A stretch of 42,246 bases of DNA, taken from NCBI GenBank assembly GCA_029243145.1, contig JAQWSQ010000006.1:1-42246 (forward strand). Direction: 5' to 3'. A model generated the notes under the pieces. It was not told the DNA's origin. It saw nothing but the letters and a program-made list of their open reading frames with translations, and ran no database searches. Shown one piece after another: positions 1 through 42,246 of the stretch. The position numbers and the translations under genes were made by a program. Source of the stretch: Planctomycetaceae bacterium. GTDB lineage: Bacteria > Planctomycetota > Planctomycetia > Planctomycetales > Planctomycetaceae. Within the stretch, counting starts at the first letter, position 1. Each line of letters opens with the position of its first letter.

Positions 1-1069
1 GGTCCCGTCCCCCCTTGCCGTTGATCCGGGGCGTGCGGCCGAATCCTCCCCAGACGATCACGGTGGTCGTTTCCAGCAGTCCGCGTTCTTCCAAGCCGGT
101 GAACAAGCCAGATAAAGCTTGGTCCAGCGGTGGAATCTGACGATCTTTGAGACGTTCCCAGTTGGTGTTGTGAGTGTCCCAACCACCGTAAGTCAGGGTG
201 ACAAACCGGGTGCCGGCTTCGACTAATCGGATTGCCAGTAATGCCGATCCACCGAGTGGAGTATTACCAAACTTGGCAGCGAATGCGGGCGATTCCTGAC
301 TGATGTCAAAGGCTCTCTTGGCGGTCGGTGAAGTCATTACGTTGAACGCTTTTTGACCGAACTCATCGAGTCCTTCAATCAATTGACTCGATTTTTCGTA
401 ACCTTTGAACGCGATGTCAAGATTTCCGAGTAATTGCTCACGGCGACGTGCTTCATTCAGTCCATTCTCGCTATCAATCGAAACACCACGAACGGTAAAT
501 CGTTGACCGATACTAGGAGTCGAAGCAGTGTTGAGCGGATTGTATTTCACACCCAAAAATCCACCCGCCATGTTTGTTCGTGGAACACCCACAAAAGGAG
601 GTAAGTCGGTCGGCGCTGTAAGTTCATTCGTCACCACCGAACCAATCGAGGGATACTGTAAGGACGGAAGAGGTCGATTACCGGAAATCACGTATTCCTG
701 TCCAAGTGCGTGAGCGGCCAAAGTGTGTGACACGCCCCGCAGAATGGAGAACTTGTCAGCACATTGCGCCAGCAGTGGAAGGTGTTCTGAGAATTCAATA
801 CCCGGCACATTGGTTTTGATCGGATTGAACTCACCGCGATACTCGCTGGGAGCATTCGGTTTAAGGTCGAACGTATCCATGTGGGACGGACCACCCGTCA
901 GGTTGACAAAAATGGCCGAGGTGGCTTTTCCGGGCAGGACTTTGTCATTTGCAGAGGCAAAGGCTTCTGCTCGCAACATTCCGGAGAGAGTTAGTCCGGT
1001 TGTTCCAAGAACACCCATTTTCACCACATCGCGGCGGGTGACTCCATCACAGGTTCGAGTTTGACGCAT
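1..1069 (-). CDS. DUF1501 domain protein, Tat-exported (3' end cut off by window)
   Basis: The reading frame runs from an ATG at 1069 to the window edge without a stop, giving about 356 codons, so the C-terminus is missing. The N-terminus contains TRRDVVKMG followed by a hydrophobic stretch and an Ala-rich end, which is a twin-arginine signal. The body shows the DUF1501 hallmarks FVNLTGGPSHMDTFDLKP near the start and GGFGRTPRINGKGGRD just before the edge. DUF1501 proteins belong to the alkaline phosphatase/sulfatase-like fold and are very common in planctomycetes, normally next to a DUF1549/DUF1553 gene, as here (54 bp upstream). The biochemical role of the pair is not established. It is the last visible gene of the minus-strand train that begins with an ECF sigma factor. 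Confidence 0.93.
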   Translation of the reverse strand, partial: MRQTRTCDGVTRRDVVKMGVLGTTGLTLSGMLRAEAFASANDKVLPGKATSAIFVNLTGGPSHMDTFDLKPNAPSEYRGEFNPIKTNVPGIEFSEHLPLLAQCADKFSILRGVSHTLAAHALGQEYVISGNRPLPSLQYPSIGSVVTNELTAPTDLPPFVGVPRTNMAGGFLGVKYNPLNTASTPSIGQRFTVRGVSIDSENGLNEARRREQLLGNLDIAFKGYEKSSQLIEGLDEFGQKAFNVMTSPTAKRAFDISQESPAFAAKFGNTPLGGSALLAIRLVEAGTRFVTLTYGGWDTHNTNWERLKDRQIPPLDQALSGLFTGLEERGLLETTTVIVWGGFGRTPRINGKGGRD

Positions 1070-1123
1070 GATTGAATTCCTTCAAGTGGAAAATATGTTT
1101 TAAATCTGTCTGTCTTAAGACAA

Positions 1124-3793
1124 TCAGTGATTGACGATAAATTCTTTGGTGTTGAGTAAGGCCCACATCAGGCCTTCGAGACCTCCGCGTAAATCTTCGC
1201 TGGATGTTAAGTAGGCCGAGGCCGCTTCCAGTTCTTCGGATTTAGGGTAACGGCTCAGAGTTCTCAGATAAGCTTCGGTGACAATTGTGGCCGCATCGAA
1301 CTTCGGCTTCTCGACTTCAGCGACCGCAGGTTTGTTGAGCCCCAATGCGTCTTTCTCTTTGGCAATTTGTCTCTGCATCTGTGCGACAATCTTTTCACCG
1401 GTTTCAACTTTCGGACTCTCGGGTGAACTTTTCTTGAGAGCTGCGAGTTTCTGTTTATACTTCTTCAACTTCTGTTCGGTGGTTTTGAGTTTCGTGAGAC
1501 GACTATTATTGTTTCTTGAGGCAGAGCGTTTTTCTGGAGCATATTGCCGGGACACTTGCTCAACCCAGCCTTTGTTATCCTCAAGCAGCCGTTTAGTTTC
1601 AGTATCATTACGCAAGTAAATCGTTTGCAGCAGGCTGGCTTCCATCGAACGATCGCAATCGCAATTCGATGCGCGAGTTGAGCGACCGAAGATGTCTAAA
1701 GCGTAATTTGTTCGAGAGTAGCTTAACCCTGAAATCGAACGGTTCTGGAGTGAATGAACGAACTCTGCGTTGTTCTCATCATTGGAGGCGGCCATCTTTA
1801 AGGCATCGATGGTTACTTCTGCTGGTAGACGACGAGGGACGGCACGCGAGAAATTTCGCTCATCGAGCTGATTCGTATCATTCGGTTTCCAGCTTCTTTG
1901 ATAAGTGGCCGAGTTGGCAATCGTGCGGTGCAACCATTTCATATCAAAGTCATGATTCGAAAATTCTGTCGCGAGCCAATCCAGTAACTCGGCATTGCTC
2001 GGTGGGTTGGCGAGGTTCAAATCGTCGGGGGGTTCCACGATTCCCACATTGAAATAACTCGCCCACACGCGATTCACGAAGGCTTTGGCAAAATAAGGAT
2101 TATCTTTCGCACTCAACCACTCCATCAGCGCAACGCGAGGGTCGGGAGCATCTTCGAGATTCACTTCTTCATCCCCCAGCAGTTTTGCGGTGGAAGGATA
2201 GAGTCGGGCCAAATTTTGATTCTTGCGTTTGGCTTTATTCTTGCTATTCGATGGCATAGGACGAACATAGGTCTCCTGAATTGGAACGACCTTGCCTTGT
2301 TTGGCAAGTTTCGTCAATTCTAGTCGCTGTTCGCCTCCGCGGAGTTTATCGACACCCAGATCCTTCATCATCCGGTTGTACTCGCCAGATGTTTCTGGAT
2401 TACGACCAAACTGTACGCGGGTAAAGAATTTCGTGAACTGGTTATAATCGTCCTGAGTCCATTGATCGAAAGGGTGCTTATGACATTGAGCACATTGAAT
2501 CCGAATTCCCATGAATGAATAGGCAAAAGCGAGCGCTTTTTCTTCCGGCTGTCGCAAGTTGCGACGAGCCCAGAAGTAAGGCATCGATTCTCGGTCGGAA
2601 AAGTCATGCTCATCATCGTAGATGACTTTTGTCAGATTCTCAGAGAACTCTCGATAAGTTTCATCTCCCTGGCGTGAATTGGCAGTGACGATTCCAGCAA
2701 CCAACTGATCATAGGAAGTATTGTTTTCGACGCGCGAGTAAACCCATTCGTACCATTGTTTGCCGGGGGCATTTTTGTCGGGAAGAGTGTTTCGCAGCTC
2801 GTACGGGTTGTTACCAGTGAAGTCACACAATTTTGTGGCCCACCACGCTGCGTAAGCAGGACGTTCGAGGAGTTCGTCGATCTTTTGAGACCGTTTGTCA
2901 GAGGATGAATCTGCGAGGAACTGTTTCACTTCGGTAGGTGTCGGCAAAGTGCCCGTCATGTCGAGAGTGACTCGTCGCAGAAATTCGTCATCGGTACAAA
3001 CATCACTAGGAACGACTCCTAATTTGGAAAGTTTGTTAATGACCAACTCATCAATCTTGGTCGGTGTTGCCACGGAAGGATAACGAGGACCGATTTTGTC
3101 TGTCGTTGGTTGCAACACGGGGATCGGGACAACGCCGTTATCGTAAAAGATGACAACGTGAGAATCTCCCGGTTCGTTGGAGGACACAAGCCCTTCGCCA
3201 TCGACCATGGCGATCTGTTCGTTATTGCTTTGAAAACGGCATAAAGGAGTCACGTCTTCGCGGCTTCCATCACTCCATGTGACGATCGCCTTTAACTGAA
3301 CCGTTTCTCCCTGTTTGTGGAAGAGAATTTCTTTCGGCTCAACATTGAGCTTGACGAAGTCGGCATGTTGTTCGGAATCGTATGGATTGGCACCCTCTTT
3401 GACCCAATTGAGGAAGACGCGATATTCCCAACTATCGGGATCGAGACGCTTGCCACCTTCGTGAGGCTCTACCAATGTCGGCTTTTGGATGGCATAACTG
3501 TCGGCGGGCGCGTCGGTATCAATCCGATCGGCCAAGCCTTCGTGATCCATCTTGAAATCGTATCCGAAGAGCGACAATCGGAATCCTCCCTGTCCCTGGA
3601 ACGATCCGTGACAGGCACGACCATTACAGCCGAGGCGACTCAACAATGGCACCACATGACGGCGAAACTCGGGGGTCTCTGTGGTGTCGGCGGCTTGATA
3701 CCGTTGCGAAGCGGGAGGAGAGATTTCATCGGCGAGTGCGATGGATGTCATCACAAGAGCCGCAGGAATCAAAAGGGTTTGCCAAAGTTTCAT
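1124..3793 (-). CDS. DUF1549/DUF1553 protein with Ig-like domain and two heme-type motifs
   Basis: Predicted secreted protein of 889 residues. The frame is open upstream to 3835, but I choose the ATG at 3793 because AGGTGA lies 6 nt before it and a clean signal peptide follows (MKLWQTLLIPAALVMTSIALA). Order of parts: a cytochrome-like segment with C-N-G-R-A-C-H (CX4CH, residues about 56-62); a bacterial Ig-like stretch (about 160-235); DUF1549 (about 245-460) containing CAQCH (434-438); and DUF1553 in the C-terminal half, interrupted by a Lys/Gln-rich coiled coil. The family is planctomycete-typical and pairs with DUF1501. Heme attachment is inferred from motifs only. It lies 69 bp downstream of the small helical protein gene, so co-transcription with the sigma/anti-sigma genes is likely. 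Confidence 0.93.
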   Translation of the reverse strand: MKLWQTLLIPAALVMTSIALADEISPPASQRYQAADTTETPEFRRHVVPLLSRLGCNGRACHGSFQGQGGFRLSLFGYDFKMDHEGLADRIDTDAPADSYAIQKPTLVEPHEGGKRLDPDSWEYRVFLNWVKEGANPYDSEQHADFVKLNVEPKEILFHKQGETVQLKAIVTWSDGSREDVTPLCRFQSNNEQIAMVDGEGLVSSNEPGDSHVVIFYDNGVVPIPVLQPTTDKIGPRYPSVATPTKIDELVINKLSKLGVVPSDVCTDDEFLRRVTLDMTGTLPTPTEVKQFLADSSSDKRSQKIDELLERPAYAAWWATKLCDFTGNNPYELRNTLPDKNAPGKQWYEWVYSRVENNTSYDQLVAGIVTANSRQGDETYREFSENLTKVIYDDEHDFSDRESMPYFWARRNLRQPEEKALAFAYSFMGIRIQCAQCHKHPFDQWTQDDYNQFTKFFTRVQFGRNPETSGEYNRMMKDLGVDKLRGGEQRLELTKLAKQGKVVPIQETYVRPMPSNSKNKAKRKNQNLARLYPSTAKLLGDEEVNLEDAPDPRVALMEWLSAKDNPYFAKAFVNRVWASYFNVGIVEPPDDLNLANPPSNAELLDWLATEFSNHDFDMKWLHRTIANSATYQRSWKPNDTNQLDERNFSRAVPRRLPAEVTIDALKMAASNDENNAEFVHSLQNRSISGLSYSRTNYALDIFGRSTRASNCDCDRSMEASLLQTIYLRNDTETKRLLEDNKGWVEQVSRQYAPEKRSASRNNNSRLTKLKTTEQKLKKYKQKLAALKKSSPESPKVETGEKIVAQMQRQIAKEKDALGLNKPAVAEVEKPKFDAATIVTEAYLRTLSRYPKSEELEAASAYLTSSEDLRGGLEGLMWALLNTKEFIVNH

Positions 3794-3862
3794 GTTGGTC
3801 ACCTTTCCGGGAGAGCGTCTGTGTCGTGCTTCCACGATACACTTCGTAGTCCTGGTTGTCTG

Positions 3863-4438
3863 TTATTGTTTTGAGTTATTTTTGGTGGATGCGGGTGTTG
3901 TTTTTGGAGTTTGCAGGCGGCGATATCTGGCGAGTTCTTTTGCGAGATACTCTTTACGGTTTGAACGAATATTTTGTAGCTGTCCATCAATGCGATCAAG
4001 TCTTACTTGTGTTCGCTCCTGATCCATCAGCAATTGTTTTTCTTTTAAGTCGATTTTCTGTGTCAGCAGTTTTTTCATTTCATCGGTCAGATTTTTGTCG
4101 GACGACATCGTCATTCGGGCTGCAAGCAGTTTGATGCGCGAGTCGATTTTCCAGATTGCCAATTGAATTTTGTAATCTTCGGGAGATCGTTTTCGAGTGC
4201 GTTCGAGTCGTTCGTTGACGTTGTGAATATGGCGGATGGCCTTCTCGTATTCAGAACCCATATCTTGATCGAGTTTTTTTAGCAATTCTGCGAGTTCTGA
4301 ATGATGTTTGCGAGCAAACTTCAAAGCAGAGGTTTCCTGCTCTTTTGTCACGGATTCCCCGGCATCGACAATAGAGCCACCGATCAACATCAAGAAGATC
4401 GCGGCGACAAGAACTGATTGTTTCCAGGATGAGTTCAC
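3863..4438 (-). CDS. small secreted helical (coiled-coil) protein, possible periplasmic partner of the ECF system
   Basis: Protein of 191 residues starting at a GTG (4438) just 5 bp after the anti-sigma stop, so probably translated by coupling. A signal peptide (residues 1-26, hydrophobic VLVAAIFLMLIGG, likely cut after VDA) is followed by an almost wholly helical, highly charged body rich in Lys, Glu, Arg and Gln, with no transmembrane segment and no cysteine in the mature part. I do not recognise a named family. Small all-helical periplasmic proteins encoded directly after an ECF sigma/anti-sigma pair recall CnrX/CpxP-type sensors, but the known metal-binding or LTXXQ motifs are not visible, so this is only an analogy. 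A structural or cell-envelope role is equally possible. Confidence 0.82.
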   Translation of the reverse strand: MNSSWKQSVLVAAIFLMLIGGSIVDAGESVTKEQETSALKFARKHHSELAELLKKLDQDMGSEYEKAIRHIHNVNERLERTRKRSPEDYKIQLAIWKIDSRIKLLAARMTMSSDKNLTDEMKKLLTQKIDLKEKQLLMDQERTQVRLDRIDGQLQNIRSNRKEYLAKELARYRRLQTPKTTPASTKNNSKQ

Positions 4439-4443
4439 GAGTT

Positions 4444-5022
4444 TCAGTTTTCCTTTGTTTCGATAGGTTCGTCCATGATTTCACGTATTTTCTCTTCAGT
4501 ATTTTCTAAAGAGACTGCGGCGATCATCCAGCCAGGAATATCGGGAGTCGAGGAATCGTTCAGATCGAGCGTTTCCACATCCAAGAGATTCTCTTCGATC
4601 AGGACGGTTTCCTCTTCGTCACCGGTCCAACCGGCAATCAATCCAGCGGCCTCTTCTGAATCGGTGACAGCTTCGGATACAGCGATTCGAGGCGAAGTTT
4701 CCGAATTATCGGTGTTCAACAGCATGAAGATCCAACCGAGTGCAACCAATGTCGAACCGACGGCAACCCAAGAGCCCAAGCGAGTCGAGAGTCCGAGAGG
4801 AGTTTTCTCCGGTTGGGAGAGTTCACGACGAGAAACTTGCTTCAGTTGAATGGCAAGCTCCGACATGGCAGCGACCGCTTCGCAGGCTGCCAAATCGTCA
4901 GCAAGTACCGTTTCAAATGCTTCCCGTTGATTTTCGGGAAGCTGTTCGGTGACGTACTGAAATGCGAGCCAATTTAGCTCGTCATCTGTTCCAGGCGTTA
5001 ATAATGTTTGTTGTTCGATCAT
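4444..5022 (-). CDS. single-span anti-sigma factor candidate
   Basis: Protein of 192 residues. The ATG overlaps the stop of the ECF sigma gene (ATGA, 5019-5022), so the two are translationally coupled. The N-terminal ~80 residues form a likely cytoplasmic helical domain (DELNWLAFQYVTEQLPENQ onward). One transmembrane helix follows at about residues 84-103 (GSWVAVGSTLVALGWIFMLL), then an acidic external tail rich in Glu and Asp. The size, topology and position are those of an anti-sigma factor. The HxxxCxxC zinc motif of the ZAS class is absent; only one cysteine occurs in the N-terminal domain. The sequence shows an anti-sigma-like layout; the function is inferred from context. Confidence 0.8.
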   Translation of the reverse strand: MIEQQTLLTPGTDDELNWLAFQYVTEQLPENQREAFETVLADDLAACEAVAAMSELAIQLKQVSRRELSQPEKTPLGLSTRLGSWVAVGSTLVALGWIFMLLNTDNSETSPRIAVSEAVTDSEEAAGLIAGWTGDEEETVLIEENLLDVETLDLNDSSTPDIPGWMIAAVSLENTEEKIREIMDEPIETKEN

Positions 5023-5567
5023 GAATCGAGTTCGCGAAGTTGTGAGGTTAGTTTTTTCAGGGCGGCTCGCATCCGTGTGAGCACTGTTCCCAGTGGGGTC
5101 TCTAATTGTTGAGCGATCTCAGCAAAAGTGATTTCGTCTCGTAATCGTAAATTCAGGACTTCCCGTTGTTCTGAGGGAAGCATTTGAATAAATTCCCGTA
5201 GTTGTTCAACCGATTCCTGACGAATCAGCATTTCCTCCGGCGTCAGTTCTTCGTCAACAGATTGCCAAATTGGTCGGCGAAAAAATTCCGCCTCCCGTCG
5301 GCTTCGGCGACGAATCCCACGAGCTTCGTTCAGGGCCACCTTAAACAGCCACCCTTTGAAGGTTTCCCGATTGGCCGATTCGCCTCGTTCCACAACTTTG
5401 ACAAAAGTCATTTGCAGAGCTTCGGCTGCCAAATCGGAATCCCGCAGGACGCCTCGCAGGAAAGCCCGCAATTCCGAAGAATATTCGGCGTACAGAGATT
5501 CAAGCTCTGTTTTGATCAGCCGGTCAGGATTCTCCGCAGTCACGGGGGTCTCTCCATTGAGACACAT
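5019..5567 (-). CDS. ECF-type RNA polymerase sigma factor
   Basis: Sigma-70 family, extracytoplasmic function class, about 182 residues from the ATG at 5567 (MCLNGETPVTAENPDRL). The frame is open to a TTG at 5621, which I reject because it adds a non-conserved tail. Region 2 is seen as LESLYAEYSSELRAFLRGVLRD followed by DLAAEALQMTFVKV and FKGWLFKVALNEARGIRR. Region 4 is seen as LPSEQREVLNLRLRDEITFAEIAQQL and GTVLTRMRAALKKL, a helix-turn-helix for the -35 element. It heads a train with the anti-sigma candidate, the small helical protein, the DUF1549/DUF1553 gene and the DUF1501 gene. It lies 105 bp after the FlgG-like gene and may also be read from that gene's promoter. Confidence 0.95.
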   Translation of the reverse strand: MCLNGETPVTAENPDRLIKTELESLYAEYSSELRAFLRGVLRDSDLAAEALQMTFVKVVERGESANRETFKGWLFKVALNEARGIRRRSRREAEFFRRPIWQSVDEELTPEEMLIRQESVEQLREFIQMLPSEQREVLNLRLRDEITFAEIAQQLETPLGTVLTRMRAALKKLTSQLRELDS

Positions 5568-5672
5568 TAATAAGATGCTTCTGCCGTGACGATTATTTTC
5601 CAATTCTGACTCAAAACGCAAAAAGAATCGAGAATTCTTCCAAAAGAAATCAGGACAACAACTTACGGTCCT

Positions 5673-6953
5673 TCAAAACTTGGACTCTAACTGCTGTTTT
5701 CGCAGATTAATCCAGCTCCCAATCCGGTCTAACGTCCATCCTTCCTGTTGTGTATCAACATTTGATTTCGTCAACATGCCCGGCGTGAGCAGTTTCGCTT
5801 GACCATCAGGGATCACGGGTGAAGTAGGTCCACTTTCGAGAGTGGTGACATAACAGGCATTTCCAACCGCTTTGAGTGCGGAGGGATCCCGTACGGTGAC
5901 AATTTCGAGCCTCCCCACTTCTTTCCAATCCTCTTCGTTCTGGCTCTCGGGCTTATCGCTGACGATCACACGTCCTTGTTGATCAATGCCGACAAACGCG
6001 ATTTCTTCGGGGATGATCATTGTTTCTGACACCATCAAATCGACATCATCGATGCCCAAACGCAATCGCCGATCAGCGCCAACTTTCAGGCTTCCATATC
6101 GTGTTAGCCGTTTATCGCCTGCTTTCTGCACCACGAGAAAATAGTTGATCTCAAGACCGACATCGAGAAGCCGTTCGGTGATCGCGTATTGCTCCTGCTT
6201 CATAGAAAGTGACGTCTTAGCCAGACGCACTCCAGCCGGGACGCCATCGTTGTAAGCTTCTACAAATTGTAATTCAGTGGACAGATAGCCGATCGAATGC
6301 AGGTTCATTTTGTTTTGTATCGCAATGGTCCGGGCTCGATACAAAGAAACAAGTATCGGATCTTGGTCAGCCATCACGGGTGCAATATTGGACTGACGCG
6401 GTGATTCGATTCCTTTCTTCGGTTCGGTACGATCCGCACCGAAATTGTCGGTCAGTCCACCAAGCTGTTGACGAATGGTCAGCATGTTGCGAATCATTTC
6501 CGATGGTAGATCGCGAGTTTCCTCCAACCAGAATTCCAATTGCTCCTCGGAAATCTTCGGCATGATCTGATTGATGATGGCCGCGTTCTCTTGCCGTTTT
6601 TGTGGGGATAGCAACGGGACTGGATCAAGGCCATCGGCAGCCGGAAGTTCCGTAGGGACATTCGCTGTCAGCGGCAACGCCGGCTGAGCTTCAGTATCGG
6701 CGATCAGATGCAGCAAATTATCTGGATGTAAATCCTCTTCGAGCAAGGCGTGCTCGGGTTGTCCGGTGAGTGGTCGGTCTTCCAGAAATGGCGATTCCGG
6801 CACGGCGATGGATTCCAGATTGACCGAACCCCGAGCAAGTTGCTGGTCTGGATTGCTGCGTTCGCGTGCTTTCTGGAGATCGCGCACCACAATCACGCTG
6901 GTCACGCCAAGCAGACAGACAACAAGTAAAGCAACGCTTAAACGGGTTCGCAT
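5673..6953 (-). CDS. membrane-anchored protein with divergent FlgF/FlgG-like flagellar rod domain
   Basis: Protein of 426 residues; ATG at 6953 with GGGAGG 5 nt upstream. One N-terminal transmembrane helix or uncleaved signal (residues 7-24) is followed by a low-complexity, Pro/Glu-rich linker to about 190. From about 198 the sequence can be matched to the flagellar basal-body rod family. PILVSLYRARTIAIQNKMNLHSIGYL resembles the rod helix that normally ends in the ANNLANVNTTGF motif, here degraded. NYFLVVQKAGDKRLTRYGSL (about 270-288) resembles the FFVVQ-RYTRxGSF block. GRLEIVTVRDPSALKAVGN plus LLTPGMLTKSNVD (347-400) resembles the FlgG C-terminal block. The usual final helix with its QRAYE-type motif is not seen. 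No other flagellar gene is nearby. The match was made by eye and is moderately strong; the function is unknown. Confidence 0.78.
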   Translation of the reverse strand: MRTRLSVALLVVCLLGVTSVIVVRDLQKARERSNPDQQLARGSVNLESIAVPESPFLEDRPLTGQPEHALLEEDLHPDNLLHLIADTEAQPALPLTANVPTELPAADGLDPVPLLSPQKRQENAAIINQIMPKISEEQLEFWLEETRDLPSEMIRNMLTIRQQLGGLTDNFGADRTEPKKGIESPRQSNIAPVMADQDPILVSLYRARTIAIQNKMNLHSIGYLSTELQFVEAYNDGVPAGVRLAKTSLSMKQEQYAITERLLDVGLEINYFLVVQKAGDKRLTRYGSLKVGADRRLRLGIDDVDLMVSETMIIPEEIAFVGIDQQGRVIVSDKPESQNEEDWKEVGRLEIVTVRDPSALKAVGNACYVTTLESGPTSPVIPDGQAKLLTPGMLTKSNVDTQQEGWTLDRIGSWINLRKQQLESKF

Positions 6954-7134
6954 CCGAGCCTCCCAGCGGTTAAATCCTCATGATTTCTTTATGCAGAACG
7001 TACCCGAACCCCCGATTTCAGGCAAGGTAATTCGTATTCCAACCTCAAGGAGTTCTTGACACGACCGACTTGGCGCTTCCACCTGAGTCACTCACAATAA
7101 CCCATTCACTGTGGATATTACGGAGATTCATTCT

Positions 7135-8073
7135 GTGCGAACACTCATCGGCATCGACGAAGCAGGCTTCGGCCCCAATCTGGGACCGTTGGTGATTACG
7201 GCTAGTGTCTGGGAGATCGATGCCGACTATCGCCCCGATGATCTGTGGAAATCGCTGTCTCCTGTGATCTCTCAAACCGGTAGGATTACCGCGGATCAGA
7301 TTCATGTCGCCGATTCAAAGCAGGTGCATCAATCGTCTAAAGGGATCGGCCCGCTGGAACGCTCGGTACGTGTGTTACTGGAAGCGAGCGGTCATTCACT
7401 CACCGATTGGTCCTCATTTTCGCGACACCTCGATCCTCTTTGGGGGAAAGAAACGGGGGAACCTTGGTTCGACGACGCAAAACTCAAACTGCCGATTGAG
7501 TCGAGTGACCTCAACTCTCAACAGCTTTCTGACGCGGTGCTGAATTGCTGGAACCAGGCTGGCATCAAGCTACGGACGATTCGTTCGCGTATCGTGCCGG
7601 CCCGCGAATTCAATCGATATATTGACGAGTGGGATAGTAAGTCATTGTTGCTATCACGTCTCAGCTTGCAATTGCTCGATGGCTTATGGGATCGTTCCGA
7701 ACCAACACTGATTGTGTGTGACAAGCATGGTGCCCGAAACCGTTACGACGAGTTGATCGATGAAATATGTGACGGTGATTTCATCTTTCGTCTCGAGGAA
7801 GGGAAGGCAATCAGTCGGTATAAAGTCGGCGAGAGTGAGTTACGATTTCGGATGAAAGCCGAGTCGCATTTCCCGGTCGCCGTCTCCTCAATGATTGCCA
7901 AATATCTGCGCGAGACTTCGATGGAACTATTCAACCAATATTGGACGACTCGCTTCCCGGAACTCAAACCAACCAAAGGCTATCCACAGGACGCCAAACG
8001 CTTCCGTAAAGAGATCGAAAGTGAGTGCCAATTGTTGGGCCTGCCAGAAGCCGATTGGTGGCGTTGCCGGTGA
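7135..8073 (+). CDS. RNase HII-like ribonuclease H family nuclease
   Basis: About 312 residues from the GTG at 7135, which has GGAG 9 nt upstream; a GTG at 7111 in the same frame would add 8 residues. It shows the type 2 RNase H motif GIDEAGFGPNLGPLVITA, DSKQ, a middle LIVCDKHGARNRYDEL and a late MKAESHFPVAVSSMIAKYLRE followed by KGY. Counting from 7111, the putative metal ligands are D16, E17, D204 and E251. The last is Glu, as in RNase HIII, not Asp as in RNase HII, and the DEAGRG arginine is Phe. A stretch of roughly 60-80 residues (about 85-165) is longer than in ordinary RNase HII. The family removes ribonucleotides or RNA primers from DNA; whether this divergent member does so is unproven. 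It is divergent from the FlgG-like gene. Confidence 0.85.
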   Translation: MRTLIGIDEAGFGPNLGPLVITASVWEIDADYRPDDLWKSLSPVISQTGRITADQIHVADSKQVHQSSKGIGPLERSVRVLLEASGHSLTDWSSFSRHLDPLWGKETGEPWFDDAKLKLPIESSDLNSQQLSDAVLNCWNQAGIKLRTIRSRIVPAREFNRYIDEWDSKSLLLSRLSLQLLDGLWDRSEPTLIVCDKHGARNRYDELIDEICDGDFIFRLEEGKAISRYKVGESELRFRMKAESHFPVAVSSMIAKYLRETSMELFNQYWTTRFPELKPTKGYPQDAKRFRKEIESECQLLGLPEADWWRCR

Positions 8074-8112
8074 ATGGTATGGATTTCAAAATCGTCCATC
8101 TGCCCCATCTTC

Positions 8113-9570
8113 TCACCTCACATAACTCGGGGAACGCTCCTCAAACTGCACTCGCAATTCTTTGACAACATCGGGATGCTTGTCGGCGACGTTGATCGTT
8201 TCCAACGGATCGGTCTCGTGGTCGTAGAGTTCCACCGCTTCTGGTTTCTTCTTGTTGGGAGGATAGATCGTCAGGCGATACCGATCAGTTCGCATCGTCT
8301 GTCCTCCCCGATACGCACTGAATGCGGCTGTCTTTCCGGAGTGCTGGGGATTGTCGAGGACTGGGCGAAGTGAAAGTCCATCGAGTGTTAACCCCTCATT
8401 CGGGAGTTTGCAATAGTCGGCGAACGTCGGGTAGAGGTCAACAGATTCGACAATCGCGTCAGTCGATTGGCCGGGTGAGTTCATGCCCGGCGTGCGGACA
8501 ATCAATGCACTGCGGACGGCTCGTTCAAAGTTGGTGTGTTTGCCCCAAATATTGTGATCGCCGAGGTGCCAGCCGTGATCTCCCCAGACAAGAATGATGG
8601 TGTTGTCTGCGAGGTCCAGTGTTTCCAGTTCGTCGAGGACTTTACCAATCTGGGCGTCCACGTAACTCACACATGCATAATAGGCATGTCGCAAATTACG
8701 ATGATGGGCGGGATCGTTGCGGCTGCCATCAGGATGTTTGTAGTTGCCGAACATTTCACCGCTGCCGTGCCAACTTTGTGAGGCGGCCCCTTCCGGTTTG
8801 TCGGGGTTCGGAGAGAGTTCAATCTCGGACGGATCGTACAGATCAAAATACTTCTTCGGAGCACAGAACGGCAAGTGCGGCTTGAAGAAACCAACCGACA
8901 ACAAAAACGGCTGATCGTATTTCTTCATGCGACGCAGTGTCTCGATGGCCGAATTGGCGATCAAGCCATCGGGATAACCTTCGTCTTCGACATCCATCGC
9001 TTCAAACGGTGGCGATTGTCCACGTTTTCGACCTTCACCGCTGGCATAACCAAAGAAAGCGGGCCAGCCGTGAGTCCATTGGCCGGCGGGAAGTCCCACT
9101 TCATCCCAACTGAATGGCATTTCGAGTCGTCCGTCTCCCTGCATGTCGTATGAATAGATTCGCCCGTCGGGATAATGGCTGATCTTGCCGATGCAGACCG
9201 TGTGATAACCATTGTCTCGAAAGACTTGGGGAAACGCGGTCGCTCTCTCTTCCTGATCGGCCTTGAGCAGATTCCGTATCGCATCGTTCGATTGATGAAT
9301 GGGCAGGGTGGGGCGATGTCCCGTCAATAAGGCATAGCGCGATGCACCGCACGTGGGGACTTGCACGTAATGTCGATTGAAGATGCGTGCCGATGTGGCG
9401 AAACGATCCAGATGCGGTGATTTGATGTGAGTCTCGCCGTAACAACCGAGTTCCGGCCTTAAATCATCGACGGCAATAAACAGCACATTCGGACGCTCCG
9501 CGGCAGAGATTGTCGAGGGCAAACAAGCGAGGATCGATACCATCAAAAGCAGTTTGAATGAAAATTTCAT
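8113..9570 (-). CDS. secreted sulfatase, iduronate-2-sulfatase-like
   Basis: Protein of 485 residues with a signal peptide (MKFSFKLLLMVSILACLPSTISA). The sulfatase metal-site start RPNVLFIAVDDLRPELGCYG follows, and the maturation motif is C74-G-A-S-R78, where the cysteine would become formylglycine. The third position is Ala rather than Pro of the classical CxPxR. HTWG-type and GDHGWHLGDHNIWGKHTNFE blocks mark the C-terminal half of the active site. The AVDDLRPELGCYG block is typical of the iduronate-2-sulfatase/choline-sulfatase branch. Likely acts in the periplasm or outside the cell on sulfate esters of polysaccharides. It converges with the RNase HII-like gene, 39 bp from its stop. Confidence 0.93.
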   Translation of the reverse strand: MKFSFKLLLMVSILACLPSTISAAERPNVLFIAVDDLRPELGCYGETHIKSPHLDRFATSARIFNRHYVQVPTCGASRYALLTGHRPTLPIHQSNDAIRNLLKADQEERATAFPQVFRDNGYHTVCIGKISHYPDGRIYSYDMQGDGRLEMPFSWDEVGLPAGQWTHGWPAFFGYASGEGRKRGQSPPFEAMDVEDEGYPDGLIANSAIETLRRMKKYDQPFLLSVGFFKPHLPFCAPKKYFDLYDPSEIELSPNPDKPEGAASQSWHGSGEMFGNYKHPDGSRNDPAHHRNLRHAYYACVSYVDAQIGKVLDELETLDLADNTIILVWGDHGWHLGDHNIWGKHTNFERAVRSALIVRTPGMNSPGQSTDAIVESVDLYPTFADYCKLPNEGLTLDGLSLRPVLDNPQHSGKTAAFSAYRGGQTMRTDRYRLTIYPPNKKKPEAVELYDHETDPLETINVADKHPDVVKELRVQFEERSPSYVR

Positions 9571-9646
9571 AACGACATCATGTCTTGAATTTCAAATGAG
9601 CGTAGAAGGCTCGGATTTGGGGGTTGTGTTCCTCGTTTTCCTCTGC

Positions 9647-9679
9647 GCCGCCGCGTGAGTATTTTCTCACGCTGGCGGC
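9647..9679. repeat. GC-rich hairpin between sulfatase and lactonase genes
   Basis: GCCGCCGCGTGAG (9647-9659) pairs with CTCACGCTGGCGGC (9666-9679) with a single unpaired base and a 6-nt TATTTT loop. It lies 26 bp past the lactonase stop codon on the minus strand, so it could end or stabilise that transcript, but no run of T follows. The flanking text TTTCCTCTGCGCCGC also ends both copies of the element at 12885-12935 and 13179-13229, suggesting a dispersed intergenic repeat. Confidence 0.6.
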
Positions 9680-9704
9680 TCCAAATGATGAACTCTCGCC
9701 GTGA

Positions 9705-10862
9705 CTATTCCTGCTCCAAAAATCGCACGCAAACGCACGCCGTGACTTTGATCTCTTCGCCGGTTGATTCGGGCAGGCCGGTTTCTTGATTCACTTTGAA
9801 GACGACAATGTTGTCGCTGTCTTGGTGAGCGGCGAGCAGCCATTTTCCATCAGGTGTGAGATTGAAGTTCCGAGGGATTTTACCACCGCTGGAGACAATC
9901 CCGACTTTTTCCAGCATGCCGGTGTTCTGATCAATCTTGAACACGGCAATCGAATTCGGACCACGATTCGAGACATATACGAATTTGCCGTTGGGATGGA
10001 CTCTCACTTCGGCAGTCGAGTTTCCTTCCAGCGGTGTGTTATCAGGAACCGTTGAGATCGTCTGCAATGGATTCAGTATGCCGCGTTCCGCATCAAACTC
10101 AAACGCCGTGACTGAGAGTAGGATTTCGTTGTTCGTGTAAGCGAATTTGTTGGACGGATGGAACGCGAAGTGTCGCGGTCCTCCACCGAGGGGAGTTCTG
10201 ACAAATGGACTTTCATTCGGCTTGAGCGAACCCGTGTTCGGATCGAATCGATAGATCAAGATTTTATCGAGTCCTAAGTCTGCCGCAACGGCAAAGTTAT
10301 TGCCGAGATCGGTGTTGATCGAATGTGCGTGCGGTGCAGCTTGCCGGCGCGGATTAACGCTGGAGCCTTCATGCTGAATGAACGAGGTTGCTTTCACGAG
10401 AGAACCATCTTCTTTGAGTGGCAGGCAGACGACACTTCCACCGCCATAGTTGGCCGCGAGAACATTCTTGCCGGTCGGATCAACAATCAAATGGCACGGT
10501 CCCGCACCGCCGGTCGATTGACCGTTGATCTTGGACAGTTCGCCAGTTTTGGGATCGAGGTCATAGCCGACGACTCCCCCGACAGGCTTTCCATCGGTAT
10601 CGCTCACTTCACTGACGGCGTAGAGATGTTTGCCGTCGGGATGGATGGCAAGAAAGGACGGGTTTTTTGTTTCGGCGGCCACCGTGGCTTTCGAGAGCTT
10701 GCCAGTCGATGTATCGAACTCGGCTCGATATATTCCTTTGCTGTCTGCTCGGGTATAAGTTCCGAAATAGACCCAAAGTTTCTCTCCAGCAACGGCGGTT
10801 GAGGCGACAGTCATCAGGCAGATCCCGGTTACAAGGGACAAGAATGGTTTGTGGTTCAGCAT
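9705..10862 (-). CDS. secreted lactonase family (seven-bladed beta-propeller) protein, 6-phosphogluconolactonase-like
   Basis: Protein of 385 residues. The frame opens at 10976, but the ATG at 10862 has GGAG 7 nt upstream and begins a signal peptide (MLNHKPFLSLVTGICLMTVASTAVA). The mature part starts KLWVYFGTYTR, the classic opening of the Lactonase/YbhE family. The repeats are rich in LAIHPDGKHLYAVSE, GAGPCHLIVDPTGKNVLAANYGGG, GPRHFAFHPSNKFAYTNNE and VHPNGKFVYVSNRGPNSIA, each a propeller blade. Cytoplasmic relatives hydrolyse 6-phosphogluconolactone; the exported planctomycete versions have no settled substrate. It is divergent from the gluconolactonase-family gene at 11044, with 181 bp between starts. 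Confidence 0.9.
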   Translation of the reverse strand: MLNHKPFLSLVTGICLMTVASTAVAGEKLWVYFGTYTRADSKGIYRAEFDTSTGKLSKATVAAETKNPSFLAIHPDGKHLYAVSEVSDTDGKPVGGVVGYDLDPKTGELSKINGQSTGGAGPCHLIVDPTGKNVLAANYGGGSVVCLPLKEDGSLVKATSFIQHEGSSVNPRRQAAPHAHSINTDLGNNFAVAADLGLDKILIYRFDPNTGSLKPNESPFVRTPLGGGPRHFAFHPSNKFAYTNNEILLSVTAFEFDAERGILNPLQTISTVPDNTPLEGNSTAEVRVHPNGKFVYVSNRGPNSIAVFKIDQNTGMLEKVGIVSSGGKIPRNFNLTPDGKWLLAAHQDSDNIVVFKVNQETGLPESTGEEIKVTACVCVRFLEQE

Positions 10863-11043
10863 GTTGTTTCTCCAAAAAAGGTCTCTTGTATTTAACAGCC
10901 CAGAGGGAGGCGACTCAAGCGGCGTTTTTGAATTTGCCGACAACTCGGGCAGACTTGATAAATCTGCTTGATTCACAGCCTCTGGCAGTTCACTATCGAC
11001 AGATAGATACCGGTACGCTTTTCACACACAATTGAGAACTCCC

Positions 11044-12159
11044 ATGACAGAGACCATCAAGTCCGAAAATCAGACTTCCAATGATCACAGTTTTAACCGT
11101 CGCGCCTTCTTGACGGCTGCTCTCACCGGGGTCGCGGGAACAGCTCTCGCACGAGATTATGGTCCCGGAGCCGCACCGGTTCATTACCCCGACCCTGATA
11201 TCGTCTCGCTCGATGAGCGTTTCGATAAACTGAAACTCGGCAATACCCCCATTCAGAGAATTCATACCGGAACGCTGTGGGCGGAAGGCCCTGCCTGGAA
11301 TGGTGTCGGTTGTTATCTACTTTGGAGCGATATCCCCAATAATGTTCAACTTCGCTATCTGGAAGAAGATGGTCATACCAGTATTTTTCGGCATCCCTCC
11401 GGGAACAGTAACGGTAACACCTTCGATTATCAGGGACGCCAAATTTCCTGTCAGCATGGACCGAGGCGCGTCGTTCGTTATGAGTATGACGGCAGCATCA
11501 CAGTTCTCGCTGATCAATTTGAAGGCAAGGAACTCAACGCTCCTAACGATGCCGTCGTCCATCCCGTTGATGGTTCGATTTGGTTCACCGATCCTGGCTA
11601 CGGCGGTCTGATGAACTACGAAGGAAACCGCCTGAAGACTGGTACTGTGCAACCCAACCAAAAAGAGGCGGTTTACCGGATTGATGCCAAGACGGGTAAG
11701 ATTACCAAGCTGACGGAAGAGATCTTTAAACCAAATGGATTATGTTTCTCGAACGACTACAAGAAATTGTACGTGGCCGACACGGGTTCCTCGCACTACC
11801 CAGAGGCTGAGAAGGAAATCAAGGTCTGGGATATCGTCGAAGGTAGCAAACTCAAAAACGGACGCACTTTTGCTTCCATGAAAATGGAACTTGATGGAGA
11901 AGTTGTCGCCGGTCAAGCCGACGGCATCCGCTGTGATACCGAGGGCAATATCTGGTCGTCCGCTGGTTGGGTCGGTGATGGGTATGATGGCGTGCATATC
12001 TTCGCGGCTGAAGATGGTGCCCGCATCGGTCAAATTCGCCTGCCCGAAATTTGCTCGAACGTTTGCTTCGGCGGGACCAAACGGAATCGACTCTTCATGA
12101 CGGCCAGCCAATCGGTCTATAGTGTCTATACCGAAACTCAGGGAGCGCATATCAGTTAG
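11044..12159 (+). CDS. Tat-exported SMP-30/gluconolactonase family protein
   Basis: Protein of 371 residues from ATG 11044; the frame begins 12 nt earlier at a TTG. The N-terminus carries FNRRAFLTAALTGVAGTALA, a twin-arginine signal. The mature protein has the SMP-30/LRE-like propeller marks GTLWAEGPAWNGVGCYLLWSD, ISCQHGPRRVVRYEYDG, NAPNDAVVHPVDGSIWFTDPGYG, NGLCFSNDYKKLYVADTG and ADGIRCDTEGNIWSSAGW, which include the metal-binding Glu, Asn and Asp positions of the family (AEGP, APND, ADGI). The family hydrolyses sugar lactones with a divalent metal. Its divergent neighbour is an unrelated propeller lactonase, so both may act on sugar lactones in the periplasm; the substrate is unknown. Confidence 0.92.
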   Translation: MTETIKSENQTSNDHSFNRRAFLTAALTGVAGTALARDYGPGAAPVHYPDPDIVSLDERFDKLKLGNTPIQRIHTGTLWAEGPAWNGVGCYLLWSDIPNNVQLRYLEEDGHTSIFRHPSGNSNGNTFDYQGRQISCQHGPRRVVRYEYDGSITVLADQFEGKELNAPNDAVVHPVDGSIWFTDPGYGGLMNYEGNRLKTGTVQPNQKEAVYRIDAKTGKITKLTEEIFKPNGLCFSNDYKKLYVADTGSSHYPEAEKEIKVWDIVEGSKLKNGRTFASMKMELDGEVVAGQADGIRCDTEGNIWSSAGWVGDGYDGVHIFAAEDGARIGQIRLPEICSNVCFGGTKRNRLFMTASQSVYSVYTETQGAHIS

Positions 12160-12358
12160 CGGATAGGGTTTAGCAATTAGAAACTTGAAATTAGAAGTGG
12201 GGAAACATACGAGGCAAGCAAGCTCAACTGCTTGAGATCCGTTTGGTTGGTCTCTACACAGACGATAATTTCGCTGTTTTCACGAATTCGGAGGTTTGCT
12301 AGATTTTCTGGAGCGGGTGATCGGGTTTCCTGATCGTCCATATCTCCAGGAGGTAATT

Positions 12359-12793
12359 ATGTGGCTTCGAATGAGTGTTGTTGTTTGTCTGTGTTTTTTG
12401 GGTTTCCTGACGGTTGGTTGGGCACAGGATCTCGTCAAAGATCTCGCCGGTCATCCGTGTGAATTATTAGGGACTGTTCCAGTAAACGATCCACTTCCGA
12501 GTGTGATCCCTGCCTCCTATTTTGTTCCGGTTCCAGAACTTGGCGTTGAACTGAAAAATCGTAAACTCGAATTGCTTGTACAATACGAGGAAGAAACTGC
12601 AGAGGCAGAACTGAATGCGATCAAGAAAAAGTTCTCGCAACTCATCCAGGAGTATCCCGAAACGAAAGCCGCGCAGGAAGCCCAGAAGATTCTCGAAAAA
12701 TCTGGACTGAAGGTTTATTCAAGCGGTCGGATCGCTCCAGTGGGCGGATCGCTCCAGTGGGCGGATTCGAAACGGGTGGTGTCATCATCTTGA
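12359..12793 (+). CDS. small secreted protein of unknown function
   Basis: Protein of 144 residues from the ATG at 12359, chosen because AGGAGG lies 5 nt upstream and a signal peptide follows (MWLRMSVVVCLCFLGFLTVGWAQ); the frame is open upstream only through a TTG. I do not recognise a family. The mature part has a proline-containing linker (VNDPLPSVIPASYFVPVPELGVEL) and then a helical region (LNAIKKKFSQLIQEYPETKA) resembling half of a TPR-type hairpin. The last residues are encoded across a 17-bp tandem duplication (12728-12761) that changes the reading frame, so the present C-terminus is probably not ancestral. Confidence 0.75.
   Translation: MWLRMSVVVCLCFLGFLTVGWAQDLVKDLAGHPCELLGTVPVNDPLPSVIPASYFVPVPELGVELKNRKLELLVQYEEETAEAELNAIKKKFSQLIQEYPETKAAQEAQKILEKSGLKVYSSGRIAPVGGSLQWADSKRVVSSS
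12728..12761 (+). repeat. 17-bp tandem duplication inside the 3' end of a gene
   Basis: CGGATCGCTCCAGTGGG occurs at 12728-12744 and again, identical, at 12745-12761. Because 17 is not a multiple of three, the second copy shifts the frame of the host gene: the present end reads GGSLQWADSKRVVSSS. With one copy removed the same DNA would read GGFETGGVIILR and stop at a TGA six bases further on. Confidence 0.9.
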
Positions 12794-12841
12794 GGTGATG
12801 ACTTCGCCGTATTCTCCACACGAAGTGAAGAAGCTTAAGAA

Positions 12842-12935
12842 CACTAATAATCGCTCATCTTCACTGATCAGGTCATTGCAACTCATGAGCGTTTATTAGT
12901 GGAAATCAGTGTTCTTTAATTTTCCTCTGCGCCGC
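12842..12935. repeat. intergenic palindromic element, copy A
   Basis: CACTAATAATCGCTCAT (12842-12858) pairs with ATGAGCGTTTATTAGTG (12885-12901) with one mismatch. A competing stem CACTGAT (12862-12868) / ATCAGTG (12905-12911) is also possible. The block 12885-12935, ending in TTTCCTCTGCGCCGC, matches 13179-13229 at 46 of 51 positions by hand count. Confidence 0.7.
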
Positions 12936-12942
12936 AGGGTGG

Positions 12943-12969
12943 CCCATCCAATCCACAGGATTGGTTGGG
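12943..12969. repeat. perfect hairpin in intergenic region
   Basis: CCAATCC (12948-12954) and GGATTGG (12958-12964) form a perfect 7-bp stem with an ACA loop. After one T-T mismatch it extends by four more pairs (CCCA 12943-12946 with TGGG 12966-12969). No T run follows on either strand. Confidence 0.7.
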
Positions 12970-13070
12970 TGACGAATGTCACAAGATGACTCATCATGAT
13001 CGATCAAGCGAGTGAGTCACGCGCCTCACCCAATTCCACCCAGACGATGATTCATCTTGTCGCTGCGCGA

Positions 13071-13090
13071 CCCGCCCTATTCAGGACGGG
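13071..13090. repeat. short GC-rich hairpin
   Basis: CCCGCCCT (13071-13078) pairs with AGGACGGG (13083-13090) around an ATTC loop, with one mismatch. It is one of a series of unrelated stem-loops in the gene-free stretch. Confidence 0.6.
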
Positions 13091-13143
13091 CTACCCGAGT
13101 CAAGCGGTTAGCTTCTTGATTCAAAACTCTGGAATACTGATCG

Positions 13144-13229
13144 ACACTCATCTACTCTAATCAGGATCAAATCTTCTGATGAGCGTTTATTAGCGGAAAT
13201 GAGTGTTCTATGAATTTCCTCTGCGCCGC
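13144..13229. repeat. intergenic palindromic element, copy B
   Basis: ACACTCAT (13144-13151) pairs with ATGAGTGT (13199-13206) across a 47-nt loop. The right part (13179-13229) is the second copy of the block at 12885-12935. At the position where copy A pairs G12866 with C12907, copy B pairs C13149 with G13201, so the pairing is kept although both bases changed. GCGCCTCTGCGTGAG follows immediately. Confidence 0.7.
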
Positions 13230-13590
13230 TGCGCCTCTGCGTGAGACAATTTGTTCTTCGGGTAAACTCTGGGACTCACTGCGTTCGTCCCCAGCCACAC
13301 AGCAGTGTTGGCCGATGACAACACTTTCATATATTTTTATCTGCGAAACTCGCATGATGCGCGGTAAAAATCTTCATCGAAAAATATTCACGGGGGCTTC
13401 CGTTTCACGGAGCGCCCGCCGCCACTCGGTCTAATAATCGATTCGTTTGATTCGCGTCATTCGTGGTGAGTCCTTTCTCCTATCAGGCACAGCCTGAACT
13501 GCACAACTATCGATTCGCCATCTCTCGAATTGCTGTTTCGGTTGGAATTGTCCGATTGATGTCACAAGCAAATGAACAACGAACTGAGTT

Positions 13591-13626
13591 GTCGGGTTAC
13601 GACTCGCTTTGCTCGATTAACCCGAC
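13591..13626. repeat. inverted repeat GTCGGGTTA / TAACCCGAC
   Basis: GTCGGGTTA (13591-13599) and TAACCCGAC (13618-13626) are exact inverted copies 18 nt apart. Similar sequences recur in intergenic DNA of many bacteria, so this is probably a dispersed palindrome rather than a local terminator. Confidence 0.65.
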
Positions 13627-13805
13627 CTACGGCTTGGCTTCAAAATATTCATCACTCAAACTCGTCTTGCCAAACGCGCGCTACCAGAGTTAGTGTTCGT
13701 GGTTCGCCTAACGGCGACTCGATCTTTGACAATTGGGACGTCATTACAGCTCGAAGACCCTCGCGTCTTGCGCCGCAGGAGTATCAGGAAAACGCGCCCC
13801 TAAAA

Positions 13806-13834
13806 CATAGCCCCACTGCGCAAGCAGTTGGGGC
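13806..13834 (+). repeat. GCGCAAGC hairpin element, copy 1
   Basis: Layout CATAGCC (13806-13812), CCACT, GC, loop GCAA (13820-13823), GC, AGTTG, GGGC. The two 5-base blocks are complementary except at one position; the stem can continue with GCCCC/GGGGC if one T is bulged. GGTTCAAATGTTATTGCGTG follows and resembles the sequence after copy 2. Confidence 0.7.
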
Positions 13835-13878
13835 CGGTTCAAATGTTATTGCGTGTCGAAGGTCAAATGTACGAGCCC

Positions 13879-13903
13879 GCGGAGCTTGCGCTCCTCGGCT
13901 ATG
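13879..13903 (-). repeat. GCGCAAGC hairpin element, copy 3 (reverse orientation)
   Basis: Read on the minus strand: CATAGCC (13903-13897), GAGGA, GC, loop GCAA (13889-13886), GC, TCCGC. The 5-base blocks again pair with one mismatch. It is head-to-head with copy 2, with 15 nt between the two CATAGCC boxes. Confidence 0.7.
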
Positions 13904-13918
13904 CCTCTTGTGCCGGGC

Positions 13919-13968
13919 CATAGCCATTGTGCGCAAGCACAATGGATGGGTTCGAGTGTCATAGCGTG
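13919..13968 (+). repeat. GCGCAAGC hairpin element, copy 2
   Basis: Layout CATAGCC (13919-13925), ATTGT, GC, loop GCAA (13933-13936), GC, ACAAT, GG. The 5-base blocks are perfectly complementary, giving a 9-bp stem CCATTGTGC/GCACAATGG. The 3' part GGGTTCGAGTGTCATAGCGTG (13948-13968) aligns with the same part of copy 1. Confidence 0.75.
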
Positions 13969-14100
13969 TTCAACAATGACGACCGCTGCAACGTGAAATC
14001 GGAAGCGATTTCGCGTGACGTAGAAGGTACGTCCACACACAAAACGATGTCTCTCCAAAACGAACTCATTGACGCAAACTGATGATTGCCAACAACTTGC

Positions 14101-14205
14101 TCAAGAGTATGGAAGATGCCGGGTCAAGGGTATGGAAGAGTATTAGCCAAGAATCTTCAAGAGTATGAGCATGTGTGTCCCACAATCTTGACATCTTGAC
14201 ATCTT
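14101..14205. repeat. short direct repeats upstream of DUF1501 gene
   Basis: TCAAGAGTATGGAAGA (14101-14116) recurs as TCAAGGGTATGGAAGA (14124-14139) and in part as TCAAGAGTATGAG (14157-14169). A little further on, ATCTTGAC is repeated in tandem (14185-14192, 14193-14200) and followed by ATCTT. The spacing is irregular, so this is not a CRISPR array. Confidence 0.6.
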
Positions 14206-14319
14206 TAAACGGGGGTTGAGTATTCGAGAATGGGGGGCGGGGAGACACATCAATTGATCTGATTTCTGCCTATCCGGAATCCCATTGCATCCCATCTAAA
14301 CAAGTTGATATGATGGGGC

Positions 14320-15705
14320 ATGCTCACTTTTCATGATCAAAAATCACGCCGCGAATTTCTCCGGCTTGGCTCACTCGCCATGGGCGGGGCTGCGCTGGCT
14401 CCCTGGATGACTCCTCACGCAAACGCGGCTGTTCAATCGGCTGTGTTGACCGGGAAGTCGGTTATTTTTCTCTTCATGCACGGCGGCCCGTCGCAGATCG
14501 AGACGTTCGATCCCAAGATGGATATGCCGGCCGAGATTCGTTCGGCGACCGGTGAAGTCTCCACAAAGCTACCGGGAATTACATTTGGTGGCACGTTTCC
14601 GAAACTGGCTCAAGTGGCCGACAAATTGTCCATTATTCGTTCCTTCAAAACGGGCGACGGAAATCACGACATCAAGCCAATCGTCGGCAAAGACACTTTC
14701 GGAGCAAATCTTGGTTCGCTCTATGCCCGTGTCGCGGGGACCAATCATCCACAAACGGGATTACCGAATAACGTCGCTCTTTTCCCTCGGGCTATTGATC
14801 CCGAACGGATGGAACGGATTCAGCAGTTCGGGCGTTTCGATTCGACCGGGGAAGTCGGAGCGGCTTTTGCTCCGTTTATTCCGGGTGCCGGGGGTGACTT
14901 GCAAGAGAACATGAAACTGAAGTTGCCCATGGATCGCATTGGAGACCGACAGACATTGCTGTCGTCTCTCGATGCGGCACGCTGGGTCGTCGAAAGTTCC
15001 TCGAACGCGGGGCGGATTGACTCTTTAAGATCACAAGCCTTCGATACGATTCTCGGCGGAGCCGCCGATGCCTTTGATCTCTCCAAAGAGGATCCCAAAA
15101 CAGTCGCCCGGTACGATACCTCACCCTTGGTGAAGCCGCAGGACATTAGCAAACGGTGGAACAATTACGAACGCTATGTCGATAATTCTATCACTCTCGG
15201 CAAACTGTTATTGATGGCGAGACGTCTCTGCGAACGTGGCGTCGGCTTTGTGACCGTCACGACGAACTTCGTCTGGGACATGCATTCCGATGCCAATAAT
15301 GCGGGCGTCGATGAGGGAATGCGGTACATGGGATTGCCGTTCGATCATGCGGTTTCAGCATTGATTGAAGACATCCACCAACGTGGACTGGAGAACGATA
15401 TTCTCTTGGTATGCTGCGGCGAGATGGGACGGAACCCGCGCATCAATGCCCGTGGTGGACGCGATCATTGGGGTAACCTCTCGCCGCTGATGCTGTCCGG
15501 CGGTGGTCTTAATATGGGGCAGGTGATCGGTCAATCGAAGCGAGATGCGTCCGAGCCGTTGACATCACCGCTGACCATCAAGCATCTGCTAGCGACGATT
15601 CTACACACTCAGTTCAATGTCGGCGAATTGCGACTGCAACCAGAACTGCCGGGCGATTTGACCCGCAAGATGGCAAGCTGGGATCCGATCCCTGGGTTGT
15701 TGTGA
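14320..15705 (+). CDS. DUF1501 domain protein, Tat-exported
   Basis: Complete protein of 461 residues. The N-terminus has KSRREFLRLGSLAMGGAALAPW, a twin-arginine signal. DUF1501 marks are VIFLFMHGGPSQIETFDPK, KLPGITFGGTFPKLAQVADKLSIIRSF, WDMHSDANN, and the C-terminal CCGEMGRNPRINARGGRDHWGNLSPLMLSGGGL, equivalent to the alkaline-phosphatase-like metal site region. Unlike the copy at the left edge of the window, no DUF1549/DUF1553 gene is adjacent; it stands alone after the palindrome-rich gap and converges with the NodB-like gene. The role of the family is not established. Confidence 0.93.
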   Translation: MLTFHDQKSRREFLRLGSLAMGGAALAPWMTPHANAAVQSAVLTGKSVIFLFMHGGPSQIETFDPKMDMPAEIRSATGEVSTKLPGITFGGTFPKLAQVADKLSIIRSFKTGDGNHDIKPIVGKDTFGANLGSLYARVAGTNHPQTGLPNNVALFPRAIDPERMERIQQFGRFDSTGEVGAAFAPFIPGAGGDLQENMKLKLPMDRIGDRQTLLSSLDAARWVVESSSNAGRIDSLRSQAFDTILGGAADAFDLSKEDPKTVARYDTSPLVKPQDISKRWNNYERYVDNSITLGKLLLMARRLCERGVGFVTVTTNFVWDMHSDANNAGVDEGMRYMGLPFDHAVSALIEDIHQRGLENDILLVCCGEMGRNPRINARGGRDHWGNLSPLMLSGGGLNMGQVIGQSKRDASEPLTSPLTIKHLLATILHTQFNVGELRLQPELPGDLTRKMASWDPIPGLL

Positions 15706-15759
15706 CAGCTTGTGTCGAGCACCCATCGCAAGCTGGCAGGGACTTCGTGTTGAACAGAA

Positions 15760-17160
15760 TCACACAACCGCTAACCGACTTTCGCCCTTGGGCAAATCGA
15801 AGCAGAGTAAGCGTTTCTCTTTGATATCGCAGAACGTACCCGATTTCAGCTTTAATGGATCAGAGACCTGTGTGAAGCCAGCAATTGTTGAACCGGTTTG
15901 CAATGTTGGTCGTCCTGCTTGAGTCGGCTTCTTGACTTCCAGAGTAAAGTCGGGAGATGTGAACGGTGCTTTCAGGAAGACGGCGTTGTCCTGTTGAGTG
16001 ATGGTCGTTAACTCTTTCGCGGCCCAATAACGAGAGATTTCGCTCAGTTTCATCCAGATGAGATTTTCGTTGCGAGCATGAACCCGCTTGACGGATTCTT
16101 TGAAGATGTTGAAGCCGAGTTCGTCGCCATTGTAATAGATGCCGGGCCAATGACAGACCATGATGGCTGGTTCTCCTCGGTCGATCACTTCCGGTAAACG
16201 GCCTCCTTGCAGGTCTGCCGTAATCAACTTGTCGACCGAACCGGGAGTGAGTCCGTCCCAACCGCCGAACCAGTCACCTGTGCAGCCGATGATCGAGACG
16301 ACACATTGGGGATCGTCAGTGTCGAGTCCTTTCACATTTTCAACACGCGGAGCGACGCTGCGGTCATCGGTGTAAAGATGCCGGAAGTAATGAGGAATCT
16401 CGGTGCCGTACACATCTCTACAAGCTTGCAACGTACTGAGAGACAACGCCTCGCGGGACCGGTTGCCGTATCCTCCGGGAGTCGTCACTCCTTCACAGTA
16501 CAGACCCGCGTTTTTGAGGATACGCAGAGCATAGGCGGCGTAGTCGGCGAGTTCATCGGCAGACTTATTGACGCTCCAACCCCAGTTCTCCATATGGTTT
16601 TCGTCACGCAGGGGGTATGGCCTTCCTGTTTTGGTATTGATGGCCCAAGTGTGAGTCACCATTTCGGGGTGGATGTCCCAATCTTCCTGCATGAAGTCGC
16701 GGACCAGTTTCAAGCTGTCTTGAAGCTCTCGCTTCGTCCAGCCGGGCATCTCTTTGTCGACCCAGCCCACCATTGCCGGGTAAGGGACGATGCTGTATTT
16801 CCCTTTGACACCGTGGTCTCGGCACCATTCGCCGAACTTGCGCACGAACGAGTCGGGAATCTCTCGCGGTAGTGATTGCCAATCCTGCTTGTAGTTTTTG
16901 GGGAAGACTTCTGCGAACTGTGGGATGCAATAATGAGCAAGGTTTACCAGCGCACACGAATCGTCGATGATGAAGCTGAGAGGAACGCGATTGCGGGGAT
17001 TGAGGACCGTGACCGATTCCGCCTGCTGCGGACGTTCCCCCGGTTCTTGAGCCAACGTGGGAGCAGTTCGACTTAACCAGCCGACTGCCGGTAAGGTCGC
17101 CAGTGTTCCCCAAGTCGTTTGGGAGAGAAAATCGCGACGGTTGGGGTGGTCCTCTACCAT
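15760..17160 (-). CDS. Tat-exported NodB-like polysaccharide deacetylase candidate
   Basis: Protein of 466 residues; ATG at 17160 with GGAGGAG 8 nt upstream. HPNRRDFLSQTTWGTLATLPAVGWL is a twin-arginine signal. The catalytic part resembles the NodB fold: VPLSFIIDDSCALVNLAHY stands where the TFDDG motif is expected, PEMVTHTWAIN is a possible His motif, and YCEGVTTPGGYGNRSREAL resembles the RPPYG motif. The motifs are weak, so the family call is tentative; if right, it would remove acetyl groups from an exported or environmental glycan. A C-terminal beta-rich segment (about 390-466) follows. It is the last gene of a minus-strand block containing an HGSNAT-like acetyltransferase. Confidence 0.6.
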   Translation of the reverse strand: MVEDHPNRRDFLSQTTWGTLATLPAVGWLSRTAPTLAQEPGERPQQAESVTVLNPRNRVPLSFIIDDSCALVNLAHYCIPQFAEVFPKNYKQDWQSLPREIPDSFVRKFGEWCRDHGVKGKYSIVPYPAMVGWVDKEMPGWTKRELQDSLKLVRDFMQEDWDIHPEMVTHTWAINTKTGRPYPLRDENHMENWGWSVNKSADELADYAAYALRILKNAGLYCEGVTTPGGYGNRSREALSLSTLQACRDVYGTEIPHYFRHLYTDDRSVAPRVENVKGLDTDDPQCVVSIIGCTGDWFGGWDGLTPGSVDKLITADLQGGRLPEVIDRGEPAIMVCHWPGIYYNGDELGFNIFKESVKRVHARNENLIWMKLSEISRYWAAKELTTITQQDNAVFLKAPFTSPDFTLEVKKPTQAGRPTLQTGSTIAGFTQVSDPLKLKSGTFCDIKEKRLLCFDLPKGESRLAVV

Positions 17161-17199
17161 GCGAAGTTCTCCTCCCTCTTGAGTCTATCCAAAGGTGGG

Positions 17200-17619
17200 T
17201 CAGTTCCCGATGTACCAAAGCTTGCCAATTTTTGTGAATCTGACAGGGCGTTGTTCGACTTGCTCGCCATCGACTTCTTTGGTGAAATTGAAAACAACGG
17301 ATGTTTTGTCTTCGTTGTATTCTGGTTTGACTGTTTGAGCGGCTTTCAGAGCGTTCAGCAATTTGCCCGATTTTTCGCCTTCGCCAAACTTCTTGACGAC
17401 CAGTTCGTAGGCCCCCGCCTCTTTCATTTTGGCGAGATCAGCGGGAGGAACGTATTGATCGAGGAGTTCTTTGTATTTCTTGGCTTCGAGGATGGTAATC
17501 GCGTGAGTGATGGCGGTCTCGACGGAGGCCTGTGGATGGGCCTTTTTTTCTTCCTGAGCAATTAGCACATTGCTGGCAATAATTACGATTGAAAATGCGA
17601 ACAGTAAATAGCGAGTCAT
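17200..17619 (-). CDS. small secreted NTF2-like or DUF4878-like protein
   Basis: Protein of 139 residues from the ATG at 17619, with GAGG 9 nt upstream; a GTG at 17634 is in frame but overlaps that ribosome binding site. A signal peptide (MTRYLLFAFSIVIIASNVLIAQ) is followed by helices (VETAITHAITILEAKKYKEL) and a beta-sheet C-terminus ending VRFTKIGKLWYIGN. This helix-then-sheet layout, with a final KxGKWYI-type strand, is that of NTF2-like folds. No catalytic residues are evident. It lies 39 bp upstream of the NodB-like gene and is probably co-transcribed with it. Confidence 0.75.
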   Translation of the reverse strand: MTRYLLFAFSIVIIASNVLIAQEEKKAHPQASVETAITHAITILEAKKYKELLDQYVPPADLAKMKEAGAYELVVKKFGEGEKSGKLLNALKAAQTVKPEYNEDKTSVVFNFTKEVDGEQVEQRPVRFTKIGKLWYIGN

Positions 17620-17671
17620 AGAAGTATTCCTCACAGAAAGAATGTGAAAAAAGACGAGATATCTGTTGAGT

Positions 17672-17695
17672 ATAAAGCATGGCTTTTGGTCATGC
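17672..17695 (-). terminator. weak terminator candidate after the HGSNAT-like gene
   Basis: On the minus strand GCATG (17695-17691) pairs with CATGC (17681-17677) around a 9-nt loop and is followed by TTTATA. The stem is short, so this is a tentative call. Confidence 0.3.
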
Positions 17696-17728
17696 CATCA
17701 TTAATTTATTGAGGGTACACGTTGAGAA

Positions 17729-19099
17729 TCAAATGCGAACGAAAAGTTTACGGCGATACATCCAGAAGACAATAAGCCACATCGTAAAGAGAATGAGCAG
17801 CGACTCGTTAATCTGTGCGTAAACATTCTTTTCGCTGAAAAAGATAGGAACTAGACTTGAATGGAACACGGCGTCGATGGTCGCCATATGGGTTTCCAAA
17901 TTATGTCCAATCCAGCCATGAATCATGGATGCCATGAAGTAAAAGGCAATCGAATTCATCCCCACCACAACCAGCGGAAAACCAAGCCGTTTCACTTTGA
18001 GGACATCGAAGACCAGAAAGAATATGCCCATCATGATCAACACCCAACCGGTGCTGAAGATGGCCCAAGTGGGTGTCCAGATCCGTTTGATGATGGGTGA
18101 AGCAGTCCAACCCCAATCACCCGTATCGATGGGCCAGATGTGAGTATCCATCAGCATCCCGATAACTAACAAAAGAAATCCGGAAGCGAACAACAGGCGA
18201 CATTTTCGTTGCTCGGTCTCGGGACCGATGAGTAATTGCCCCGCCATCAGGCCAAAAATCATGGTGGCGATTGATGGGATAAAGCTGAGCGTAGTGTAGC
18301 CCCCTGTATTGGCCCAGAACTTCTTGCCGCGAAATTCGTCTTCAAATCGCGGTGGTTTGTTGAGCCATTCGCGATCAAAACCGGCGGCAGCGTTAGTGTG
18401 TTTGTTCCAATGAGCGGCGTAAGTGTCGTCAAACTGCTCAGCCTCGACTAACGGATCAAAGCCTTCTTCTTCAAGCCAGGCATACAGGTCGGTCTGTTCC
18501 TGTTCGGGAATTTGATAATCGTAGAACCAATATCCGTAACCTCCCAGAATGACGATGATCGCCAGCATTTGAACGCCCGAATTTCGTCCAACTAACAGAT
18601 AGACGAAGATGTATCCCAAGCCGATTTGCGTCAGCACGTTGACAAGCTTGAAATGAGTCATCGGGTCGCCGACCGAATATAGAAACACGCCCATACCTAT
18701 TAAAATGATCGAACGAAGTGTCGCGTGTAGTAACCGTCCGAGCCCATGCTGACCTTTTTGGGCGCGTTTGGAATACGAGAAGGGCATCGAAACGCCCACC
18801 ATGAACATGAAGGCGGGTTGGATTAGATCCCAGAATGCGCAGCCGACCCAAGGGACGTGAGAAAGCTGATACGCCATGGTCTCCCAAAGAGCTTTGCTTT
18901 GCCCTGATGCCAGAATCTCAGACTGGTGATTTCTCCAAACACGCGCGATAGCGAAGCCTTCCGAGGCCATCATCAGCATCACGAAACCACGGAATGCATC
19001 GAGTGAAACGAGCCTAGGCACTGGTTTATTGCGATCCGCTTCTTCATTGATCGCTCTTTGTAGCGGTGTTTCATGCGGTTTGGAAATGGGAATCGTCAT
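17729..19099 (-). CDS. HGSNAT-like membrane acetyltransferase (DUF5009/DUF1624 type)
   Basis: Integral membrane protein of 456 residues. After a short cytoplasmic N-terminus it has PRLVSLDAFRGFVMLMMASEGFA, the signature of the heparan-alpha-glucosaminide N-acetyltransferase / acyltransferase-3-like group, then about nine further hydrophobic segments (for example FWDLIQPAFMFMVGVSMPFSYSKR, LNVLTQIGLGYIFVYLL-like, SFIPSIATMIFGLMAGQLLIG, WAIFSTGWVLIMMGIFFLVF). The relatives move an acetyl group from cytoplasmic acetyl-CoA across the membrane onto a terminal glucosamine or other glycan. Its start is only 43 bp from the stop of the giant fusion gene upstream, so the two probably share a transcript. 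The acceptor sugar is unknown. Confidence 0.87.
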   Translation of the reverse strand: MTIPISKPHETPLQRAINEEADRNKPVPRLVSLDAFRGFVMLMMASEGFAIARVWRNHQSEILASGQSKALWETMAYQLSHVPWVGCAFWDLIQPAFMFMVGVSMPFSYSKRAQKGQHGLGRLLHATLRSIILIGMGVFLYSVGDPMTHFKLVNVLTQIGLGYIFVYLLVGRNSGVQMLAIIVILGGYGYWFYDYQIPEQEQTDLYAWLEEEGFDPLVEAEQFDDTYAAHWNKHTNAAAGFDREWLNKPPRFEDEFRGKKFWANTGGYTTLSFIPSIATMIFGLMAGQLLIGPETEQRKCRLLFASGFLLLVIGMLMDTHIWPIDTGDWGWTASPIIKRIWTPTWAIFSTGWVLIMMGIFFLVFDVLKVKRLGFPLVVVGMNSIAFYFMASMIHGWIGHNLETHMATIDAVFHSSLVPIFFSEKNVYAQINESLLILFTMWLIVFWMYRRKLFVRI

Positions 19100-19142
19100 A
19101 CGTTGTTCCGCTGGGTGATTGCGATTTCATTAGCATAGAGTT

Positions 19143-22100
19143 TTATTCTGTGCCGTGACCATGTCCCGGTTTGAGGCCGGGGCCTGCTTTGTCTTTCAGG
19201 TGTTCTGGGAGTTTGTAACCCCCGGCTTCGAGGAAAGAGAGCAGGTCGAGGATTTCATCTTTTTGCAGCACATCCGCCAATCCTTTCGGCATCGGTGAGA
19301 TTTTCGAGGGGAATTGTTCGTCAATTTTATTCTTGCTGATGATCGTCACTTGTGTCGGTAACAGCAGGTTTTGAATCAAGTGGAGTTCATCGTCGGTTTC
19401 CTTGGCAATCACTCCGGTGAGAACTTTTCCGCTCTTGAGAATCAACTGGTGAGGTTGGTACTTCTTGTTGATTTCGGTGGAGGGTTCCAGAATTTGTTGC
19501 AACAGCTTTTCGCCGCGATAGTTTTTTGTGACTTCCGTCAAGTCGGGGCCGAGTTTTACGCCGTGATGGCCCACGACATGACATTGATGACAGCGTGCTT
19601 TCAAAAACGCTTGCATTCCTCGCATGACCCGATTTTCTGATTGTTTCACTTTCATGCCAGCAAAATCGGTCATTGTCCATTGCTTGACGATTTGTGGCTT
19701 ACTCTCTGCAAGCAACTGCTTCGCTTCTTCGAGACTCGAACCGACTGCAATGCTGCCGTTCATAATAACCCAGTGCCCCGGGAATGTGCAGACGAATGGA
19801 TAGATTCCCGGTTCTTTGGGGGCGACAAATCGTAAAACATGAACCTGAGTTTTGCGTGTGGGGCCAATCATGGGAGACGCTTTCAGAATCAGACTTTTTT
19901 TCTCTGCCGGAATGAAGTCGGAATTCGCAAAATTTGGGTCTTTCGCCATCGCATTGGCGGCCATACCGACCTCTTCCAAAGCTCCCGGTTTGACGATCAC
20001 GAGATTGTGGTCGGTTGCATCGGGATTCGAGAAAACAATTTTGACCGGTTGTCCGCTTGTTACTGCGATTTGATCTTCAGTGAATCGCATTCGTTCAGGA
20101 ACACATCCAATTTTGACCGTTTTGAGATTATTTTGGCTATCGAATTGGGCTTCAGAGGCGGTCGGTGCCGGTTCTTTGAGTTCGCTGCTGCGTTCCAGTT
20201 TTTTCATCAAGCGGGCAAGATTATAATTCGGATCATTTTCCCAATGCGGTTTCAGAGTATGTGATCCGAGAGAACAGCGAATCGCGTAAGCAAGATGTTT
20301 GTCACTGGGATGATTCAAAATGTCGAGCATCGCATTGAGAGCGTCTTTGGTTCCGATGTAACTGGCTGCGATGGCGGCTTCCATGCGAACAAGGCCGTTA
20401 GAATCATTGGCCGACTTGTTGAGGAGTTCGATGGCATCCGGCATTTCGGTATGCCAGTAGCGCAGTTGTTGTGTGGCTGCAGCACGAGCATGATGATCGT
20501 TACTTTTTAGAATGTCTCGCAGCAAGTCCGTATCGACCGCTTCGATCCACCGTAACGTCCAGACGGCTTCGATTTGATGATGTGGGTAACGCTGATGGTT
20601 TTTATCGAGGTTGGATACCCAGGTCTTTACAGTGTGTTCGACTTGTTGTTGGTCTCGTTCACGAAGTTCCCGTTTGGCCCAATAGCGATAACGGTATTCT
20701 GGACGAGCCAACATCTCCACTAATTCGGCGATGGACATTTCTGCGAAGTTCGGTGAGTCCTGAACCGGGTGTCCCTTGGCCGTAATTCTCCAGATACGCC
20801 CCGAGTGACGGTCGCGGCGTTCGTCCCGCAGCGAATATTGGGCGTGTCCTTTCACGGGGTTATACCAGTCGCAGATATACATGGCACCGCGTGGCCCGTA
20901 TCGTAAATCGACGGGAATGAAACTGAGGTTCGACGAGAAAATCAGATCGCTGACATATTCTTCGTCGTATCCGAATTCGCCTTCGACCCATTTGTGAATT
21001 TCAATCCGGTTTGTTGGCTTGTACCGGGCTTTGATAAAGCCTCCCTGTAACTCTTCTGGGAATGTGTTGAAGTCAACAAACTCATGGCCTGCCGTTCCCG
21101 AATAGGCTTGCAAACCAGCCGGCTTAGGATGTTGAGACGGGTAAGGAGGATCGAGTGCATGAAATGCCGCTGCGAAGACCGGATGACTGGCAACGTGGTT
21201 TCCCCAATCATCAAAAGTGACACCCCACGGATTCGTACTTTGATAACTGCCGAAGCTGGTCAGCCGCTGATGAGCGGGCTCGAAGCGAAACCACCCACTG
21301 TTTTGTTGCCGGACGGGACCGTAGGGAGTTTCCACCTGGCTGTGATGAAAAATTGATTCGCGAAATATCAGATCTCCATCGGGTGTCCAGGAGAAATCGT
21401 GCAACGAGTGGTGCGAATCTTCGGTTCCGAAACCCGTCAACAACAATTTACGGACATCGGCTTTGTCGTCTCCATCGGTATCTTTCAGGAATGTCAGGTG
21501 TGGCATCTCGGAGACATAGATTCCTCCATCTCCAAACTCGAACGAAAGAGGGATGTGCAAGTCATCGGCGAAGACGGTCGATTTGTCAGCCTTTCCGTCA
21601 CCGTCGGTATCTTCGAGAATCACAATTTTGTCGTTCGGTTCGTTCATTGGATAAACGTGCGGATAAGTGGTCGAACAACTAACCCATAATCGTCCTTGAT
21701 TGTCCCACCGCATTTGGATCGGAGCGCCAATGTCGGGAAACTGTTCTTCACCTGCAAACAGATTCACTTCGAAGCGAGGATCGATCTTGAAGGCTTTGAG
21801 TTCGTCTTCTGCCGTCATCCATTCATTGGCACCACGACTTTGAGCTGTTTCCGGCATCTCGGGAAGATTGGAATCATCGAGTCGTTGCGGTAAGGGCTCA
21901 CCTTGAGCCAATGCCGACAGTCGGGCGTCCCGATTTTGCACCATCAAATTGAAGTTCTTCATGGCGGGGAGGAAATCCAAATAGCCGTACGAACCTTTGC
22001 GGCCACCGGTGTAATAGAAGGTGTTGAGTGGTCGATAGCGCCGGAAATACTGTCGGTTTTTATCGACGACCAGCTCGCGAATCTGTTCGTTGATGTCGGA

Positions 22101-22958
22101 GGCGTCTTCCTGAAATGTCCCACTGAAGAGGGACCGTGAAAAGACCTCGTAACCTTCTTTATTAAGATGCACGCCGTTCAACGTGATCGGCGTTTCGCTC
22201 TCTTCCATCGCAGCGGCTGTCGCTTCGTAGACATCGACAAATCCGACTCTTGTTTTGATGGCGACTCGTTTCACCGCATCGGCATAAAGTCGAATATTCT
22301 TATTGTTGGCTTTTGCGGGAACGCCTTCGATATTCTCATTTGCGATGGGGGAGACAAGAACAATCTGAGGACCGGTTTTTCCGTTGAAGGCACTCGACTT
22401 GAGTTTGGAAACGAACTTCGTGAGAGCGATCTCAAAGTCGGTGACTGCCAAGTGACCTGCAAAGGACTCATTGAATCCGTACGACGCGAATATGACCTCG
22501 ATCTTCTCATAGGTGAGGTGCTGATTGATGTCGGCGAAGTTGTCGGGACGTGGTTGCAAATCGGGAGTGTCTGCCGACCAGCAGAGGTTCCTGACAGTCA
22601 GTTTGTGGTCCGGATATTTTTGATGCAGGAATGTTTCGAAATAACCATGAAACTGAGACTGCTCAAGGAGGCCGTTGCCGATGAACGCAATGCGAGCCTC
22701 TTTGGTAAATTGCAACGGGAGTTTGGTAGAAACGGGTCGCACGGTGGGGGCACGTGGTGCAGAGTTTTCAAAGATGGCATACTTGGCGTATTCGGGATCT
22801 TTCTCGGGAGCCGGTTTGTCGGTCTTCTGATTTTTGGCATCTTGGACTTTGGGTTTATTTTTCTTCGATTTCTGAGCATCGAGATGCGTCGAAGAAACCA
22901 GAACTCCACAGAGAGAGACGACCGTTACAAACAAACAACATTGAGCGAATCGAGACAT
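19143..22958 (-). CDS. giant secreted redox fusion: SGNH-like + dehydrogenase propeller + HEAT + cupredoxin + cytochrome c
   Basis: Protein of 1271 residues; ATG at 22958 with AAGG 7 nt upstream (a TTG precedes it). Parts in order: signal peptide; Lys-rich linker; SGNH-hydrolase-like domain (about 75-285); PVC-type membrane-bound dehydrogenase propeller (about 385-730) with two DTDGDxKAD calcium-type loops; HEAT-like helices (about 740-905); type 1 copper domain (about 945-1075) with ligands H985, C1058, H1063 and M1067; cytochrome c domain with CHQCH (1124-1128) and the downstream planctomycete heme-domain extension; His/Gly-rich tail. The Ser of the SGNH nucleophile block is replaced (FIGNGLLE), so esterase activity is doubtful. 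Probably oxidises a sugar or alcohol outside the cytoplasm and passes electrons to copper and heme. Paralog of the gene at 24188-29137. Confidence 0.88.
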   Translation of the reverse strand: MSRFAQCCLFVTVVSLCGVLVSSTHLDAQKSKKNKPKVQDAKNQKTDKPAPEKDPEYAKYAIFENSAPRAPTVRPVSTKLPLQFTKEARIAFIGNGLLEQSQFHGYFETFLHQKYPDHKLTVRNLCWSADTPDLQPRPDNFADINQHLTYEKIEVIFASYGFNESFAGHLAVTDFEIALTKFVSKLKSSAFNGKTGPQIVLVSPIANENIEGVPAKANNKNIRLYADAVKRVAIKTRVGFVDVYEATAAAMEESETPITLNGVHLNKEGYEVFSRSLFSGTFQEDASDINEQIRELVVDKNRQYFRRYRPLNTFYYTGGRKGSYGYLDFLPAMKNFNLMVQNRDARLSALAQGEPLPQRLDDSNLPEMPETAQSRGANEWMTAEDELKAFKIDPRFEVNLFAGEEQFPDIGAPIQMRWDNQGRLWVSCSTTYPHVYPMNEPNDKIVILEDTDGDGKADKSTVFADDLHIPLSFEFGDGGIYVSEMPHLTFLKDTDGDDKADVRKLLLTGFGTEDSHHSLHDFSWTPDGDLIFRESIFHHSQVETPYGPVRQQNSGWFRFEPAHQRLTSFGSYQSTNPWGVTFDDWGNHVASHPVFAAAFHALDPPYPSQHPKPAGLQAYSGTAGHEFVDFNTFPEELQGGFIKARYKPTNRIEIHKWVEGEFGYDEEYVSDLIFSSNLSFIPVDLRYGPRGAMYICDWYNPVKGHAQYSLRDERRDRHSGRIWRITAKGHPVQDSPNFAEMSIAELVEMLARPEYRYRYWAKRELRERDQQQVEHTVKTWVSNLDKNHQRYPHHQIEAVWTLRWIEAVDTDLLRDILKSNDHHARAAATQQLRYWHTEMPDAIELLNKSANDSNGLVRMEAAIAASYIGTKDALNAMLDILNHPSDKHLAYAIRCSLGSHTLKPHWENDPNYNLARLMKKLERSSELKEPAPTASEAQFDSQNNLKTVKIGCVPERMRFTEDQIAVTSGQPVKIVFSNPDATDHNLVIVKPGALEEVGMAANAMAKDPNFANSDFIPAEKKSLILKASPMIGPTRKTQVHVLRFVAPKEPGIYPFVCTFPGHWVIMNGSIAVGSSLEEAKQLLAESKPQIVKQWTMTDFAGMKVKQSENRVMRGMQAFLKARCHQCHVVGHHGVKLGPDLTEVTKNYRGEKLLQQILEPSTEINKKYQPHQLILKSGKVLTGVIAKETDDELHLIQNLLLPTQVTIISKNKIDEQFPSKISPMPKGLADVLQKDEILDLLSFLEAGGYKLPEHLKDKAGPGLKPGHGHGTE

Positions 22959-23047
22959 CAAAGAACCTTAATTACCAACCCGGCGAGCAATTCTGACGAA
23001 TCTGCATGATAGCCGCACGCAGCGAGATAATCACGTGTTGATTCGAT

Positions 23048-24049
23048 TTAGAAATCGTACCACAGTCCGAAACCGATTTGCTCTTCATGCTGATTGAAGA
23101 ACGAGAACTGAGGACTCTTGCCGTTGTAATACGAGAGACCTGTTCGCAGGAGTCCGGGATAATGCTCGCTTCGCCACGCCCAACCCGCTTGAGCGGCAAA
23201 GCCGCCTCCAAAATCGACCTCTTCTCGCAAGTCGCCATTCAGTGCGAAGAAAGGGGCTCCTTGAATGCCGGTGGGGCTGGGAGGAGCGTAATCGATGCCG
23301 AAAGTGAATCGCCACGGTCCGGCAACTTCTCTCCAAAATGCGTAGGCTGATTCGCCGTAAAGGCGGACGGAGGGAATGGGATAGTAAGAGTATCCGAGTA
23401 CGACAGAATCGCGAAAATAGTTCAGCCGATCGAAACCCACATTTTTGAGCAGAAATTCGTCGCCAAGATGCGAACTGATATGAGAATATCCAAACTTGAA
23501 ACGGTGTGGGCCCGCACCCCAAGTGATGGGAACATCGACACGGAAATCAACCGAGCGCACGTCTTGATGTTCGTTGGGATCCATACGCAACTTTGCGGCG
23601 GCCAGGATGTCGAGTTGCACACCTTCAGGTCGATCAGCCGGCCCCCAACGAAAGAGCCCCAACCGACCACCGAGTGTGGAATCCCACAACCAACCATCTT
23701 CTTTTTCATAGACCCATTGAGTTCAGAGTCGCGGTTCGTGGGGATTGCCAAGATATGTGGAATAGATGAATTCCTCTGGCATAAAGACAAATGAGGGATA
23801 TTCAGATGGTCCAGAAAGCCGATCATCGAGAGACTGCGGTTGGCTATTGAAATCGCTGATTTCTTGTCCGGAAGAATACAGAACCTTCCCAGCAGATGCT
23901 GAGAAAATATCTTCTGCGTTAGTCCAGTTTTGTGCGGAGAGTTCACAACAGAAAGCAAGTAGAGTCAGCAGAGACCACCAGACGTACTTCCACCCCGAAC
24001 AGTGATGCTGTTGCAGCTTCAATCGAATTGTAGAGCTTGGGAAACGCAT
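23048..24049 (-). pseudogene. DUF1207 outer-membrane-type beta-barrel gene interrupted by an in-frame TGA
   Basis: From the ATG at 24049 (GAGG 6 nt upstream) the frame encodes a signal peptide and the DUF1207 N-terminal segment EEFIYSTYLGNPHEPRL. A TGA follows (23725-23723), after which the same frame continues at once with TQWVYEKEDGWLWDSTLGG and the rest of the barrel to a stop at 23048. The remainder has alternating aromatic strands ending in GLWYDF, an outer-membrane barrel end. Without the TGA the protein would be 333 residues, normal for the family. The family usually has a small residue such as Ser at this point, so a TCA to TGA change would explain it. Alternatives are a sequencing error or read-through. 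It lies between the two giant paralogs. Confidence 0.85.
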
Positions 24050-24100
24050 CGAAAGCCTCAAAACGATCAGCAGGTGATGCGAGGGGCAGGGGGCCTCTAC

Positions 24101-24135
24101 GAAAAATGGGACTGGAGTTTTAATTCTCCAGTCCC
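24101..24135 (-). terminator. Rho-independent terminator of the 1649-residue giant gene
   Basis: On the minus strand GGGACTGGAG (24135-24126) pairs perfectly with CTCCAGTCCC (24117-24108) around an 8-nt AATTAAAA loop, followed by ATTTTTC. It lies about 50 bp past the stop codon at 24188, ends that transcript, and separates it from the DUF1207 gene. Confidence 0.9.
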
Positions 24136-24187
24136 ATGAGCTCAAGATCGATTAGCAAGCTAATCATGTTTGCTGTCAACGTAAGAA

Positions 24188-27100
24188 CTACTTATAAACG
24201 GGGGAATTCGCATCTCCTGCCGATTCGATGTACAACAACAGATCGAAGATTTCGTGTTTTGTGAGCGTGTTCAAAAGTCCTTCGGGCATGAGTGAAACTT
24301 TCGAATCGACTCGTTCTTCAATAGTGTCCTTCGGGATTTCGATCGCCTTGGCATCTTTTTCCAGCGGGTTGGCTATCAGGCGAATCACTTTGTCATCTTC
24401 GTAGACGATAACTCCGCTATAAGGCTTTCCTTCGTCATTGATAACAATTTGGGTGCGATACTTTTCGTCGATGACCTTGGAAGGCTCGATCATCTCGTTC
24501 AACACTCGCACACGGTCAAGTTTTCCGTCCTGCATTTTCTGACGCACTAATGTCAGGTCGGGACCAAATTTGGCACCTTCTCCTTTCATTTGGTGGCATT
24601 GAACGCAGGCAATCGATTTGAACAACAGGCGGCCATTTTCGAAGGATCGATTTTCATCGGCTTGAGGCAACGAAGCGAGCAAGTCTTCGACTTTCCACTT
24701 ACGGACAAAACGACGTTGGTACATCGGACCGTTCGAGTGATTGTGCTCTTCAGCCGGTTCATCGAGTTGTTCCAGAGGGATCTCTGAAATGTCTTTCACG
24801 ACGTGAATTGTGCCATACATGGTTCGCCAGTGACCGGGGAACGTACAGACAAACGGATAATCTCCCAGTGATTGCGGAGCCGTCAGCTTGAGGCGTTCTT
24901 GTAATCCTGGTTGTAGCAACCCCGTGTAGGCGAGAACTTTATCGGTATCGGGAATGAACTGCTTTTTCATCGCCTCGGGTGATGATCCAAGTTTCTCAGC
25001 CAGAATTCCGACTTCCTCGCGTGCGCCGGGTGTGGTGAGGACCAGATTGTGAGGCATGATGTCGTTATTCTCGAAAACAATTTCGAAAGGTTTGCCCGCT
25101 TCGACATACAGGTTCGTTCGGTCGTACTGCATTTTGTGTGGTACAGGCCGAATGAAAAAGACATCGACTCCCAGTTGCCGGAACTGAGTGATCAAAGAGC
25201 GTGCTTCAGATTCGGGAAGAATAACTGCCAATCGTTTACCGAGCTGAATCGCTTCCATGATGTCATCTCGCGTTCGCTGCTCGATGGGAATCTGTTCGAC
25301 GATGCCGAGCAGATTATCGATGAGCGGTCGCACTTCCTGTTCAGAAAGTTTGGCACGGTTGAGACGACTGAGGGCTGAGACTGCTTCTGGCCGTGAGGTA
25401 TTGGTTTTGACAAAATCTGACAGTGTTGAGAACGTCTCTGCTTCATGTCCGGGAATGGAGACGATAGAGCGGATGGCTTCTTCACGGATCACCTGTTTGG
25501 GATTACCTTTGACGGCAAACTCGGTTTTGGGATTGGGGACTTTATTGTTTCCACGAGCGTAAACCGCTTGTCGGGAAGAATCGAGTATTTCGATTTTGAA
25601 TTTATCAATCCGATTGCCCGTGCCTCCATCGGTTCGGTTCCAGACTAGAATCTGTTCTATTGGATAATCGGCTTTCAAATCGACCTCCCACCAAGGGTTT
25701 CGCTCCCCGTTGGTATGCGTCGAAGTACCTTCGTTGTAAACACCGCTGGTGTTTCCATCGATGGCGCGATTGGGAGTTCCACTGAAAGCGGTTGAAGACT
25801 GAGAGGCTTTCCCCTTGGTGGCAATGTTTTCGCCTCTACTGAAGATTTGAACCTCGGCTAACGTCAATGTGCGACTCTTACCAGGAAGTGTTATACGAAC
25901 GTAGCGACCAAGTTGTCCTTGTTGTTGACCGAGGGTGGCGGCCAATGTCTCTGGAAGACCGTGCAAGAGTGGCTCAATTTTGGAATACGTCTTCTGCCGC
26001 ACATCAACAGACTGAATGAGCGAGATGGCGGCGACCAGATCTCGAAGTGCTCCGAGTGATTTGGTTGCAGTCGCCCAAGCGGCGTCGATGTTTTGATCGG
26101 CCGTGATGAGTGCCGCGAAGGCGACTCTCCGGGTGATCGGTTTTTGTGCCGACTCGGTCAACTCTTCAATTTGTGATCGATGTTTGGTGATGTTCTTGCC
26201 GGGTTGACGGCTGAGTAAAATTCCCAAGTCGATCAACACATGTTCGCCGTGCTCGCTGTCTTGTGTGTCAAGCTGCGAGATCGTTTCCAGTAACTCGTCC
26301 ATAGGAGTGGTGTTGTGGAGACGGGCGAGGCCGTCGATGGCTTCTTGACGATGTTGGAACACAACGCCGTGTCGGTTGAGCATCTCGTTGTAAACAATCC
26401 CACTCCGCGCCATGTTGATCAGGTCGGGCGTTTTGATGGTTGAGATAATGAACTTAATGCCTTCGGTATTTCCCTTGGCAAACGGTTGTCCCGCAGCGAC
26501 TGCCGGTAACCAGTAAGGTTCGAGAGCCTGCATGGTTTGTTTCAAGGTATAGTCGAGATAATAATCCATCTCGTGATTGAGTGCCTGCAGCGCAATTTCG
26601 CCCGCTTCTGGTGTTTCAAAGAAACTGGCAGAGCGAACGGCTTCAAGACGGACACGTGGATGGTCGTCGTTGGCCATCTCTTGCAACAGATTTAATGCTT
26701 CGGAAACATCATCACGCCAATAACCCAAGACACGAGTTGCCGCAGCGCGAGCGTGGTAGTCGGGTGAGTGTAAAACACGTCGCAGGTGGCTGACATCGAC
26801 GGCGTTATGATGCTGTCGAACCCACAAGGTTTCGAGCAACAGGTGCTCGTAGTTGTCGGCGTTCTTATCGAGACCCGCGATGAATTTTTGAATGCCTGTC
26901 ACGACCGATGCTGTGGGACGTTCGCGTAGTTCGATTTTGACCCGGTAACGGGTGCGGTCTTCCGGTTCATTGAGAAGAGTGAGCAGTTCTTCCACCGAGG
27001 CACCTTTGATGGTCGGCATTTTGACCAACGGACGTGAGGGATAGGTGATTCGCCAGATTCGTCCGTGAGTGTGGTCGCGATTCGGGTCGCGGATGGAGTG

Positions 27101-29137
27101 TTGTAAGTGACCGATGAGTGGGTTGAACCAGTCAACGATGTAGAGCGCACCATCCGGGCCGAATTGAATGTCGGTCGGGCGGAAGTTGCGATCAGATGAG
27201 TACAACAACGGTTCGATCTCTTTACCGACGAAGCCGGATTTCTCTTCTTTGACCGTGTGTTGCAGGATTCCCTGGAATCCAATCACGTTATTGAGTAGGT
27301 AATTGCCTTGCGCTTCTGGCGGGAAATGTCGGCTGGAAACAAGTTCGCAGCCAGCCGTCGGGCGGACACGTTTCGGAAAGAACTGTTCCATCGTGGGAGC
27401 ATAGGCAAACTTGAATGGTCCAAAATCTTCCTGACCAGTAAATTGTGGAGCCTTGCCTGAAAAAGCGGTGCCAAAGTAATTCGCACCACCCGAGGCATCG
27501 GCGACAAAGTTTTGTCCCCATTTGTCAAAGACGTGACCCCAAGGGTTGGCGAAGTTGTAATGCACGAAGGTCTCAAATATTTCCTTGGTGGGGTCGTACC
27601 GATAGATTCCCCCGTGTGCATTGCGGACTGGTCCATACGGAGTCTCGACCATCGAGTGATGGAACGTTCCTTCATGCAAATAGAGTCCGCCGCCCGGCCC
27701 CCAAGTGAAAGCGCCAATGGAATGGTGAGTATCACCAGAGTCAAAGCCGTGGAGAACGAGACGAGAGTAGTCGGCTTTGCCGTCGCCGTCGGTATCTTTG
27801 AGGAAGGTTAAATTCGGCTGTTGTGAAACATAGACGCCGCCATCTCCGAGTTCAAAACCGGTGGGGACATGTAGGTTTTCTGCAAAGACGGTTTGCTTGT
27901 CGGCCTTGCCATCGCCATCCGTGTCTTCCAGAACGAGAAGCTTATCGTGTGGCTTATTGGGCGGTTTGTAGCCGGGGTATGAAGGCATTGTGGCGACCCA
28001 CAAGCGACCTTGAGTATCGAACGTAATCTGGACCGGGTTTTCAATGTCCGGAAAATCGACTTCGCTCGCAAACAGATTGACCGCGTATCCATCGGCAACA
28101 TGGAATTGTTTGATGGCCTCTTCGGGCGGAAGAATCTCGATTGGTTCTTTGTAGTTGGTTTCCACAGGAATATAGCCGCGAGTACCTGAGTAATCGGGAG
28201 TGGCGGGAATTGGCTGTCCGTTGACGAGCTTCCAGATGCGTTGATCGACGACGGCACACATCTCGTCGAGCTTGGCCCGCTCATTCTCCATGACTTCTTC
28301 ATTGTTCCAGACTTTGTTGCGAGCACCATAAATGTAATAGCCGTTGACAGCTCGATAGCGATTGAACCACTGATAATCTTTTTCTTGAACTTCAGCGAGT
28401 AACTGCGGTGATACCTGTTGTTGGGGAGCTTCATCAGTCAAGGCTTCGTAGAAAACGGGAGCGAGCTTTTTGTAGCCAGCATCCGTGAGGTGAATTCCGT
28501 TGAAAGTGACATGTTCGGATTCTTGCAACATCACTTTTTGGGTTGGCGTAAACAGGTCAACAAACGAGACCGATTCTCCCGCAGCGACTTTCTTCATGAC
28601 CTGAGAGTACATGGCAATGTTGGCGTTGTTTGCTGAACCATCTGGCAGATTAGGGTTCTTTAAGTTTTCGTGAGGAATCGGTGTGAACAAAACCAATCGA
28701 GGGGCTGACTCTCCGTTGTACTTTTGTTGGAGAGTATGTCGGACGAATTGTTTCAAATCGTCTTCAAACTTTTCGAGTCCCTCTTCACCTTTGAATGATT
28801 CATTGAAGCCAAAGAACGCAAAGACGACATCCGTTTCGGAATGTGTCAGGTGTTGGTCTGGTTCGCCGAAGTTCAATGATCGAGGGCGAAAGGCAACATC
28901 GTCGGCGGAGAACGCCAGATTACGAAAGGATAATTGCAGGTCGGGATGATTGGCATGCAGCAAGGATTCGAACTGGCCGAAGTATTGCATTCGTTCAGCC
29001 AGAGTTGCGCCGATCAGGCTGACTTTATCCCCTTTCTGAAATTCAAACTGAGGGGATTCCGCTTGAGCGGCAGAATCAAGCATTCCAACTATGTCGAGAA
29101 CAAATAGGCCAAGAACGACTAGCAAGCAACGTTTCAT
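24188..29137 (-). CDS. giant secreted redox fusion with added F5/8-type C domain
   Basis: Protein of 1649 residues from the ATG at 29137 (GAGG 6 nt upstream); another ATG at 29149 is in frame. Numbering below is from 29149. Parts: signal peptide; SGNH-like domain (about 35-240) with FFGFNESF and FNGIHLTDAGY but no nucleophile Ser (LIGATLAER); PVC-type dehydrogenase propeller (about 340-705) with two DTDGDGKAD loops; long HEAT-like helical region (about 715-1070); F5/8 type C (discoidin-like) carbohydrate-binding domain (about 1075-1215, TKGKASQSSTAFSG, NPWWEVDL); more helices; type 1 copper domain with H1367, C1435, H1440 and M1444; cytochrome c with CVQCH (1515-1519). Probably an extracellular or periplasmic oxidase/dehydrogenase acting on carbohydrate. 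Ended by the terminator at 24101-24135. Confidence 0.88.
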   Translation of the reverse strand: MKRCLLVVLGLFVLDIVGMLDSAAQAESPQFEFQKGDKVSLIGATLAERMQYFGQFESLLHANHPDLQLSFRNLAFSADDVAFRPRSLNFGEPDQHLTHSETDVVFAFFGFNESFKGEEGLEKFEDDLKQFVRHTLQQKYNGESAPRLVLFTPIPHENLKNPNLPDGSANNANIAMYSQVMKKVAAGESVSFVDLFTPTQKVMLQESEHVTFNGIHLTDAGYKKLAPVFYEALTDEAPQQQVSPQLLAEVQEKDYQWFNRYRAVNGYYIYGARNKVWNNEEVMENERAKLDEMCAVVDQRIWKLVNGQPIPATPDYSGTRGYIPVETNYKEPIEILPPEEAIKQFHVADGYAVNLFASEVDFPDIENPVQITFDTQGRLWVATMPSYPGYKPPNKPHDKLLVLEDTDGDGKADKQTVFAENLHVPTGFELGDGGVYVSQQPNLTFLKDTDGDGKADYSRLVLHGFDSGDTHHSIGAFTWGPGGGLYLHEGTFHHSMVETPYGPVRNAHGGIYRYDPTKEIFETFVHYNFANPWGHVFDKWGQNFVADASGGANYFGTAFSGKAPQFTGQEDFGPFKFAYAPTMEQFFPKRVRPTAGCELVSSRHFPPEAQGNYLLNNVIGFQGILQHTVKEEKSGFVGKEIEPLLYSSDRNFRPTDIQFGPDGALYIVDWFNPLIGHLQHSIRDPNRDHTHGRIWRITYPSRPLVKMPTIKGASVEELLTLLNEPEDRTRYRVKIELRERPTASVVTGIQKFIAGLDKNADNYEHLLLETLWVRQHHNAVDVSHLRRVLHSPDYHARAAATRVLGYWRDDVSEALNLLQEMANDDHPRVRLEAVRSASFFETPEAGEIALQALNHEMDYYLDYTLKQTMQALEPYWLPAVAAGQPFAKGNTEGIKFIISTIKTPDLINMARSGIVYNEMLNRHGVVFQHRQEAIDGLARLHNTTPMDELLETISQLDTQDSEHGEHVLIDLGILLSRQPGKNITKHRSQIEELTESAQKPITRRVAFAALITADQNIDAAWATATKSLGALRDLVAAISLIQSVDVRQKTYSKIEPLLHGLPETLAATLGQQQGQLGRYVRITLPGKSRTLTLAEVQIFSRGENIATKGKASQSSTAFSGTPNRAIDGNTSGVYNEGTSTHTNGERNPWWEVDLKADYPIEQILVWNRTDGGTGNRIDKFKIEILDSSRQAVYARGNNKVPNPKTEFAVKGNPKQVIREEAIRSIVSIPGHEAETFSTLSDFVKTNTSRPEAVSALSRLNRAKLSEQEVRPLIDNLLGIVEQIPIEQRTRDDIMEAIQLGKRLAVILPESEARSLITQFRQLGVDVFFIRPVPHKMQYDRTNLYVEAGKPFEIVFENNDIMPHNLVLTTPGAREEVGILAEKLGSSPEAMKKQFIPDTDKVLAYTGLLQPGLQERLKLTAPQSLGDYPFVCTFPGHWRTMYGTIHVVKDISEIPLEQLDEPAEEHNHSNGPMYQRRFVRKWKVEDLLASLPQADENRSFENGRLLFKSIACVQCHQMKGEGAKFGPDLTLVRQKMQDGKLDRVRVLNEMIEPSKVIDEKYRTQIVINDEGKPYSGVIVYEDDKVIRLIANPLEKDAKAIEIPKDTIEERVDSKVSLMPEGLLNTLTKHEIFDLLLYIESAGDANSPVYK

Positions 29138-29454
29138 CGGTATCCTCATCTTTAGTTGTGTGTGATTTCTTGTGTGGTGTGGGAGGGAAATCGCGGGGCC
29201 AACGATTCCTAATCGGGTGGGAGAGCGTGATTCAGAGAATCGACCACTCTTTTTCCATTATCAGGACCACACCCCGACAAGCAAGTCTCTGTACGCATTG
29301 ATTGGAGGTTTCACGAAGACAAACTTCCTGAAAAATGTGAAATCGAACCAGATTTTGGGAATTTATCAGATTCACATTGGCTCCTGTTTCATAAGCTGAT
29401 CAGCCCATTCCGAATTCTCGATGACCTTTCATTCTCACTCCGAGGAGTTTTTCC
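29138..29454. other. divergent intergenic region
   Basis: About 317 bp between the divergently transcribed giant fusion gene and the DUF4349 lipoprotein gene. It must hold promoters for both, but I see no convincing -35/-10 pair, operator or structured RNA. Confidence 0.5.
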
Positions 29455-30405
29455 ATGTTGAAATATCTGCGCTCCCGATGCGTCCATCCGATGCCGTCTG
29501 TATGCCTCAGTGTCTGTCTTTTATTGACGTTGACCATCATCGGCTGCAGTGCGGAAGGCACCTATCAAGATTACGAGTCGTCCTACGATTCTGAAGCCAC
29601 GATGTCAGAGGGTTCCTATGAAGAGAGTGTCTCCACTCAACCGGTGGCCACCATGGTGGAAGACACGGCGAAACCCGCGAATGAGCATCTCACCAAGAAA
29701 CTGGCGCAACGCAAAGTCGTCTACACCTCTGATATGAAATTAGAGGTCAAAGAGTTTGAAACTGCCGTTGTGGATTTAAGAACGCTCGTGAACGAACATC
29801 AGGGATTCATTGCGTCTCACAACATTGATGGAGGAGCGGGCAGTCGTCGAACGGGACATTGGAAGATTCGCGTGCCGTCTGTTTCATTCGATAGTTTTCA
29901 TGCGGGTTTGAAATCGCTCGGATATCCGGTCAAAGATATGCTCGACTCAAAAGAAGTGACCGAAGAATATGTGGATGTCGAACACCGCATCGAAAATCTG
30001 AAGCAGATGGAAGAACGGCTGAGTGAGCTACTCAAGAAAAACACCAAAAGCCTCAGAGACATCTTTGAAGTTGAGAAAGAACTGTCCCGTGTAGGAGGCG
30101 AAATTGAACGCATGCAGGGAAGACTCGAACTCCTGAAAGACATGACGGCTCTCGCGACCATCAATCTGGATGTCAGCGAAGAAGACGTCTACGAACCGCC
30201 AGTTTTGGTTGCCGAGATCCCTCCAACCTTTCAGGAACGAGTGAGTGAGACGTTTGGTGCATCAGCGGGGACCTTTGTTGAACTGTTGCAGGCTGTCACC
30301 TTGCTGGTGATTGCAATTACTCCCTGGTTACCAATTTTGATTCCGTTCATTCTGTGTCTTCGATACATTGCCAAAAAGTCTCGGCCCGCTTCTGTCGAGT
30401 TTTAA
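29455..30405 (+). CDS. DUF4349 domain lipoprotein
   Basis: Protein of 316 residues; ATG at 29455 with GGAG 7 nt upstream. The N-terminal hydrophobic segment ends in a lipobox (LTIIGC, lipidated Cys31), then an acidic Ser/Glu/Tyr-rich linker. The DUF4349 core follows: RKVVYTSDMKLEVKEFETAVVDL, GGAGSRRTGHWKIRVPSVSFDSF, KEVTEEYVDVEHRIENLKQMEERL, then a coiled coil (about 175-225) with RDIFEVEKELSRVGGEIERMQGRL. A C-terminal transmembrane helix (about 275-302) is followed by a basic cytoplasmic end. The family is of unknown function and is often a membrane-attached envelope protein. Having both a lipid anchor and a C-terminal helix suggests it may link two membranes or fold back. Confidence 0.92.
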   Translation: MLKYLRSRCVHPMPSVCLSVCLLLTLTIIGCSAEGTYQDYESSYDSEATMSEGSYEESVSTQPVATMVEDTAKPANEHLTKKLAQRKVVYTSDMKLEVKEFETAVVDLRTLVNEHQGFIASHNIDGGAGSRRTGHWKIRVPSVSFDSFHAGLKSLGYPVKDMLDSKEVTEEYVDVEHRIENLKQMEERLSELLKKNTKSLRDIFEVEKELSRVGGEIERMQGRLELLKDMTALATINLDVSEEDVYEPPVLVAEIPPTFQERVSETFGASAGTFVELLQAVTLLVIAITPWLPILIPFILCLRYIAKKSRPASVEF

Positions 30406-30583
30406 TTGAGAAGCGAAGTGGGGGTAGGTGGCTCCCATTGCGTGATTTTTTATCTCACGTCACGCCAGTTACACAAATTCTCTCTTCAAATCACGAATTA
30501 TGTACTGTGATCTGTTCAAATCGGACTCAGTTACGGTTTCAATGGGGTCACTGAGAATGTTCTGGTTTTTAGGAGAATGAAGT

Positions 30584-31825
30584 ATGTCACGGTTTGCTCT
30601 TTTTGTTGCTGTGTTGCTGACAGTCAACACTCAACTTTCTGCGGCTGATTGGCCTTGGTGGCGAGGGCCGAGTTTTAATGGCATTGCCGCTGAAGGTCAA
30701 AACCCTCCGACCAAATGGAACGCCACCCAAAACATCGTTTGGAAGACGACTGTTCCCGGTCGCGGGCATTCGTCACCGATTATCGTGGGTGACAAGGTGA
30801 TTCTCACCACGGCCGATGAGAACGCGAAAGTCCAGTCGGTCGTGGCATTCGATCGCCAGAGCGGCAACCAACTTTGGAAAACAGACATTCACAAGGGCGG
30901 TTTCCTGGCCGAAATTCATAAGAAGAATACTCACGCGTCGCCGACAGCAGCGTGGGATGGGGAAAGTCTGTTCGTCGTCTTTGCGAATTCCAATGCCGTC
31001 TCTATAACGGCTCTCGATATCGATGGGAATCAACTTTGGCAGAAAAAGGCGGGAGGATTCACCCCCCAGAAATATTCGTTCGGCTATGGTCCCTCTCCTT
31101 TGGTTTACAAAGATAAAGTGATTGTCTCTGGCGAATACGAAGCCGGGGGTTTTATCAAAGCCTTTGATCGCAAGACCGGGAAAGAACTCTGGGAGTCCAG
31201 CCGCAAGGGCCTTATCAGTTTTTCATCACCTGTCGTTGCCAATATTGGAGGAGTCGATTATCTCTTGATGACCGGGGGCAATTATCTCGCGGGATACGAC
31301 CCCGAAAATGGAAAAGGTGTCTGGCGTGCGGAAGGTTGCTCGATGGCGACTTGTGGGACACTTGTCTGGGAAGGTGATATGGTCTTTGGTTCGGGAGGGT
31401 ATCCCGATAAACAAACGGTCGGGGTCCAGGTCCGTAACGGAAAAGCTCAGCAGGTTTGGAGCAACGAAGAGAAATGTTACGAGCAATCAATGCTCGTTCA
31501 CGATGGTTATCTTTATGCGGTGACCGATAATGGAATCGCTTTCTGCTGGGAAGCGAAAACCGGAAAAGAGATGTGGAAAACGCGTCTCGGAAGCCCGGTC
31601 TCTTCCTCATTGACGCTTGCTGGAGACACCCTGTACTTCTCTGATGAACGAGGAACAACCTACGTCTTTAAAGCGACGGCTGAAAAGTTCACGCCGATTG
31701 CTCAAAACAAACTGGGGAATATTTCGTTCGCGACACCAGTCATTGTCGACAACCAAATCTTTCTGCGTCACGCTGACAATTCGTCAGGACAGTGGGTTGA
31801 AACGCTCTACTGTATCGGCAATTGA
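30584..31825 (+). CDS. secreted PQQ-type beta-propeller protein
   Basis: Protein of 413 residues; ATG at 30584 with GGAG nearby. A signal peptide (MSRFALFVAVLLTVNTQLSAA) is followed by DWPWWRGPSFNGIA, a very common start of planctomycete PQQ-repeat proteins. Repeated blades show the tryptophan-docking pattern, e.g. VAFDRQSGNQLWKT, LDIDGNQLWQKKA, FDRKTGKELWESS, YDPENGKGVWRA and WEAKTGKEMWKTRLG. These repeats resemble quinoprotein dehydrogenases and BamB, but catalytic PQQ and calcium ligands are not evident, so a scaffold or binding role is as likely. It lies 55 bp before the cytoplasmic sulfatase gene and may share its transcript. Confidence 0.9.
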   Translation: MSRFALFVAVLLTVNTQLSAADWPWWRGPSFNGIAAEGQNPPTKWNATQNIVWKTTVPGRGHSSPIIVGDKVILTTADENAKVQSVVAFDRQSGNQLWKTDIHKGGFLAEIHKKNTHASPTAAWDGESLFVVFANSNAVSITALDIDGNQLWQKKAGGFTPQKYSFGYGPSPLVYKDKVIVSGEYEAGGFIKAFDRKTGKELWESSRKGLISFSSPVVANIGGVDYLLMTGGNYLAGYDPENGKGVWRAEGCSMATCGTLVWEGDMVFGSGGYPDKQTVGVQVRNGKAQQVWSNEEKCYEQSMLVHDGYLYAVTDNGIAFCWEAKTGKEMWKTRLGSPVSSSLTLAGDTLYFSDERGTTYVFKATAEKFTPIAQNKLGNISFATPVIVDNQIFLRHADNSSGQWVETLYCIGN

Positions 31826-31880
31826 ATTTGCTCCCCCATTTTACGCTACCTGAAATACTCGCACTCAAGATCCACACACC

Positions 31881-33311
31881 ATGAGCGACAATCGTCCGAA
31901 TATCATCTTCATTATCACAGATCAGCAGCGTTACGACACCATCAACGCGCTCGGCTACGATTACATGGATACGCCGAACCTTGACCGGTTGGCAAATGAG
32001 GGTGTGGTTTATACGCAATGTCACGTCACTGCCGCGTCCTGTGCTCCGGCACGCGCTTCGTTGTTCAAAGGTTATTACCCTCATACAACCGGCATTCTGA
32101 AAAATGCCGATACTTGGCGGCGTTCGTGGATCGAATTACTGAACGACTCGGGCTATCACTGCACGAACGTCGGCAAAATGCACACTTGGCCTTTTGAAAC
32201 AGAACTTGGTTTCGATGAGCGTTACGTCGTCGAGAACAAAGATCGCTATCTCGAAGGTCGGTACTATTTTGATGAGTGGGACAAGGCTCTCCGATTTCGG
32301 GGGCTCATCAAGCAGCAGCGAGAACTCTACCGCAAGCGAGACGACTATCGTGATCGCTTGGGCGCGTTTGAGTGGGAACTGCCTGAAGACACTCATCCCG
32401 ACATGTTTGTGGGAGACATGGCGACCTGGTGGATCAATTCCTATCCGAAGACAGCCCCATTGTTTTTACAGATCGGTTTTCCGGGACCGCATCCGCCGTA
32501 TGATCCCATTCCGCGTTATGCAGATCCGTATCTGAAAAAGGATCTCCCGTTGCTGGAAGTTACTCAGAAAGAACTCGATAATCAGCCTCCCGCGTTCAAA
32601 GAGTTACGTCAGCATAATCAGGACATCGATCACGATTCGGTCGTCTTGGAACTCGAACCGACTGAAGAGCAACGCCATTTGCAACGTGCTTATTATCTCG
32701 CCAATGTGACCATGATTGACGAGAAAGTCGGCGAGATTATTGACGCTTTGGAACAAAACGATTATCTCGACAATTCGATCATCATCTTCACCTCTGATCA
32801 TGGTGATTGCCTGACCGATCACGGTCACAGTCAAAAATGGACCATGTATGATTCCATTACCCGAATCCCTCTGATTGTCTGGGCTCCGCAGAAATTCCAG
32901 GGAGGACGAGTTGTCGACGAACTCTGCCAACAGATGGACTTGGGGCCGACGATTCTGGAATTGGCAGGAGTCGAAGTGCCTCACACTCTCGAAGCGATCT
33001 CGATGAAGGAGTCTCTCGAAAGTGATGACTGGAAAGGACGCGATTACGTCTTCGCCGAGCAAATCAAAGACGGCATTCTTACCGGGTGCGAATTCATGAC
33101 GATGGTTCGGAGTCAGGAATGGAAACTAGTTCATTTCCTAGACGAACCACACGGTCAACTCTTTAACCTCACCGAAGATCCTGACGAAGTGAACAACCTG
33201 TGGGACGATGAAGGTTCGGCCAAAGAGAAACAGAATCTACTGGATGTCTTGCGAGAATGGCGAATCCGCAGTGGTATCGAGACGGCGGACTGGTCACAAG
33301 ATTGGAGATAG
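31881..33311 (+). CDS. sulfatase without signal peptide
   Basis: Protein of 476 residues starting directly with MSDNRPNIIFIITDQQRYDTI, so it is probably cytoplasmic. The formylglycine motif is C54-A-P-A-R58, a standard CxPxR site. FPGPHPPYDP, IIIFTSDHGDCLTDHGHSQKWTMYD and a C-terminal GQLFNLTEDPDEVNNLW complete the family pattern (arylsulfatase/choline-sulfatase type). It would hydrolyse sulfate esters, perhaps on small oligosaccharides after uptake. The other sulfatase in this window is secreted and has an Ala-type maturation motif, so the two may need different maturation. Confidence 0.93.
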   Translation: MSDNRPNIIFIITDQQRYDTINALGYDYMDTPNLDRLANEGVVYTQCHVTAASCAPARASLFKGYYPHTTGILKNADTWRRSWIELLNDSGYHCTNVGKMHTWPFETELGFDERYVVENKDRYLEGRYYFDEWDKALRFRGLIKQQRELYRKRDDYRDRLGAFEWELPEDTHPDMFVGDMATWWINSYPKTAPLFLQIGFPGPHPPYDPIPRYADPYLKKDLPLLEVTQKELDNQPPAFKELRQHNQDIDHDSVVLELEPTEEQRHLQRAYYLANVTMIDEKVGEIIDALEQNDYLDNSIIIFTSDHGDCLTDHGHSQKWTMYDSITRIPLIVWAPQKFQGGRVVDELCQQMDLGPTILELAGVEVPHTLEAISMKESLESDDWKGRDYVFAEQIKDGILTGCEFMTMVRSQEWKLVHFLDEPHGQLFNLTEDPDEVNNLWDDEGSAKEKQNLLDVLREWRIRSGIETADWSQDWR

Positions 33312-33643
33312 AGTGAAATTCAGCGTCTAAAACGACGCACGGGAGCGGTAGCCAGATGGAGCAGATGGCAACAAAAGATTGTCGCCACTTCCATGCTGCC
33401 CAGAAAAATGCTGGTGAGATAGTCCAGCGTACGGCTGATGACCCGATAAACCACGTTAGACAGTTCCAAACAAAAGGTGATGTACTTACGATATCTTAAA
33501 GCGTGTTTGTCGAAATGGCACCGATGAATGGTTCGTTTTTCGAGAAATTCTGCTTACTGACAGTGCTCTGATTCGATTGTTTGACCCGACCCTGAAGAAT
33601 ATGCTTTAATCTCGCTGATTCTATCACCTTTCCTGAGATTATG
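33312..33643. other. convergent intergenic region, no gene seen
   Basis: About 330 bp after the sulfatase stop, before the terminator of the convergent ECF sigma gene. No open frame with a ribosome binding site and no clear repeats; no terminator for the sulfatase was recognised. Confidence 0.5.
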
Positions 33644-33679
33644 AAAAAAGGGCCGCCTCTCAAAAAAGAAAGACGACCC
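33644..33679 (-). terminator. Rho-independent terminator of ECF sigma gene
   Basis: On the minus strand GGGTCGTCTTT (33679-33669) pairs, with several G-T pairs, with AGAGGCGGCCC (33660-33650), followed by TTTTTT (33649-33644). It lies about 30 bp past the sigma gene stop. Confidence 0.85.
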
Positions 33680-33709
33680 CGAATCAGGTTTCCAAAAACT
33701 CACGCGAGT

Positions 33710-34276
33710 TCAGGCAGGCTGAGCCAGCAATTCGTCACGCAAGCGATGACGGGCTGTGTGCAGTCGCCGCTTGATCGTTCCGATGGGGCTACCAAACTCT
33801 TCGCTCATTTCCTTCAGGCTATGCCCGTTAATGTAAAATGAGATCAGAGTCTCGCGGTCCATATCGCCGAGGCGGTGCAGACCTTCCCAAACTCCCTCAC
33901 GCTGCTCTGCTCGTAAGAGCGAGTCGAGCGGAGTTTCGGGAGTCTGATCAGCCACTGCCGACATCACTTCGTTATCAGTGCTGAATTCCTGTGGACGTCG
34001 CACTGCCCGATTGATGGCCAAGCGAACGGCAATCTGCTTCAGCCAACCGGCAAACCGCTCTGGCTCGCGAAGCTGGTCGAGCTTACGGAACGCTCGCAAA
34101 AATACTTCCTGTGCCACTTCGGAGGCTTCGGCCCGGTTACGCAAACGTCGCAAGACAATCGCGAAGACCGTTGGTTCAAAGTGTTCAACAAGAGTATCGA
34201 AAGCATCCCGGCTTCCTGCCTGGGCTCGTAATACTAATTCACGCAAAATGTAAGTTTCCACGGTTGGTTTCCTCAT
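33710..34276 (-). CDS. ECF-type RNA polymerase sigma factor (second)
   Basis: Protein of 188 residues; ATG at 34276 with no strong ribosome binding site. Region 2: LVLRAQAGSRDAFDTLVEHFEPTVFAIVLRRL, ASEVAQEVFLRAFRKLDQLREPERFAGWLKQIAVRLAINRAVRR. Region 4: LGDMDRETLISFYINGHSLKEMSEEF and GTIKRRLHTARHRLRDEL. The long linker between them carries QTPETPLDSLLRAEQREGVWEGL. Unlike the sigma factor at 5019-5567 it has no adjacent anti-sigma gene; it is a single-gene unit with its own terminator, so its control must be encoded elsewhere. It opposes the sulfatase gene. Confidence 0.95.
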   Translation of the reverse strand: MRKPTVETYILRELVLRAQAGSRDAFDTLVEHFEPTVFAIVLRRLRNRAEASEVAQEVFLRAFRKLDQLREPERFAGWLKQIAVRLAINRAVRRPQEFSTDNEVMSAVADQTPETPLDSLLRAEQREGVWEGLHRLGDMDRETLISFYINGHSLKEMSEEFGSPIGTIKRRLHTARHRLRDELLAQPA

Positions 34277-34451
34277 ATCAGAACCGCTTCAATGCGGTGA
34301 TTATCGGGATTCAGCAACAAAACGGTCTGCCGTGATGAGCGATGGAAAGTAAATTTCAATCCAAAGCCGAGAGATCAACAGCATGGCATCGAACGACTCA
34401 CCCAGTGGGGAGAGCGTTTCGACAGTCGGCCAAGTTGTGAGTGTTTTTCAC

Positions 34452-34772
34452 TCAGCAGCTTATGGCGTCTCTCATAATGAGTGACGCCCAGGCCGGTGCC
34501 GGTAGCTCTCGCCAGGCAGGAATCGAATCGCTAATCGGTAAATTGCGAGACGACTCCATACGCGAGCGGGACATCTCCAACGAGAAATGCCCCCTCCCGC
34601 GACGACTGGTACATGTGAGACCGGTCGTGTGAGAGCCAAATAGCCGTTTTGATTTTCCCGGTTTCAGGCGCAATGCCGCTACGGAAGCATCAACAACAGC
34701 CACGACTCCACAATGTCCATGAGTCGCATGGATGTTTTGGATCTGATTGTTGGATACTTGGTAACGCCACAT
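34452..34772 (-). CDS. hypothetical small protein, doubtful
   Basis: Frame of 106 codons from an ATG at 34772 with GGAAAGGTG 5 nt upstream, a respectable ribosome binding site. The product (starting MWRYQVSNNQIQNIHATHGHCGVVAVVDASV) matches no family I recognise; the C-terminal half is Arg/Ser-rich and looks non-coding. A hairpin CCGCC-CTCT-GGCGG lies just upstream. The main reason to list it is the ribosome binding site in an otherwise empty 800-bp gap. Confidence 0.3.
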   Translation of the reverse strand: MWRYQVSNNQIQNIHATHGHCGVVAVVDASVAALRLKPGKSKRLFGSHTTGLTCTSRRGRGHFSLEMSRSRMESSRNLPISDSIPAWRELPAPAWASLIMRDAISC

Positions 34773-35083
34773 AACTGCACCTTTCCGCCCTCTGGCGGCC
34801 TTCAGGAAACCATTCCTTTAATAAAAAGCAGTTTTCCCGCTCCATAGCGAGATCAATTGTGTCGGAGTGATTGAAAGATTCAGGCGGATGAGGCCGTCAT
34901 ACGTTCTTCCCAAAGTCGGGAAACACCATCTCCACTCGTGTAGACGAAGCAGCGACGTGAATGGTTCACGGAATTCTGACGAATTTTCAGATTTTCGTCT
35001 GATTGACGAAATTGAGCAAGCCCACAGACAGTTTGAAGAACTCTAAGAGTTTGTCAGGAAAGAAATTAGAGTGTGTGGAATCG
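34773..35083. other. intergenic region with small dyads after the DUF1559 gene
   Basis: About 310 bp. AACTC-TAA-GAGTT (35039-35051) and TTCGTC-TGATT-GACGAA (34994-35010) are small perfect dyads 35-90 bp past the DUF1559 stop; neither has a strong T run, so they are only possible transcript ends. Nothing else is seen. Confidence 0.4.
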
Positions 35084-36106
35084 TCAAAAATCACCAACGG
35101 GATTGCCATCATTTCGCCAACCAAGACGGCGCTGGAGTGTCAAATCGGTATTTTCGCCGAGAAACCGGACCCGACCATCTCCGAACACGAATTGAGCTCC
35201 CCCTTCATGCAGCGAAGAGAAGTTGTTGTGGGCTGAAACGCCTGAATTACACGCGGGAGTCATTCCGTTCACACCACGTCCAATCACTCCCAAGGCATCA
35301 GAATCACCCTTTTTGATGTTACTTGCTGCATCTGCAGCCCCCGTCACATAAAGTGATCCTGCGGCAGCGAAATTATCGCAACTACCGGTTTTATACCGCC
35401 AAGATCGTTCGCCTACCAGAATTTGATTGCTGGTTCCATCCGTGATGTCTCGCATCTTGACGCGACTATCTGCATAAAAAATACCCGTTGTGTGTTGGTG
35501 GCTCTCAATGATTGCATCAACACCGGTATATCCTCCGATGGAGGTCGTTTCGCGTAACCCGGTATTGAGACCAATGTAGTTGGATTTTGGAAAATAGAAA
35601 TTCCAGCCTAATACATTATGGGTCGAACGGGCTGAGTTGATGACTGGCCCAATATCTGAAGGGCAACGAAAAGACTCTAAAGGGGGCATCATATTGGCAC
35701 GAATTTGGTTATCTGTCACAACATCAATCGCGTCCATGTCGGAAATACGTATGGCTTGATAGATCGGGGCTTGGTCAATAAACGGAAGCACGAAAGCACT
35801 CCAAGCCCATTGAGCTGCATCGATTCGGACTGCTCCCCCATTTTTATGGTTATAAACTGCACCTGAGCCATTTAAGGCGACTCCCCAATCATTGATATAC
35901 CCAGGAGGAAAAACGCTGTGGGTATCGTGATAATTGTGAAGGGCCAAGCCAATTTGCTTCAGATTATTCTTACAACTGGATCGTCTGGCGGCTTCACGCG
36001 CCTGTTGAACAGCCGGCAACAGTAAAGCCACCAACACCGCAATGATCGCAATGACCACAAGCAATTCGATGAGGGTAAAACCTGATCGAGAGTTCTGAGT
36101 TTTCAT
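35084..36106 (-). CDS. DUF1559 domain protein with prepilin-type N-terminus
   Basis: Protein of 340 residues from the ATG at 36106 (AGGGGA 8 nt upstream); an upstream in-frame start adds 10 residues without support. [36 protein letters not shown] is a type IV prepilin/pseudopilin N-terminus, cut after Gly and methylated at Phe in the family. [26 protein letters not shown] begins the DUF1559 domain, and [23 protein letters not shown] is the usual C-terminal H...DG motif. Planctomycete genomes carry many copies of these proteins, thought to be surface or secretion-system pseudopilins; the individual role is unknown. It is a single-gene unit with a structured upstream region. Confidence 0.94.
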
Positions 36107-36161
36107 AGCTAATGTCCCCTGAATATTCCGCTGCAAGAGTCTTTCGAGGAGTAACTTAGAC

Positions 36162-36236
36162 CTGTTGATCTGATTGTCTGATATAAGGAATACCCCTATT
36201 CCCTGAAGATAATTTCAAAAGTCATTCGATCAACAG
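36162..36236. promoter_or_regulatory. nested palindromes upstream of the DUF1559 gene
   Basis: CTGTTGATC (36162-36170) and GATCAACAG (36228-36236) are perfect inverted copies. Between them lies a second perfect dyad GGAATA-CCCC-TATTCC (36187-36202) near the same centre. The structure begins 56 bp upstream of the DUF1559 start codon, so it could be an operator or a folded 5' leader; which one cannot be told from sequence alone. Confidence 0.5.
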
Positions 36237-36481
36237 ATTACGTTCAAAAAACGGATTTCAGCGAGGTGTCAATAAATCAACAAATCACCACGAACAGCTT
36301 TCGATAATGCCGTGGATCAGTATTCCCGAAGCGGTTTGAAGAAGGTTTCGACAATTGTCTCTCGACTCAAGAAAGCATATGAATCAGGCGCTGAATACAC
36401 AATAATTTTGGGATCCGTGAAATTTGCGCCGATTTCACAATCGTTGCAGTGATTACCCTCACGTGTCCGTCACCGACTGTC

Positions 36482-38842
36482 TCACTTTGACAGAGAGACG
36501 ATCCTCAGTCGCAACGCATTGCCGATGACCAAGACCGAACTGAAGCTCATCGCGGCAGCCGCCAACATCGGATTCAGCAATACTCCCAGGATCGGGTACA
36601 AAACTCCCGCCGCCACCGGGATGCCCAAACCGTTATAGACCAGAGCGAAAAAGAGATTCTGTCGGATATTTCGCATCGTGATTCGGCTGAGAGCAATGGC
36701 CTGTTCGATGCCATGTAGGTCTCCTTTGACCAGCGTCACACCGGCGGACTCAATAGCAATATCCGTCCCGGTTCCCATCGCAATTCCGACATCGGCAGCG
36801 GCCAGAGCAGGAGCGTCATTGATGCCGTCTCCGGCGAATGCCACGCGTTGACCTTCCTTCTGCATGCGTTTCACATGGTCATGTTTGGCTTCGGGAGAAA
36901 CTTCTGCATGATATTCATCGATCCCCAACTGTTCAGCAACGGCTTGGGCCGTCTGTTGATTGTCGCCAGTCAGCATGACGATTTTGAGTCCCATTTTGTG
37001 GAGGCGATCAATCGCTGCTGGCGTCGATTCTTTGATGGGATCGCTGACTGCAAACAGTCCTGCGAGTTTGCCGTCCACGGCGGCAAACATGACCGTCTTC
37101 GCCTCCGACTGCCATGCTTCAGCGTTGTGATCCATTTCCGAAATGCCGATAACTTCTCGGTCTTCCAACAATTGTCGCTTGCCAAACAGAACGGTGTGTC
37201 CCTCAACAGTACCCGTGACTCCTTGTCCTGTGATGGAGGAAAAATCCTGGACTTCGACGATCGACAGTACCTTTTGTTTCGCCGCTTCGATGAATGCGTT
37301 TGCTAACGGGTGCTCGCTGGAAGACTCCAAAGAGGCAACCAGTTTCAGTAATTTATTTTCATCTAGGCCATCAACAGTTTTCAGGTTACTCAATGTCGGT
37401 TTACCGCGGGTTAACGTCCCGGTTTTGTCGACGACTACCGTATCGATGGTTTCGAGACTTTCGAGGTACTCAGCATTCTTGATCAAGACACCAGCCTTCG
37501 CTCCCCGTCCGACACCCACCATGATCGACATCGGCGTCGCCAGACCTAATGCACACGGACAGGCAATAATCAGCACGGCGATCGCATTCACCAAAGCATA
37601 CACCAAGGCGGGTTGTTCGGGCTGAACGATGGCCCACACAGCAAATGTTATCAGAGAAATGACCACAACGGCCGGCACAAAATAGCCGGCGACTTTGTCG
37701 GCGGTGGATTGAATCGGTGCGCGTGATCGTTGTGCCTCGGAGACCATCTTGATGATGCGAGAAAGAGTCGTCTCCTGCCCCACTTTTTCGGCAGTCATCA
37801 GAAAAGATCCGGTTTGATTGATCGTTCCGCCAATCACGTCATCTCCTTCCGACTTCTCGACTGGGACTGGCTCACCCGTGATCATTGATTCGTCTAAGGT
37901 ACTTTTCCCCTCACGAATCAATCCATCAACGGGAATTATTTCTCCCGGTTTGACACGCAAGCGATCTCCTACATGCAATTGATCGAGCGAGACCTCTTGG
38001 TCGCCGTCGTCGGTCACGAGATGCGCGGTGGGTGGAGTGAGCGATAATAGTTCCCGGATAGCAGAGCCTGTCTGCTTGCGAGCACGAAGTTCGAGAACCT
38101 GTCCCAACAAGACCAAGGTAATGATGACGGCAGCCGATTCAAAATAGACCTTGGCGACTCCTTCCTGGAGAAACGCCTGTGGAATTATCTCTGGAAACAA
38201 AACCGCGACGAGACTGAAGCCGTAAGCGGCTCCCGTCCCCAAAGCGATCAGCGTGAACATATTGAGGTTCCAAGTGATTACAGACCGCCAACCGCGAACA
38301 AAAAACGGTGCTCCACAATAGAGGACGACGGGCGTGCTCAGAATCAACTGAATCCAGTGAGAAGCATTGGTAGACAGGAAAGTCAGAGGGACACCGACAT
38401 GCGGCAGCATGGCCAATAAAAAGACCGGCAGACTCAACACGAAGCTGATCCAGAAGAGGTGCGTCATGCTGACAAGTTCCGGGTCATTTCCTTCCTCTGC
38501 TGTAAGAGTTTGAGGTTCTAATGCCATCCCGCATTTCGAGCAGGCGGCAGGGACATCGCTTTCGATCCCCGGACACATCGGGCAGATGTATTTTCCGCTC
38601 GCTGCGCCTGCGGGGGAAATCGATAGTGGGACAGCATCCTGTCCCATCACAGGGAGCAGGTGCGTGTGCTTCATTGGCTGATCGCCGTGGCAGCAAGAGC
38701 CGTCCGCTGAATCATTCGCCCCGAATTTGAGAAACTTCTGTCGGCAGCTTTCGCAACAAAAATAGAAGGTTTCTCTGTTCTTCTCAGTAGAGAGCGAAGT
38801 CGATTCGTCGACTTCCATATGACAGATGGGATCAATCGCCAT
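36482..38842 (-). CDS. copA: Cu(+)-exporting P-type ATPase with N-terminal YHS and heavy-metal-binding domains
   Basis: Protein of 786 residues from the ATG at 38842 (GGA 6 nt upstream); the frame extends to 38962 but would overlap the divergent promoter region. N-terminus: YHS/TRASH-type domain ([26 protein letters not shown]) and a heavy-metal-binding domain ([23 protein letters not shown]). Then eight transmembrane helices, actuator [13 protein letters not shown] (322 on), C428-P-C430 in the ion-path helix, phosphorylation motif DKTGTLT (Asp472) and hinge [20 protein letters not shown]. Tyr-Asn in helix 7 and MSFSS in helix 8 are the Cu(+) selectivity marks. It pumps copper out of the cytoplasm. 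No MerR/CueR-type regulator gene is adjacent. Confidence 0.95.
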
Positions 38843-38893
38843 GGAAATTCCGTTGAGTAAAAAAAACTGGTTGAGGCAGTCGGCTGGCCGTTT

Positions 38894-38902
38894 TGTTACA
38901 AT
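38894..38902 (+). promoter_or_regulatory. possible extended -10 promoter element for the creatininase-family gene
   Basis: TG-T-TACAAT matches the extended -10 pattern TGnTATAAT at five of six hexamer positions, 72 bp upstream of the GTG start, in the 131-bp space between the divergent copA and creatininase-family genes. No good -35 is at the standard distance. Confidence 0.3.
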
Positions 38903-38973
38903 TTTTCCGCAACAAAAACCTACCTGCCGCTCCTTCCATTGTAAGCATTTCTCAACTTTCACAAGAGGCTCCT

Positions 38974-39723
38974 GTGCAACTTTCTGAACTCACCTGGCCC
39001 GATATCCAGAGTTTACCCCGGAAGACTCCCATCGTTTTCCCAATTGCCGCTCTCGAACAGCACGGTCATCACATGCCGTTGTTCACCGACAGTTTGCTGT
39101 TGGGTGAAGTCATCCGTCGAATTTCGGAACCTCTCAAAGACGAAATTCTGTTCGCACCTCTGCAATGGCTGGGAAATTCTGAACATCATCTCGATTTCCC
39201 CGGCACCATGTCAGCCGGTCCGCGGACTTATCTCGACCTCTTGCGAGATGTCGCCGAGAACTTTCTGTATCACGGATTTGACCGTGTCGTTTTCCTCAAT
39301 GGTCACGGCGGGAACATTGTCCCCAGCGCGCAGGCGACCTATGAACTGCGACAGAAACATCGCGAGTGGGAAAATCTGCTAATACTCTCTTCGACCTATT
39401 GGGAAATGGGAACGCCGACACTCGATTCGCTCGTGCAAACACAAATGGGACACGCCGGGGAATGGGAAACATCGATGATGCTCGCATTGCGACCCGATCT
39501 CGTCAAAGATTACCAGTCGTGCGAAACCATCCCGTTCGGTAACTCCTTCAATCCCGGCAATCGCGCCTGGGTGATGAAAGATCGAACGAACATCGGACAT
39601 ATCGGTAGCCCGGAGCAAGCCACGCAGGAAAAAGGAGAGCACCTGTTCGAGACCTTTTCCGAGGGGACGATCTCCTTCCTCAAGCGAGTCGCCGCCTGGG
39701 ATGGCGAAACTTGGGATGCATAA
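38974..39723 (+). CDS. creatininase-family amidohydrolase
   Basis: Protein of 249 residues from the GTG at 38974, preceded by AAGAGG at 5 nt; an upstream TTG at 38893 is open in frame but has no such site. Creatininase motifs: [23 protein letters not shown] (metal ligands Glu, His and Asp), [27 protein letters not shown], and [19 protein letters not shown] (further His and Glu). The family contains creatinine amidohydrolases and enzymes of riboflavin/F420 and mycofactocin biosynthesis, acting on cyclic or formyl amides with Zn/Mn. The substrate here cannot be told. It is divergent from copA and 42 bp upstream of the secreted hydrolase gene. Confidence 0.9.
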
Positions 39724-39765
39724 CTCAAAGACAAATCACGAAATCATTCACAGGATTCATCACCT

Positions 39766-41079
39766 ATGTTACGAGCGTTCATTCTCTTTAGTTTGTTGGC
39801 TGTTTCATCTCACGTTCATGCGGAGACATTTAATGTCACGATTGAACCGCGTGAAAAAGGCGCCAACGGAACAGCCCATTATCGTCTCTGGATTCCCGAG
39901 AATGTCGAGACATTACGCGGGATCATCGTCCGTCAACACGGTTGTGGTGAAGGGGCACGCAAGTTGGGACTCGAACACGCCGACGATCCACAATGGCAGG
40001 CACTCGCGAAAAAGTGGGACTGTGCTTTGCTCGGCTCGCAATTGTGGGCTCCCCAGGAGGATTGCAGTACCTGGACGATTCCGCAGGACGGATCGGCTGC
40101 TACGTTCTTTCGGGCCATCAAGCATTTTTCCGACACCACCAATCATCCAGAAATTCAGCATATCCCCTGGTGTTTGTGGGGACATTCGGGTGGTGCGATG
40201 TGGGTTTCTAACATGACATATCTTTACCCGGAACGAGTCATCGCAACATTTGCGCGTTCGGGGGGACTGGCTCCTGTGGGACGTGAATTTACCCGCTCAC
40301 AACCACAGAAATTTGACAGCTCTCCACGCGCTTATGAAGTCCCCATGCTCTTTTGTTTTGGGGAGACCGAAGAAATTCCCGACACTCGATTTTTCAGTGG
40401 AGTTTCGGCGGCGCGCAACCTCTTTGAACACGGTCGTCAACAGGGAGCACTCTGGTCGATTGCCGTCCATCCCGGATCGAATCACGAGAACAGCAACAGC
40501 CGATTGCTGGCCATTCGTTTTTTTGACGCCGTCATGAAATATCGACTGCCGGAAACAGTCGATAATCCGAAGCAACCGATCAAGCCGATCCCACTGAACG
40601 ACGAAAAGAGTTACGTGGCCAACGTCAAAACACTGAAAATCTTCCGTGAGAATGAATATCAGGGTGACACATCAGCCATGGCATGGTTTCCCAACATTCA
40701 TGCGGCTCGGGCTTGGCAAGACCTCTCAGAACGTGGATCGATTGCCGATGGTTCGCCTCCACCTGCTCCGACCGATGCGACATTCAAGAAAACTGATGGG
40801 GGTTGGAAGCTTACGTGGAATGCAGAAGCCGACATTGAAAGTGGAATCGGCTCTTTCCGAATCTATCGAGGAGACAAAATGCTGGGAGAAGTACGAGGAA
40901 CTGTCGATAAACGCTGGAACCCGCACGGTCATTACCATGCCTGGAATTATTCTGACCAACCACTCAAGGGAACAGAGTTCCCCGAAAAGGCATATACAAT
41001 CAACGGTTCAACCGACGAGATCTCGGTCACAACCGTTAATCAATCGGGCGTCGAATCTGAGAAGACCGGCGCTCAATAG
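39766..41079 (+). CDS. secreted alpha/beta hydrolase with C-terminal beta-sandwich
   Basis: Protein of 437 residues with a signal peptide (MLRAFILFSLLAVSSHVHA). The hydrolase fold is suggested by RGIIVRQHGCGEGA (oxyanion-type loop), CLWGHSGGAMWVSNMTYLYPERV with the nucleophile elbow G-H-S141-G-G, PMLFCFGETEEI and a possible catalytic His in HPGSNHENSNS. Residues from about 335 on (PPPAPTDATFKKTDGGWKLTWNAE, GSFRIYRGDKMLGEV) resemble a fibronectin type III domain. It may be an esterase or peptidase acting outside the cytoplasm, resembling dienelactone-hydrolase or polyhydroxybutyrate-depolymerase-like proteins. Likely transcribed with the creatininase-family gene; converges with the HEAT gene 10 bp away. 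Confidence 0.8.
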   Translation: MLRAFILFSLLAVSSHVHAETFNVTIEPREKGANGTAHYRLWIPENVETLRGIIVRQHGCGEGARKLGLEHADDPQWQALAKKWDCALLGSQLWAPQEDCSTWTIPQDGSAATFFRAIKHFSDTTNHPEIQHIPWCLWGHSGGAMWVSNMTYLYPERVIATFARSGGLAPVGREFTRSQPQKFDSSPRAYEVPMLFCFGETEEIPDTRFFSGVSAARNLFEHGRQQGALWSIAVHPGSNHENSNSRLLAIRFFDAVMKYRLPETVDNPKQPIKPIPLNDEKSYVANVKTLKIFRENEYQGDTSAMAWFPNIHAARAWQDLSERGSIADGSPPPAPTDATFKKTDGGWKLTWNAEADIESGIGSFRIYRGDKMLGEVRGTVDKRWNPHGHYHAWNYSDQPLKGTEFPEKAYTINGSTDEISVTTVNQSGVESEKTGAQ

Positions 41080-41089
41080 GGCAGGATGG

Positions 41090-41953
41090 TTACTTTACGG
41101 GGCGCGAGAGAAACAGCAGGGTTTGAGCCGCCCGAATCTGCGCGTCTACGTGGGAGTCGTCGAGCAATTTGATCAGATCTACTTTCAGTGAGACGGCACG
41201 TGCATCACCGGCGAATGTTGCGGCATAAGTGCGGATACTTCCGTCTTCGTGTTTGAGGTTTTTCGCCAGAGCTGCGAGCCCGTCGGAATCTCCCAATGAA
41301 GCGAGCGAATGCTGGTAATACGCCTTGGTCAGATCGTCGGGAGCCATCGGGATCAGTTTTTTGATCCGTGGTATGTCGCTCTCGTCGCCGATGCGTCCCA
41401 GAACCCAGCCGACAGTCCGACTGATCTCGGCATCTTCGTGAGCGAGGGTCTCACGCAGGAAGTTCATCGCTTGCTTGTCTCCTTTTCGCCCCAGTGCGGC
41501 GGCTGACATTAACCTCAGCCGTAAATTGTCCGTTTGCTCAAAAGCACGACGCATGGCTTTACCGTCTCCGATTTCATTCACCTTATACAAGCTTTCGGCA
41601 GCGTGTATGTGTCCGTAATCATTATCGCCGGCCAGAATCTTGAGCATGATTGTGGATTGCTTTCGTTGCCCGGCTCGTACTAATTCCCGAGTGAGCCCAC
41701 ATTTTTGCTGATCGTCTTTTTCGAGCGGAAGCATCGGTTCCAGATACGCGATGACTTCGTCCCCGTAGCCACCCAGAGTCAGACCTTCCGCCGCGTGGAT
41801 AGACGGCCAAAACTGGTCCGAATGTAGGCCCTCACGCAGCACTTTGAGACATTTTTGTTGGATGGCCGGTTCTAAGGTCAACGTCTCGTTCTGTGTGGGC
41901 GTGGCACAATCCGCTAATAAAAGAGCCGTCATGACCGCAATGCAGATATTCAT
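41090..41953 (-). CDS. secreted HEAT-repeat protein
   Basis: Protein of 287 residues; ATG at 41953 with GGAG 6 nt upstream. A short hydrophobic N-terminus (MNICIAVMTALLLADC) may be a signal or lipoprotein signal. The rest is a series of helical repeats with the HEAT/PBS-lyase pattern, e.g. FWPSIHAAEGLTLGGYGDEV, GHIHAAESLYKVNEIGDGKAM, LRLRLMSAAALGRKGDKQAM, ISRTVGWVLGRIGDESDIP, SIRTYAATFAGDARA and AQIRAAQTLLFLS. Such repeats bind other proteins; no catalytic motif is seen. It is divergent from the fhcB-like gene. Confidence 0.85.
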   Translation of the reverse strand: MNICIAVMTALLLADCATPTQNETLTLEPAIQQKCLKVLREGLHSDQFWPSIHAAEGLTLGGYGDEVIAYLEPMLPLEKDDQQKCGLTRELVRAGQRKQSTIMLKILAGDNDYGHIHAAESLYKVNEIGDGKAMRRAFEQTDNLRLRLMSAAALGRKGDKQAMNFLRETLAHEDAEISRTVGWVLGRIGDESDIPRIKKLIPMAPDDLTKAYYQHSLASLGDSDGLAALAKNLKHEDGSIRTYAATFAGDARAVSLKVDLIKLLDDSHVDAQIRAAQTLLFLSRPVK

Positions 41954-42066
41954 AATATTCTCCTGATGTTGAATTCGTGGTTTCAGTCTAATCGCTCGGC
42001 CTTCTCGACGAAAAGAAAACCGACAGACTGGACCATTTTTCGTGAATCGCTCACACTGGCAATATC

Positions 42067-42246
42067 ATGACCGGACCAGACAAAGACAATTTGACGATGG
42101 CAGAAACCGTCGTGCAAAAACCGGCTGTTTGTACGCATTGTGGTTGTGTGTGCGATGATTTGACCGCCACGATTCAAAACCAACGAGTGACACAGATCGA
42201 AAATGCCTGTGTTTTGTCGGAAGATTGGTTTCTCAATCAAACGGCC
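42067..42246 (+). CDS. fhcB: formylmethanofuran dehydrogenase / formyltransferase-hydrolase complex subunit B (5' end only)
   Basis: Sixty codons from the ATG at 42067 (a second ATG at 42097) to the window edge, with no stop. The segment KPAVCTHCGCVCDDLTATIQ followed by IENACVLSEDWFLNQ matches the N-terminus of FwdB/FmdB/FhcB, where a CxxCGCxCDD cluster-binding motif is followed by ENAC...WF. In planctomycetes and methylotrophs the Fhc complex hydrolyses formyl-tetrahydromethanopterin to formate in C1 oxidation; subunit B is the molybdopterin-type subunit, often without catalytic activity. Further fhc or C1 genes would be expected just right of this window. The symbol is given on the N-terminal motif only. 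Confidence 0.8.
   Translation, partial: MTGPDKDNLTMAETVVQKPAVCTHCGCVCDDLTATIQNQRVTQIENACVLSEDWFLNQTA

Follow-up and report, generated by a model that had tools for sequence, protein, structure and literature searches.

A dehydrogenase-like propeller, an azurin-type copper site and a heme c domain on one chain in two giant planctomycete proteins

Members of the NCBI family "PVC-type heme-binding CxxCH protein" (TIGR02604 + TIGR02603; DUF7133) run from a propeller through HEAT repeats to a C-terminal heme c domain, and the two proteins described here, which we refer to as A and B, share this order with two additions, a copper domain of azurin type inserted ahead of the heme domain and an SGNH domain at the N-terminus. 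The only assayed relative we found is Lac161_ORF7, a Verrucomicrobia protein from a soil metagenome which combines TIGR02604, HEAT_2 and TIGR02603 as A and B do; it was purified and reported as a beta-galactosidase hydrolysing lactose with a Km of 1.8 mM (PMC5342196), and, unlike A and B, no copper or SGNH domain is reported for it. PSCyt genes have been tied to carbohydrate use in Verrucomicrobia (PMC5615132). The C-terminal half of the diheme cytochrome Kustd1711 (PDB 7ZS0) is homologous to the heme domain of A, including the CxxCH and the SxMP methionine, but this protein of an anammox organism has two hemes and neither propeller nor copper. Auracyanin and azurin have the cupredoxin fold and the C-x4-H-x3-M loop of A and B, yet are small and free-standing, whereas the copper domain of A and B is fused. 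The fungal pyranose dehydrogenase CcPDH provides a one-chain precedent for a PQQ propeller with heme (PMC6881789); CcPDH/AA12 and sGDH have six-bladed propellers like A and B, that of CcPDH also being heme-fused, and bind PQQ via contacts of the Arg228/Asn229/Gln231 type, which A and B keep only in part, whilst heme b takes the place of the copper and heme c of A and B. We found no description of the copper-bearing architecture in the literature searched, which does not prove that none exists.

A and B are encoded by two long open-reading frames on the minus strand of the window, by which we mean the whole 42,246-nucleotide stretch of the Planctomycetaceae contig JAQWSQ010000006.1 that was analysed (Table 1). 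The likelier start of A is the ATG at 22958, one codon after the TTG; position 29137, given as the start of B in the original prediction, is an internal ATG four codons into the frame. The two genes are 1226 bp apart with one DUF1207 gene between them, matching the 1.2 kb spacing and broken barrel gene noticed earlier, and since this gene is intact in both congeners, its in-frame stop would be either recent damage to the gene or a fault in the assembly. The surroundings of A and B are a carbohydrate-catabolism neighbourhood. Positions 8113-9570, 31881-33311, 9705-10976 and 11032-12159 of the window hold sulfatase genes, one for a propeller of lactonase type and one that is SGL/gluconolactonase-like.

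Table 1. Positions in the window of proteins A and B, their domains and the adjoining genes.
Feature	Position	Strand	Basis or remarks
Protein A	19143..22961	-	1272 aa from TTG; signal peptide, degenerate SGNH, propeller, HEAT, azurin-type Cu, heme c
A SGNH/GDSL-like domain, residues 102-273	22143..22658	-	Lipase_GDSL_2 (PF13472) E 9e-11; Axe2-type esterase fold matches
A six-bladed propeller DUF7133/TIGR02604, residues 384-732	20766..21812	-	profiles; AA12/PQQ sugar dehydrogenases Z about 23-24
A HEAT-repeat solenoid	20139..20732	-	PF13646 (HEAT_2 at residues 812-893); helices in structure model
A azurin/auracyanin-type cupredoxin	19740..20123	-	azurin/cupredoxin match at residues 957-1072; His985, Cys1058, His1063, Met1067
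A TIGR02603 heme-c domain	19227..19625	-	Cytochrom_C/TIGR02603 at residues 1113-1245; CxxCH (residues 1124-1128) at 19578-19592; distal-Met candidate Met1224, codon 19290-19292
Protein B	24188..29149	-	1653 aa; signal peptide, degenerate SGNH, propeller, HEAT, F5/8C, azurin-type Cu, heme c
B SGNH/GDSL-like domain, residues 61-227	28469..28969	-	PF13472 E 1.7e-12
B propeller DUF7133/TIGR02604, residues 342-703	27041..28126	-	profiles
B HEAT_2 match, residues 788-863	26561..26788	-	profile
B F5/8 type C (galactose-binding-like) domain, residues 1115-1211	25517..25807	-	profile (F5_F8_type_C)
B azurin/plastocyanin-type copper domain, residues 1339-1450	24800..25135	-	Cys1435, His1440, Met1444
B TIGR02603 heme-c domain, residues 1504-1643	24221..24640	-	CxxCH at residues 1515-1519
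DUF1207 (barrel-like) gene	23048..24049	-	single in-frame TGA at 23723-23725; uninterrupted in two congeners
NagX-like membrane acyltransferase	17729..19099	-	immediately downstream of A; same place in two congeners

Domains were assigned with Pfam and NCBIfam profiles at curated cut-offs, and the matches of both proteins were far above chance (E as low as 1e-73). TIGR02604 scored 216.1 bits in A and 242.0 in B (cut-off 122.2), and TIGR02603 scored 89.3 and 76.9 bits (cut-off 68.15) with a CxxCH in both; judged by these profiles, A and B are members of the already catalogued PVC-type family. The domain order of B is that of A with the F5/8 type C domain added ahead of the cupredoxin, and the AlphaFold model of A has a mean pLDDT of 83.8 and a pTM of 0.77. 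Profiles and ligands thus bear out the original prediction in placing a propeller, a type 1 copper site and a single CxxCH heme on each chain; it had overlooked the SGNH domains of both proteins, the F5/8 type C domain of B and, on contig C8, a third paralogue.

The fusion of propeller, copper and heme is widespread and ordinary for planctomycetes. A match spanning the copper and heme domains was present in at least 53 of 392 sampled Planctomycetota genomes, the holders of the copper–heme fusion including Singulisphaera acidiphila DSM 18658 and Paludisphaera soli, and also in two records labelled Verrucomicrobia as deposited. This genome encodes 22 TIGR02603 domains, and because only four of the 22 heme-domain proteins carry a cupredoxin (one of them permuted to heme-propeller-copper), the family in general does not require copper. 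The third copper and heme paralogue (L001 5333-10423, minus strand, contig C8) has ThuA and F5/8 type C domains ahead of its SGNH domain. The permuted relative (L002 6525-9575, minus strand, contig C161) reads heme-propeller-cupredoxin from N- to C-terminus, its heme part lying upstream of the first common start codon of the frame, and a 1371 aa protein (L003 4581-8693, minus strand, contig C72) combines PA14, five CxxCH motifs and a DUF7133/GSDH propeller.

The copper loop of A reads C-T-F-P-G-H-x3-M, which is the azurin spacing, and each of the two proteins has one CxxCH. All four copper ligands, the CxxCH and the distal methionine in SxMP are invariant in alignments of 51 full-length and 66 didomain rows. 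As these rows had been gathered by a pattern which fixed the Cys and second His of the copper site, we also checked an independent set of 29 loci picked by homology alone, in which the copper motif was not selected for; the ligand set was complete in 29 of 29 (28 by regular expression and L027, with an EHN context, by inspection). Loss of the ligands in orthologues, named beforehand as the observation that would overturn the original prediction, did not occur in either sample. In fold the cupredoxin matches auracyanin (Z 18.8) and azurin (Z 16), and the azurin equivalog TIGR02695 gives 31 and 36 bits for A and B, below its 105.1 cut-off; on these scores the domains are to be classed as azurin-like rather than azurin proper. 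The heme domain of A matches the crystallised Kustd1711 with an E-value of 3e-29 and the SxMP motifs align, the distal Met292 of Kustd1711 lying inside; Kustd1711 is a Met-ligated diheme protein with hemes at about +350 mV (PMC11791136). A heme-c assembly protein is encoded in the genome. The copper and heme modules of A and B as such are credible, and the evidence supports a single chain that joins a dehydrogenase-like propeller to a copper site of azurin type and a heme c with His/Met ligation. Prediction of the copper–heme didomain reached a pLDDT of 86.7 and an intermediate pTM of 0.69, with the relative placement of copper and heme uncertain.

The folds nearest to the modelled propeller of A are AA12 and the PQQ sugar dehydrogenases of archaea and bacteria, at Z about 20-24 and with about 280 residues superposed at an rmsd of about 3 A; the non-enzymatic HHIP (Z about 21) and DFPase follow closely. 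As modelled, the fold fits a sugar dehydrogenase. The strong GSDH profile match does not prove GSDH homology independently, since the matched alignment contains TIGR02604 members. Pfam GSDH (PF07995) has no reported match in A and B, whereas other TIGR02604 proteins encoded in this genome score above its cut-off; alignment of the A and B propellers with the genome's canonical GSDH protein (L135) by hhalign was not significant (1.7%), and a sequence search of the PDB with the propeller alone returned no relevant match. L135 itself (contig C59, ORF 1474-3408, minus strand) has a GSDH-type propeller as its C-terminal half and, by eye, a DUF1080-like N-terminal half, which suggests that sugar oxidation and cleavage may be fused in one chain. 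Residues were placed in register by a profile alignment with further TIGR02604/GSDH proteins that this genome encodes. In sGDH, His144 is the general base and Asn229 a neighbour of PQQ (PMC6881810); by profile alignment with manual register they correspond to the invariant His518 and Asn577, and the polar residues Asp515, His517, His518, Asn577, Glu544 and His706 are all invariant or near-invariant. Other PQQ contacts of sGDH are replaced in both clades, Arg228 by Thr (A) or Ala/Pro (B) and Gln231 by Trp (A) or His (B). A search of this genome for PqqD found none, and PqqC is missing from 35 of 36 related genomes, being present in one; an enzyme of the quinone dehydrogenase type would accordingly have to scavenge PQQ or use a different cofactor. 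Of the complete electron relay first proposed, only the copper and heme modules and the dehydrogenase-like propeller are thus supported, whilst the substrate oxidation ascribed to it is called into question by the replaced ligands and the synthesis genes not found.

These observations also bear on a different reading, in which the propeller is a glycoside-cleaving or sugar-binding domain and the copper–heme tail a tethered, separate electron carrier or an oxidase or redox sensor. The reported lactose hydrolysis by Lac161_ORF7 (Km 1.8 mM, PMC5342196) speaks for it, and the incomplete PQQ contacts, the PQQ synthesis genes not found (PqqD here, PqqC in 35 of 36 relatives), the sulfatase and lactonase genes close by and the PSCyt link to carbohydrate use (PMC5615132) point the same way. 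However, neither a copper domain nor a structure is reported for Lac161_ORF7, the strict conservation of the heme domain sits badly with a plain hydrolase, and the general-base His of sGDH and the adjoining Asn are kept, so that we consider this reading somewhat unlikely.

The SGNH domain of A has a fold like acetylxylan esterases, with Gly in block I, where Ser occurs in none of the 47 rows that have a residue there, these showing Thr, Gly, Met, Asn or Ala; in 49 of 50 relatives Asn replaces the Asp of the triad, and the block-III Asn and block-V His are kept. To go by these residues, the domain is not expected to have ordinary esterase activity. A ThuA domain precedes it in some relatives, among them the third paralogue. 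Such degeneration would suit proteins of scaffold or recognition type, in which SGNH, propeller, HEAT and F5/8 type C domains bind glycans or partners and heme and copper shuttle electrons for another enzyme in trans: the Ser is lost in all rows and the Asp in nearly all, HEAT and F5/8 type C are binding modules, and HHIP, a relative by fold, is non-enzymatic. The six conserved polar residues of the propeller nevertheless resemble a site under strong selection, and we regard a pure scaffold as very improbable.

In the tree, A and B fall into two separate, fully supported clades, each with several families of Planctomycetota; the clade of A holds Fuerstiella-, Pirellula- and Rhodopirellula-type sequences, and that of B includes Singulisphaera and Paludisphaera. 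The order B-DUF1207-A-NagX occurs in this genome and two congeners (three of one genus) and was not seen elsewhere, and A loci in other genomes lack an adjoining B orthologue. Because the tree splits A and B deeply and A occurs elsewhere without a neighbouring B, a local tandem duplication is ruled out; the old duplication with specialisation, first read from the 1.2 kb spacing, gives way to two phylum-wide clades whose adjacency was seen in one genus only. The same result weighs on the original prediction taken as a whole, namely a functional dehydrogenase that passes electrons from a propeller cofactor to copper and heme within a single polypeptide and exists as two copies which arose by local duplication and specialised. 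Its three module types are present in order with invariant ligands, PQQ sugar dehydrogenases are the fold neighbours and CcPDH is a precedent (PMC6881789), yet the PQQ contacts are only partly kept and PQQ synthesis genes were not found, the copper–heme geometry is uncertain (didomain pTM 0.69) and A and B are deep clades rather than a local pair; in that form we find it distinctly unlikely.

The explanation we prefer, with moderate confidence, is that A and B are exported redox proteins from the cupredoxin-bearing branch of the TIGR02604 + TIGR02603 family, in which electrons would move from a substrate at the propeller through copper and heme c to a periplasmic acceptor. Export is suggested by the hydrophobic N-termini and by the requirement of heme-c biogenesis. 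A GSDH-like six-bladed propeller, on a HEAT scaffold and behind a non-catalytic SGNH-like module, would handle a small molecule, for which a sugar or oligosaccharide is the likeliest candidate to judge from the fold neighbours, the sulfatase neighbours and the Lac161_ORF7 report. Electrons would then pass to the azurin/auracyanin-type copper site and, through a presumed contact, to the high-potential His/Met heme c, a direction suggested by the TIGR02603 homologue at about +350 mV, and the heme c would deliver them to a periplasmic acceptor. A bolder version holds that A and B represent phylum-wide single-chain enzymes in which a propeller of GSDH type, using a cofactor that is scavenged or other than PQQ, oxidises glycans and is wired to a heme c of high potential by way of type 1 copper; this more specific claim is tentative and, in our judgement, unlikely.

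Planctomycetes such as this one have some twenty or more TIGR02604/TIGR02603 giants, and A and B are of interest as part of this class, to which no reaction has been assigned. Its copper-bearing branch offers two spectroscopic handles in one protein, the blue copper near 600 nm and the heme alpha band, and substrate screening by internal reduction of copper and heme would be simple and could reveal the role of the whole family. If single-chain glycan oxidation through propeller, copper and heme is true, it would be a further wiring plan beside the quinohemoprotein and flavocytochrome sugar dehydrogenases and would account for the giant PVC cytochromes.
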